Of a DNA stretch of 64,000 nucleotides, positions 1-64,000 are shown piece by piece. The first letter of the stretch is position 1; the number at the start of each line of letters is the position of its first letter. Source of the DNA: Ceratorhiza oryzae-sativae (lineage: Eukaryota > Basidiomycota > Agaricomycetes > Cantharellales > Ceratobasidiaceae); NCBI GenBank assembly GCA_030998015.1, contig JARWMV010000056.1:1-64000 (forward strand). The letters run 5' to 3'. A model generated the notes under the pieces. It worked only from the letters and a program-made list of their open reading frames with translations, was not told where the DNA came from and did no database searches. The translations under genes and the position numbers were made by a program.

Positions 1-2684
1 GTGCATTCTTGAGTTCGGCTTTAGGTAACCATAGGTTTTCTTCTGGTCCATAGCCTTTCCACTTGACGTAATACTCCAATCTTCTTCCAACCTTTCGAGA
101 GTCCAGGATTTCTTCAACTTCAAATTCTTCTTCACCATCAGGAGTGACCACCAGTGGAACAGGTACAGGTTGCCGGTTATAGTCATCTACTGGTTTTGGG
201 AACAGGAGTGAAGTGTGGAATACTGGATGAACCTTCATGGATTTGGGTAATTCCAGTTTGAAAGTATGTTTTCCAATTTGTTCCAGTACTTTGTATGGTC
301 CAAAACACCTGTTATCCAATTTATTAGAAGGGCATATGGTTTTGATGTTTGAGCTGTCTAGGAAAACCTTTGATCCGACTTCAATCTTTGGTGCTTCACG
401 ATGCTTCCGATTATAATATTCAGAGTATGTTCGATTGGCAATTCTTAGAGCAGCCTTGGCCTCTTCTTGGATTTCCTTGAGGTGTTCAGCGTATTGATCA
501 GCAGCAGGTACCTGGCTTTCTTTGGTATTACCCACAGTGAAATCTGGGTTGTAACCATAGCAGGCAAAGAATGGCAAGTAGCTTGATCCTGAGTGCTTCC
601 CATTATTATATGTGAATTCTGCCATAGGCAATGCTGCTACCCAATCCGTCTGTCTATGATTTATGTAGTGATGAAGATATATTTCAACGAATTGGTTAAG
701 TCTTTCGCTTTGCCTGTCAACCTGTGGTCTGTACACTGTAGAGTAATGTGGTTCAATGTTTAGGTGTTTGTGCAGTTGGTGGAGGAATTTGGCATTGAAG
801 TTAGGGCCTCAGTCATATATGGTTTTTTGGGGTAATCCATGTAGTTTCCAGACAAAGTTTACAAATAGATTTGCAATGTCTACTGCAGTGGCTCCTGAGT
901 GTGTGGGGATAAAGTGTACCATTTTTGATAATCAGTCCACCACTGTGAGTATTGCATCATATCCTTCTGACATTGGTAATCCAGCAATCAAGTTGTAGGT
1001 GATTTCCTCCCAGGGTTTATTTGGTAAGTCTATGGGTTGTAGGAGACCAGGAGGGGCTTGATTTGAATGCTTGTTCCAGATACACAAGTTGCATGCCTGA
1101 ATATAATTAACAACAGATTTTTTCATTCCGGACCAATAGTAATCTTGAGATAGGAGATCTAGTGTCCTGAAATGCCCTGGATGCCCTGCTGTAGGATTGT
1201 CATGCCAGCTTTCTATGACTACTTGTCTGATTTCTGACTCGTTTGGTATGTATATGCAGTTGTGGTAGTACAACAAGTCATCTTCTAGACACCAGCCTTT
1301 AACTGGAATGTTCTCCTTGAGGGACTTTAGAATCTTTGATACAGTCTTATCATCTGGTAACACATCCCTGATTAGATCATTGAGGGAATGGTTGGTGAGA
1401 ATTGCTGAAATGAAAAGCTCAGGGCTAATAAGCAGTGGGGTTTCACCCCCCTCTTTAGCTGCCTCTCTCCAAAGTGATTCTTGTCAAGATAGTATATCAG
1501 CTTTTCCGTTTTGTGCCCTTTTCTGTACTTGATTCTGTAATTGTAGTTGGCCAGGAAGCCCATCCACCTTGCTTGTCTCTGGTTTAAGTCCCTTTTTGTC
1601 TGGAAGAACTCTAGATTTTTGTGGTCTGAGAGTACCAAGACAGGGATTTCAGATCCTTCAAGCAAGTGACACCATTCTTTGAATGCTGGTATCATAGCCA
1701 GTAATTCTTTCTCATGTATATCATAGTTTCATTCAGCTGGTGATACAGTTTTGGAATAGAAGGCTACCAGATGTAATTTACCATCTTTGCCATACTGGTT
1801 AAGAATAGCTCCAGTGGCAAAGTCGGATGCATCACATTCCAGTATAAATTCCTTTGTGACATCTGGTTGGATTAAGACAGGAGATTTGACTAGTGCTTTT
1901 TTCAGAATTTGGAAAGATACTTCCTCATTCTTACCCTATCACCAAGGGACATCTTTATGCAAGAGCTGGTACATAGGCCAAGCTCATCCTGCAAAGTCCT
2001 CTATGAAGTGGCGATAGTAGTTGAAAAACCCTAGTGCTTCCTGCACTTCCTTTACAGTACACGGTGTTTCCCAATTAACTGCTTCCATGACCTTTTTAGG
2101 GTCTGTTTTGACTCCTTTGCCATTGGCAATTACACCTAAGTATTCCACTTCAGAAGCGTTGAAGACACATTTTTCCAGGTTGCAGTATAGCTGGTGGTTC
2201 CTAAGTCAGGATAACACCTCCTGAATGTGCTTCATGTGATCCTCAGGGTTTTTAGAAAATATAAGTATGTTGTCAAGGTATACTATAACTCACACATCTA
2301 GTAAATCCCTGAAGATTTCATTCATGAAGTTCTGGAAGGCGGCTGGAGCATTACAAAGACCAAATGGCATGACCAAGTATTTGAATAGACTGTATTTTGT
2401 TTTAAACACTGTTTTCCATTCATCTCCTTCTTTAATTCTGACCAGGTTATAGCCAGATTTAAGGTCCAGAGTTGTGAATACACGTGCTCCTCTCAATTTC
2501 TCTACCAAGGTGGAAATAAGAGGTATGGGATACACATTTTGTACTGTGTTGGAATTAAGCAAATGATAATTGACACACATCCTTCTTTTGCCATTCTTTT
2601 TAGGAACAAAGATTACTGGAGAGCTGTATTGTGATTTGGAGGGTCTGATCAACCCTTTGTCCAACTGCTCTTTGAGTATTTTCC
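1..2684 (-). pseudogene. GypA pol: reverse transcriptase, RNase H, integrase, chromodomain (broken)
   Basis: In minus-strand order: the RT fingers and palm (2290-2664, with [12 protein letters not shown] and [15 protein letters not shown]); the RT active site at about 2269-2280, which reads YLDN instead of YLDD after an in-frame TGA; RNase H (around 1372-1750, with LSDHKNLEFFQ); the integrase zinc finger (about 1050-1250, HPGH...CNLC); degraded integrase core; and an open C-terminal segment from about 450 to base 1 ending in a chromodomain (LEYYVKWKGYG). In chromoviruses the chromodomain directs integration to modified histones. The loss of the second active-site aspartate plus the frameshifts make this copy inactive. 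Confidence 0.88.
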
Positions 2685-3455
2685 TTAATTCCGGTATACC
2701 AGTCCTTTTACTGGTGCATTTTGATCCTTGAGGACTATCTCAAGGTCATATGGATGGTGAGGAGGTAACTCCATCACTTTGTCCTCAGAAAATACGTCCA
2801 CATAGTCTCGGAGTTCCTCTGGGATGCCTTCAAGTGGTTTTGATACCACGACACCTCCAGGGTCCCTAGGGATGCCTTCAAGAGGTTGGTAAGCCTCAAC
2901 ACCTCCTAGGTTTTTGTCAAATGGGTCAAAGACACCACCAACATTGCCAAGAACTACATTAGAAGCAGGAACACAATTTTTTATACAAAAGTTTGAGTCA
3001 AAGGTAACATGTTTGTTTGGCCAGTCAATATTTGGATTATGTAATTTGAGCCACAACATTCCTAGTACTAAAGTGTGTCTACCTATGTCTGCTACATTAC
3101 AAATCAATTGTTCTTTGTGACTACCTATTTCTAGAATAAAAACACATTCTGTATCAACAATACCAGAAGAGATTTCACAACCATCAATAACTTTTAATCT
3201 TTTTGGATTTTTCTTTTTGTAAGTGGGTATTCGATATTGTTTGACTAGGCATGGGTGTATAAAGCATGAGGATGCGCCTGAGTCAATCATTGCCCAACCA
3301 TGCATGGTTTGCATACAGTTGATGCTTTTATTTTCTGGAGTGGACAGGACTTGAGATGCAACAAAATATATATTTAAGGGGGACACATTGTCTACAGCAT
3401 ATATTTCAAAGTCCATACTGGTTTTGCTTGATACATTTGCTCCATCAATGTTCAA
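2685..3455 (-). pseudogene. GypA aspartic protease region with start of RT linker
   Basis: An uninterrupted 256-residue segment. The retropepsin active-site motif DSGAS is at residues 58-62, followed by the hydrophobic flap region and a second conserved stretch (LVLGMLWLKLHNPNIDW) that is typical of Ty3/gypsy proteases of basidiomycetes. The C-terminal part runs into the RT N-terminal linker ([12 protein letters not shown]). It overlaps the end of gag by 4 bases in another frame, so a frameshift would be needed to make a Gag-Pol fusion. It is called a pseudogene because the downstream pol is broken, though this segment alone is intact. Confidence 0.8.
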
Positions 3456-4795
3456 GCATCCTCGTTTTCTGACTCATCACCAGAAAGAGAAGCAACTTGC
3501 CCAGAATAAGGTTTGGAGGGACAAGTGCTGGAATAATGGCCACGACCACCACAAGTGCTGCATATAACAGGCTTTTTTCCTTTCCCAGCTGAATCTAAAT
3601 CCATGGGTCCAGGACCAGAACCTTTAGCCAGGGTAGGAGCTGAGGGAGCAACAATGATCAGATGCAAATCTTTTTGGATTTGTTTAAATGTGGTTTCTTC
3701 AGATAATCTGTCATTCCATTTGATCATGGGAATCGACTGCCCTTTGGCATTGCAGTTTATAGCCAAAATTGTTCCTTTGTGAGCCTTACCATCCAGACCA
3801 AGCGTGTACACCTTTTCCCCAACAGACATCTTTTCCCTGGCCTGGCCTTTGGGAGGAGCTGCTGACAGCAAGGTGGAAGCTTTGGTGGAGGTACTAGCCA
3901 CATTGGAAGAGGAGGAGTTTTTGGAGGATGGGTTTTGGGCCTGGAACAACTCAATACATTGATCAATTCAGAGTGCCTTGTCTGCAAGGGTTTGCAAAGT
4001 GACATTGGCAGCCATGTGGTTGTAATCTTGGGCCACAAGGAATTCCTTGATTTTGACTGTGAGACCATTGTAGAAATGATTGCAAAGAGATGCATCATTG
4101 TAGCCAAGACCCTGGGAATATGTCTGGAAGTCCTTGAAGTATTCTTGGACTGAATTCTTTTGTTTGAGCAATTTGAATTTCACCCTGAAATTTTTGGTCT
4201 TGTTGGTGACATTCCAGTGAGTGTTAAATTGGGTCTAGAAATCATTGACATTATGAAGCCAAGTGACTGGATTGCCATTGATAACGTTGTCTTCCAAGTT
4301 GGGTTCCAGCCACTCATGGGCTTTGCCATCCAGGCAGGAAATGATGTAGGTGATCTGCTCATCAGCAGTTGCAGAGGGATAAGAAGTCTGCAAGTAATGG
4401 GCCACTGTGACCCTGAAGGATAACACTTTGTTTTTATCTGAACCATCAAATTTGGCAGGCACTGATAACTTGGGTGCTCAAGTATGTGTGACAGAGGTGC
4501 TTGTGCCAGGTGCTTGGACTGCAGCCTGGAGTGTGACTACATTTGTTTTGAGGTTAGATATGCCTGTATTGTGGTTCTGGAGAGTGGCGTTGATAGTGGA
4601 AAGTTTGGCTGACTGTTGATTGATGAATACTGCAAGATTGTTATTTATAGCGATCAGTGCGTCCTTGATTGTGTGGGTAAATGCTAATAGATCAGCTGGA
4701 TCGGTGGGTACTTGAATCTGGGTGGCATTGAACTGAATCCAGGCAGGGGCAGGGTTTGGTGCAGACATAGCTAAAGAAGGAAGTGGGATAGACAA
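3452..4795 (-). pseudogene. GypA gag (capsid plus zinc knuckle), frameshifted
   Basis: Minus-strand segments 4478-4795, 4235-4462, 3968-4183 and 3452-3949 together make a Gag. They hold an N-terminal coiled stretch, a retrotransposon gag capsid core (DGKAHEWLEP, NGLTVKIKEFL), a low-complexity serine/proline linker, and a CCHC nucleocapsid knuckle (CSTCGGRGHYSSTC) near the end. The segments lie in different frames or are split by stops, so at least three disabling changes separate it from a working Gag. Confidence 0.8.
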
Positions 4796-5135
4796 ATATG
4801 GTAGGTGCTCTTGAAGCTGGGATTTTCACTCTCAAACACTGTGGCTGCTCTGCTACCTAGCATTGGACAATGACTACAATTAATCAACAAGCCTTTGACA
4901 GGCATGATATAGAGCGTCTTTTTTGCAAGCAGGTAGATTGCTGTCTGCAACACATGTGGTGATGGACAAGAGTCCTAGGGTTGGGTGATAGGTACTGTCT
5001 GCCTTGTAGACACCTGTTACTGGATAGTCTCTTTCCACTTTTGATTATTATGCAGTCCAAGCCTTTCTCCATTTCACAGTAGGCTAGTACAGGGGTACAT
5101 CTCAATCCTGAGTGATAAGGAAGAACTTGACCTAA

Positions 5136-5654
5136 TGTCAGAGCTACAACCTGAAGGGTAATGTCAAACACCTAAGTGGCAATGACAAGCCTATGGGCAA
5201 CAATGCCAGAGGCTGTACTGACAACATCTAAGGTAGGACATGCAGTGAGGGTGCAATAAGACACAAGGATGTAGAAGTAGGTGCACTTGTCCTTAAGAGG
5301 ACTGGGCAGGGACTATGGACTGTAAGTCAAACAGGTAGTAGAGGGGATACAACAGGAGGTCGAGTTCTGAGGCTTAAGGCTCTCAGACTCTCCCTTATAT
5401 ATTTATACAATGAGCTATATCAAATACACATATGGTGCAAGGCAACTATCATATGATGTAAGAATGGTGCCACTTAACAGAATATTCCAGAAGGTACAAA
5501 CAGAACATAAACAACAACAAGGTCATGTGATCATGTAAGTAATTCTATGCATATATCCAATTAAACAGGACTTGTCCAAAAAATATGAGAAAGAGAGATG
5601 TATAAAATATAGGAAAATCATAATAAAATCTGCGTCATGGTCTAGGCCATGACA
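5136..5654 (-). repeat. 5' LTR of GypA (LTR-A, minus orientation)
   Basis: On the minus strand the repeat begins TGTCATGGCC and ends GCTCTGACA, giving TGTCA/TGACA terminal inverted repeats. A homologous copy in plus orientation is at 6309-6837. Shared blocks include GGACAAGTCCTGTTTA, CATGTGACCTTGTTGTTG and GAGCCTTAAGCCTCAGAACTC. The 340 bp between it and gag (4796-5135) is untranslated leader. Confidence 0.8.
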
Positions 5655-5918
5655 TTGCTTCTATTCCCAAAACCAGTTGACAAATACCACAGGGAGCCAG
5701 CACCAGTGCCCATGGTTGTAACTCCTGAGGGTGAAGTGGAATACAAAGTTGAGCAAATCCTGGACTTGTGCAAAGTTGGAAGACATCTTGAATATTATGT
5801 CAGTTGGAAAGGTTATGGTGTGGAAGAAAACAGTTGGGAGCCCAAAGCCCATCTCAAGAATGCACCTGAAGAATTAGCCAACTTCCACCAAGACCGTCCC
5901 AATGCACCTGGACCTTGA
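5655..5918 (+). pseudogene. GypB integrase C-terminus with chromodomain (fragment)
   Basis: A plus-strand open frame starting abruptly at the edge of LTR-A. It codes for the spacer and chromodomain of a Ty3/gypsy integrase (LEYYVSWKGYGVEENSW), ending GPx-stop just before a polypurine tract. Everything upstream of the chromodomain is missing. The aromatic cage residues (Y, W) and the KGYG turn are visible. It closely resembles the GypA chromodomain but differs at many codons. Confidence 0.85.
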
Positions 5919-5929
5919 TGGGGGGGAAG
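5919..5929 (+). other. Polypurine tract of GypB
   Basis: A run of purines (GATGGGGGGGAAG region) directly abuts the TG start of LTR-Y. This is the usual plus-strand priming site of an LTR retrotransposon and fixes the left edge of the LTR. Confidence 0.75.
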
Positions 5930-6303
5930 TGTCAGCAACAACAAGTCAGGCGACAAGGAAAAGAGTAAGAAAAGAAAAGAACTTGTATTCGATGAGAGGT
6001 CAAGTTCTTGAGGAGTCCTCTGCGAACTTGACCCAGTTTATATACATAGTACAAGCCATCATAACAAACAAGCCCATACAGTGAGTCACAACTGATAAGA
6101 GATAGAAGCAGTAGAAGCTACTGCAGAACTGCGGAATTTCACATCGGAGTTGAAATACACCTTGGTTACCAGTCCGGAACATTCCCTGAGTCACATGACA
6201 CAGATATACCATAAAAGGCAAGTATGTTTTGAAGATGATCTCATAAAATGTAGTAAATCGAGAAAATATTATAGAGTGGATATATGCATGTCAGTTCATG
6301 ACA
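5930..6303 (+). repeat. 3' LTR of GypB (LTR-Y), 374 bp
   Basis: It begins TGTCAGCAAC and ends TTCATGACA, with TGTCA/TGACA termini. A second copy lies at 29049-29424, alike over its whole length. The preceding polypurine tract and chromodomain show that the orientation is plus and that this family is Ty3/gypsy. Confidence 0.85.
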
Positions 6304-6308
6304 GGAAG

Positions 6309-6837
6309 TGTCATGACCTAGACCATGACCACAACTTTATTATGAATTTTAATCATTTTATTTATCAATGATTTCTTTGTATTTTGGACAAGTCCTGTTT
6401 ATTCAGATATATGTGGTTTATTTACCTAGATGTCATGTGACCTTGTTGTTGTTGACCCACTGTTTGGTATTACCAGAATGTTCTGTGATGACATGGCCTT
6501 TAGTACTTCTTATTGGTCCTGGTATTTGATATGTACAGCCTTGGCCATGAATATATAAGGGCAAGTCTGAGAGCCTTAAGCCTCAGAACTCGACCACCTG
6601 TTCTACCCCTTTCGCATCCTTCATGCCAGTGGTCACCATGCTGCTTGGTACTTACCCCAGCTAGCTTTCTAGCAAGTGCAATCTACTCATACTTGCCAAC
6701 ATTCCTTGTCACAACCCACCTCTTCACTGCATGATATACCTTAGTCACTGCAGTTTGACCTCTGGCCATCATAGCCTATAGGTCTGCCCTCACCTCAGAC
6801 ATGTTGGGTCTTATCTTTTCAGGTTGTGGCTCTGACA
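6309..6837 (+). repeat. LTR-A copy in plus orientation (GypA family)
   Basis: It begins TGTCATGACC and ends GCTCTGACA, about 529 bp, homologous to the inverted LTR at 5136-5654. The flanks GGAAG and GCCAC do not match, so this is not a simple solo LTR with its duplication. About 220 bp of leader-like sequence (6838-7060, containing CAACAGGTGTC as in the GypA leader) follows, with no coding sequence. Confidence 0.7.
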
Positions 6838-7060
6838 GCCACTGTCCACAGTTGCTTATTCAGCAACAGGTGTCCATCAGCCATGAGCACATAAGTGCAT
6901 ACAGTGTCAAGCCACAAGACAGTAGACACACACAAGGCATCAAGCCCAGACAAGCCACACATCAGCAGTAGTCCAGACATAGTCCAGACCAATCAGAGGC
7001 ATTAGCCACTCAAAAAGCAAGTCTGACAACTGCTTTCAGAGGTTGTGACAGCCAGGGGAA

Positions 7061-7375
7061 GTGGTGTTTCAGCAAGACAAAGCACACTCACACACAGCCA
7101 AGGTTTGCTTTAAATGGTTTGATGACAATGGCATTGAGCTTATGGAGTGACCAGCTTACTCACCTGATCTCAATCCTATTGGAAACCTATGGGCAGAGCT
7201 GAAGCAACAGCTTGGTACCTACAAATACCCCCCTTCTGGGATATTGGAGCTCTGGGACCAAGTTCAGACAGAGTGGGATGGAATCATCCCAGGATTTTGT
7301 CAGAACCTTATAGAGAGTATGCTGTGCAGAATGGCTATGGTTATAGAATGCAAGGGAGATACTATTGACTACTAG
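7061..7375 (+). pseudogene. Tc1/mariner transposase C-terminal relic
   Basis: A 104-codon frame aligned to the second half of a DDE transposase of the IS630-Tc1-mariner group. The second catalytic aspartate block (VFQQDKAHSHTA) and the SPDLNPIGNLWAELK block are present. The tryptophan before PAYSPDLNP is replaced by TGA, and the glutamate of the usual IENLW motif reads glycine, so the catalytic triad is lost. The N-terminal half is absent. It is a different lineage from the Tc1 element at 56924-59864. Confidence 0.85.
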
Positions 7376-7852
7376 TTCACTAGGGGCACATGTTTATTTA
7401 TTCCTGTTACAAAACTGTATGCATGAGCCTCCTCTATTGTTTCATGTATATCTTAACTGTTTCTGTTTCAATGGTGTCCAAAATTTCTATGGAATGTAAT
7501 TTAAATGGCTCTCTGCTGTTCACATATATACATGCAACATTAAAAGGCGTGATTTGGGAGGACTGACGCATGCAAGTTTTAGGTGTGTTACATGCATACA
7601 GTTTTGTTGCTAACTGTACTTGCACCATGAGTACTGGTGGCTGTTCATATTTTGGCTGGCGAGATGACCCAGTAGTTCACAACGTTGTGGTATTTCAAAA
7701 ACCACGAATCGCGAGCGAACAATGCATTCATTTGGCTCTTTGATTTTTTTTTTCTATCGGCTCATGCTGAAAGGTGATGGATTTCATACTTGATACGCAT
7801 ACATCAACTCGATCGCTATAAATACGCCCTTGAATTGGCTTTGGCTTCCCGG
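7376..7852. other. Intergenic, no feature recognised
   Basis: AT-rich sequence between the Tc1 relic and the stop codon of the TPR-CHAT gene. The left part may be the decayed 3' end of the Tc1 element. The right part should hold the 3' untranslated region of the CHAT gene. I see no convincing open frame or repeat. Confidence 0.5.
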
Positions 7853-10800
7853 CTAACCCCCTAGATGTATATAGGGCACCCATCGTGAAAATTTATCCAC
7901 TCCAATCTCATCACGTAGGTGTTTTGTTGCTACGTGTAGCGCTTTCGACGCCTGTCGGGCATCAGAACCCTCGTTTTGCAGCAGATGCTCATAAAACCTC
8001 CTAGCAACTAAAGGTGCATCACCATCGCTGATCGACCACATGGTCGCTATCACATCGGAATAACCCGCCATTAATAGGCCGGCCGCTAGGTGCACCACTT
8101 CGTCTGGAAGTGGTGAATGGCCAGCCGCAGTCTGACATGCGGATAGAAAAGCCAGCTGCGCATTCTTCCTCGGATACCTCGCGATCACGCCGAGTTCGAG
8201 ATCCTTGTCGTGCAGATGTAGTGCACTCTTTAGGGGGTCTAATTGGTTCTGCGACGCATGGCATGCAAAGTGTACCGAATCATGTTGTCCCATAGCTTGC
8301 AGAACTGCGTCTGCCGTAGCAGTTTCCTCCTCTAGCCGAGTGAATCGCCTGCTGAAAAACTGCTTTTGCATGCCATCAAGTTCGGCTTTTGTACCAGGCA
8401 AGGCACCCAAATTGCGGACAGATGATTGGTGACCGACAGCCAGTAGACTAGAGAACGATTGGGGCTGTTTGCGAGGTCTACCTATGGTGCTAATGTTTGG
8501 TGTGTATGACGATATGACAAGGTTATGCAAGATTGTTTCAGGGCAGTCGTATATTCCAGCCGCATGGATGGGTAAAAAAGAGAGAGGGCCAGTGATGCAC
8601 CATGTTATATGGGGGAGATCATCAACCGGACGGATCTCCTGTGCAACAATGTTAGGTGTAAATTTATGCGATTAAGGTGGTGTACATACGTGAATACCAA
8701 GATGATCAAGCACTGGTTGAACGATGCTGGTCCAGAGTGTGCCGAGTAGGCACCTGAAGGATACGGCGTGATGACTGTTATCCTTCTTGATCCCTCGGCC
8801 GACTCCATCCATAGCCAGGCACAGCGAGAGCTGCTTGCGAAGCTCTTCAGTCTTCTTTCGGAATAGATTAGGCAAGGGCACGTGGGTGATGGCGCGTGTA
8901 ATCGAGTTGATGATAATCGCATCGCATCGAGACTCGTGGACATTAACAGCTACGCACATACCATTGTCTACATATTTGATTAGCTTGGCTGCACTAGGTG
9001 ATCGAAGGAAATCATCGAAATGTGGGAGCGACCTGATCGTTTCAAGGAGCTTGTCTCGTCTACTAGCCAGCTGGCTCTGGCGTATATTGCCGCTTGAATA
9101 TGGCCCACTCTGACAAGAGGATGTCTCTTCTTTAGATGAGTTTATCCACTGATCCAGTTGAGACGAGATGTAATTCAGCTCCTTTGCCAGTTCCGGATGG
9201 GAGATGTGAAGATTCTCAACTGGGGTACGGAGCTGAAGCATTTGTCCCCACATCATGCAGCGACCCTGCTCGAGCCACTCCACAGCGACGTCGTAGTGTT
9301 TAACTAGGAGTGCAGCGACTACTGCTCTAGGTAACATCTCTGTTATATATGATTTCAAGCATTCGAAGCGACGCTGGACTGAATTTCCCAACCAAACTAC
9401 TTCAGGGAGCAGAAACATGCACCGAGAAAATGCTTCCAGTGCTTCATAACCATCTGTTTGAGACAGATGTGCCCACAATCGGGCTGCTTGGAGCCTATGC
9501 CACGGATGGCCCACTGAAGACTGGGCCGCTGACCTAAGATATCTCATTGACTGCACGATATGCTCGGGTGTTGACGAGACGAAATATAATTTCAGATAAA
9601 GTTGGCCCATGTGGCATTGAATTGAGTTAAGTATAAAGTTGTCCTCATTGAGGAGGGTCACGGCTTGGTTCATGCACTCGATTGCTGTGTGGAGATGCTC
9701 GAGCTCGCCCAGACGATCAAACAGTGTCTCGTAGGCGTTTCCGAGGTTGTTCAAGCGGCTTGGTTTATCTGGATGGCCCTCAGGAGTGAGTGCGACAGCT
9801 TGTGTCTTGCACTCGATTGCTGTGTGGAGATGCTCGAGCTTGCCCAGACGATGAAACAGTGTCTGGTAGGCGTTTCCGAGGTTGTTCAAGCAGCTTGGTC
9901 TATGTGGATGGCCCTCAGGAGTGAGTGCGACAGCTTGTGTCTTGCACTCGATTGCTGTGTGGAGATGCTCGAGCTCGCCCAGACGATGAAACAGTGTCTC
10001 GTAGGCGCTTCCGAGGTTGTTCAAATAGCCTGGTTTATCTGGATGGCCCTCAGGAGTGAGTGCGACAGCTTGTGTCTCGCACTTGATTGTTGTGTGGAGA
10101 TGCTCGAGCTTGCCCAGACGATCAAACAGTGTCTCGTAGGCGCTTCCGAGGTTGTTCAAATAGCCTGGTTTATCTGGATGGCCCTCAGGAGTGAGTGCGA
10201 CAGCTTGTGTCTTGCACTCGATTGCTGTGTGGAGATGCTCGAGCTCGCCCAGACGATGAAACAGTGTCTGGTAGGCGTTTCCGAGGTTGTTCAAGCGGCT
10301 TGGTTTATCTGGATGGCCCTCAGGAGTGAGTGCGACAGCTTGTGTCTTGCACTCGATTGCTGTGTGGAGATGCTCGAGCTCGCCCAGATGATGAAACAGT
10401 GTCTGGTAGGCGTTTCCGAGGTTGTTCAAGCAGCTTGGTTTATCTGGATGGCCCTCAGGAGTGAGTGCGACAGCTTGTGTCTTGCACTCGATTGCTGTGT
10501 GGAGATGCTCGAGCTCGCCCAGACGATGAAACAGTGTCTGGTAGGCGTTTCCGAGGTTGTTCAAGCAGCTTGGTCTATGTGGATGGCCCTCAGGAGTGAG
10601 TGCGACAGCTTGTGTCTTGCACTCGATTGCTGTGTGGAGATGCTCAAGCTCGCCCAGACGATGAAACAGTGTCTCGTAGGCGCTTCCGAGGTTGTTCAAG
10701 CGGCTTGGTTTATCTGGATGGCCCTCAGGAGTGAGTGCGACAGCTTGTGTCTTGCACTTGATTGCTGTGTGGAGATGCTCGAGCTCGCCCAGACGATCAA

Positions 10801-12346
10801 ACAGTGTCTCGTAGGCGTTTCCGAGGTTGTTCAAGCAGCTTGGTTTATCTGGATGGCCCTCAGGAGTGAGTGCGACAGCTTGTGTCTTGCACTCGATTGC
10901 TGTGTGGAGATGCTCGAGCTCGCCCAGACGATCAAACAGTGTCTGGTAGGCGTTTCCGAGGTTGTTCAAGCAGCTTGGTCTATGTGGATGGCCCTCAGGA
11001 GTGAGTGCGACAGCTTGTGTCTTGCACTCGATTGCTGTGTGGAGATGCTCGAGCTCGCCCAGACGATCAAACAGTGTCTCGTAGGCGTTTCCGAGGTTGT
11101 TCAAGCGGCTTGGTTTATCTGGATGGCCCTCAGGAGTGAGTGCGACAGCTTGTGTCTTGCACTCGATTGCTGTGTGGAGATGCTCGAGCTCACCCAGACG
11201 ATCAAACAGTGTCTGGTAGGCGTTCCCAAGGTTGTTCAAGCAGCTTGGTCTATGTGGATGGCCCTCAGGAGTGAGTGCGACAGCTTGTGTCTTGCACTCG
11301 ATTGCTGTGTGGAGATGCTCGAGCTCGCCCAGACGATCAAACAGTGTCTCGTAGGCGTTTCCGAGGTTGTTCAAATAGCCTGGTTTATCTGGATGGCCCT
11401 CAGGAGTGAGTGCGACAGCTTGTGTCTTGCACTCGATTGCTGTGTGGAGATGCTCGAGCTCGCCCAGACGATGAAACAGTGTCTCGTAGGCGCTTCCGAG
11501 GTTGTTCAAATAGCCTGGTTTATCTGGATGGCCCTCAGGAGTGAGTGCGACAGCTTGTGTCTTGCACTCGATTGCTGTGTGGAGATGCTCGAGCTCGCCC
11601 AGACGATCAAACAGTGTCTGGTAGGCGTTTCCGAGGTTGTTCAAATAGCCTGGTTTATCTGGATGGCCCTCAGGAGTGAGTGCAACAGCTTGTGTCTTGC
11701 ACTCGATTGCTGTGTGGAGATGCTCGAGCTCGCCCAGACGATCAAACAGTGTCTCGTAGGCGCTTCCGAGGTTGTTCAAATAGCCTGGTTTATCTGGATG
11801 GCCCTCAGGAGCGAGTGCCACTGCCCGCATGTGACAGTAAATCGCATCAAAGATGTCCTCGGTCCTACCAATGCACTTGTACAAGAGCAGGTGTGCACAA
11901 CCCAAGTTGCCTAGACAGGCACCCATTTTCGCATGGTTCTCCGATTTCGTTTGAATCCACTGCACGTAGTTGCTCATCGCTTCATACATATCGCTCGGGT
12001 TCCGTCGTCGTTGCGCCAGCTGCAGATAAAATGTACCAAGGACCAAGTAATATTCCGTTGCGTCTCCTGCCTCGCTTTCGTGATCACCAATCGTGCTTGC
12101 GTTTGAGTAAATTGCCGGGTTCAGGTCATGCATCTGTCCTAACCTTCGAAAGGCTGCTTCGCTATAGTCGGCCATATGCTCTGGGGGTCCAAGGCCTTGG
12201 TGCGTATCACCCCAATTCGCCCTGTTTTGATGTTGATTTTCAGTTGGGAGTCGGGTTGGCCGTTTTGCATTCTGTGGATCTTTCTTTAGCCGCGTGCTTA
12301 TGTCCCCGGGCCGATCTTCTCGTGTCAACTCGAATGTGTCGCACAT
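7853..12346 (-). CDS. TPR-CHAT protease-like protein, two exons, about 1480 residues
   Basis: Exon 1 is 12346-8690 and exon 2 is 8638-7853 on the minus strand. The 51-bp intron (8639-8689) has a GTATGT donor, a TAAC branch site and a CAG acceptor, in phase 0. The N-terminal about 170 residues are followed by sixteen 45-residue TPR units (9671-11830), a helical linker, and a C-terminal CHAT domain (a clan CD cysteine peptidase related to caspases and separase). The catalytic histidine lies in HFACHA and the catalytic cysteine in LSACQTA, both in exon 2, so the protease site looks intact. TPR-CHAT proteins bind regulatory partners through the repeats. In bacteria such proteins are activated by RNA-guided complexes, while in basidiomycetes they are numerous and mostly uncharacterised. 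The start is the first ATG of the long frame; an upstream exon is possible. Confidence 0.9.
9671..11830 (-). repeat. Sixteen tandem 135-bp repeats encoding TPR units
   Basis: The 135-bp period is exact. Each unit encodes 45 residues with the core LNNLGNAYQTLFDRLGELEH, and the only variation is at a few positions (DKPGY, DKPSC, DKPSR or HRPSC; D/H before RL; SAYE, NAYQ or NAYE). Such uniformity at DNA level, including silent sites, points to recent expansion or gene conversion within the gene. The degenerate first unit (LAPEGHP) and the last (IECMNQAV) mark the array edges. Confidence 0.92.
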
Positions 12347-13744
12347 CTCCCCATTTGATGCACCCGGGCCCTCCTCCAGGCACCGAGCAGGCTGATCCTA
12401 TGTATTAGTATGGTGTGCTTAGCGTGCGATGGTGGGCTTATTCAATCAAACTCGCCTCAACGTGGTTGGCACATATCTCTGCCTTTGTTAAATGGTATGC
12501 CGACGGCTGGTCCAACTGTCGGTTTCCGGTGTCAGTCAAATGTCTTGAACTGTTTCCAACCACTCGAAACTTACAGATCGGTTCTGGGATTCGTACACAT
12601 TCAAATGTCAACATGTATTCTAAACCGCTAGCGTTGGCACGGAAAATCGCTTACCTCCATCCCATGTGGCTGAACAGGTTACGATCCAGTTTCTTACTCA
12701 AGAATATATGGGTTTATCGTTGGATGGATTGGTCTTTTGGGATTCTGACTCTGTGCAAGCTGGGTGAGCCTGGAATTATATATTAACGAATGAAGCCGAT
12801 CTATGCGGTGTCCGGCGTCTACTTATCACCATTTCCCGAAGGAGCGCTCGTCGCCCGGCTCCTATCCTTGGTCTGATGCCAATCCCTGATGCGCGGGATT
12901 CTGCAGGAGAAATTTTTACACGCCACGCTCTTGACTGACACCAAGGAGCTAAACCCACCATCCAAAAATCTGGTTCAGGCGGCACCTCGCTTATTGAAGC
13001 GCGCCAAACACGAGAGCGCTTCAATAAGACCTAGCGCGGGTGATCAAAGCGGTTAAGCTCGAGTATAGTAGCGCATACAAGTTACGGGTACAGGTTGCTG
13101 GAGATTCATGCGACACATTCATTCAGTTTTAGAGTACGGAGAACAAGGACGAGAATACGCGGGTGTTATAACTCGTGTAAAGCTAAGACATGAATATCGG
13201 ACAACAGGCGGAGGGAGAAGAACGATATCGATATGACATCGATGATAGACCGTGTATATTCAACAGCCCCGGCTAGCGTCAGCAGATGCACGGGGTTCAA
13301 GCGGGGAAACCATCCCGAATGATTTGCGTGTATCACAAAAGTGTCCGAAGAGTCTGATAGTCACTATAGGCCTATATAATGTGGATATACCACACTGTGC
13401 TAAGAAAACATAAGCATCCTGACAATCGGCTTGGATTTTGCACGCTACAACGGATTTTCAAGTGAGCAACCATGTGCATATATGACCATTTTACCAAACT
13501 TTACCATGCATCACGTCCATTTAAAGTCAAGAAATTCCCGGTTTGTCAATGGCCCGGTACCAGGGCGAACTACTCAGAAATTGCTGGTAGAATTTGGTTT
13601 CGTTCCTCGCAGCAATCCCAGTCGAGGGAGGGGAACGATGGTGGGGGTGGGGGGTGGGCCGGAAATAATGGCGCGGAGGAAAAAGACTTTCGGGCGGGGG
13701 AGACTGAGTCTGGTGAACCTCCACTGAACAAACCTGGAGCGTAC
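12347..13744. other. Region without a recognised gene, upstream of the TPR-CHAT gene
   Basis: It should contain the promoter of the minus-strand CHAT gene at its left edge. Short frames at 12410-12786 and 12776-13024 have no recognisable domain and no splice-supported extension. I see no transposon ends in this stretch. Confidence 0.4.
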
Positions 13745-14200
13745 TATTATTCATTGCCATATATGGGCAACCTGAGTGCCAGGGCCTCTGTACGATGCAG
13801 ACACCCAATTTTTTTGGATCCCAAAAAGGGCCACTTTTTGACTAATTTGCCCAAGAATAGTGGTCTTACAGCGCATATAATATGGATGTTTTGCACAAGG
13901 TAGCTTAAATTGTCAAAATGATCCAGTTCAGGGAGACGGAGACCAGGACTGGCTCGTGTGATTTTGTGTGATTCTTAGTCCTGTCAAAAGAATGAAGAGC
14001 TATTACTTGCATACCCCTCATGAAAATGGACGTTCAAGCCAAATTCCAGTATTTAGGTGAAACATCCAGATTTCATGTCGGTATAACCACTATAACTGGC
14101 TATATTGGTCAGAAAGAGGCCCTTTTGAGGATCCAAATTTTTTGGACGTCTGAGCTGTACAGAGGGCATTATTCGGGACAACCGACCATTGGCGACGATA
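13745..14200. repeat. Large imperfect inverted repeat (foldback-like)
   Basis: The left arm, about 13745-13905, and the reverse complement of the right arm, about 14040-14200, align over roughly 160 bp. Shared blocks include CCTCTGTAC, TTTTTTGGATCC, AAAGGGCC, ATAGTGGT and TGGATGTTT. The spacer is about 134 bp. There is no coding capacity. It could be a foldback or MITE-type element, or two opposed copies of one repeat. Confidence 0.65.
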
Positions 14201-15134
14201 CGCTTTGTGTAGAGGGTCGTCAGGGTGAGATTCAGAGAATCACATCGGTCGAGAGCGCTCACCGTAAAGCAAATCATCTGGAGAGCGTGTGATGGGTGTA
14301 TGCTAGGATGAATCATATCAATCGTGACCTCAGGACGATGGAAGCTTCAGTCGACCTACATGCACGGTCCTGGACCGCATCGCCCATGAACTCTGGTCTA
14401 CGAAATATGCCCAAGACTGAAATTTACCAGAAGTCTGAAGACTCACAGTTACCGATCGAGCTGATATGGATTCGGCACCTTGGTCGGTTTGGGACAGGGG
14501 TAGGGGGCGTGCTCTTTGGGGGTAGGAGTGTCAATAATATAAAAGCAGGTGTAGATGGGTTATATTTGAGGCAGTATTAAACATATTTCTGGGCCGAAAA
14601 CGAGCAAGAAGCTTACCATTGGATAAAAACGGGCGAAATGGAGGCCTAGCACGAGTGTAGTAGGTGTCTGGAATGGGAGTGCGTCGATGCCGCTTGGATA
14701 TCTGTCGTGTGAAAAGCATGAGATGAGGCACAGATTACCGAGCCAAATCGAACTAACGCATCGGCAGCACATCGGCGCCTTGCCAATGTAGCGTGTTTCG
14801 GAACATATGCTATGTTCCAAAAGAGGAATAATGAGCTTTCGTCTTGATTCTCGAAAAAAGAATCATACATGAACGGTATTTGTCCGAATCGCCCGCCAGC
14901 ATACATCTGCAAAAGGGATTAGTCACTGCCAAAGACACCTCAAACCGGACTTGCTATTAAAGCACCAAGCACGCCAGACAGCCCGGTTTGCTGAAGAAGG
15001 GTGAAGCAGATCGTTTATTTTTTGGATTTGAAAATTTCGAGTGTTTTTTTATTTTATTTTTTTAGTTTGTTGTTTTGGGGTGTGAGCGAAAGCAGACAAC
15101 CACCTGATGATAGAGGCGAATGGACATTGGAATA
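14201..15134. other. Region without a recognised gene
   Basis: Short overlapping frames on both strands (14296-14580 plus, 14531-14912 minus) lack domains. The stretch after about 15000 is T-rich and lies just downstream of the stop codon of the minus-strand host gene at 15135, so it probably includes that gene's 3' untranslated region. Confidence 0.4.
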
Positions 15135-15471
15135 TTAGTAAGCGGCGATGAAGCCGCCGCCCACTTTCAGGATGGCAAAGTCATCGTAGTCGGTGTAGTA
15201 GCTAGAAGCTTTGGAAATCCTAGCGCTATTGAGGGCGAGCGTAGGGCGGGAGTAGGTGGGAATGGGCGGAGAACTGGACTCGGGCGACGACGGGAGGGTC
15301 TCGGTGCCGGAAGAGTCGGCTGCGCGGTTGGTCGATCCACCATCAAGTACGGAGCGGTGCTTGAACCGAGGCTTGGCTTTCTCGTCGTTGTTGCCGCGGT
15401 TGTCACCATCGTCACGATCGCCGTTGTCAACCGTATTCACGTGTTTGGGCACATCAACAGGGTTCGTTAGG
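15135..15471 (-). pseudogene. C-terminal exon of a host gene split by copia-1
   Basis: A minus-strand frame ending in TAA at 15135-15137. It encodes a low-complexity D/N/S/P-rich tail (DNGDRDDGDNRGNN, SSPESSSPPIPTYS) and then a more ordered C-terminus. The frame is open through the copia-1 target duplication (TTAGG, 15467-15471) and resumes in the same frame at 53700-53857 once the 38-kb insert is removed. I do not recognise the protein; it looks like the disordered end of a larger one. Its start inside the LTR is an artefact. Confidence 0.6.
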
Positions 15472-15751
15472 TATTGAACGAGCTCCGTGCTCATATCGAT
15501 GTTATATCGATGTTGTTCCTTTTCTCTCCGTCGGTCGTCCGATATTCATGTCTTAACTCCATATGTAAATACAATAGCTAGATACACCCGTTTATTCTCC
15601 GTTGTCTCGTATATATAAATGAATGAACTTGTCGCCTAAATTCATAAGCGACTTTTACCTGTTTACTTGTGTGCCTTATTCCTCGAGCTTAATCGCTTTT
15701 TACACTTCGCTAAGTACACTCGAAGCGTATCCTACTTCGTTCGCTTCAATA
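15472..15751 (+). repeat. copia-1 5' LTR, 280 bp
   Basis: It runs from TATTGAACG to CTTCAATA. Compared with the 3' LTR there are three substitutions, all transversions. A TATATAAAT box lies near the middle. The primer-binding site follows without a gap. Confidence 0.9.
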
Positions 15752-15766
15752 GGTTATGAGCCCCGA
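15752..15766 (+). other. copia-1 primer-binding site (initiator tRNA-Met, anticodon arm)
   Basis: GGTTATGAGCCCCG starts directly after the LTR. It is complementary to the anticodon stem-loop of eukaryotic initiator tRNA-Met (GGGCTCATAACC), not to its 3' end. This is the internal-cleavage (half-tRNA) priming known for Drosophila copia and Ty5. The same motif is at 60647 in copia-2. Confidence 0.8.
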
Positions 15767-16859
15767 GCTTTATTGAGCTCGTCGTTGCCCAAACTGTCAA
15801 ACCCACAGCTTTCTACACCCGACCAGTCGCCTCGCTCGTCTCCTACGTTGTCCGATCAACACATTCAGAATCTACTCAACGCTACAGGTGTCACTGACGA
15901 CTTCGCGGATTTTACACTTAACCTGGCTGGCTTTGAGGTCCCGTTACCTCCTACGCCTTCCGACGCATCGTCCCCGGATACTGTCGAGCTCGAATTACAA
16001 GATCAAGTCCTCTCGCTCCAGTTAGGCTCTACCGAATACCATTTTGCAAGCCATCAGTTCGATCTCTACGAACAACTTCTAGAAGCACATACACGCACCG
16101 AGGTCCAACAATTACCCTACGAGGACCGTTTATATCTACTAGCCTTTACCCAGCTTGGCCTTCCGTCGCCCACTGAAACTACTGTCAAGCCTTTTACCTT
16201 TCCTGCTGTCGCTCCTGCGCCTGTTATGTCGACCACTATTATTACCGATAAGAACTATTCCATTGCCAAGCTACATGGCCAAGACGACTATTAAGTCTGG
16301 CGCATACACATGGAGGACATGTTCCAAGACGTTGATGTCTGGGATATCATCAATGGCACTACCACACGCCCCACCAAGACTACTGGCTCTGCACAAGCCA
16401 CTTGGGACAAGAAGAATAAGGCCGCACTTGGCGCCTTACGTCGTCGTGTCAATACTGGACCTATGATCCATGTTGCCCAAGCTGAACGGGTTGCAGACGC
16501 CTGGAGTATACTCAAAAATCAATACCAATCTTTAGGCATCGCAGCTATGACTATGCTACAAAATTGTTTTACTTCCCTTCGTATGAACGAGGGCAACAAC
16601 CTCGAATCCCATATCAAGGAGCTACGAAAAATCTTCAATGACCTTAATATAGCGCTCCTTGCCGAATTGTTGGACCGATTGAGGGAGATCGAGTTCTCCA
16701 ACAGCTCCTTGTATTGCTGCCCGAATCATGGCAAATACTTGTATCCATCATTCCACAGCGTCCTGAAACAGGCGACACCAACAGATCAAGATTATCCATT
16801 GATATCCAGTCACGTCTACTCACTGAATACCATTGCTGAAAATCCTCACAAAGTGAAAA
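15756..16859 (+). pseudogene. copia-1 gag, part 1
   Basis: The frame runs through a long acidic N-terminal region to a copia Gag core (about 16240-16700) with a KNYSIAKLHGQDDY-like motif just before an in-frame TAA (16292-16294), followed by AWSILKNQYQSLG-type capsid helices. A frameshift near 16670 shifts the end (LQQLLVLLPESWQILVSII) into the next frame. There is another TGA at about 16836. At 16859 it is cut by the LTR of element X and continues on the minus strand at 30818. Confidence 0.82.
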
Positions 16860-17135
16860 TGCTATGACCCGTAAGAGGGATTGTACTTAAACCAACAGAT
16901 ATGATGAGGGGGATGCAAAGGTATTTCGACCTGCAGAGCAGGTGCGAAATCCTTGGCTATATGTATTCACACTGTAACATACAATCGAATCGTAGTACAT
17001 AAGCATAACTGTACATAAGAGGAAATGGTATCAATAAAGAAGAGAGGTGAAGCCTCAACACTGCCAAATGGGATCCTAGACCATATGGTCACTGGTATTT
17101 GTCTGGGGTAAGGCTGATAGTCATGGCTCACAACA
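16860..17135 (-). repeat. 3' LTR of element X (LTR-X), 276 bp
   Basis: On the minus strand it starts TGTTGTGAGCC and ends GGGTCATAGCA. The purine tract AAAGGGGGGACAG lies just upstream of it. It differs from the 276-bp copy at 30819-31094 at 18 positions, 16 of them transitions. Confidence 0.9.
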
Positions 17136-17146
17136 CTGTCCCCCCT

Positions 17147-18635
17147 TTAGGACCTCTTGGAGGATTTCAAGAGTCCTTTACAAGGCTCAGCTGAGCCCTT
17201 CTGTTTAGCCAATCTCAGACGCTCCTTATTGTAGTCCTTTACTGCATCCTTTGCCCCAGTAAGATCCTCCTCCCATAGCCATTCATTCTCTTCAGGCCAA
17301 AGCCAACCCAGAACAAGATATTTCCACCTTCCACACTTGCGTTTGCCATCTATAATTTGTTTGACCTCTTGAACATTATCTTCACCAGTAGGTGTTTCTA
17401 TTGCTGGAGGAGGTGGAGGCACTTGTACAGGGTCAACTTGGTATGGAGAGAGTTTGCCAATATAGAAGACATCATGGACCTTCATTGATGCTGAACAGCT
17501 CCAAACGGTACACAGCTGGGGAGATTTGCTCAGTGATCTTGAATGGCCCTAGTCTCTGGTGGTCAAGTTTTTTGGATGGTCTTTGGGTTTGAATATTTTT
17601 TGCATCTAGCCAAACTTTGTCCCCAATTTTGAAATCAGGTAGCACATTATTGTTTCCAGCTTTCATATGCTCCTTAGCCATGTGAAGTGAGCTAAGGACT
17701 TCATTCTGAACTTGGGCAAGTTGCTTGATATGCTCCTCAGCTGCAGGCACACTAGTGATTTCTCCTGTGGGTGTCATTGAGGGGTGTTGTCCATACAAGG
17801 CAAAGAATGGAGAAGTGCCTGTTGCACTGTGAGATGCATTATTATAGGAGAATTCTGCTGTAGACAACTATTTAACCCAGTCATCCTGTTTGTGGGATAC
17901 AAATTCCCTCAGGTAGTGCTCTACTGTCTGGTTAACCCTTTCAGTTTGACCATCTGTCTCTGGATGAAAGGCAGATGATAAGCTAGGTCGTATCCCAAGT
18001 CCCTGGTAGAGTGCCTTCAGGAAATGGCTTTTGAACGTAGGACCATGATCAGATATGGTTTGGTCAGGTGTACCATGCAGCTTCCACACATTGTCAAGGA
18101 ATAATTGGGCTAGTTCTGACACATTCATAGACTCTTGGCAGGGAATGAAGTGACCAAACTTGGTGAAGGAGTCAATGACAACCAAAATACTGTCATAATT
18201 GGCTGACTTTGGGAGCTTGACAATCATATCATATGAGATTATTGAGAATGGGCAAGTGGGTACTGTTAGTGTTTGCAAAGGCACAGGTACTGGTTTGGCA
18301 GGTCAAAAGCACTGGCAGGTATCACAGTGCTCAACATAGCAATTTATCCAAGCCTTCATTCCTAGCCAATAATAATTCCAAGATACAAGTTCAAGAGAGC
18401 GTGCCTGTCCTGGATGCCCAGATATTGGAGAATCATGATATAGTAATAAGAGCAAGCACTTAATCTTCTCATCATCAGGAACTACCACTCGGTTTTGGTA
18501 ATGCAGTAAGCCATTTTGGAGTACATAGTCTTTGAACTTTGCCTGCACAGTGGCTGGAGCCTTGTCTGGAGAGTTCCCAAGGAAGTGTAGGATTGACTCT
18601 AAGGAAACATCCTCAGGAGTACTGACATGTATCAT
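17147..18635 (-). pseudogene. Element X integrase and chromodomain
   Basis: Three adjoining minus-strand segments. 18303-18635 has the HHCC zinc finger (GHPGQARSLEL...CDTCQ). 17868-18284 has the catalytic core with first aspartate (YDMIVKLP), second aspartate (ISDHGPTF) and glutamate (HPETDGQTERVN). 17147-17867 has the C-terminal GPF/Y-like module (RLGPFKI) and a divergent chromodomain. In-frame stops separate the segments, so the enzyme is not intact, but the DDE residues are all present. Confidence 0.85.
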
Positions 18636-18701
18636 AGCCCTGATTTCCTCTTCTGTTGGTGCTTCAATTGTAGCTGCAACTATGAAATGTGACTCAGGAG
18701 T

Positions 18702-20010
18702 TGTTATGGATTATTAACATTTTTCTATTATTTTAGTCTGCTTTGCCAACCTCAAGCAATGCCTCTGTAATTTTCTTGAAATTGAATGAATTTGTATGTG
18801 TCTGAATTTGTACTATTTGGTTCCATTAAATAGTACAAAATCTCCTCTTTCCAACGCATATTTTATCGTGATTTTATCTTAAGAACTCAGAGAGATATAG
18901 AGGTTGCAATATTTCCTCTTATCAGGAGATATTGATTACAACATCGCGCCGCTCATATCTCGGCAACCGCTTATGCTATCAAAGCGATCTTATGCTCTAT
19001 CGATAGCTAATCTTCGGCGGTATCTGCTGCCCAAAGATCCTCGCGATCCACCGGATCCTCGCGCCGGAATGGCCCGAAGATCATTAGAATCTTACTGGAC
19101 CATCAATCAAGATCTAATGACTCCAGTGAGTCAGAAGAGCCTTCCAAATTGATCCAGAAGCTTCTCTGACTCACTTTATGACTCACTGAGATGTAGCCTC
19201 CATTCATTACATGTATATACTATGATAATATGATCTACAAGCCAATAGCAGGTCTCAGATGCATCAATGCCTTTGATCCACACCCTGTCTTTACTCTCAT
19301 ATCCTATACTGGGCTAGGGTGTACCCCAAGTATAGCAGTACCCTCTTTTGATGATCGCACTGGCATGCATGTATCTATTTGGCTCTGGAATGCCCTCCTC
19401 AGGGTATAAAAGGACCTCCTCTGAGGCCCTTCCAGACCACCCTCACTCCTCTACTCAACCCAGACCGGTTATTGGTTTTCTTTTTTCTCTTTCTATTTCT
19501 CTTGTCTGTGTGTGATTTCTTATATAACTAGTACTGAGGAATAAAGTACCATATTAGTTATATACTGTCTGATTCATTGTATCTTATATACAGAGATATA
19601 TAAGGATACAATATTGCCTGATTGAGCGTGACATTAAGTACCAGCTATTAGAGGAAATCTAAGTACCTGTAGCTGAGGAAGTACACGCATTAGGCAGCCC
19701 ACCATTTATCCTATAAGCTATCACTTAAGTCTAGTATTAAGATTAGTATCAGTTAGTCCAAGCAACTAGGGCTGAACTACATTTAAGATATCTAAGGGAA
19801 CCTGACCATAGTAGTCTTGCTCTTTATACCTATAAATTAGTCAGTTTACACTGTGAAAGATTAAGACTACCTTGAGTGTTACTTGATCGCATTGCAACTA
19901 TTTTGAGCCTTCTTACTCTAGTCTAAGAAGTATTGAGTATGATTAGTGTATACTAACATATCTACATTTGCTTAAGCTCTAGATATTCAAGTGTACCCTG
20001 ACCCATAACA
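18702..20010 (+). repeat. LTR-Z copy A, about 1.31 kb, inside element X pol
   Basis: It has termini TGTTATGGAT and GACCCATAACA. In this orientation a TATA box (19405-19410) is followed by AATAAA (19540-19545), as expected for the U3-R-U5 order of an LTR, so it is a solo LTR of an otherwise absent retroelement. It replaces the RNase H region of X. The flanks GGAGT and GTTCA do not match, consistent with a deletion at the insertion site. Three other copies are at 23621, 31199 and 56959. Confidence 0.85.
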
Positions 20011-20116
20011 GTTCATCAAATGCCAACTGTTACATTGTTCCCCAAGTCCATGGAGTGCCCTTGGTGGTTAGATCATGGAGTGAACAAGCTATCCAACTAA
20101 AAGATTTTATGAACCA

Positions 20117-20920
20117 TCAGTAGAAGTTAACAAATCCTAAGAAGGATTGAACCTCTTTAACTGAGGTTGGAACTGGCCATTCCTTAACTGCTTTAACTTT
20201 AGCTTTGTCCATAGAAATTCCATCAACAGAAATAATAAGCCCCAGGTATGGTACTGTAGTGACATTGAAGAAGCATTTAGACACCTTGCAGAACAGTTGA
20301 TTTTCTTTCAAGTGTCAAAGAACCTCTTGGACATGCACAGCATGTTTGGATGGATCTTTGGAAAAGATAAGAATATCATCCAGGTAGACAATGACTGTAA
20401 TATCTAGTAGATCACAAAGCAGGTCATTCATGAAGTGCTGGAATGCTGCTGGTGCATTGGTTAGCCCAAAGGGCATAACCAAATATTCAAAGTGTCCAAA
20501 TTTTGTGCAAAATGCAGTCTTCCACTCATCACCTTCACAAACCCTGACATTATTGTAACCCCAGCGCAGGTCTAGTTTTGTGAATACTTTGGCACCTTGG
20601 AGCTTAGCAATCAAGTCATCTTGCCTAGGGAGTAGGTACTGGTTTTTGATAGTAATATCATTGAGTTTATGGTAGTCCACTACCAGCCATAATGAGCCAT
20701 CAGCCTTTTTCACAAACATGACTGGAGCACCAGCTGGGGATTTACTGTGCCTAATCTTGCCTGTGGCTACGCCCTCATCAATCATCTCTTTGAGAGCATC
20801 AGATTCTGCTGGGGTCATGCTATAAATTGGCCCAAATGGTGGGACTTTGCCTTCCTCTAGGTCAATAGGGATATCATATTCCCGATGAGGTAGGAGTTGT
20901 TTAAATTCTTCTTCCCCCAA
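20117..20920 (-). pseudogene. Element X reverse transcriptase
   Basis: The Ty3-type RT is nearly complete, with [46 protein letters not shown] and an intact YLDD active site ([13 protein letters not shown]). A stop at 20312-20314 separates it from the thumb segment (20117-20311, LGLIISVDGISMDKAK...SFLGFVNFY). It overlaps the protease frame by 20 bases. RNase H should follow but is lost at the LTR-Z insertion. Confidence 0.88.
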
Positions 20921-21437
20921 AGACTGTTAAGAATTCATGATATTCTGCAGGGATATGATCAGCTAGTAGAGTTGGCAAGGTCTCATATGGCTCCTCCATA
21001 GCCAACTGGAGAAATTCAACAGAGCAGGATGATTGACAGTAGGCACTTGGGAATGTAATATGCAGCTTCTCCCAATCTATGTCTGGATTGTGCCATTGCA
21101 GCCAGTCAAGGCCAAGAACAGTTTCAAAATTACCAGTATTACAAACATGGAAACATTGAAGGTTCTCATATGTATCTAGGCATACAAGTAGTTCAACTGC
21201 ATGCCATATTTTTCCTAATGGTTTGCCCTCTATGTTCAGGACACGTTTAGGGCTCTCTAGCTCTATTAAAGGTAGCTTGAGGCATCTTGCAAGGTTGCTA
21301 TTAATGAAGCAGAGGGATGCTCTAGAGTCTATTAGTGCTTGAGTTGGTTTTTCTGCTTTATCAATAGTGAGAGAGATGGGGGCAATAAAATTCTTTTTTA
21401 ATGACAATGTACATATCTCTATCATCTCAGACTTCAA
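20901..21437 (-). pseudogene. Element X aspartic protease
   Basis: A Ty3/gypsy retropepsin-like domain. The active-site triplet reads DSRAS (ALIDSRASLCFINS) where DSGAS is expected, a glycine-to-arginine change that should disable it. The second half has the usual VLGLDWLQWHNPDIDW block. Its C-terminus overlaps the RT frame. Confidence 0.8.
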
Positions 21438-21475
21438 TCTCCTTCAGGACTTTGCACATGCAGTTGTACAAGTCC

Positions 21476-22650
21476 CTATTCTTTTCCCAACTCAGCTCCA
21501 GACTCTGAACCCTCAGAATCAGGCTCTACTGCTGCTCTTCCTGATTCCTTCTTGACTTTAACCTCTGTCTTCATCTCCTTGGCACTAGACAAACGCCAGC
21601 CTGTGCAGCAATCCTTGGCACTGTGCCCCTTTCGACCACACTTGATGCATTCACCTGCAGCCTTGTGCTGATCCTTCTCTGCCTGATCAACATAATTGGG
21701 AGAATCAGATGGTGCTGGGCTTTGTGTAGCTTTGGTTGTGGTTGTAGTGGTGGTATGAATGCCACTGGATGATACTTTGGTGCAGGTGTGATCTAATTCA
21801 TTTTTGCAACGCAGATTATCAATATGAATCACTGCAGTGACGAGTTTGTCAAGGTTGACTGGCAGTTCCACAAGCATCGACAGCTGTTCTTTGACCTTCC
21901 AGTGGAGGCCTTGCCTAAACTGCACTCTGTATGCACTGTCATTCCATGTGAGGTCCACCATAAGTGTTTGGAACTCTGTGCAGTAGTCAACAGTGGTGCC
22001 AGACTGCTCTAAGACTGCGATTGTGTGTTCTGCTGCGTGCCCTGCATCTGGATTGCTGAAGGCATTGAGGAACAACTGTTCAAGGCTATCCCATGAGTCT
22101 AGTGCAGCTGGTAAGGTTCGATGCCAATGTCTGTTCACAAGTGCTTCCATGAGAGGTTGGGCCCAATTGGCTGCAGTATCTTTCATATTCTGCAGGAGCC
22201 ATATCATCTCAGAGCTCTTGTCAGCAAACCAGTTGTGCATGAAAGTCAGGCAGACCACCATGCAAGTCCACCACTGCTTTGCTGCCTTGCCTTTGGATTT
22301 CCCATCATAGTAATCAGGAATACTGATCTTTGGGCTTCTAAGGCTCTCTGCGGGAGCAGTGGTGCCTTGTTGCATAGGTGTTGGTTTGTGCTTTGGCATT
22401 TTCGCTTTCTGTTTGCCTGCAGCTGCAGCGCCTTCAGGTCCGACTGTTTGATTCCCCAAGTCAAAATTGTCATTGTCATTGTTGCCCTTCCCAGCAAGTG
22501 ATTGGATTTGATTCTCCATATGCTGTATCGTCGCTTGATCCTCTTCTCAAAGAATTATGAGCTTTTGGATGAGCGTTTTGAGCTCTTGGACTTCTGTAAG
22601 AACTTCTTCAACTGACATTTGCAACCCTTGTGACAGGAATGGGTTAAGGA
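21476..22650 (-). pseudogene. Element X gag
   Basis: The main frame 21476-22519 contains a gag capsid domain (AANWAQPLMEALVNRHW, LHWKVKEQLSMLVELP), a linker, and a CCHC knuckle (CIKCGRKGHSAKDC). The same frame continues upstream through one TGA into a short coiled coil (EVQELKTLIQKLI) that probably holds the true N-terminus. 22651-22960 is leader with no recognised feature. Confidence 0.83.
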
Positions 22651-22960
22651 CTGAGTGTTCGTCGACTGGTGAGTGCTTTCTTGAGTGGGAGCGGCTTCAG
22701 GTGACAACAGGCATGTAAGACACTCATAGGGCATCAGGTGGACTTCAGGTTTATGACCAGTAAGATGTTCTATTAGGGTACAACATGGCACCAGAGTGAC
22801 TAAATACAAAAAAGCAATGGAATAGCCTCACACACTATCTTGGTGGGGTGTGATGAACCTGGTGGAGGTGAGGGCTTTTCTTCATGCAAACAGTGCTCAA
22901 GTGCTTGATTGAATGGGTTGAGGGTGGAGGAAAAAGGGGTACAATGCTGGCAACCCAAGT

Positions 22961-23620
22961 TGTCATGACCCTCTGGAGGCTCCCTTGTGGAGCACTTAAG
23001 TAGTGGCTGCATTGACGGTTTGGTGCTATGCAGTATGTATTGAGCATTCTAGTTACAGTGTTTTTGCTATGGTCTATGGTGGTTGACAAGATAAAGCAAG
23101 CTGAGGTGTCCAGTCTTGCTTTATCCTCCTTATATATACCTGTGGCTGTGGTGGCTGCGGACGTATTATCTAAGCACACCCTGCAGTAGGTGTAGGTTAT
23201 GTACAGTACTATGGGTTAGGTAATTGTTTGTCTTAAGTTTGTGCAGCTCCGAATCTTATAGAGCCGCACAAGGTCCGAGGGGTAGGTGCTGAGGTCACGT
23301 GATCCTGCTGTAAGCGCCGAGATCACGTGACAACTTGCTCCTCGCTCCAAGTAACAATGGAGAGAAATGCTGGAGCAAGTTCAGGGTAACCACCGTAGGC
23401 GCTGAGGTCATGTGATCCTGCTGTAAGCGCTGAGATCACATGACAACTTGCTCCTCGCTCCAAGTAACAAGGGAGAGAAATGCTGGAGCGAGTTCAGGGT
23501 AACCACCGTAAGCGCCAAGGTCATGTGACCTTGTTTATGGCTTGTTCCGCTTAGGAAAAATGCCATAAATCTGTAGAAATATTTGGTTGTTTTGTTATGT
23601 CCGTTTGATGGGTCATAACA
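22961..23620 (-). repeat. LTR-W copy (minus), about 660 bp
   Basis: The minus-strand copy starts TGTTATGACC and ends GGGTCATGACA. It contains two units of an about 115-bp internal tandem repeat with CACGTGA-type palindromes. It joins a truncated LTR-Z without any target duplication, so it is a candidate recombination breakpoint. Confidence 0.8.
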
Positions 23621-24346
23621 CTCAGAGGAGGTCCTTTTATACCCTGAGGAGGGCATTCCAGAGCCAAATAGATACATGCATGCCAGTGCGATCATCAAAA
23701 GAGGGTACTGCTATACTTGGGGTACACCCTAGCCCAGTATAGGATATGAGAGTAAAGACAGGGTGTGGATTGAAGGCATTGATGCATCTGAGACCTGCTA
23801 TTGGCTTGTAGATCATATTATCATAGTATATACATGTAATGAATGGAGGCTACATCTCAGTGAGTCATAAAGTGAGTCAGAGAAGCTTCTGGATCAATTT
23901 GGGAAGCTCTCCTGACTCACTGGAGTCATTAGATCTTGATTGATGGTCCAGTAAGATTCTAATGATCTTCGGGCCATTCCGGCGCGAGGATCCGGTGGAT
24001 CGCGACGATCTTCGGGCAGCAGATACTGCCGAAGATTAGCTATCGATAGAGCACAAGATCGCTTTGATAGCGTAAGCGGTTGCCGAGATATGAGCGGTGC
24101 GATGTTGTAATCAATATCTCCTGATAAGAGGAAATATCGCAACCTCTGTATCTCTCTGAGATCTTATCGTAAAAACTTAATAAAATATGCGTTGGAGAGC
24201 GGGAAATTTGTACTATTTAATGAAACAAAAAATAGTACAATTTAGAGCGCATACAAATTCGATTATTTCACAATTTAATTACAGAGGCATCGCTTGAGGT
24301 TGGCAGAGCAGACTAAAATAATAGAAAATGTTAGCGATCCATAACA
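23621..24346 (-). repeat. LTR-Z copy B, truncated
   Basis: It matches LTR-Z from its start (right end, TGTTATGGATCGC on the minus strand) through the TATA box region. It lacks the last about 580 bp, because its left end is fused to LTR-W at 23620/23621. It sits in the RNase H region of element V. Confidence 0.85.
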
Positions 24347-24740
24347 CATAGTGATTTCAGCTCCAAAAATTGGTTTTGCGCAAGCAGAGCTTGGCTCTCA
24401 CCCCCCTCTTTAGGGATGTGTCTTGACAGCCTAGAGAGTATGTCTGCCCGGCCATTCTTCGCCCCTTCAATATATAGAATCTTGAATTTGAATCTGGATA
24501 GGAATTCATGCCACCGTGTGACTCAGCTGTTCAGTGGCTGATTCGTCTTCCAATACTCCAAATTCTTGTGGTCACAAACAATGTTTACCAGGTGTTCACC
24601 CCTTCTAGCAAATGACACCAGTGTTTGAGGGCCTTTATAATTGCCAGCATTTCTTTGTTGTAGATATCATAATTCCTTTCTGCTGGGACCATTGCCTTGG
24701 AGTAATAGGAGATCGGGTGGAGCATTCTGTCCTCTCCATA

Positions 24741-26048
24741 TTACAATAATACAGCACCTGTGGCATAGCCTGAGGCATCTGTTTCCAAAATGAATGGTTT
24801 GTTGGGTTCTGGCTGAATTAGGAGGAGGGCTTCCTTTAATTTCTGCTTCAGCAGGTTCCATGCCTGATCCCTTTCTTCTGTCCATTCCCATTTCACATCC
24901 TTCTTGACAAGCTCATAAAGACATCTTGTAATTTTCGAAAAGTCTTTTATGAAGTGCCTCAACCAATTTGCAAACCCTAACCCTTCCAGGACTTCAGTTG
25001 AGTTAGTAGGGGTTGGCCATTCAACAGCTTTTTCAACCTTGGCTGGGTCTACTTTAATTCCCTGGGGAGTCACTACTATTCCCAGGTAATCAACTTTGGT
25101 GACATCAAAAAGACATTTCTCCAGGGCAGAGTATAGGCCAGCTTTTTGGAGACGCCGTAAGACTTCTTTGACATGTTCATCATGTTCTTCTTGGTTTTTG
25201 GAGAATACTAATATGTAATCCATATAGATTACAACATAAATGCCCTTGATGTCTTGGAACTCATCCCAGATCATGGCCATGAAGGTTCCCAGTGCATTCT
25301 TTTGACCAAATTGCATGACTAAGGGCTCATACAACCCATATTTGGTCTTAAAAGCTGCTTTCCATTCATCCCCTTCCTGAATTCGTATGAGGTTGAAGCC
25401 CCACTTTAGATCAAACTTGGTGAATATCTTTGCCCCACGCAAAGTTTCCACAATATCATTGATGCGTGGGAGTGGGTACACATTAGAGACTGTCATTTTG
25501 TTTAGTCGCTGGTAGTCAATGCACATGCGCAACTTCCCATTCTTCTTTTTGACAAATATGACTGGGGATGCCATTGGTGACCTTGAGGGTCTGATATGCC
25601 CTGCTTTCAGTTGGCAATCCAAGGTTTTGCGCAATTCTGCATCTTCCTTGACACCCACGCTATATATGGGACCATGCCTTGGCTTGGCATCCAGTTTTAA
25701 ATCTATTTCCATATCCCACTTTCTATGGGGTGGTAATGGTTGGACGTTGTCTTCTTCAGTGAATATTTTCTGGAATTCTTTATATTTTGTTGGGAGGGAG
25801 TCTAAGGAGTCCAGCTGAAGCTCCTTAGGTTCATTTGCACGCACGTGCAAGGGTTTTGTGATGCAGTGCTTCAGGCATATTGGCGAGTTGAACTTCATGT
25901 CTTTCCCATCCCAATCAATGTTGGGGTTATGGAATTTGAGCCATGACATGCCCAGGACTAAGTCATTTTTGCCAATGTTCACAAAATAGGCACTGAGAAT
26001 TTCTTGGTGCTCCTGAATGCACAACTCAAAGGTGCAATAGTGGGTCAC
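24741..26048 (-). pseudogene. Element V reverse transcriptase and start of RNase H
   Basis: A 435-residue uninterrupted stretch with the Ty3 RT order: FVKKKNGKLRMCIDYQRLN, FDLKWGFNLIRI, then the palm motif, which reads YMDY instead of YMDD, and LVMQFG instead of LVMPFG. It is followed by the thumb, the connection, and RNase H first-aspartate block (ILETDASGYATGAVL). RNase H continues with stops to 24347. The changed catalytic aspartate makes it inactive although the frame is long. Confidence 0.87.
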
Positions 26049-26348
26049 AGACCCTGAATTGATCTCCCTTCCATTGATAACTCATAGTTTTTTTGGCGTT
26101 TTTAGGGAGACAGTGGGGATACAATATTGTTTAACAAGGTCTTCATGGATAAATACTGATGTGGCCCCTGAATCAATCATGGCCCATCCATTGAATTTTT
26201 TCATGTTATATGCTGACTTGTGTTTGGGGGTTATGCGCAGAGGGAATGCGTGGAAGAAAAACTGTAATTGTGATTGGTTTCCTAACAACATACATTCCAT
26301 TTCCATAATTTTATTTTCATTATGCGCATTTTGTAACATAGTGCCCAA
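26049..26348 (-). pseudogene. Element V protease N-terminal part
   Basis: It contains the retropepsin motif WAMIDSGATSVFIH and is interrupted by a stop near 26082 before continuing in frame into the segment at 24741-26048 (VLGMSWLKFHNPNIDW). It is closely similar in layout to the GypA protease. Confidence 0.78.
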
Positions 26349-26374
26349 GACCGCCCCCCTGGCACGGTTTGAGC

Positions 26375-27780
26375 TTATTCTTTTACCGACTCATTGTCAG
26401 TTGTTTCTACATCCTCAACCACTGCCTCGTATCCTGACATCTTGGCCGAGGGGCATTTGGCAGCAATATGGCCCTGTCCTCCACAGTTATAGCAGGTGTT
26501 TGTCCCTTTTCCTTGTCCTGCGCTATCCAGATCCATTGCGTCTGGATCCTTTGCCTTGGGGGCTGCTGGTGGGTGATTATCCTTCTTTATGCCCTTGAAG
26601 GATTCTTGCATGTTGGCATTGCTGCCATCGTAGCAGACGGTTGGGACCGTGAAACCCTTTGTGTTGGGTCCAATGGCCACAATCTGACCTTTTACAGCTT
26701 TCCCGTCCTTAATCTTGTATATCCGTTCCCCATTTTTGAATTTCTCCTTTTGGGGAGTGCTTTGGGGGTTATTTGTCGGCCTACTGGATGAGGCATTGCT
26801 GCTGGACTTGTTACCCCCATGAGACATTCGTTTGCTACCAAACAAGATGAGGTAGCGGTCAATTTCCAGGGCTTGCTGAGTGAGTTGGGCAAAAGTTTTG
26901 GTGCGAGGGTCATAGTTTTGGGCCACCATGCTATCTGTTATGTCTGATGATAGACCATCATAGAACTGATCACGCATGGTGGCATCGTTGTAGTTGAGGC
27001 CTGTGGAATATAGGTTGAATAGGGTGAGGTAATCCTGAACCGTCTTGGATTGTTTCAATTTCCACCACTTGTTGTGGTTATTTTTGGTGTGGTTCAGGTC
27101 CCCATAACAGGTCGTAAATTCTTGCCAGAACAGGTTGGCATTGTGAAGCCAAGGAATTGCAGTTCCAAGATTTAAAATTTCAAATTCTTCATACAAGTTG
27201 ACCCATTCAGCTGCTGACCCTTCGAGATAAGAGGTGATGAAGGCGACCACTTGATCAGCCAAATGCCCACTCATGTTTGTATTTATGTATCAGGCACATG
27301 CAATTCTGAATGAGATGGCGTCTTCTTGTTTTGTGCCATCAAACTTTTGAGGGGCGGCCATCTTAACCTTTGCAGTTGACCCACCAGAGGGAGCAGGTGC
27401 TGTTGGTTGTGGTTGGGCTGCACTGGAGGGAGCTAGTACTTGAGCAGTGCCTGAGCCTCCTGTGGAAGTGTTGATTTGCACTTCAATACGCGTGATAGTG
27501 GTCTGGAGAATGGCTAACATCCCCACTAGATTGTTGACATTGGTGGCTAATCCAGCCACGTCTGTATCTATTTTTGTCTGATTGGTGGTAAGTTTGGCCT
27601 CAAGTGAGTCTGTGTAGGTTTTATTGTTGTGTTCAACATCTCCAATATCATTTTGGAGATTGTTGGTTTGTTCTCATAATTCATCCATTGACTGGAGCAT
27701 ATAGATGACTTTTTCCCCATCAGACATATTTGCCCAAGCAGGGGCAGAGGGTTGTGACGCCATTTCAGAGAGGGTTTGAT
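26375..27780 (-). pseudogene. Element V gag
   Basis: 26375-27274 carries the capsid core (SAAEWVNLYEEF, MRDQFYDGLSSDITDSM) and a CCHC knuckle (CYNCGGQGHIAAKC). 27290-27780 carries the proline/alanine-rich N-terminus. A single stop near 27275 divides them. Confidence 0.8.
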
Positions 27781-27973
27781 AAAATTCTAAAGGCAACGGA
27801 GACGATAAGGAAGTACAGGGAATTGGGAATTGTTTTGGTAATATAGGATTTCTGTTCCCCGCATAAGTCTGTAAACTTCAAAGTTTCTGATTCCTGCAAA
27901 CCTTAACCAAGTATCATCCAAGTCCCAACTTTTGGTGTCCTGGCAACAATATGGGCACTCCACCCTCTTCAGT

Positions 27974-28682
27974 TTAGTTTGGTCCTGAAGGAGTGCTTCC
28001 TTGGGGAGAATTGATTTGGGCTGCTGGAAGGGGTGTTTCTTCCTGAATTGGCAAGCCTGTGCCACTTAGAAAGGTGGGGTGAGGGAGGTCTGATGGCGTT
28101 GAGAAGACAGGGAAGGCGTACTTGTGGGGTTCAATTGTTTCTTGGACTATAGTTTCTAGTCTGAGATGATCTTGGAGGAGGGATAGGTAGTCCTCCTGGT
28201 GTTCGCGCAACTGCTTGGTTAAGTATGCGCAACGGGCCTTGGCTTTGTGAAGTTTTTCATGGGTTTCTTCGTACTTATTCTGGTAATAACGGTACCTGTC
28301 TTGGAAATTTTTGATAGTGTTTAGCAGGTGGCAAAGAAGCTGTTGGCCGAGGTTCTCCAGCTTATAGCTGGTTGTGGGGGATGGTGTAGTAGTAAAGGAA
28401 TTTGTCTTTCTTAGGACAATGAGGGCAGCGTGCTGGGAAGGTGGCTCCATTTGCCCAACAGCAGATTTTGCACTCAGGGGCACCTGGCTTGGTGACGAAG
28501 GCTTGTTGGGTGCGTCCGACCTTCTGGGGGCAGACTTTGATAATTACTACTCGGTTGAAATCGATGTGCCCCACTTCTTCAAGGATGCTTTTGACCAAGT
28601 TGAGGGTGAAGCAGTGGATCGACAGGTGTCCAAACCACCCACACAAATGACAGCACTGGTCTTCTGTAAAAGGTTGTGCCAC
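27974..28682 (-). CDS. Upstream accessory ORF of element V: zinc knuckle plus coiled coil
   Basis: It lies on the same strand and 5' of gag. The first frame (28682-28362) has a CCHC knuckle (CHLCGWFGHLSIHC) and a second cysteine cluster (CKICC...CPHC). The overlapping next frame (28483-27974) has a long charged coiled coil (YRYYQNKYEETHEKLHKAKA) and a proline-rich end. One frameshift would join them. I do not recognise the product. The position before gag is atypical for Ty3/gypsy, so it may be an extra element gene or a remnant of another transposon. 28683-29048 further right shows no gene. Confidence 0.45.
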
Positions 28683-29048
28683 TTAAGGGCCGTGCGTTCT
28701 GTCAGAGACGTACTTGAGCAAGAGCAGAGTAAAAGGAAAAATAGACCCTTTCCTGAGTCTATTGGAATAGGAAGGTGACCTCCGTTGCTCAGCTACTTAA
28801 GGGCAATGAGCGACCCCACCTCTTGTTGACAAAAGAGATTAGAGAACTGAAGCTTGTTACGACGTGTGAGGGACCTGGCTATGCAAGGTTTCACAGAGGC
28901 GCGTATAGGGCAACAATATCTTGTGACTGTGGATAGGTGGAGTAGGATTGGGGAAGGCAATGGGGAGTTATCTCAAGATGACGCTGACAGCATTCCAGAA
29001 GTATCCCAGACGACACTGAGACTTATGATTGTCAAGAACTTGACCTGA

Positions 29049-29424
29049 TGTCGATGACGACAAGTCAGGTGATGAGGAAAAGAGTAGGAAAAGAAAAGAA
29101 CTTGTATTCGACAAGAGGTCAAGTTCTTGAGGAGTCCTCTGCAAACTTGACCTGGTTTATATACATAGTACAAGCCACATCATAACAAACAAGTCCATAC
29201 AGTGAGTCATGACAGATAAGAGATAGAAGCAGTAGAAGCGACTGCAGAACTGCAGAATTTCACATTGGAGTTGAAATACATCTCGGTTACCAGTCCAGAA
29301 CATTCCCTGAGTCACATGACACAGATATACCATAAAAGGCAAGTATGTTTTGAAGATGATCTCATAAAATGTAGTAAATCAAGAAAATATTATAGAGTGG
29401 ATATATGCATGTCAGTTCGTGACA
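29049..29424 (+). repeat. LTR-Y second copy, plus orientation
   Basis: TGTCGATGAC to TTCGTGACA, matching 5930-6303 along its full length. It abuts the broken end of the copia-1 integrase at 29425. The flanks CCTGA and TGAAG are not a duplication, so this is a solo LTR that lost one flank or a rearranged junction. Confidence 0.82.
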
Positions 29425-30818
29425 TGAAGTTGGCAAGGGCAATATAGCAGTCTACAGCCTTGTTCTTGTGACACATAAAGTGTACACAAGTAAATCAAGT
29501 GGCAGCATCAGTGAATACAATGTAGTAGCAATTGCCTTGAATAGAATCAATGGAAGCAGGTCCCCAGATGTCAGAGTAGAACAGGTCAGCTATGTTGCAA
29601 GGGGTTTCAATGGAGACATTTCCAGAGGGGCAAACATGTGCCTTGCCCTGCACACAGCCAAGGCAGTCAAAATCCGGGCTCAGAGAAATGGAATCAGTCT
29701 TAGTAATCTCTAGACCACAAGTGAGGTTGCTATTTTTGATCTGTATGTGCAAGAATGATATGCCAGTCACGAAGAGCACAAGTTAAATAAGCATGCTGGC
29801 CAGTATCTGTAGTGGCCATAAGATACCAGGAGTTCCCAGTGTGTTGCTCGCCTATCTTCTTGGCTAGAGTGAATAGAGTTGAAGAACCAGAGCCAGAGTC
29901 ATTGAAGAAAGCCATAGTATCCCTAGTAACATGCATAGAGTGCCTAGGATACTCATCAGTCCAAGCAGATAGCAATATAAGGTTGACTGGGGAGTTTTCA
30001 ACTAGAGCAACATTTGTAAACAAGACAAGACCATCAGGGCAACTGTAGACAGGTCAATTTTCAATGATGCAAGGGACTCAGGCATGCATGAAAAGAGTGA
30101 TTTTGCCAAAACCAGAAATAGTAGCCATACCACCAACACCTTGGATAGACATGGACATTGGAATAAAATTTGTTAAGTGCTCTCAGTGGTTAGTCACATG
30201 GCAAGAAGCACTGGAGTCAATGATCCAAGAGTTGTCTAAGCCAATGCCAAATTGAGTAAGATTCTGAAGACTGAACAAGAATTGTTGGAAGTTGTTGGCA
30301 AAGTAGTGCTGGACACAGGTGGGAGAATCTTCGAAAGTAGGCAGAGGCAGATCAGGTGTGGATATCGGTTCTTGAGTTGGAGAAACAGTTAGGGCATTGG
30401 TAGATGAGCTAGGAATTGAGCCAGATGCCAAATCAGGAGGACTGCAAGTAAATCAAAAAGAAAATGCAAATTTGGACAACAAAGCAAAGTTTGCATGTTC
30501 GTCATTGTTTCCATTCTGCTGTTCATCATGGTGTTGATTATTATTACCATTGTTGTTAGCATTATTGTTGTTACAACAATTATTCCAACCTCCAGTGTTT
30601 CTGCAACTGGTTCTACACCTACAGTTGGACGTTTGACAGGTACTACCACCTCTACTGCCCCTATATGCACTGCCTCTGGCCTTACTACACTCAGGTCTCT
30701 TGTGGCCAGGTATGCCACAGTTGTGGAAAATGATTTTGATGATGGCAGACACATGCTGTGGTTGGGCATTACAGTGGTTTCCTGGGACTTGGTGGTTATG
30801 AGTGAAGAAAGATTTTTC
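29425..30818 (-). pseudogene. copia-1 gag part 2, protease and integrase N-terminus (inverted segment)
   Basis: On the minus strand, starting at 30818, the frame continues copia-1 gag exactly where it stops at 16859, sharing GAAAA. It then shows a nucleocapsid knuckle whose first cysteine is changed to phenylalanine (FHNCGIPGHKRPEC), a copia protease motif (WIIDSSASCHVTNH, normally DSGAS), and the pre-integrase zinc finger (WHIILAH...CLGC) followed by the first integrase aspartate region (YSDIWGPA) and the start of the core. Several stops and frameshifts are present. The segment ends at LTR-Y. Confidence 0.85.
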
Positions 30819-31094
30819 TGTCGTGAGCCATGACTATTGGCCTTACCCTGGACGAATACCAGTGACCATATGGTCTAGGATCCCATTTGGCAGTGTTGAG
30901 GCTTCACCTCTCTTCTTTATTGATACCATTTCCTCTTATGTACAGTTATGCTTATGTACTATGATTCAATTGTATGCTACGGTGTGAATACATGTAGCCA
31001 AGGATTTTGCACCTGCTCCTCAGGTCGAAATACCTTTGCATCCCCCTCATCAGATCTGTCAGTTTAAGTACAATCCCTCTTATGGGTCATAGCA
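30819..31094 (+). repeat. LTR-X second copy (displaced 5' LTR of element X)
   Basis: 276 bp, from TGTCGTGAGCC to GGGTCATAGCA. Reverse-complemented, it is followed by GAAAA and copia-1 gag, which identifies it as the other end of element X. It now lies in the opposite orientation to the 3' LTR at 16860. 31095-31198 and 32506-32594 to its right are non-coding and probably are X leader split by LTR-Z copy C. Confidence 0.88.
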
Positions 31095-31198
31095 CTGTAT
31101 TTCAACCTTTTCTAGGCTACACTGAGTCTTTGGTATACATCTAAACCTTCCACACAAGTGTCAAGGTATTTGGTTTAGGGCAAATTGATGTTGCCAGC

Positions 31199-32505
31199 TG
31201 TTACGGGTCAGGGTACACTTGGGTATCTAGAGCTTAAGCAAATGTAGATATGTTAGTATACACTAATTGTACTCAATACTTCTTAGACTAGAGTAAGAAG
31301 GCTCAAAGTAGTTGCAATGTGATCAAGTAACACTCAAGGTAGTCTTAATCTTTCACAGTGTAAACTGACTCATTTATAGGTATAAAGAGCAAGACTACTA
31401 TGGTCAGGCTCCCTTAGATATCTTAAATGTAGTTCAGGCCTAGCCGCTTGGACTAACTGATACTAATCTTAATACTAGACTTAAGCAATAGCTTATAGGA
31501 TAGATGGTGGGCTGCCTAATGCATGTACTTCCTCAGCTACAGGTACTTAGACTTCCTCTAATAGCTGGTACTTAATGTCACACTCAATCAGGCAATATTG
31601 TATCCTTATATATCTCTGTATATAAGATACAATGAATCAGACAGTATATAACTAATATGGTACTTTATTCCTCAGTACTAGTTATATAAGAAATCACGCA
31701 CAGACAAGAGAAAATAGAAAGAGAAAAGAAACCAATAACCAGTCTGGGTTGAGTAGAGGAGGGAGTGGTCTGGAAGGGCCTCAAAGGAGGTCCTTTTATA
31801 CCCTGAGGAGGGCATTCCAGAGCCAAATAGATGCATGCATGCCAGTGCAATCATCAAAAGAGGGTACTGCTATACTTGGGGTACACCCTAGCCCAGTATA
31901 GGATATGAGAGTAAAGACAGGGTGTGGATTGAAGGCATTGATGCATCTGAGACCTGCTATTGGCTTGTAGATCATATTATCATAGTATATACATGTAATG
32001 AATGGAGGTTACATCTCAGTGAGTCATAAGGTGAGTCAGAGAAGCTTCTGGATCAATTTGGAAGGCTCTCCTGACTCACTGGAGTCATTAGATCTTGATT
32101 GATGGTCCAGTAAGATTCTAATGATCTTTGGGCCATTCTGGCGCGAGGATCCGGTGGATCGCGAGGATCTTTGGGCAGCAGATACCGCCGAAGATTAGCT
32201 ATCGATAGAGCATAAGATCGCTTTGATAGCGTAAGCGGTTGCCGAGATATGAGCGGCACGATGTCGTAATCAATATCTCCTGATAAGAGGAAATATCGCA
32301 AGCTCTGTATCTCTCTGAGATCTTATCGTAAATACTTAATAAAATATGCATTGGAAAGCGGAAAATTTGTACTATTCAATGGAACACAAAATAGTACAAT
32401 TTGGAGCGCATACAAATTGAAGTATTTCACAAATTAATTACAGAGGCATCGCTTGAGGTTGGCAGAGCAGACTAAAATAATAGAAAATGTTAGTGATCCA
32501 TAACA
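31199..32505 (-). repeat. LTR-Z copy C, full length
   Basis: The plus-strand ends are TGTTACGGGTCAGG and GATCCATAACA. The flanks CCAGC and TCAGC differ by one C-to-T change, so a 5-bp target duplication is likely. The TATA box and AATAAA are present on the minus strand as in copy A. Confidence 0.85.
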
Positions 32506-32594
32506 TCAGCTTCCCACATCATGCCTGAGTGTGATTTATGACTGAGCTGTGCTTGCAGACAATTTGGTGTTGAGTTTGTGGCCTTATAGCCTAT

Positions 32595-33133
32595 TGTTGT
32601 GACCCTCTGGATGCTTCCTTGTGAAGCACTTAAGTAGTGGCTGCATTGATGGTTTGGTGTTATGCAGTATGTATTGAGTGTTCTAGTTACAGTGTTTGCT
32701 ATGGTCTATGGTGGTTGACAAGATAAAGCAAGCTGAGGTGTCCAGTCTTGCTTTATCCTTCTTGTATACGCCTGTGGCTGCAGTGGCTGCAGATGTATTA
32801 TTTAAGCACAATCCACAGTAGGTGCAGGTTATATATAGTACTATGGGTTAGGTAATTGTTTATCTTAAGTTTGTGTGGCTCTGAATCTTATAGAGCTGTG
32901 TGAGGTCCAAGGGGTAAGCACTGGTTAAGCACTGAGGTCATGTGACAACTTGCTCCTCACTCCAAGTAACAATGGAGAGAAATGCTGGAGCAAGTTCAGG
33001 GTAACCACTGTAAGGACTGGTTAAGCACTGAGGTCTCATGACCTTGTTTATGGCTTGTTCTGCTTAGGAAAAAATGCCATAAATCTGTAAAATATTTGGT
33101 TACTCTGTTATGTCTGTTTGACAGGTCATAACA
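32595..33133 (-). repeat. LTR-W copy of element W' (3' LTR, minus), 539 bp
   Basis: It matches LTR-W but has only one unit of the about 115-bp internal repeat, which accounts for its shorter length. A polypurine tract (GGGGGGGATAA on the minus strand, 33134-33146) precedes it. 33147-33516 is the untranslated 3' region of W', including a tRNA-like segment. Confidence 0.83.
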
Positions 33134-33516
33134 TTATCCCCCCCTTTGGACATGTCTTGGGGGACCTCAAGACATGATTTAGATCCTTTATGCAAAAGGA
33201 ATCTCATGCACCAAGGAGGTTAAGGGCACTGGACTCAAACCAACGACCTTTCAGCTGATTCAGTATTGTTTGATGAGGTGAGGCTGAGTCAGGCTAGACC
33301 CCTTAACCTCTACATTACATGAAATTGTTTTTCTTTCTTTGTTGTGGAGGTTATCCAGGGGTGAGGAGTTGTCTGCCTCTTCTCAGAATGCCCCAACTGT
33401 TTTGGATGGGTGTAGCAGAAGTTGTTCCTTTGTTTCTCTTTTGGTTCTTAAGGTGTTGTACAATACAATAAATTACTCTAAGGGAATACAAAGAATGGTT
33501 TTCCTCCTGAGTACAC

Positions 33517-34289
33517 TCATTCTACATTTTTTGATACCCATAAGTCCCCCTCTTCCCCCTCTATGTCCAACCAACACTTCATGATTGCTGACCAGCTATT
33601 TCCCAGAATAACTGTCAGCCATACCTTCATTGATTTCACATGTCTGTACCTGCCCATGAAGTCCACCTCGTACTGGCTCAGGGCCTTGAGCCAGTACTTC
33701 CCATTTGACTGGACCATGTCATCCAGGATCCAAATGTCAGTGTCTTCCAACAAGTTCCCCACATTCCACACATTGCACATCCAGCTGTGACAGCCCTTGG
33801 ATTGTGCATATGCTGTTTTCCCCATCCCAGTCTCTCCTTCTATTACCAGGATGCAATGGCGCACCCCTCTTCCCCTCTTCTTGACTTCCTTGGCAAACCA
33901 TCTGTCCACTTGGTCAATGTGCTCCTGGTCTCCCAGGACCTCTAACTCCACAGGGATTGCAGGCATGCAACCCCAGTCTTCCTTGTACATGTACTTGGCA
34001 TACACTCATACTGAGTTCCATGTCATCACCATCTGGAGGGGGTGGAGGTGCTTGAACACCTGGTAGTACTCCTGCTTCATCACAGAGGCGACAATATCCA
34101 TCCTGTCCTCCAAGTCTCCCTCCATCCTTGACTGTTTTCTGCCCTTTCCCTTCACCAAGATCTCCTCCAACCTTTCCAAGGTCAGGTCCCCTGCCATCAA
34201 CTCCTCTATCTCCTCACTGTTAGCTCTGACATCCTTCCAGAGATAGTTGAAGGCATCCCTTGCTGGGTTGCCTCCTGGCCCATCCTTGA
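33517..34289 (-). pseudogene. CRESS-DNA Rep-like protein of W' (partial)
   Basis: On the minus strand from 34289 it starts after the HUH motifs, at the HPNIQ-distal part, and runs through the YLWKD tyrosine motif, the linker and the complete superfamily 3 helicase domain: Walker A GETGMGKT, Walker B WILDDM and motif C TVILGNS. One in-frame TGA lies at 34006-34008, exactly where the W copy has TAA. The 5' end is cut by the LTR of W at 34290. The helicase motifs here are better preserved than in W. Rep of geminiviruses and genomoviruses nicks and unwinds circular DNA for rolling-circle replication; whether this copy was ever functional in the element is unknown. Confidence 0.82.
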
Positions 34290-34958
34290 TGTTATGACCT
34301 GTCAAACGGACATAACAAAACAACCAAATATTTTTACAGATTTATGGCATTTTTCCTAAGCGGAACAAGCCATAAACAAGGTCACGTGACCTTGGCGCTT
34401 AGCTGGTGCTTACGGTGGTTACCCTGAACTCGCTCCAGCATTTCTCTCCATTGTTACTTGGAGCAAGGAGTGAGTTGTCATGTGATCTCAGCACTTACAG
34501 AAGGATCACATGACCTCAGCGCCTATGGTGGTTACCCTGAACTCACTCCAGCATTTCTCTCCCTTGTTACTTGGAGCGAGGAGCAAGTTGTCATGTGATC
34601 TCGGTGCTTACAGCAGGATCACGTGACCTCAGCGCCTATCCCTCGGACCTTGCATGGCTCTATAAGATTCGGAGCTGCACAAACTTAAGACAAACAATTA
34701 CCTAACCCATAGTACTGTACATAACCTACACCTACTGCAGAGTGTGCTTAGATAATACGTCCGCAGCCACCGCGGCCACAGGTATATATAAGAAGGATAA
34801 AGCAAGACTGGATGCCTCAGCTTGCTTTATCTTGTCAACCACCATAGACCATAGCAAACACTGTAACTAGAACACTCAATACATATTGCATAGCACCAAA
34901 CCATCAATGCAGCCACTACTTAAGTGCTTCACAAGGAAGCCTCCAGAGGGTCACAACA
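34290..34958 (+). repeat. 5' LTR of element W, 669 bp
   Basis: TGTTATGACC to GGGTCACAACA. It has two units of the internal about 115-bp repeat with TCACGTGA-like palindromes, and a TATATAAG box at about 34785. It begins directly at the point where the W' Rep frame is cut. Confidence 0.87.
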
Positions 34959-35078
34959 TTATAAAGCAAGCTCTTAACTTAACTAGTGGTGAACATAAGT
35001 ATACTACACAGATACTAAGGGCTGAGTACATGAGAAACCAGCTAACTCCTGTGATACATAAGAGAACACAAAGAAACT

Positions 35079-36913
35079 ATGTCACAGAGACCACAAACTC
35101 AATCTCAAAGCAGAGTGGCAAATAGTAGGCCACAATCACCCAAACCTGTTGCTTCCCCAGAGGCTGAAGGTAACCCAGATGAGACCCTCCAAGGAATGCC
35201 AGGGGGGTTGCCACAAAACCCACAACCAGTGGCTCAACCTAACCCCACTCGGGCCCCCATCCTGGGAGGGGAAATAGGGGGAATACCGCTCTGCAGCCCT
35301 CAACCACCAATTCACCTGATAAATCCAGACCCAGAAGATATCTCAAATCCAGAGAGGGATGAGGTAGAAGATATGACCTGAACCATATATGAACAAGGCA
35401 CGGCCTTGGCGGAAGAGGCAAGGACACAACCCCAGCCAGGTCCTGGAACCATAGCCACTGCCAACCCTATTCACACCATTGCCACTGCCATCAGGGTGGG
35501 GCTCAAGGAACTTAGAGACAATAACCATAGGGAACTAGAAAAGGCAATCACAGGTATAAATCAGTGTCAAATATCACTAACCCGACAAGATGGAAATGTC
35601 AACTGGATGGTAAGGTCAATGGAAACATCCAACAAAAATGTCCTCTATGTGGCAAAGAACCAGGACGACCTAAAAGCAGAAATGGGGAACCTGATAAAAG
35701 AATTAAAGGACATCTCCATGGAAATAAACTGGGTACTGGGAATGCAAGAGCGAAAGCTTGAAAGCTTAGACAAGAAAACTGAAAACACAGGGGAGATCCT
35801 AATTGCACTAGAACAACAGGTAACCAATCTAGGAAATGAGCTCTGGAAAACAACTGAAGAAGGAAGGCCAAGGGAAAGGACAGAAGAGACCAGGGGAAGA
35901 ACTAGGGTGGTCATAGGAACCCCCTCACAATCCCCCTCAGCCTCCCCAGTATGAACACCCTTTCTGGGAAGAACCTTCCAGGCTGAGTCCACAATAAGAC
36001 CCAAACAGAACCTCCATCCCAAGCAAACCAACCTACCCTTGCTGCAAACCACACTCCTAAGGAGGTGCAACTAGGGAGACCCAGCAAATTTAATGGGAAA
36101 AAGGGGAAGGAAGCAGAGAACTTCATAGTCAGCATGGAACTTTTCTTTGCTGACTATGACGAATCAGCCTTTGATGACTGAAAAAAGATATCTGCTGTGT
36201 TAATGAACATGGAGGATGGGGAAGCAGCAAACTGGGCACAACCTTACCACTGGAAACTAATAGCAGGCGAACACACAGGTATTCTTGCATCCTGGAAGGA
36301 TTTCAGGAAGGGATTCCTGGATGCTTTTAATGACCCAGTCATAAAGGAAAAGACCATCCAGAAACTAAGGAAATTAACACAGACCAAGAGTGCATTGGAT
36401 TATGCTACCCAATTCTGGATCCTGATCCAAGAGGTAGACTGGAACCAGGAAGCCCTCAAGGACCAATTCAGGGAAGGGTTAAAACCCGAAGTACGACAAG
36501 AGATCTTAAGGATTGAAGTACTGGCAAATGAGGCTGAAGGTCCATCATATACCTTAGATCAATTAATTGACTTTGCCTGCAAAATGGACAACATGCAGTT
36601 TGCAAACCAGAAAATGAATGCAAGGACCAGCAACTCATCAAATTCAACCTGGGCACCAGCGAAATACAAACAAGGGGGGAACAAGCCTTTAGGGACCAGC
36701 GGCAAACAGGGGAATACCCAAACCAACAACATGGTAAGGATACCAAACAGTGAAAAGGACAGGCGAAGGAAAGAAGGACTCTGTATCAAATGTGGTAAAT
36801 CAGGGCATGTCCTGAAGGAGTGCCAAGGCCAGTGGACCTACGACAAAGCTAAGATACAAGGGAAGGCCAGCAGACAAGTTGAGGAAGAGAGCAGCTCTGA
36901 GTTGGAAAACTAA
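35079..36913 (+). pseudogene. Element W gag
   Basis: It starts at an ATG 120 bp after the LTR. The N-terminal part is proline-rich. The same frame continues past a TGA at 35379-35381 into a coiled coil (35406-35954). After frameshifts and further stops there is a Ty3 capsid core (36197-36600, ANWAQPYHWKLIAG, LKDQFREGLKPEVRQEIL) and a CCHC knuckle (CIKCGKSGHVLKEC). At least three inactivating changes are visible. Confidence 0.85.
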
Positions 36914-36964
36914 TTGGTCCTACCACTTCCATGTTGGAGGACCCCAATATAACCCCTACTGCAG

Positions 36965-37423
36965 ATGTATGTTACCTCAAGAAGTCTAGTAATCAATCAA
37001 TACACTGTGGTAGAGGGAATAATGGAACCAGCAAAGACGCTGATTGACTCGGGATCTTCAACCAACTTCATCAATAAGGCCTATTCAAGGGAAAAGGGGA
37101 TTCCAACCACTCCCCTCAAACACAAGAAATCAATTGTGGCCATTGATGGAAATGAAATCAAGGATGCCATAGATGAAAGGGCAGAACTAAACATCGAAGT
37201 GGAAGGGAAGACACTAAAATGCTCCCTTTATGTAATGACCCTAGGTGACACAGACATAGTCCTAGGGAAAGAATGGCTTGAAGAAGCAGAACCTATCATA
37301 GATTGGAAAGACCTTACCATCTCATACCCAGATGAAATCAAGGCAAGGGCAGCAAGTGAAAGCCTACAAATCCCAGAAGAATTTAGGGATTTTGAAGACC
37401 TATTTGGGGAAGAAGGTTTCTGA
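36965..37423 (+). pseudogene. Element W aspartic protease
   Basis: A retropepsin-like domain with an intact DSGSS active site (TLIDSGSSTNFINK) and the VLGKEWLEEAEPIIDW block. It ends in a stop just before ELPPHRG, the usual start of the RT linker. 37424-37613 continues RT N-terminal sequence in shifted frames. Confidence 0.83.
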
Positions 37424-37613
37424 GAACTTCCACCCCACCGAGGTAACCTAGACTTCAAAATGGACCTGATCGAGGGAGCAGAGCTGCCAAAGCCTGCAAA
37501 GAGGTACAGTATGTGCCAGCAGAAACAAAGGGCTCAGGGAGTACCTAGAGGAGGAACTAAGAAACAGGAAAATAAGGCCCAGCCAGTCAGTTGTAGCTGC
37601 ACCCTGTTTCTAT

Positions 37614-40334
37614 GTGAACAAAGCAGATGGAGGGCTTAGGTTGGTAGTCGACTACCGTAAGATGAATGACATCACCAAGCCAGACAGGTTTCCACTTCCA
37701 ATCCAAATAGAATTGATTGAGAGACTGAAGGATGCAACCATCTATTCAAAAATGGATGTTCAATGGGGGTTCAACAACATCAGGGTAAAAGAGGGAGACA
37801 AATGGAAAACAGCTTTCAGGACAGGAGAAGGCCAGTTTGAATGCTTGGTCATGCCATTCGGAGTAAAAGATGGACCAAGAACCTTTACAAGGTTCATGAT
37901 GGAAAAGTTCCGTGATATAATAGACGATTATGTGGTAATCTACATGGACGATGTACTAGTGTTTTCCAGAAACAGGGAAGAACACATACAACATGTCAGG
38001 GAAGTGTTAAGAAGAATGAGGGAAAACCACCTCTTCCTCAAACCACACAAGTGTCAGTTCTTTGTGAAGGAGGTAAGCTTCATTGGAATTGTCATATCCC
38101 CAGAAGGGATATCGATGGAAAAGGAAAAGGTAAAGGCAGTTCTAGAATGGCCAGAACCTAACACAGTAAAAGAAGTCCAAGCCTTCCTAGGCTTCGTGGG
38201 GTTCTATAGAAGGTGGATAGAGAAGTTTAGTACCTTAGCCAAACCCCTCACAGATCTCACCCAAAAAGATGTCAAATTCCTGTGGGAAAGAAAACAACAG
38301 GAAGCATTTGAAGCTATCAAAGAAGCAGTAGCAAGAGAACCAGTCCTGATCCACCCAAACCCAAACAGGCCATACATACTGGAAACAGACACCTCAGGAG
38401 TGGCCATGGGGGCAGTACTAAGCCAAAAGGGTGATGACAACCGATTGCATCCAATTGCCTTCCTATCAAAGAGCTTCACCCCACCAGAGAAAAATTATGA
38501 CACCTACGACAAGGAGTTGCTTGCAATTGTTAGGTCCTTAGAGCACTGGAGGTTATACTTAGAAGGGACAGAGGAACCTATTGTGATATACACTGACCAT
38601 AGGAACCTCCAGTACTGGCAAAATGCCCAGATGTGGAATAGAAGGCATGCCAGATGGTACCTCACTCTGGCACCCTTCAATTTTCAGATTGTGTATAGAC
38701 CAGGGAAACTCTCACAGAAGCCAGATGCCCTTTCCAGAAGGAGCGACCATGGGGATACCCCTATGGAACCACAGATCATGATTCCAGAAGAAAGGTTCAT
38801 AGGTTTCATGGCAGAAGTACAGGGGAATTTCTGGGAAGAGCTTAAAGAAGCTCAGGAAGAAGACAAATCTATCAGATCCTTAAGGCTGAGCATGGCAAAT
38901 AAAGAACAACTACCGCCCTCAGTACAGAAGGAATTTAGATGGTACGAAATGAAGGAGGGCCTATTAAGGTATGACGATAGGCTCTACATCCCAGATGACA
39001 AGGACTTGAGGCTGAGTCTCCTTGAGGAGTGCCATGACGCCCCAGTGGCAGGTCATCAGGGACAAGCCCGAACACTAGAATTACTATCAAGGGATTACTA
39101 TTGGCCAGGAATGAAGGCCCAAGTAAACCGATATGTGGAATCTTGTGAAACATGTCAAAGAAGCAAAGGACACAAACAAGGCACTCCCCTGAAGTCCTTA
39201 CCAATCCCATGGAAACCATGGGCAGATGTCGCATATGATTTCATCGTCAAATTACCCATCTCAAAGGGGTACGACAGTATCTTGACAGTTGTAGGTTGCT
39301 TCTCCTGGCAGGCCCATTGTGTACCATGTCTGGAGAGCACCAATGCAGAAGAACTGGCAGAAATATTCATAAGGGAGGTATGGAGACATCACGGGACCCC
39401 AGAAACCACTGTCTCAGACCGAGGGCCAACCTTTAACAGCCAATTCCTAAGAGCCCTATACAAAGGAATTGGGACAAAGCCCAGATTCTCCACTGCCTTC
39501 CATCCAGAAACAGATGGTCTGTCGGAAAGGACAAATCAATGGGTAGAAGGGTTCTTAAGAACCTTCTGCAATTATAGACAAGATGATTGGGTAAAATGGT
39601 TACCCATTGCCAATTCTGCCATAACAACCATGTAAATGCTACAACAGGACAAACCCCATTTGAAACAGTATATGGAAAAAACCCAAGATGGGTTGTCCAA
39701 GAGGGAGAAGAACCATCTGAGGCACCCGCTGCAGACAACATGCTAATCAAATGGAAAAGGTATGGGATGAGGCAAGAGCCTCAATGGAATTACACCAACA
39801 AATGGAAAAGAAAGGGAGGGAATTCAAGGTAGGAGACAAGGTTTGGCTGCTCCTAACAAACCTCTTGTCCAAGAGACCCTCCAAGAAACTGGACAACCGA
39901 AAAGGGGGGCCTTTTGAAATCACAGAAAAGATCTCATCCCATGCATATGCCTGGACCTACCTAAAACCATACGTGTACACAATGTATTCCATGTAAATCT
40001 CCTCTTGCCATTCACAGAAGATAAAGACTTCCAAAGAAGGCAGGCCAAACCACCACCAATCATAACGGAAAAAGGAGAGGAGGAATAGAGGTGGACCACA
40101 TTGCAAATTATGAATGGCAGAATGGGAGCTGTTTTACCAAATCAGATGGAAGGGGGCTACGACCCAATAGAAGACACAATGGAACGTGCCAGCAAGTTTG
40201 CTGACATGAAAGAGGTTCTAAATGACTTGCAAAGGCACTTACCAGATGCACCAATGCCAGTCAAGACAAGTCAGCACTCAGGTGACTCGAAAGGCAGGCC
40301 AAAGAGAACCAAACGAGGATCTGGAAAGCTTTAA
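37614..40334 (+). pseudogene. Element W RT, RNase H, integrase, chromodomain
   Basis: The 673-residue main frame (37614-39635) holds RT with an intact YMDD site (VIYMDDVLVFSR), RNase H (ILETDTSGVAMGAVL, YDKELLAIV, YTDHRNLQYW), the integrase zinc finger (GHQGQARTLEL...CETCQ) and the DDE core (YDFIVKLP, SDRGPTF, HPETDGLSER). A frameshift near 39615 moves the C-terminal part (NATTGQTPFETVYG, VGDKVWLL) into the next frame, and a further one splits the chromodomain (about 40085-40230, YDPIEDT). It is the best-preserved pol in the window but not intact. Confidence 0.9.
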
Positions 40335-41265
40335 AAAGAGCCATCCAGGATACCCAAGAAAGGCCAGAGCCTGCTCTACCACCTCACTTGCACCACAAAC
40401 ACCTGCAAAACCCCAAAACATGCCTTTCACACTCACCCAGTGCACATCCCAACCGTTACACCACTTGCTGAAAATCAGGTGGCCCCACTTTGGCAGCCAC
40501 CCACCACCAGGCAGCCAGCACCCTACCCTGGCAGGGAAAATTGTCCTAAACCAGGGATGTACTGCTCCAGTGTGGAAGACGCCCAGAGGTACGCGAAGAC
40601 TGTTGCCAGGGGCTAACCTAGTGTACATCCCAAAGAAGTTAAGGGATGAAAGGAACTGGATTGACAATGACAAGTACCTGGATCCCAGGTTAGGGGTCCT
40701 GACATGGCATGGAAGCCGGAAGCCACAACGAGAAACGCCTTGTTAAGAACACCGATGTATGTCATTGACAATATGTGGGACCAACAGTCGACATGGTGAC
40801 CAAGGCAGCAAGACAACAGAGGAGGGCCACAGGCCAAATGGCAGAGAGGGGGGACTGGGAGGTGGAGCGCCAGGCAAAGGCATTGCTGGAAGAATGGAAG
40901 TTGACACCCATGCATATGTGGGACTGCTCGAAGCAACTACCACTGATGAGATGTTTACTGCTATCAGGACAAAGCAGGCAAACATGAGCAACTTCCGAAA
41001 TTGGGTGAAGGTGCACCCAAACAAAAACACCAATTACAACACTGATATGACAAGCCTTACATCAAGCCTAGAATCACTGGTGTGGCTGAGGAAGAAGCCA
41101 AGCCAGAAATAAAGGAACCCACCCTGGACCCAGCTGGAGGAAGCCAAACAGGACTGGGACCGGTGGGAAAAAGCTTGTCAAAGCTCTGGAGGAGGTGCCA
41201 CTGTTGGAACCAACCCCCATATGACCACTTTGCCTCCCACAAATTGTCTCCCGAATGTATAAGAG
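40335..41265 (+). other. Element W, region between chromodomain and antisense ORF
   Basis: Plus-strand frames at 40222-40746 and 40759-41112 look partly protein-like (AYVGLLEATTTDEMFTAIRT, LVYIPKKLRDERNWIDNDKY) but break repeatedly and match no family I know. It may be a decayed extra gene of the element. Confidence 0.4.
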
Positions 41266-41915
41266 TTTTTTTTTTTTACACACCAAACTTAATACATTTT
41301 TTTACTCTCTATTTTTACGTTTGCCCTTGAGGGGCCGGGTATAGGGCTTCTTGCCCCTTTTATCCTTCTTATTGGTCTGAACTGACTGGGTAGTGGGCTG
41401 CAGCCAAGGAGCCTCCCCCCCTGGGAAGTGGCCATGTAGTTCTGGAAACACCCAGAACCAGACGCTGCAAAGGGCGAAGCCTCATCAAACAAGGGAGCAG
41501 AGCCCTCCTCGAAGAATTCGGCAAGAGGGCCTGGTGAGACTGCTCCTCAAAGGACTTGTAGTCCTGATCAACGAGCGCCCAGACACACTCAAGGGTGGCC
41601 TCATGGGCCGACCATCAAGGAGGATGTGCTCTTCTACAGAACAAGTTAGCTACGTGAGAACAACAAAGAACAACACATACCTGGCACCCCACAGAAGAAC
41701 CAGTCCCCAACACCTCCATAGAAGTCTTCAAGGGAGGCGTTGCACACAGCATCACAGTAGGCACAGTACTCCCCCTCAGGGAGAGACCAGCAGGTGCAGT
41801 CAAGGGGATTGTAGTTAAGGGAAAAAACGCATAGTAAAGGGATGAGGAAGGAAAACAACAAAACCACAAACATTAAAAAATCACAGTGCAACACAATAAC
41901 TTGCACAAACATCAA
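41266..41915 (-). pseudogene. Antisense protein-like segment with terminal A-run inside element W
   Basis: On the minus strand, with two or three frame changes, it reads as a cysteine-rich part (CTCWSLPEGEYCAYCDAVC, 41646-41915), an acidic aromatic part (EATLECVWALVDQDYKSF), and a strongly basic tail (KKDKRGKKPYTRPLKGKRK) with a TAA about 25 bases before a run of twelve A (41266-41277). This layout resembles a reverse-transcribed mRNA captured in antisense. I do not recognise the protein. 41916-42602, between this and Rep, shows no convincing frame and no nonanucleotide replication origin. Confidence 0.4.
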
Positions 41916-42602
41916 AACAAGGTCTGGTCAGGTGACACCACAGACACATGACCATCTGCCAGAAAACAAACAACAAAGCATGGGAATCACATGACCTAGC
42001 CTAGTCACGTGAATATATGCTATCCCCTAACTACTGGAGGGGTTGGAGAGGGGGCACCAACCGAAGTGGAGGAGCAGAGGCCCCAAGTGTAGTGAGGAAA
42101 AAGGCTGATGCGGGGGAATGCAGGAAGGGCACCCCTCGGAGATGCGTCATAACCAGCACAAGCCTACATCAGGAAACCACATGACCACAACAACCAGAAA
42201 GGGTATATCTAGGGGATGCCTTTGGGGGTAAAAGGGGCTATCATTTCATGCCCTCCCCACAAGATGCATCTACCTCAAAAAGCACCAACAATGCTAAGCA
42301 AAGATGGCTCAAATGTGGGAACACCCCAGCCAAACAAATCAAGCACAGGGCAGAGGTCGCCATCGCCATTGCTGGTGCCCTGAGAATCAAGCTGAGCCCC
42401 CTCACCTGCTTCTACACAGCTGACACTGATGGATCACGGGTCCAAAGAGCTGACTGAAACTGCATGGGCCCCCTGATTCTGTGTCCAGACCAGGGCAGTG
42501 CTGCTGACCTGGTTGAAGCTACGTGATCAGCCCTCAAGTGGGCTTGCTGCCTGATATGAGGCATTCTGCCGCCACCAGCCCAATCACTGGGCAACCTTAG
42601 CC

Positions 42603-43538
42603 ATGGTCAAACGGCACAACCTGGAGGAGCCAAACTACAACCCAACCTGGCCCCTGCACGTCCATGCCCTCTCCATCAGTCAGGAACAGAAGGGCAGGTG
42701 GAACACCCAGAACGCAGGGTTCTGGGACTTCAAGGGGCAACACCCCAACATACAGCCCAAAGACCTCAAGGACCAGCCAGGAGGCAACCCAGCAAGGGAT
42801 GCCTTCAACTATCTCTGGAAGGATGTTGGAGCTAATGGCAAGGAGATAGAGGATTTGATGGCAGGAGACCTGACCTTGGAAAGGTTGGAGGAGATCTTGG
42901 TGAAGGGAAAGGGTGGAAAACAGTCAAGGATGGAGGCAGACTTGGAGGACAGGACGGATATTGTCACCTCAGCAACAAAACAGGAGTACTACCAGGTGTT
43001 CAAGCACCTCCACCCCCTCCAGATGGTGACGATGTGGAACTTGGTATAAGCATATGCCAAGTACACATACAAGGAAGACCAGGGTTGCATGCCTGCAATC
43101 CCTGTGGAGTTAGAGCTCCCGGAAGACCAGGAGCACATTGACCGAGCAGACAGATGGTTTGCTGAGGAGGTCAAGAAGAGGGGAAGAGGGGTGCGCCATC
43201 GCATCCTGGTGATAGAAGGAGAAACTGGAACAGGGAAAACAGCATATGCACAATCCAAGGGCTGCCACAGCCAGATGTGCAATGTGTGGAATGTGGGCAA
43301 CTTGTCAGAAGATGCTGACATTTGGATCCTGGACAACATGGTCCAGTCAAACAGGAAGTACTTGCTCAAGGCCCTAGGCCAGTACAAGGTGGACTTCACA
43401 GGCAGGTAAGTGCATGTGAAATTGATGAAGGTACAGCCAACAGTTATTCTGGGAAATAGCCAGTTGGCAATCATGAAGTGTTGGTTGGACATAGAGGGGG
43501 AAGAAGGGGACTTATGGGTATCAAGAAATGTAGAATGA
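42603..43538 (+). pseudogene. CRESS-DNA (geminivirus/genomovirus-like) Rep of element W
   Basis: The frame starts at an ATG and runs about 312 codons with two TAA stops (43047-43049 and 43407-43409). The HUH endonuclease motif II reads HVHALSI (residues 19-21 are the H-x-H). The segment FWDFKGQHPNIQP resembles the geminivirus Rep sequence (GRS) of geminiviruses and genomoviruses. The tyrosine motif is YLWK (residues 70-73). The superfamily 3 helicase follows with Walker A GETGTGKT, Walker B WILDNM (second acidic residue lost) and motif C TVILGNS. No clear motif I was found upstream of the ATG, so the N-terminus is lost or diverged. It lies on the element's coding strand just before the 3' LTR. 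Confidence 0.83.
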
Positions 43539-43887
43539 GTGTACGCAGGAGGAAAACCATTCTTTGTATTCCCTTAGAATAATTTACTGTATTGTACAAC
43601 TTCTGCTATGCCCATCCAAACAGTTGGGGCATTCTGAGAAGAAGCAGACGAATCCTCACCCCTACATAACCTCCACAACAAAGAAAAGAAAAAACAATCT
43701 CATGTAATGAAGAGGTTAAGGGGTCTAGCCTGACTCAGCCTGACCTCATCGAACAATACTGAATCAGCCAAAAGGTCATTGGTTCAAGTCCAGCACCCTT
43801 AACCTCCTTGGTGCATGAGATTCCTTTTGCATAAGGATCTAAACCATGTCTCAAGGTCCCCCAAGACATGTCCGAAGGGGGGGATAA
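43539..43887 (+). other. Element W 3' untranslated region with tRNA-like segment and polypurine tract
   Basis: At about 43712-43803 there is a stretch whose ends pair (GTTAAGG/CCTTAAC) and which contains a B-box-like TTGGTTCAAGTCCA. The W' copy preserves it (about 33213-33310). GAAGGGGGGGATAA at 43874-43887 is the polypurine tract. Confidence 0.5.
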
Positions 43888-44556
43888 TGTTATGACCTGT
43901 CAAACAGACATAACAGAATAACCAAATATTTTTACAGATTTATGGCATTTTTCCTAAGCAGAACAAGCCATAAACAAGGTCATGTGACCTTGGCACTTAA
44001 CTGGCACTTATGGTGGTTACCCTGAACTTGCTCCAGCATTTCTCTCCATTGTCACTTGGAGTGAGGAGTGAGTTGTCATGTGATCTTGGCACTTACAGCA
44101 GCATCACATGACCTCTGCGCTTACAGTGGTTACCCTGAACTTGCTCTGGCATTTCTCTCCATTGTTACTTGGAGTGAGGAGTGAGTTGTCATGTGATCTT
44201 GGCGCTTACAGCAGGATCATGTGACCTCAGCACCTACCCCTTGGACCTCACACAGCTCTATAAGATTCGGACCTGCACAAACTTAAGACAAACAATTACC
44301 TAACCCATAGTACTGTACATAACCTGCACCTACTGCAGATTGTGCTTAGATAATACATCTGCAGCCACTGCAGCCACAGGTATATATAAGAAGGATAAAG
44401 CAAGACTGGACACCTCAGCTTGCTTTGTCTTGTCAACCACCATAGACCATAGCAAACACTGTAACTAGAACACTCAATACATACCACATAGCACCAAACC
44501 ATCAACACAGCCACTACTTAAGTGCTTCGCAAGGAAGCATCCAGAGGGTCACGACA
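43888..44556 (+). repeat. 3' LTR of element W, 669 bp
   Basis: TGTTATGACC to GGGTCACGACA, with two internal repeat units. Compared with the 5' LTR it has A or T where the other has G or C in many CpG-type sites (ACGG to ACAG, CACGTG to CATGTG), a C-to-T/G-to-A bias. Confidence 0.87.
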
Positions 44557-44735
44557 CTCATAACCTGATGAATGTATGCACAGTTAATGTGCTGTAGATA
44601 GAATAGATAATATGGATGCCATTCTAACACAGAGAGAAACATAGTATATATACAGCCAATAGGCGCTGTTCACTCATTGCATGTAATACAATAAAAGCAA
44701 TGTATGTATGCATTGCATCGTACAATACACAGTTG
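44557..44735. other. Short unassigned fragment between element W and copia-1 integrase
   Basis: AT-rich, with TATATATAC and AATAAAAG motifs as in the end of an LTR, but no copy elsewhere in the window. It is probably a relic of a further insertion in the copia-1 integrase core. Confidence 0.35.
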
Positions 44736-47452
44736 TGAAATGTGTTTTGCACATTTCATTACTCATTGTCATATTGTATGCACAAACAACACTTTCTATG
44801 GCAGGAAGCTGTGTCTTACACCAGTATGATTGCCAATAACATGCCTCACAAGATCCATGGTGAATGGTGTATTCCCCTAGTTGAAATGTTCAACAAACCA
44901 ATCGACATGTCCTATTTTCAAATTTTTGGCACTACTTGCCAGGTTCTTATACAATTGAAACCCCATTCAAAAATTGAGGCCAAAACACGTTGTGCCATCT
45001 TTACCAGCATTGATAGAAACTCTGGAGGCACTTGGTGCTACCTTGCTTGGCCCAATCAAGTGATTTGCACATCTCAAAACATTTATTTTCCCTGCCACCT
45101 CCCTGATCAAACATATTTTGATGCTCCAACCCCTAAAGCCATTTCTGGCAAACCAGATAGTCTCTCCAAAGACAAATGGGTTCATGTATTCACACCAAGT
45201 GAGGGGGAGATGGGAATGTTGGATGTCACATGTGGCTGCACATTGGGTCATGTGATTCATATCAGTGTATTTAGGCATTGTAGTAGAAAATTTTACAAGA
45301 GAGAGAGATTTCACCTAACCACCATGTAGCCTGCCCGCTACCTCAAGTTTAACAGGGAACTGGTCCCAACACTCTGAAACACAGGCATACATCCACTCAG
45401 CACAAAGACCTGTCCACTCAGGCTCAGGGGGAGTCTTCTATGCTGTTGCAACCTGCTGCTATGCCTTTAACACCTAGTCCATTGGTAAACACTAGCCCTA
45501 GTCATCCTGAACATTCCCATTGACCTGCTCCTGGTCCTTCTGCACCATCCAAGTCATCTGATCAACTAGTCCCTGGTGACAATTGTTGCATTACTTGTAC
45601 TCAGGCTTGCACTGGTGCTAAACCAATCAAACACATGTGCCTCAATGAAAAGTCCAAACTTGAACGCATACTATGGCTCCAAGCACTCAATGACTTGCAC
45701 AATCAAACTAGCTTGTTTATACACAACCCTGATGAAGTCTATCTAGTCGACTTGTTGTCCTTTGGCAATTCTCCCTATTGCTTGCAGCTACCTAGTCACA
45801 TACAGGCCTGCTTTCTTGCTCTCAACACTAGCTGCAATGACGAACTACCTTGCTACAACACCTGGGCTGCAAAACACTTATCTTCACTCTCTCAGCCCAA
45901 TCTAGTTGACTCTGACTTGCCTAAATGGTCTGATGCCTTGAAGTCCAATTGCTGCAAGGACTGGCTTGCCACTGTTGACACTGAATTCAATCAATTGAAG
46001 AAGAACAACATCTATAGAGAAATCGATTGTCTCAACGTACCTTGTGGTGCCCAAATACTCACATCTGGCCCAGTACTGAAAATTAAGTGTGATGCTGACA
46101 GCGAAGAAGTTCAACTCAAAGCTTGTCTAGTCATACACAGAAACCGACAGATTGCTGGTCTTACTTATAATGAAACTGTCTCAAACACTCCCGATCTTGT
46201 CTATATCTGCATTGTCTTCACTCTTGTTGCTCATGCTGACTTGGACTGCCACATGGTCAACGTTACCAGCACATACACTCATGCGCCGATGGATATTCCA
46301 CAATATGTCAAATTCCCAGAGGGATATGGGAAAGGTGGCCCAACTATTGTGCTCAGCAAAAACCTGTGGGGGTAATGGTGTGTAATTAGGCATAAGGAGG
46401 GGTAATGAAAACAGGGGTGTAGTAATGGTGTCATTATGCCAAATTACACTGGTGTAATGGATAATGACAGATAATTATGTGTCATTTCATGGAATTACAC
46501 CATTACTACACCCCCCTGTTTCATTACACCTCAAGTTTTTCCTGAGTGTTCGTCACTCAAGCACTCTACAGCTTGCATCAAGCTGGCTATCTCTGGGAAC
46601 TATTTCGCAACAGCAAAATCATTGCTATTGGCTATCGTCCATGTGCAAAGGATGTCTCTATCTTCACTCACACCAAGAACGGTGTTTTCTCCATCATTAT
46701 CTGCTATGTCGACAACTTTGTTATCTGCTGTACAGCTGGTCATATTGAATCTATCAAGCACAAGATCCTTAACCTATACGACTGTAAAGATCTAGGCAAA
46801 ACTTGTTTATTCCTAGGCATCACTGTCACTCGCAATTGTGCCTGATGCACTCTGTCACTTACTATGGAATCGTACATCAAATCCACTGTCAAACTCACCA
46901 ATCTTGACAAGGCTGCTCCTGCTGAAACACCTATGTCAAATACTACGCCTATTCTTGAACCTTCGACTGACCAGATTCATTATCTGTATATTACTCAACT
47001 CAGCTGCTTGTTCTGGGTTACTTGCTGCATTCGTCCCAACATCTTGTTCCCTGTCGGTGTTTTAGCTTGCCATGCTGGTGCCTTCGGAAATGTGCACATC
47101 AACGTCATGAAGCGTGTTCATTGCTACCTCGCTACTACTGCTAAACTTGGCATCACTTATGACGGCTATAAACCTTTCTACGAAGTCGCTTACTTGGATT
47201 CTGACTATGCCCAACAGCACCTTCAAAAGTTGATTTCTGTCTGCATTATTATTCTATCTGGTGCTGCTGTTGCTTGGCTATTGAAGTGTCAGTCCTCTGT
47301 CGCTCTTTCAACCATGGAGGCCGAAACGGTTGCTTGCTATCATACTGCGAAGGAGCTACTAGCTATACGACAATTTCTAGATGATATTGGTATTAAGTAC
47401 TCGTCTCCCATCACTTCACCCATTCTATGCGATAACCAAGCTGCTATTGACT
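44736..47452 (+). pseudogene. copia-1 integrase C-terminus, reverse transcriptase and RNase H start
   Basis: 44742-45329 carries the integrase C-terminal block (FLWQEAVSYTSMIANN, FQIFGTTCQVLIQL). 45860-46370 carries the start of the RVT_2 RT domain (KDWLATVDTEFNQLKKNN), with NVTSTYTHAPMD in place of the usual DVKTAFLHG-type motif. After a small insertion, 46531-46845 has ALYSLHQAGYLW and the active site YVDN in place of YVDD. 46864-47452 is RNase H up to LCDNQAAID, where the Harbinger element interrupts it. Both altered catalytic aspartates mean the RT is dead. Confidence 0.87.
46401..46530. mobile_element. MITE-like inverted repeat inside copia-1 RT
   Basis: The arms 46401-46432 and 46497-46530 are near-perfect reverse complements (GGGGTGTAGTAATGGTG/CACCATTACTACACCCC). 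The core is about 64 bp. It interrupts RT between LSKNL and ALYSLHQ. The outer edges are fuzzy, since G/T-rich sequence extends to about 46370. Confidence 0.65.
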
Positions 47453-47765
47453 GGATGACTTCCCGTAAGTGCTAAAGCTATTCTAAGCTAAGCTTTCCAG
47501 CACTAAAGATTGTCTATTGGCTGAATGACCATGGTTTGGACCGGGACCACAAAACCAATCTGGCAGGTACTGTTGGCAAATTTTTGAGCAATTTCTCTTA
47601 CATGTCATACGTGGCCTCACATCGTGATGACACTTTCTGTTTGTATGTTCGGGACGTACCACATGTTTCAGCGACGAAAATGTATATAAATTGAGTAGAA
47701 AATACATGATGGTTTCGGCATACCCCCTCGATTATACTGTACCACACTATTGCGTACTGCTTCAA

Positions 47766-48863
47766 ATGGCACCCAAGAAGTCTCAGAAAGCGCAAGGTAA
47801 AGCTCATGCTTGTTGTACTCCATCCCCATCACCACCCCTGAGTCTGCGGTTGGCTGCTCATTGTGGTCGACGCGCTGGTGCTGTGACGTACTCGCCTAGC
47901 AAGCTCCGATTGCTTTTGAGGCTTGTCCAGAAGCATCAACCGCGGACTGCAAGCAACTGGGCAGCTATCGAAGCAGAGTATAACGCTTTGGTACCCACCA
48001 GTTGCGAGCGTCGTGCTACAAACCTCCGAACGCGATTTGACAAGGTTGGTCAGCTTTTATTAAACACTCAGATACCATGCTCACCTAAATTGCTGTAGCT
48101 GGTTCATATGCCCAAACCAACTGGCAACCCAGAAGCGAATGAGCTGCATGAACAGGCTGTCGAAATTGATCAAGACCTGGAGGGAATGGAGTACACACAC
48201 ATGCTCAATGACTCATCACCTACACCAAGTGACCAGGGGACAATTCAATTGTCATCATCGGACTCTGAGCCAGAGATATTGGACCCACCTGCACTTCCAC
48301 CCTCTACGGCAGCCTCTGGTAAACGCAATGCACCCTCTTCTCCACCTTTTTGTGCTGTTGCTCGCAAGATCCATCCCAACTCGCAACCCGTCCAGGCTCG
48401 TAACTCACTTGATGCAGCCACTGCACATCTTGCCTTGATTCTTAGTCCTGCCACAGAGCAAGAGTTGATCAATTGCCAGCGAGAGGACGATATTGGGCAA
48501 CTTACCATTCTGTCTCTGAATGACACTATTTGGGACCTTCAAGCTGAGCTTTTGCAGGAGCGTCAGAGGAGCCACGCACTAGATAACCAGCTTCGGAACC
48601 AGGAGATGCAGCGCCAGATTGAGATTCAGGTGCAAGAGCAGATTCGTCAGCTTGCTTTGACTCGTGAATCAGGTGTTATACCTTATTGTAACCCAGCTCC
48701 ATGGCAAGAAGTCCCTCGGTTGTCATCTAGTGAGCCCCTCGATCCATCCTTCTGGCCTGACACTCCTCCTCAATGCACATCTGGCGAAGCTCACCCAAGC
48801 TGGAAGCCTGGACCACCTCCAGAGCGCTCGGATGCCTCAGGATCTGGGACTCGTCATTATTAG
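47766..48863 (+). CDS. SANT/Myb-like accessory protein of the Harbinger element (DUF6818-like), two exons
   Basis: Exon 1 is 47766-48044 and exon 2 is 48099-48863; the 54-bp intron ends CTGTAG and is in phase 0. The predicted protein has 347 residues. The N-terminal part has a basic stretch and a trihelix-like domain (LLRLVQKHQPRTASNWAAIE), and the splice restores the conserved FDKLVHMPKPTG end of this domain. The middle is acidic and serine-rich, followed by a glutamine-rich coiled coil (LQAELLQERQRSHALDNQ). Harbinger elements need such a protein to bring the transposase to the nucleus and DNA. The intron donor (GTTGGT) is unusual, so the exact junction is inferred from the family pattern. 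Confidence 0.75.
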
Positions 48864-49431
48864 GGCTTGCCATTGTGGATTTTCTGGAGTTCTACGTACA
48901 GATGGCCAATTACGTTGCAGTTGATATGGACTGTGGGTGTGTACCGTGGCATAGTTGGCTTTGAGGTATACATGAGAAAATCTGTACTTAGAGCTCATTT
49001 TTGTACATACCATGACATTTTGTTGTATACCAAAGCTGTCGTTTCTTGTATGACTTGAGAAACCATGCTGAATTGTGGTGGCAGAGCGAAGAACATTCTG
49101 GCACTCTGCGAAGTGCTGGGATCTACAGATCACTTGGGCTGTGCATGCTGAGTCAGGTGGAGCCTCTGATTTTTGCCTAAGTTCCACTTGCACCTTCCCC
49201 CCTCCCCTTACATGGATGATTCAAAGTTAGAGGCGCCGTTCAAGTAAGTTTCTTGGCTGCGTGTAAAGCACGATGAACTGAGATACTCAAAACGACAGAT
49301 GTATCTACACAATAAAATAAAGATTATTCGTTGTCTTCTAGGTAGAAGCGTCAGGTGCGATTGTGCGCACGAACATTTGATAACAAAACACGGTGAGCAT
49401 ATTCGCATATTGATGCACCAAGTGTGTCCTC
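48864..49431. other. Intergenic region of the Harbinger element
   Basis: It lies between the convergent stop codons of the SANT-like gene and the transposase. No gene or repeat is seen; it presumably holds both 3' untranslated ends. Confidence 0.5.
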
Positions 49432-50747
49432 TCAAGGCATATAAACTGACCGAATTTCATTGATTCCGATGCAGCGTGTTCGCAGATTGTGGAGTTGGAC
49501 ACACACCTCCAGCAGCACTTGGCGTCCCTCTGGATTGTTGATGTCTAGAGGTAACCGAAGTCGAGCAAACACCCCCTGCAAGGAGCGCATTCCCCATTCA
49601 GCAGCCTGGCGTGCCTGCGTCAGGTTGTTGCTCTCTTGGATTACTCTCCTGCGTTCGTGGCGATTAGAAGGAAGCCAGCTCCCCTTCTTGAGTGGGGTGC
49701 GTATTTTTCCCTCAAGTACCACCGAGTTGTTACGGAATGCGGTGTCAGCGACCAGGAAAAATCCTTCAGGTGTGTCGTTAACCAGCTTCAAGTACACATC
49801 CCAAGCAATTCGAGCGTCATGCCAACTACCTGGTGCGTTGAGTTTGCATGCAATTACACAGCCTACGCAATATCGTTAGGTGAGTTTGATCCACCGCTTG
49901 AATTACTCGTATGCTTACCATCAGGCGCAAAAACAAATATGTTGCTCACCCGGTGTGAGTGCAACCAGCCGTTGTACGTTGCCTCTTCTTCTTGCGGATC
50001 CGAACTTGTTCCGACTGGCAGGTTGAGGCCATCCATGAACCCAAATGCTCCACAAATTGAGGGGTGTCGACGCTGGATCAGCTCTGAGAACTCGCCCATC
50101 TGGTCTGGAGTAGGCCAAGCGACTCGGCTCTCAGAGGTGTTTCGAAGGATGTGTAGAAGGATTCGCAGGGCAAACGAGAGGTACCGGGATAAAACCGAAG
50201 GCACCAGTGCAAAGGTCTGTCCCAAGGCAGCCTCGCTTTCGGTTGAAGTTAACCAATACAATGCCAGACCCAGCGCACCGTCAGCTCGAAGCGATCGCCT
50301 GCGAAGCCGAGGTCGCCCCTGCTCGCCCACATCCCCTCGGACAATGGTATGCGTGTTCCATAGTTCCTCAAATCCCTTTCCGAGTATGTATTTGAACGTT
50401 TTGACATCTAATCCCATTGTTGCTAGGTACGCCCGATCGTCGTGGCTGCGGCGCACCTGTTGCCATGGCGTGTCAAGTCGAGGATTCGACAGTAGATGGG
50501 AGCGGAGTAGGTGGCGGTATCGAGCACGGCGCTCTAGAACCTTGGAGACCTTGGCTAGGCGAGCGAGCAGAACAAGTGCGGCCAGCTTTTTGAATCTGAG
50601 TCGGGCAGTCTGTTTGTTTTTACAAAATAAAAGCGAATATACAGCATGTTTGCGATTTGTCTGCATTTTCGAGCGATACATGGTGGAAGAGAAGGATGTA
50701 CAGATTGAACACGAAAGTACACGAAAGTACACGAAAGTACACGTCAT
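49432..50747 (-). CDS. PIF/Harbinger transposase (DDE_Tnp_4), two exons
   Basis: Exon 1 is 50747-49919 and exon 2 is 49862-49432. The 56-bp intron has a GTAAGC donor, a CTAAC branch site and a GCGTAG acceptor. The total is about 419 residues; the true start may be one of the later methionines. The catalytic residues are the first aspartate in GFMDGLNLP, the second in LVADTAFRN and the glutamate in AEWGMRSLQG, with the family block YNGWLHSHRVSN between. The splice joins FAPDG to CVIACKLNAPGSWHDAR. There are no internal stops, so the gene may still be functional. Confidence 0.88.
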
Positions 50748-50835
50748 TCGATATGACGTATTGCCGCAGGGTTCCTGTCTTTAGCAGCGGAAAGTTTAGC
50801 TTAGCTTTAGCTTTAGCGCTTACGGGAAGTCATCC

Positions 50836-50872
50836 ACTCTGCGCATAACCCTACGAACAAGATGCGTACCAA
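50836..50872 (+). pseudogene. copia-1 RNase H, middle piece
   Basis: A 37-bp remnant encoding SAHNPTNKMRT between two DNA transposons. Its frame joins LCDNQAAID on the left and KHIDTPHNF on the right when single duplications ACT and CAA are kept. Confidence 0.85.
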
Positions 50873-51099
50873 CACCACAGTTCACTCGATTTTTTCCTGG
50901 CGCTGTCCAGGCGGGATGGGGCGGGACAGGACGGGGCGGGGCGGGACAGAGCGGGATGGCGCAGGGACGCGTCTGGGATAATGCTCGAGGGACAGGGTGG
51001 GACAGGTTCAGGAAATTCGGCATCCCGCGCTGTCCTTCCCTGTCCCGCGATATCCTTCCTTATCTAGCCGTATCATGTAATCTAAAATAATTACTATTA

Positions 51100-52412
51100 T
51101 TCGTTTATAGTCAGTACATGGCCAGAACGATAAGTCTCCACCCAAGCCAGTCGTGGCGGTAGCCAATCCCTCGTTTTTCAGTCTCGAGAACTGGTTCGGC
51201 GCCGTGAAAAACAACAAGATGGTAGGTCAACACGCGGTCACATAAAGAACAGGCGCATGAACTCACTTCTTGCTTGGTTTCTCCCCCATCACCATACACA
51301 AACCAAAGTGGCTCCCCAATCGAGGCCTGAGACGACTGCGCGTCAATCCCAGTCCAAATCAAAGCCGACTAAGAATCACTCGTACTTACGGCCCAAGCTT
51401 GGTGGTTCGAATATGCGCAAACTGTGGGTTCAGGCCTCCAGTCACAAAGTAGCTGAAGGTCAGCAATCAAATCAGAATATATGCATATTATTTGCTCACC
51501 AGTTCTCTAAATTCCGTGGCAAGGGACAGGCTAAAGGGAGTTCGAGCGACAAAGACAAGTCTGGATGCGAAGGCGAGGGAAACAAAATTGCTGGAGAGGA
51601 TGAAAAAGGTGACGATGGTGACAATCGTGATTCGAGCAGGGGCGGGAACAATCAGGACCTAGACATTGGTGAGGAAGATGAGCTGCAATATTATGGTGAG
51701 AGAAAGCGTGCACTTTGTGTCATTATTCTAGACCAAAATGACAGCCCTGTTCCTATGGAACAGATTGCAGTAGTGTTGAAACGCCCTTGCCTTTCTGCCG
51801 AGCGCAGAAAAGATTCCGCCACCCAAGACCCCCAAAAAGCGTCAGACCATTGAAGACGAGAGTGACGAAGGAGAGCTTACCCAATCTGTTAAGGCCCCAA
51901 AACACCAGCGACGTATCAAGAGCGATGTCGATTTCCAGAAGAAGTCTGAGCCGAGTGTCCAACGCGAGTTCCTGGATAGCCTGAGTGATGAACAGATATT
52001 CGCACACTTCAAGGCTCTTACCTGGGTTGAGCACAAGAAGTACACTACACAAAAAGAGACAAATACATTCGAGGATAGTGTTGGAAGGCACAAGCGCCAG
52101 ATGTTAATGAACACACAAGCAAATGCCGTAAGTAATAGGTTGCTTATTTCAGCGCATATAGCTCACCTTTTGCAGCTTTTTACAAAGCGGTGCAGTGCTT
52201 GCAAGGGAACGCCTGTTGAAGGCAAGGATTTCAACCCTGCGTTTGCCAAATCCATGCAATATGTTAATCCAAGTAGTAAAAGGCATATCATTCGGATCGA
52301 GCCACAATGGATTGCCGAAGGAGTAACCAGTCATGGAGGCACAGGTACAGGTTGTCGTGAACTAGAGCAAGACAAGCCACTAGCATATTCCATTTCCGCA
52401 TTGTCTGTTTGA
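51100..52412 (+). CDS. Unknown spliced gene inside the 50873-53145 element
   Basis: Several protein-like segments are separated by apparent introns. An N-terminal part (PVVAVANPSFFSLENWFGAV) is followed by a GTAGGT donor. Then come a basic region, a very acidic stretch (EGNKIAGEDEKGDDGDN, DIGEEDELQYYGERKR), a lysine-rich part (PPKTPKKRQTIEDESDEGE), a helical part (REFLDSLSDEQIFAHFKAL) and, after a 48-bp intron (52128-52175; GTAAGT donor, TTGCAG acceptor), a CX2C segment (RCSACKGTPVEG). The exact exon limits are not resolved. It could be the element's own transposition protein or a captured host gene. Confidence 0.5.
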
Positions 52413-52813
52413 TTAGGAATTTCAAGTGGAGTGGGAGAGAGCCGGGGGCGAGGGAGAGAACCAAGCGAGGGAGGAGCGAAGCGCCGAGGAGAGCCACGTG
52501 AGCCACACGAGCCATGCACAGAGCCAGGGCCGAAACGAGAAGGACCAGCATTATTAGCCACCAGCGCGCTCTCGCTGCTGTCGATCGCAGGATGTATTTC
52601 TCCATAAATGTTCAAGTGTTTTGCAATGGTGGCGGGCAGGAAGTCCTTCTCGAGTTTGCAGCAGTTGCAGTCGCACGGCTTTCGATCGAGACCCAGGAGT
52701 GTGTTAACGCTAATTTTCCGCTGTGAAATAGTTAGCGACCGGTCTCTTTACGTCCTCATACCCACTCGTTTCGCTTCCGCCACCGCCAGTTGCATCGTCT
52801 CGTCGTCGTCCAT
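52331..52813 (-). CDS. Small unknown protein of the same element, two exons, 145 residues
   Basis: Exon 1 is 52813-52766 (MDDDETMQLAVAEAKR) and exon 2 is 52720-52331; the 45-bp intron has a GTGGGT donor and CACAG acceptor in phase 0. The protein has an acidic N-terminus and a cysteine-rich motif (CDCNCCKLEKDFLPATIAKHL) that might bind zinc, then a serine/proline/arginine-rich tail. It converges with, and slightly overlaps, the plus-strand gene. No family is recognised. Confidence 0.5.
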
Positions 52814-53145
52814 GTTTGGTAAAATGATGTATTCGGTCTATGTAATCGGTACAATAATTACAGGTAAATTTTTACGCGTTTTCCGAGCGACTGTGGAGTC
52901 TGTCGTGGTCGTGGTCGTGGTCAAGAGCAGGTTATGCGTCGGCGACGAGTTGCCTTAGCAGGATTGGCGGCCAATTGGCAATTCCGTCGATCCTCCTATA
53001 CGATGTCCTATGACGGACATCCACGCGCTTTCCCGCCAGGTCCTGTGGCTGCCCACCTCTGTCCCACCCTGTCCCGTCCCGTCCCGTCCTGTCCCGCCCC
53101 ATCCCGCCTGGACAGCGCCGGGAAAAAATCGAGTGAACTGTGGTG

Positions 53146-53425
53146 CAAGCACATCGACACACCGCACAACTTCGTCCGAGACGAAATCCACAAACAGACG
53201 ATCACGGTGTCGTTCATTCCATCGAAGGAAAACCTCGCCGACGCCCTTAAGAAGCCTTTGAACTATAATCAACATTGGTATCTTACCAATTCGTTCCTGG
53301 GTATCCACGAACCTCGCCACGCTAATGCGCTAGGCAAATCTTTTCCTCATGCGCTTTTAGCGCAAGACCTCGAGTCCTCGGCCAAGTCTCTCGAAGACTT
53401 ACTGCTCGGTTGGGGGGAGTATTGA
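53146..53425 (+). pseudogene. copia-1 RNase H C-terminus
   Basis: The frame encodes the typical copia RNase H end (KHIDTPHNFVRDEIHKQ, VSFIPSKENLADALKKPL) and about 45 further residues. The TGA stop lies within the first bases of the 3' LTR. The purine tract GGGGGGAG (53412-53419) precedes the LTR. Confidence 0.9.
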
Positions 53426-53699
53426 ACGAGCTCCGTGCTCATATCGATGTTATATCGATGTTGTTCCTTTTCTCTCCGTCTGTCGTCCGATATTCATGTA
53501 TTAACTCCATATGTAAATACACTAGCTAGATACACCCGTTTATTCTCCGTTGTCTCGTATATATAAATGAATGAACTTGTCGCCTAAATTCATAAGCGAC
53601 TTTTACCTGTTTACTTGTGTGCCTTATTCCTCGAGCTTAATCGCTTTTTACACTTCGCTAAGTACACTCGAAGCGTATCCTACTTCGTTCGCTTCAATA
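53420..53699 (+). repeat. copia-1 3' LTR, 280 bp
   Basis: The same length and ends as the LTR at 15472-15751, with three transversions between them (G/T, C/A, A/C). The duplication TTAGG follows directly. Confidence 0.92.
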
Positions 53700-54199
53700 T
53701 TAGGCGACCGAACTCACATCGGTCAGGCCTGCTCTGCTCCTTCTCGACCACACCATCCGCGTTGGACTTGCCCCGAGTATCAGACTCGCAGCTGCAGGGT
53801 GGTCGAACTGGGTCGCAACCCATCGTTGGATCGCCCTCGACAACGAGGTCCTTGTGGCTAGCCAGGCGAACGGTCAGTCATACCCACAAGGGCGCAACGC
53901 CGGTCTGGGCTTACCTCGATTGTGCGGCACCAGGCGGAGCTCGCCGAGGTCCATCACTTTTGCCCACAGTGACCTGGCGCAAGCGGTGGCCAAGGGCGAC
54001 ACTCGCGTTGGGGTCCGGAGGAGAGGTGGAGGTTAAACCTAGGCTGGCACCCAATGGCCCTATCCCACTGAGCAAGTCCGACGCGTCCGAAGAGATCCTT
54101 GGGTTGTTCGAGCCGATCGATTCGACCGCCGAGGGCTGATTGCTGCTGCCAGGCACAGCGCGAGAACGAGGGGGAGTGGGGGCACTGCTGCTGGTGCAC
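53700..54199 (-). pseudogene. Host gene interrupted by copia-1, exons upstream of the insertion
   Basis: A minus-strand exon 53857-53700 reads on in frame, through the restored TTAGG site, into the C-terminal exon at 15471-15135. A 57-bp intron (53858-53914; GTAAGC donor, TGACTGAC branch region, CTAG acceptor) connects it in frame to an upstream exon ending at 53915 (PRRAPPGAAQS). The upstream part is serine/proline/alanine-rich, and its start is not clear because two frames are open. The product is unknown. The insertion separates the last about 110 codons and should disable or truncate the protein. Confidence 0.6.
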
Positions 54200-54284
54200 G
54201 ACTCTTGGTACAGGAGCAGTCAGTCGTCCTCCGCGCTGCTGACCCCATATTAGTTACCAAAGGCGTAACATCCAACACCACAAC

Positions 54285-55396
54285 CTACCTCCGCTGCTCA
54301 CTCACAGTCGCTGAACCCCACCTCGGTATCTCACTCTCGGCGAGACTCTTGGCCGATCCTTCACGCATGACACCCGCTTGACCACCGGGGACACCCGTCC
54401 TGTTGAGGGCAACGCCCCTGCTGCCACTTGGCCGAGGTGGATCGGCTCGAGCTTCGGTAGACTGTGTCAACGGCCCGACTATGGCCTCGCCCCGCTCCGA
54501 CACAGACGACTCGCTTCACCAACGGATCAATCTCTGCGAACAGACTGCCCTACCGGGATCGACGTACATTTCCGAGCCAGTACCACCAATACGGCCCTTG
54601 GAGACCGCTATGCCAATGTCGCTCCTTGCCGACAAGCTGGACGGACGAAGCCCGCTGGAACGCCATTCTGGGTCGGGGACTGCGATCGAGCCCTGCTTGG
54701 AAGAGGCTGGGGCGCCTATCTTGGAGCGGAGAATCTCAAGGAGTGTTACTTGGCCAATCCCACCGGTTGACCCAACATTCTCCAAGACACACCTCGCTAA
54801 CCATATCCTCGCAACACTTCGGCATTGGAACCTCCTTTTCCGTTCTACCCACCTCCTGGACCATGGACGTGGGCTCCATTCCCAACTCCATCGCCAGCGA
54901 GATGTGCTTCGTAAACGCATCCATCAGCTCTTGCCCGGGAATCCCTTTAACTGTCCATCCTACTCACCTTGACCGCCTGGAAGATCATCCCAGGTTTCTG
55001 ACTGTTGTCTTTTGCCTTGGCGCCCTCGCCAATGAGGACCCGAATGATGCTCGTCAACGAGGGTTGCGATGTTGCTGGTGGAGTAGGATATCTTGAAACG
55101 GCCCAACGGGATGCACGATGCTGGAATCGCAACTTTGAATGGCTGTTCATTTTGGATGTTTTTCTGTTATTTGTTTGACTGTATAGACGGAGGGAAGAAA
55201 CAAAACCAACAGGGGCTATTGCCGAGACGCATTCAATGTAGTCGTTGGACCAAGCACCGGCGGCTCGCGACTTGACGATCACCATGGACCCGGAATGACT
55301 GGGACGCTTCAAATGGCTCGAATAAAACCCGGCAATCGCATGTATTAGGGGCCACATGTATTTAGTTAATAATATGCCAGGCGAGTCGCCGATCAA
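54285..55396 (-). other. Possible further upstream exons of the interrupted host gene
   Basis: The minus strand shows gene-like segments with consensus splice donors: SLTSIIRVLIGEGAKAKDN...MIFQAVK followed by GTGAGT (54972), then LMDAFTKHISLAMELGMEP (about 54850-54925), then a GTTAGC donor, and ALNRTGVPGGQAG...RWGSAT followed by GTGAGT (about 54312). Codon use is GC-rich like the exons at 53700-54199. I cannot fix the exon borders, and these segments might belong to a separate gene. Confidence 0.4.
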
Positions 55397-56201
55397 TCAG
55401 TCAGTCACAGCATGAGGTCCCGAGTTGCCGGCTGGAACCAGACATCTTTTTGCGACGAATAGATGATTGGGCAGCTCTCATATCATCTGAACTCGGAATA
55501 AGCCACCCTCGCAACTCAAACTCCTGGAGGTCATGGATCAGCAAGTGCGTACCGATTGAGACGAACTTGTGCTTATATCAAATGAACTCGGATACGATTT
55601 GGATGTTCCGTTGAGGGAGTCTCCCGCACTATGGGCAATATGGTCTTTTCACATTGGCTACTACCATAGTGCTCGGGTTACGCCCGTTAGCATTTATACT
55701 TGCGATGGGATTCAGATTCGATATGGCCACCATTGAAATCAGCCCACTGATCGGCATTTGGCCTATACCATCGCACATGAATTGGAGCAGCGTGGTCTCG
55801 AATCATCTGGGTACTGCGTCAAGCTTAAAACGACAGAAGCTCTTGTCCTTCTCTGTGCGCATCAGTCCGCAGAACGAATCAAACGTTTCAGGAGGCCAAG
55901 CATGCAGGACGGGCGTTGAACGTCGGTTTCTCCCTTGGCTACAGCAATATAATGAGGAGATCGTTCGACTATGACGCAGGATCCTTTTGCTCCGGCTACA
56001 TTTTCGTTGATGGGGTAGCTCGTCGGGTTAGAGCGGGTTGGTCAAAAGCATGCCGAGCAAGTTCAAGTCTTACGCCCTGCGGTCAGAATCTTGAAACAGC
56101 CAAGGTCAAGCTTAGAGGAACAATAACATTGACACGCATGACTTAAAGTAAGCCATACTTGATCCAAACAACATATAAAGCTGAGACAACCTCAACTTTG
56201 C
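55397..56201. other. Region without a recognised gene
   Basis: Short plus-strand frames (55654-55974 and 55916-56146) have no domain and no consistent splice signals. It may contain the promoter of the minus-strand gene to the left. Confidence 0.35.
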
Positions 56202-56393
56202 TTAGTGATGCTTCTTCACATTGTGCTGCAGCATCGCCCGCCGAACCTCGACATCGGCCAACTCCGAGACGAGTTGGCCAAAGTATTCTTCTGTGGTATC
56301 ACTCTGGTTGGGCCAGATAACCCTTCGTAGCGTGCCTTCTAACTGCTTTCCAACGCATACACGAAGGATTCGTCGATAATTGTTTGGCCACAA
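56202..56393 (-). CDS. Short hypothetical C-terminal exon
   Basis: A 63-residue minus-strand frame with a balanced composition (GQLVSELADVEVRRAMLQHNV) and a stop at 56202. It could be the last exon of a gene whose upstream part was replaced by the repeats to its right. No domain is recognised. 56394-56923 to the right has homopolymer-rich, AT-rich sequence and no supported gene. Confidence 0.25.
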   Translation of the reverse strand: MWPNNYRRILRVCVGKQLEGTLRRVIWPNQSDTTEEYFGQLVSELADVEVRRAMLQHNVKKHH

Positions 56394-56958
56394 TTCAGAC
56401 CCCTGGCTTCAGGATGGGGGGCTGTTTTTTTTTTTCTGCTTTTTTGCAAAAAGACAGCAAATGACAATGAAATAAAATGCCAAATTTATCATGAAACAAG
56501 GAACAGGAGTACCAGTTGATAAAGAACTTGAGCATAGTGTTGAACGATTCCGTGCATATATTGAGGATATATCAATATTTTACCTTTCCTTTGTCTTGTG
56601 TCTGATATTATGTGTTTTGTCCCTGTTTGTACTTTCTTTCTCTCGTATACATGCCGATGTACTGCCTGATTTTTCCTGTTGTATTCTATATAAACGAATG
56701 TATATGTTGCTTCAACTTCAGTGACGTTCTCCCCACTCATCTCTAGCAGGCTCAATCTGCTTTGTCTCACTGTGCTTCGTCTCAATTGGAGTGCAGTTAT
56801 TCTCTGCACTTCAACACATAGTGTATAAAGTTGCCAGGCAGTCGAGAGATCAGCCTAGGTGTGTATGAATTATAGCAATTAGAAAATATCTTGGCCATAA
56901 AGGAAAGTTGCATCTTCTAGATAACACTTGCTGACAAAAGTCTTGCAGCATGTGACCT

Positions 56959-58268
56959 TGTTACAGGTCAGGGTACACTTGGATATCTAGAGCTTAAGCA
57001 AATGTAGATATGTTAGTATACACTAATTGTACTCAATACTTCTTAGACTAGAGTAAGAAGGCTCAAAGTAGTTGCAATGCAATCAACTAACACTCAAGGT
57101 AGTCTTAATCTTTCACAGTGTAAACTGACTAATTTATAGGTATAAAGAGCAAGACTACTATGGTCAGGTTCCCTTAGATATCTTAAATGTAGTTTGGCCC
57201 TAGTCGCTTGGACTAACTGGTACTAATCTTAATACTAGACTTAAGCGATTGCTTATAGGATAGATGGTGGGCTGCCTAATGCATGTACTTCCTCAGCTAC
57301 AGGTACTTAGATTTCCTCTAATAGCTGGTACTTAATGTCATGCTCAATCAGGCAATATTGTATCCTTATATATCTCTGTATATAAGATACAATGAATCAG
57401 ACAGTATATAACTAATATGGTACTTTATTCCTCAGTACTAGTTATATAAGAAATCACACACAGACAAGAGAAATAGAAAGAGAAAAAGGAAACCAATAAC
57501 CAGTCTGGGTTGAGTAGAGGAGGGAGGTGGTCTGGAAGGGCCTCAGAGGAGGTCCTTTTATACCCTGAGGAGGGCATTCCAGAGCCAAATAGATGCATGC
57601 ATGCCAGTGCAATCATCAAAAGAGGGTACTGCTATACTTGGGGTACACCCTAGCCCAGTATAGGATAAAAGAGTAAAGACAGGGTGTGGATCAAAGGCAT
57701 TGATGCATCTGAGACCTGCTATTGGCTTGTAGATCATATTATCATAGTATATACATGTAATGAATGGAGGCTACATCTCAGTGAGTCATAAAGTGAGTCA
57801 GAGAAGCTTCTGGATCAATTTGGGAAGCTCTCCTGACTCACTGAAGTCATTAGATCTTGATTGATGGTCCAGTAAGATTCTAATGATCTTCGGGCCATTC
57901 CGGCGCAAGGATCCGATGGATCGCGACGATCTTCGGGCAGCAGATACCGCTGAAGATTAGCTATCGATAGAGCACAAGATCGCTTTGATAGCGTAAGCGG
58001 TTGCCGAGATATGAGCGATGCGATGTTGTAATCAATATCTCCTGATAAGAGGAAATATTGCAACCTCTGTATCTCTCTGAGATCTTATTGTAAAAACTTA
58101 ATAAAATATGCATTGGAGAGCGGGAAATTTGTACTATTTAATGGAATGGAAAATAGTACAATTCAGAGCGCATACAAATTCAAGTATTTCACAAATTAAT
58201 TACAGAGGCATTGCTTGAGGTTGGCAGAGCAGACTAAAATAATAGAAAAATGTTAGTGATCCATAACA
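56959..58268 (-). repeat. LTR-Z copy D, 1310 bp, with perfect target duplication
   Basis: TGTTACAGGTC to GATCCATAACA on the plus strand. GACCT flanks both sides (56954-56958 and 58269-58273). Its removal reconstitutes the Tc1 terminal repeat, which proves the family's borders and its 5-bp target duplication. Confidence 0.93.
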
Positions 58269-58542
58269 GACCTCAACTCCAATTTTTTGTAGCATTTGCT
58301 GTACAATGAACAAACACGGAGGTTTCAGCCTTCATTCAACTAATATATTATGTAGAGTACCATCTAAACTATCTATGTACGAAAAATGGTGCGCTTTTGA
58401 CACGTGTGAGATGAGATATGGCCATCTTCACACAGTGGGGGCTGCAAGACTTATGTAAGTGGCAAATAGCAACTGCATTTAAGCCTAGCAACTTTCAACA
58501 GGCAAGGTATTAACATCCAATTCTTTTCTAAGTTCATCTGTT

Positions 58543-59565
58543 ATGCCTGGCAAGTACTCTGATCCAGTGACTCAGGCCCTTGCTATGAGTATGCTTGCTC
58601 AGGGCATGTCAACTTACAAGATTGGTGCTGAGCTTCGTATCCACCCCACCACAGTCACTAGGATATGCAAGAGGGTCAAGAAACTTTGCAGCGTATACTC
58701 CACAAAGGCCAAGACCGGGCGCCCACACAAACTTACCCCCTCCAACATTTGTTTCGCTGCACTTTCCATTGCCTGGACTTGGAACTACACAGCCACTGCG
58801 CTCCAGCGCAAGTTCTTTCCTGGTCTTCATCCCACCACGATCTGCCATGCTCTCTGTGGCATGGGCTTATGTGTGTATATATGACACAAGGTTCCCTTCG
58901 TCAACACTCAAAACAAGTGTATCTGTCTTGCCTGGGTCACAGAGCAGATCACTTGGTCAATGATGGTGTGGCGCCAGTTCACCTTTTCAGATGAGAGCAA
59001 GTTCATTATTTTTGGGTTGGACAGAAAGCAGTATGTGTGGCGAAGACTGGGCAAAGCCTTAGACCCTCTCAATACCAAGAAACACATCAAGCATGGTGGG
59101 GGGAGTGTCATGGTGTGGGGTGTGATTACAGCTGCAGGTGTGGGGTGCCTCTACTGCATCAACGGAATGCTCACTGGTGTCAGGTACACCAAGATCCTTC
59201 AAGATGCATTTCTAGGGATGCTTAGGGATCAAAAGCTCAAACCATGCAAGATTATATTCCAGCAGGACAACAACCCAAAGCATACTTCACTTGTTGCTTG
59301 GGAATGGTTCCAGTCTTGTCATATTTCTGTCACTCCTTGGCCTGCTTCTAGCCCTGATCTTAATATTATTGAGCATGTATGGGAGTTCTTGGATCGAAAG
59401 GTTTGCTCTTGTGCTGTTCTGCCTCAAAACCAAGATGAGTTGTGGAAGGCATTGGAGGAGGAGTGGCATTGCATCCCCCTTAGCTTTATTGAGAAGTTGT
59501 ATGATTCTATTCCATCTAGACTACAGGCTGTGATTGATGCGAAGGGTGGTAACACTCAGTACTAA
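58543..59565 (+). pseudogene. Tc1-like transposase with one in-frame stop
   Basis: One frame of 341 codons with a single TGA at 58882-58884. The N-terminal helix-turn-helix region (ALAMSMLAQGMSTYKIGAEL, HPTTVTRICKRV) binds the terminal repeats in this family. The catalytic triad is complete: aspartate in FSDESKF, aspartate in FQQDNNPKHTS, and glutamate in SPDLNIIEHVW, spaced as DD34E. The stop (TGA) is the only visible lesion, apart from the LTR in the terminal repeat. Confidence 0.88.
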
Positions 59566-59864
59566 AGTTCTTTCATCATTAATACATGTGTTTGTGATTC
59601 TACTAGCCAAAAATTGTTCATCTGTTCAAGGAGTGCTTGCCACTTACATAAGTCTTGCAGCCCCACACCATGCGAAGATGGCCATATCTCATCTCACGCG
59701 TGTCAAAAGCACACCGTTTTTTGTACATAGATAGTTTAGATGGTACTCTACATAATATATTAGTTGAATGAAGGCTGAAACCTCCGCATTCGTTCATTGT
59801 ACGGCGAACACTACAAAAAATCGGAGTTGAGGTCACATGCTGCAAGACTTTTGTCAGCAAGTGT

Positions 59865-60079
59865 ACATTCCAAGGACAATGTACAACTATGGGAGTGACA
59901 TGGGGGCTGAATGTTCAACTAGTTCAACACACCATCATACTGTGCGATGAAATGGATGTTGACCAACTACAGGTTTTGATAGCAAACATGGAAAAGAAAC
60001 CATGGTAGCAAAAACAGATTAAATTAAAAATGAACCTTTTGTATACTGTAAACTTCATGGGGAGTGTGGAGCTGACTGT
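59865..60079. other. Spacer between Tc1 element and copia-2 LTR
   Basis: About 215 bp without a gene or repeat that I can identify. Confidence 0.4.
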
Positions 60080-60644
60080 TCTGTGACAACCCCAAACCAC
60101 GTTACGTGATCAAGAAGATGGAGTTCAGTTCGATTCGTTTGCGGGACGAGACTTAGTCAAATGAAGAGAGGCTGACGTAGAATACAAATATATATATATA
60201 TACATGATTACATATTGAATATGCCAGAATGAACTAGCAATCACATGACTCGTGTAGTACGAATCTTGTACTTACTGTAATGTTCTACAATGTACTAGAA
60301 TGCCTTCTTCCCATGTATATAAGGAGCACTGTTTTGCTCTGTAGGTAGCCATCCGCATGTTGAATTTACAATCATATCTGTTCATGTATGCAGTGTGTTT
60401 GTACCTGTTTGTCCATTTCTGATGTTATGCGCGCACCAGTGAAAATTTTCTTTCCTTAGTTCTCTACCTTCGTAGTTGAGCTAAGGTACAGTTTTTTTTC
60501 CCTCTTTCTTTTCTTCATTTATTTCTTGTTCTCACTGTCCCTTGTAGTACATTCGTATCTAGGTACAGTAAATACAAAGTTCTCTACCTTTGTAGTTGAG
60601 CTAAGTACATTTGTATCTAGCTTGTGTAAAACCTCCCTGCATGA
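60080..60644 (+). repeat. Probable 5' LTR of copia-2 (limits approximate)
   Basis: It precedes the primer-binding site and contains a TATATAAGG box (about 60317) and pyrimidine-rich downstream sequence with a repeated TTCTCTACCTT block (60459 and 60580). A TG start at 60082 (TGTGACAACCCC) is plausible. The second LTR is outside the window, so the borders are not verified. Confidence 0.5.
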
Positions 60645-60660
60645 GAGGTTATGAGCCCCG
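60645..60660 (+). other. copia-2 primer-binding site (initiator tRNA-Met, anticodon arm)
   Basis: AGGTTATGAGCCCCG is the same motif as in copia-1. The gag start codon (60651) lies inside it, so the priming site and the start of translation overlap. Confidence 0.8.
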
Positions 60661-61880
60661 CTGCCTCTACTAGTACGAAACCAGAGAGCCCCGTTGACCT
60701 GGTTAAAGTCCTGTTACCTCAGTCCACCATGCCTTCAAACAGTATGCCAAGTTATCCCAGCAAGAAGACCTTCAACATTCCTGTGCTGAAGAGCGACAGA
60801 TCAAACTATACAGCATGGAAATTTCGTCATCAAATGGTCCTACACCTACAAGGCCTAGAGGACATCATTCTTGGAGTCGAGAAACCCCCAGCTGAGCTTA
60901 CCGACACAGATGCTAAGGATAAAGCTAAGGCTGACGAATACACAGAGTCATTAGCCAATTGGCTGAGACAAGATCAAGAGGCATTCGCCCAGATCTCATT
61001 GGCGATGGAGGACGAAGTGCTAGCCAATGTCGTTGAAGCAATGTTGTCCCAGGATGCATGGACGCGAGTTGTCGAGTGGTGGGAAGGGAAAGGAGTGCAG
61101 TCTATATTGTTCCTGTACCACCAGCTTGTTAATACTAAGATCGAGGAGGATCAGGATATTACCGCAGGCATTAACACCCTCCATACAATCTCATTGAAAA
61201 TGAAGACGCTAGGTGAACCTGTTAGCGACTCTATGCTCACTCAAATCTTAATGAACGCCCTACCTCCATCCTATGCTGTTGTCAGCACGGTTCTCCAGAC
61301 GTCAAATCAGTCCAGCTCAATCACCTCTGATATGGTCATAAAGGCTGTGTTAGCCAAGGAGGAACATCGCAAGAAAGGTCTCAGACTTACTGCAATGTTT
61401 ACAAGCATTGCCAGGGGCAAAGGCATGGCATCGAAGGCAAAGGATCAGCCCACAAGGCAGAACCAAAAGCCGTGTTCGAACTGTGGCAGAACCAGTCATC
61501 AGAAGGCCAGATGTTGGGTGAAAGGAGGAGGTGCCAAGGGCCAGGGACCGTTCCAGAGGCGACAGCCGCCAAAGGACAAGGGGAAGGACAAGGACAAGGA
61601 CAAGGAGAAGCCCAAGTCCAACAATTCGAAACCAAAGGTTGAGTCAGCACAAATTGCAGCAACGTTTGTAGCAACGGAGGACATACCAGTCATGCCAACA
61701 CTATATGCGCTACCTGTAGTCGACAAGGAGACTGCAGTGCATTACTGGCTGCTCGATTCTGGTGCGTCTCACCATATGACGCCCCAGCGCGAATGGTTCT
61801 CAACTTACCGATCCCTTGTGCCACCAGTCCCAGTTCAAGTGGGCGATGGAACCAAAATCTACGCAATCAGCATTGGCTGA
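60651..61880 (+). pseudogene. copia-2 gag and protease
   Basis: 409 residues from an ATG. The Gag core (NYTAWKFRHQMVLHLQGLEDI, LANVVEAMLSQDAWTRV, LTQILMNALPPSYAVV) is of the copia UBN2 type. A CCHC knuckle (CSNCGRTSHQKARC) is at about residue 280. A KDKGKDKDKDKEK linker precedes the protease motif WLLDSGASHHMTP. The frame ends at a TGA directly after the protease start; homologous sequence continues beyond, with more stops at about 62043 and after, so this is a lesion rather than the natural end. Confidence 0.88.
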
Positions 61881-62076
61881 ATTCTTGTTATGCTGCAAAA
61901 TTGCAAAGGCCGTGAGACAAATGCATGCATTGAAGCTGCGCTGCACGTACCCAATTTGAATGCAAGTCTGATGTCAGTGACTCAGCTCAACAAGAAAAAG
62001 GACAAATGTCCTGTTCCAGAGGGGTATTGGCGCAATCATGATTAGCCAGGATGGCTGAGGCAATGAAATCAGATGG

Positions 62077-62760
62077 GTGAAACAGTCAGGCCAACTATAC
62101 AAGGTCCAAGCGAGAGTCACACATACCGATTCGACTGCGCATACAGCCGTTGTCGAGGCTGACAGCCAGAACGACAAGGGCAACCTTCAAGCCCAGGAAT
62201 TCGTCACATATACTGCAACCACTGTCGTGCGAGTGGACCTGCCAACCTGGCATCACCGTTTTGGCCACCTGAACTACGAGTACGTTCTTGATATGGTCAG
62301 GAAGGGCACCGTTGAAGGGATGGATATTGTGGGGAGTCGCTCACCTCCCAAGTCGAAGTGCAGGCCATGCCTACAGGGCAAGCAGACTCACGCGCTGTTC
62401 CCGCTGTCCCAATCTCGTACCTCCAAGGTACTCAAGCTCATACACAGCGACTTGCACAGCCTGCTACCCGTCCAAGCTATCGGAGGATTCCGATATTTTG
62501 CCGTTACAATTGATGACAAATCCTGCAAAATTTTTGTTCATTTATTGCAGAACAAGAGTGATTATTTGGCTCAATTTAAGGAGCTGAAAGCGTCAGTCGA
62601 AAATCTTACCGGCAAGAAGATTAAACACTTATGGACAGACGGTGGCAGCGAATATGGTTCCAATGCCTTCGAGGCATTCCTACGAGCGGAGGGTATCCAG
62701 CACCAGAAGACCAAGGCTGACTTGTCGGCAAGTAATGGTGTAGCTGAGCGAGCTATTTGA
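62077..62760 (+). pseudogene. copia-2 integrase
   Basis: The pre-integrase zinc finger (WHHRFGHLNYEY...CRPCLQGKQT) and the catalytic core are present: first aspartate in LIHSDLHS, second in LWTDGGSEYG (usually RTDNGGEF), and glutamate in ASNGVAERAI. TGA at 62758-62760 and again at 62787-62789 interrupt it. The C-terminal part continues in the next feature in the same frame. Confidence 0.87.
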
Positions 62761-62789
62761 ACCCTGAACGACTGTCAGCGTGCGATGTG

Positions 62790-64000
62790 ATTCAATGCGC
62801 ATTTACCTGAGAAATTTTGGGGTTACGCAATTCTGCATGCAGCTCACCTATGGAACGTCACGCCGAAGCAACGCCTAGATGGCCGAACGCTGAACGAAGC
62901 TTTCAGCAGAAAAATCCCGAATGTGTCAGGCTTACGTACCTTTGGGTGCAAGGCCTGGGCCCGAGTACCCGATAAGATGCGCACAAAGCTTCAAGTGCGA
63001 TCTATCAAATGCAATTACCTCGGATTTGCCCCTAATCGAAAGGCGCATGTACTCGTTCAGCGCTCAACCGGCTGTATCCTCACATCACGTGACGTAGTCT
63101 TCGACGAAGGCACTGATAGTCGACAACGCGTAGTTATCGAGGACCATGACAAGGGTCCAAGTGATGACGAAGAAGGCAAATCAGGAGAAATAACACCAAT
63201 CAAAATCAAAATCGAATCGTCCAAAGTACCTGATAAACTGCCCGAACCATCAGAGTTGATGCATACACCTGAAGTGCCTCAAGACATACCTTCCAAAAGC
63301 TTGGACTCAGAACCCGAGATCCAAGAAGTTGTGGCGCTACAGCCCGATCCGCTGCCACTGCGTCGATCTACATGTGATTGCAGACCACCCGAGCGATACG
63401 GAGCGCAAGTGGGCGCTCTAGTGCAGTCAGACAAATATCGGAGGGAGGAGGCACTTACCGCGATGATGGAATCGCCGCCTCAAATGTTCGAGGAAGCGAT
63501 GAGCCACCCAGATGCTAATTTGTGGCTCGAAGCAATGACCAAGGAGCTCAAGTCGATCAAGCAGCATGAAGTGTGGACACTCGTGAACCGTCCGATCGAT
63601 AAAAATATCGCTAAATGCCGATGGGTATTCGACTATAAGCATGGCCCCAATGGCGAAATCGTTCGCTACAAGGCTAGGTTAGTCGCGAAGGGGTTTTCCC
63701 AATGCCCAGGAGTCGATTTTGTTGAAATATTGTCGCCTGTTGCAGCTGCTGATTCCTTACGGATGCTTTTAAGCATTGTCGCAGCCCTCGATCTCGAATT
63801 TCTCCAAATTGATGTTAAAACAGCATTTTTGCACAGCAATCTTGATGAGGAGATCTATATGGAGCAGCCACCAGGCTTTGCCAAAGGTTCGCAATCAGTC
63901 TGGAAGCTCAACAAGGCCATATACGGGCTTAAACAGGCAGCCCGAGCTTTCTATATGCGCCTCAAGAAGATCCTCGAAGATATCGGTTTCCATCGATGCA
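62790..64000 (+). pseudogene. copia-2 integrase C-terminus and reverse transcriptase, runs off the window
   Basis: It is open for about 403 codons in the same frame as 62077-62760. It starts with the integrase tail (KFWGYAILHAAHLWN, LRTFGCKAWARVPDK, GCILTSRDVVFDEG), then a charged linker, then the RVT_2 domain (WLEAMTKELKSIKQHEVWTLV, RYKARLVAKGFSQCPGVDF, IDVKTAFLHSNLDEEIYM, KAIYGLKQAARAFY). The catalytic aspartate of the first RT motif is present; the YVDD box lies beyond the window. It has no start codon of its own and depends on readthrough of the two upstream stops, so the element is inactive as it stands. Confidence 0.88.

Follow-up and report, generated by a model that had tools for sequence, protein, structure and literature searches.

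The Rep gene located in front of the 3′ LTR of the Ty3/gypsy element W was found to be a usual part of this element and to move inside it. The copies detected in the genome very probably constitute a family of self-priming Ty3/gypsy chromoviruses with a 3′ Rep gene that has been under purifying selection. The W family would thereby be a chromovirus of the Tf1/sushi type with one Rep of the genomovirus/geminivirus type near its 3′ end. Positions given without a locus name refer to the window, which is the whole analyzed stretch of 64,000 nucleotides from Ceratorhiza oryzae-sativae.

The LTRs of W have a length of 669 bases each. The 5′ LTR (34290–34958, + strand) was identified by repeat search and has TG...CA ends, and the 3′ LTR (43888–44556, +) is 91% identical to it. 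The putative self-priming primer-binding site (34961–34972, +) is a perfect 12-nt complement to the LTR stretch starting at 34819; one LTR hairpin also contains sequence complementary to the primer site. It is followed on the + strand by gag (Retrotrans_gag, Ty3_capsid and zinc knuckle; 36182–36913), the aspartic protease (36953–37423) and the reverse transcriptase, RNase H and integrase in Ty3/gypsy order (37470–39635). W therefore has the LTR pair and the gag-PR-RT-RH-IN order of a Ty3/gypsy chromovirus. The segment from 39636 to 41000 (+) is broken in W and was assigned by correspondence with the copy L037 to the 3′ integrase with SH3 (Tf2-1-like) and chromodomain, followed by a part of a third ORF. 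In L037, the Tf2-1-like SH3 and the chromodomain (PF00385, 26.0 bits with a cut-off of 25.1) are located after the integrase. The third ORF, between integrase and Rep, encodes 338 aa in L037 (6314–7330, −), corresponds to about 40222–41330 of the window and had no Pfam match at E ≤ 0.1. The region between the third ORF and Rep (41001–42380, +) precedes Rep in most copies examined.

Between Rep and the 3′ LTR, a tRNA-like segment with acceptor-like arms and the B-box-like sequence GGTTCAAGTCC was identified (43715–43803, +). A scan of 39 loci and the window gave 36 matches, of which 34 have the 3′ arm and 27 show the B-box form GGTTCRRGTCC; one of the matches lies in the B copy of L037, which carries the second Rep lineage described below. 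The segment was not called by ARAGORN or Rfam, and its fold was not unusual compared to shuffled sequences (z −1.48). The LTR of W contains 113-base tandem units with inverted repeats of the type GTCACGTGAT...ATCACGTGAC (34477–34514, 34590–34627 and 44075–44112), and the number of these units varies from LTR to LTR. Hairpin units with CACGTG / GGCGCTTA recur in the LTR, both in the W-like copies and in the B copy of L037, and may act as enhancers or promoter elements.

By alignment with an open copy, the Rep of W was delimited to about 42387–43574 (+). It contains HUH endonuclease and SF3-type helicase motifs together with 6 in-frame stops and is itself a pseudogene. All seven Rep motifs are located in a single + frame in the CRESS order: motif I LLTW (42501–42512), motif II HVHALS (HUH; 42657–42674), the GRS-like FWDFKGQHPNIQ (42720–42755), motif III YLWK (42810–42821), Walker A GETGTGKT (43218–43241), Walker B IWILDNM (43320–43340) and motif C VILGN (43443–43457). 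The original prediction had described the region 42603–43538 with motifs in this order on the coding strand of W. The motifs that it listed were all found there in one + frame, and motif I lies upstream, outside that region. Walker B contains DN in W compared to DD in nine aligned relatives, among which the nuclease and helicase motif residues show no variation. The complete ordered motif set was present in all 8 full-length Rep relatives tested. In a control with two of these relatives and 20,000 shuffles each, the ordered set was obtained in none.

The same gene had been predicted in the same position in the partial element W′, and this was confirmed. On the − strand, the Rep remnant of W′ (33517–34289), which ends at the 5′ LTR of W, has the same trailer between Rep and LTR (33134–33516) and the same LTR (32595–33133) behind it. 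The stop at 43047 was considered as one shared by W and W′ and then dropped, because W has TAA there, whereas W′ has TGA. Since the codon reads CGA, CAA or TGA in other copies, one inherited stop is unnecessary. An intron at this stop was rejected due to in-frame read-through in other copies. Elsewhere in the window, an open frame of 1241 aa (8672–12397, −) consists mostly of 45-aa repeats, TPR-like in appearance, which are underlain by a 135-base tandem array (9518–11977), and open frames resembling Ty1/copia remnants are located at 44739–46375 (+).

CRESS Reps are characterized by motifs I (UUTU), II (HUH) and III (YxxK) (Kazlauskas 2019). The corresponding forms in the Rep family are LLTW, LHVHA and YLWK. 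Between motifs II and III, a GRS is present with the family form RFWDFEGNHPNI, which is close to the RAFDVDGYHPNI given for a genomovirus (PMC10821283, Table 2). Walker A, Walker B and motif C follow downstream of the HUH motifs, as expected for a CRESS Rep.

The predicted structure matched the WDV and TYLCV Rep as well as genomovirus models in its HUH endonuclease fold. The first AlphaFold2 model had a mean pLDDT of 36.7 and the second one of 44.3, the latter being usable in the HUH part only; confidence is also low for the GRS part (pLDDT about 40), and the helicase part, with nearly all pLDDT values under 50, is too poor for a comparison with the SF3 fold. In the Foldseek search against the PDB, ranks 1–3 were CRESS Reps, yet no match reached E ≤ 0.001. 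The comparison in which genomovirus models were matched resulted in 14 matches at E ≤ 0.001 with TM-scores of 0.19–0.24 by query length, which are low because most of the model is unreliable.

The profile searches stayed below the level of viral Reps. PF00799 (Gemini_AL1) had no match at E ≤ 1 among the Rep family proteins and none at the Rep copies in the genome, and the control genomes were likewise without a match. PF08283 (Gemini_AL1_M) was found in 9 of 31 family members at E ≤ 1, with a best score of 19.5 bits (P0015, E 0.001, nearly the whole profile) against a cut-off of 24 bits; its genome search yielded two weak matches only, none of them at a Rep copy. At E ≤ 0.1, the P-loop family nSTAND3 was detected in 21 of 84 members compared to 11 of 84 for PF08283. 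Searches of the PDB with phmmer/hmmsearch retrieved no Rep, the PHROGs search gave nothing convincing, and no relative was found in two scans of viral_contigs. As the Pfam and PDB sequence searches fall short of viral Reps, the viral link rests on the motifs and a moderately confident fold model. Both are consistent with a Rep of the genomovirus/geminivirus type, and we infer that it originated from a virus and not from a Rep plasmid.

For the analysis of the copy distribution, the genome (48.8 Mb, 253 contigs) was searched with 32-base patterns allowing up to 3 mismatches, by which 138 sites were found for pol and 143 for Rep. A second Rep lineage, named B, was found at 61 sites by its own pattern, which overlap in part with the 143. 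Among the 100 pol sites listed (of 138), 80 have a listed Rep site 3.0–4.6 kb downstream on the same strand. The distance is 1.15 kb in one internally deleted copy, 4.6–8 kb in four and 8–15 kb in six cases. The remaining 9 lack a Rep site in the 15 kb downstream, which counts against Rep as a usual part; even together with the six sites where it follows only at 8–15 kb, copies without Rep are a minority and not the norm. Independent insertion of Rep was not observed either, since the junction between Rep and trailer was identical in all 19 further stretches fetched. An LTR follows behind Rep and trailer in 18 of them. The exception is L031, where the trailer is shortened and no LTR is present in the following 1.2 kb. 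Pol was found upstream of Rep and in the same orientation in 14 of the 19 stretches (in two of them only its 3′ part). For L031, L046, L047 and L048, only the regions between pol and Rep were seen, L031 and L048 beginning at a contig end, and in L034 neither pol nor these intervening regions were seen. Several copies are broken up by LTRs of related elements.

Target duplications were looked at in W and L032. W shows none (flanks CTTGA and CTCAT), and L032, an LTR-gag-PR-pol-Rep-LTR copy with an internal deletion, has the 5-bp sequence ACCAT on both flanks. The shared junctions, the LTRs and this one target duplication show that Rep moves with the element by means of its integrase; the passage through RNA would follow from the element type. 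The original prediction, that the gene was acquired once by the W lineage and spread with it, thus holds for the spread, given the shared junctions and the usual presence of Rep. As to the acquisition, Rep would most simply have been taken up a single time, before the lineages seen here split.

Relatives of the Rep in other isolates were identified by two alignment searches of 5.8 billion proteins, in which scoring was confined to the nearly 8,000 candidates with the most words in common. The searches returned at least 80 and at least 90 relatives, respectively, the second one at E ≤ 10 adding 10 of the same family. Among the matches listed, all organism-named relatives belong to Ceratobasidium (AG-Ba, 394, 395, 414, 428 and UAMH 11750), the rest being mostly metagenomic. 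These Ceratobasidium proteins are the closest named ones among those matches, with about 69–78% identity for those of nearly full length, and include intact relatives of 427–429 aa. No viral relative by sequence was found among the matches listed in the protein searches and in viral_contigs. In AG-Ba, one cluster of 429 aa comprises 38 member sequences and others comprise 17 and 13, and these cluster sizes suggest that the Rep gene is probably mobile there too. One AG-Ba gene model (P0018, 560 aa) contains most of the Rep and an unrelated C-terminal part and had no Pfam match at E ≤ 0.1. In L037, Rep is overlapped at its start by a second open frame (4666–5286, −). The peptide AAYADGSRVRRADR of this frame also occurs close to the beginning of some gene models of Ceratobasidium (P0001 and P0006); coding in two frames, an intron or an incorrect gene model are possible explanations.

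The state of the copies was determined by a protein search of the genome, in which 104 copies out of 243 candidates were scored. No stop inside the match was found in 33 of the 104, and 29 are full length and open (query residue 1–3 to 398), so that intact copies, which had been named as a check, do exist. Forty W-like rows, i.e., W, W′ and 38 fetched copies, were aligned. They are the copies that match W best, 40 having been scored out of 177 candidates, and leave out copies of intermediate identity and the W-like copy of L037. The frame examined is interrupted by one or more stops in 38 of the 40, and in 16 a stop precedes motif I, at codon 31. Where stops recur most often, the codon reads CGA in other copies. 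The CpG frequency in Rep is 9.6/kb in W compared to about 60–70/kb in five younger B copies. W would accordingly be an old copy that lost its activity through transitions, in many cases at sites that were once CpG. Among the W-like copies, the Rep transitions amount to 0.0707 per site, of which only 0.0195 are in a still-visible CpG context.

The identity is 97–98% in pol and about 92% in Rep and LTR, a gap that at first suggested different ages of these parts. Among W-like copies, however, the transversions per site are 0.0058 in pol, 0.0079 in Rep and 0.0087 in the LTR (0.0043 in gag, and reaching 0.0129 in the stretch preceding Rep), and the transitions are 0.025, 0.071 and 0.075 in pol, Rep and LTR, respectively. 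Much of the contrast is therefore transition decay. It persists between the lineages, which suggests recombination.

With regard to the function of the Rep, its most likely use, although we hold this only tentatively, would be the nicking and unwinding of extrachromosomal DNA of the element. In such a cycle, cDNA circles would be multiplied or processed by Rep before integration. The candidate nicking sites are the CACGTG / GGCGCTTA hairpin units of the LTR, none of which has the canonical nonanucleotide. The hairpin search of W (stems of at least 9 pairs, loops of 4–18) found no canonical viral nonanucleotide, which counts against nicking at an origin. A further step, still doubtful, would be two replication modes, i.e., copying from RNA by reverse transcriptase and rolling-circle copying of extrachromosomal DNA by Rep, possibly from the LTR hairpin units.

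The next most likely use would be a regulatory one, to which we give a rather low probability. Here, Rep would lower host silencing or promote DNA synthesis without any replication of element DNA. Geminivirus Reps counter host silencing and push cells into DNA synthesis. In line with this, the differences between the W-like copies are mainly transitions and most of the CpG in Rep is lost, a sign of methylation pressure. However, the invariance of the nuclease and helicase residues in the nine relatives goes beyond what a purely regulatory role would need.

Alternatively, Rep would have been inserted by chance and hitch-hiked without function for the element. The stops in 38 of 40 W-like rows (although in 16 rows one of them lies ahead of motif I) as well as the lack of an origin found in W fit to this. 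The comparison of the 40 W-like copies with 5 B copies (of at least 61, selected as those matching a single B copy best) points in the other direction. Of 86 fixed differences between them, 68 affect the third codon position; the synonymous ones number 70 and the nonsynonymous ones 16, and 10 resemble CpG decay. The mean dN/dS between the lineages, 0.11 overall, amounts to 0.18 for the HUH and 0.06 for the helicase part, compared to 0.19 within B and 0.35 within the W-like copies, these pairwise values having branches in common and not being independent. The open genomic copies and the intact Ceratobasidium relatives likewise speak against a functionless gene, which we regard as improbable and which the substitution pattern already disfavors. 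As proposed as a check in the original prediction, the substitution pattern in the history of the two lineages indicates that Rep is kept as a protein by purifying selection, and the open copies fit to this.

That selection could have acted outside the element, if two lineages had taken their Reps separately from viruses or plasmids. The copy L037 could be read in this way, since its pol is 98% identical to that of W and its B-type Rep only 83%. However, the flanks of this B copy diverge in step with the gene (region before Rep 83%, trailer 75% (220/349 bases), LTR 83–86%). This parallel divergence, seen in full in one B copy, fits to a single capture, after which the 3′ module diverged as a whole, and independent captures appear quite unlikely. 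The difference between pol and Rep shows that the 5′ and 3′ parts of L037 have different histories, which probably arose by recombination. A defensive role, in which Rep shields the host or the element from related circular DNA viruses, is very improbable, since it leaves the seat of the gene in a high-copy retroelement and its spread with it unexplained, even if the clustering of fungal endogenous Reps with a mycoviral Rep, as far as given in PMC3198968, indicates that such viruses meet fungi.

Compared to known systems, the W family is largely consistent with the Tf1/sushi-type chromoviruses in its gag-PR-RT-RH-IN order, the chromodomain, the Tf2-1-like SH3, the self-complementary primer site and the 5-bp duplication (one copy). 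Tf1-type elements self-prime from an LTR-complementary site. The W family differs from them in the additional 3′ Rep gene and the additional ORF of 338 aa. Helitrons are likewise eukaryotic mobile elements that combine an HUH nuclease with a helicase. The Rep of W differs from these in the one tyrosine in motif III, the CRESS-order helicase motifs and the presence of LTRs, reverse transcriptase and integrase. Rep and RT/integrase would thereby unite two replication machineries, reverse transcription and rolling-circle initiation by HUH/helicase, which to our knowledge are kept apart in known element classes. Since Rep is usual in the family, open in a fair number of the copies scored and shaped by purifying selection, the benefit of an initiator of the DNA-virus type to a retroelement becomes directly testable.

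The Reps of Genomoviridae and Geminiviridae share with the W family all seven motifs (I, II, GRS, III, Walker A, Walker B and motif C) and their order. They are encoded in a small circular genome, whereas the Rep of W is housed in an LTR retroelement, and motif I is LLTY in these viruses and LLTW in the W family. In addition, no capsid gene or canonical origin was recognized in W and no Pfam cut-off was passed. Among the literature matches listed, mainly open-access, no title or beginning of an abstract described a Rep inside an LTR retrotransposon, and the part of a review on virus-transposon fusions that was covered (PMC10175614) contains no Rep-bearing LTR element. This is in agreement with the original prediction, which knew of no described family with this layout. 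The Rep-type accessory gene in a Ty3/gypsy element thus appears to be new, of a kind unreported there in the literature searched.

In fungi, five Rep genes or remnants were described for Laccaria bicolor and 42 for Tuber melanosporum, where they were amplified as a transposon, and the fungal endogenous Reps group with a mycoviral Rep (Liu et al., 2011; PMC3198968). The Tuber transposon is similar to W in that a geminivirus-like Rep was multiplied within a fungal mobile element. As far as described in PMC3198968, it has terminal inverted repeats, transposase ORFs and an interrupted Rep ORF, whereas the W family has LTRs, gag, RT/integrase and open Rep copies. Judged from its LTRs and RT/integrase, W does not belong to the DNA transposons defined by terminal inverted repeats together with transposase ORFs. 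The fungal record of CRESS Reps, which in the parts of PMC3198968 covered consists of scattered relics and one DNA transposon, would thus be widened to a high-copy family of LTR elements.
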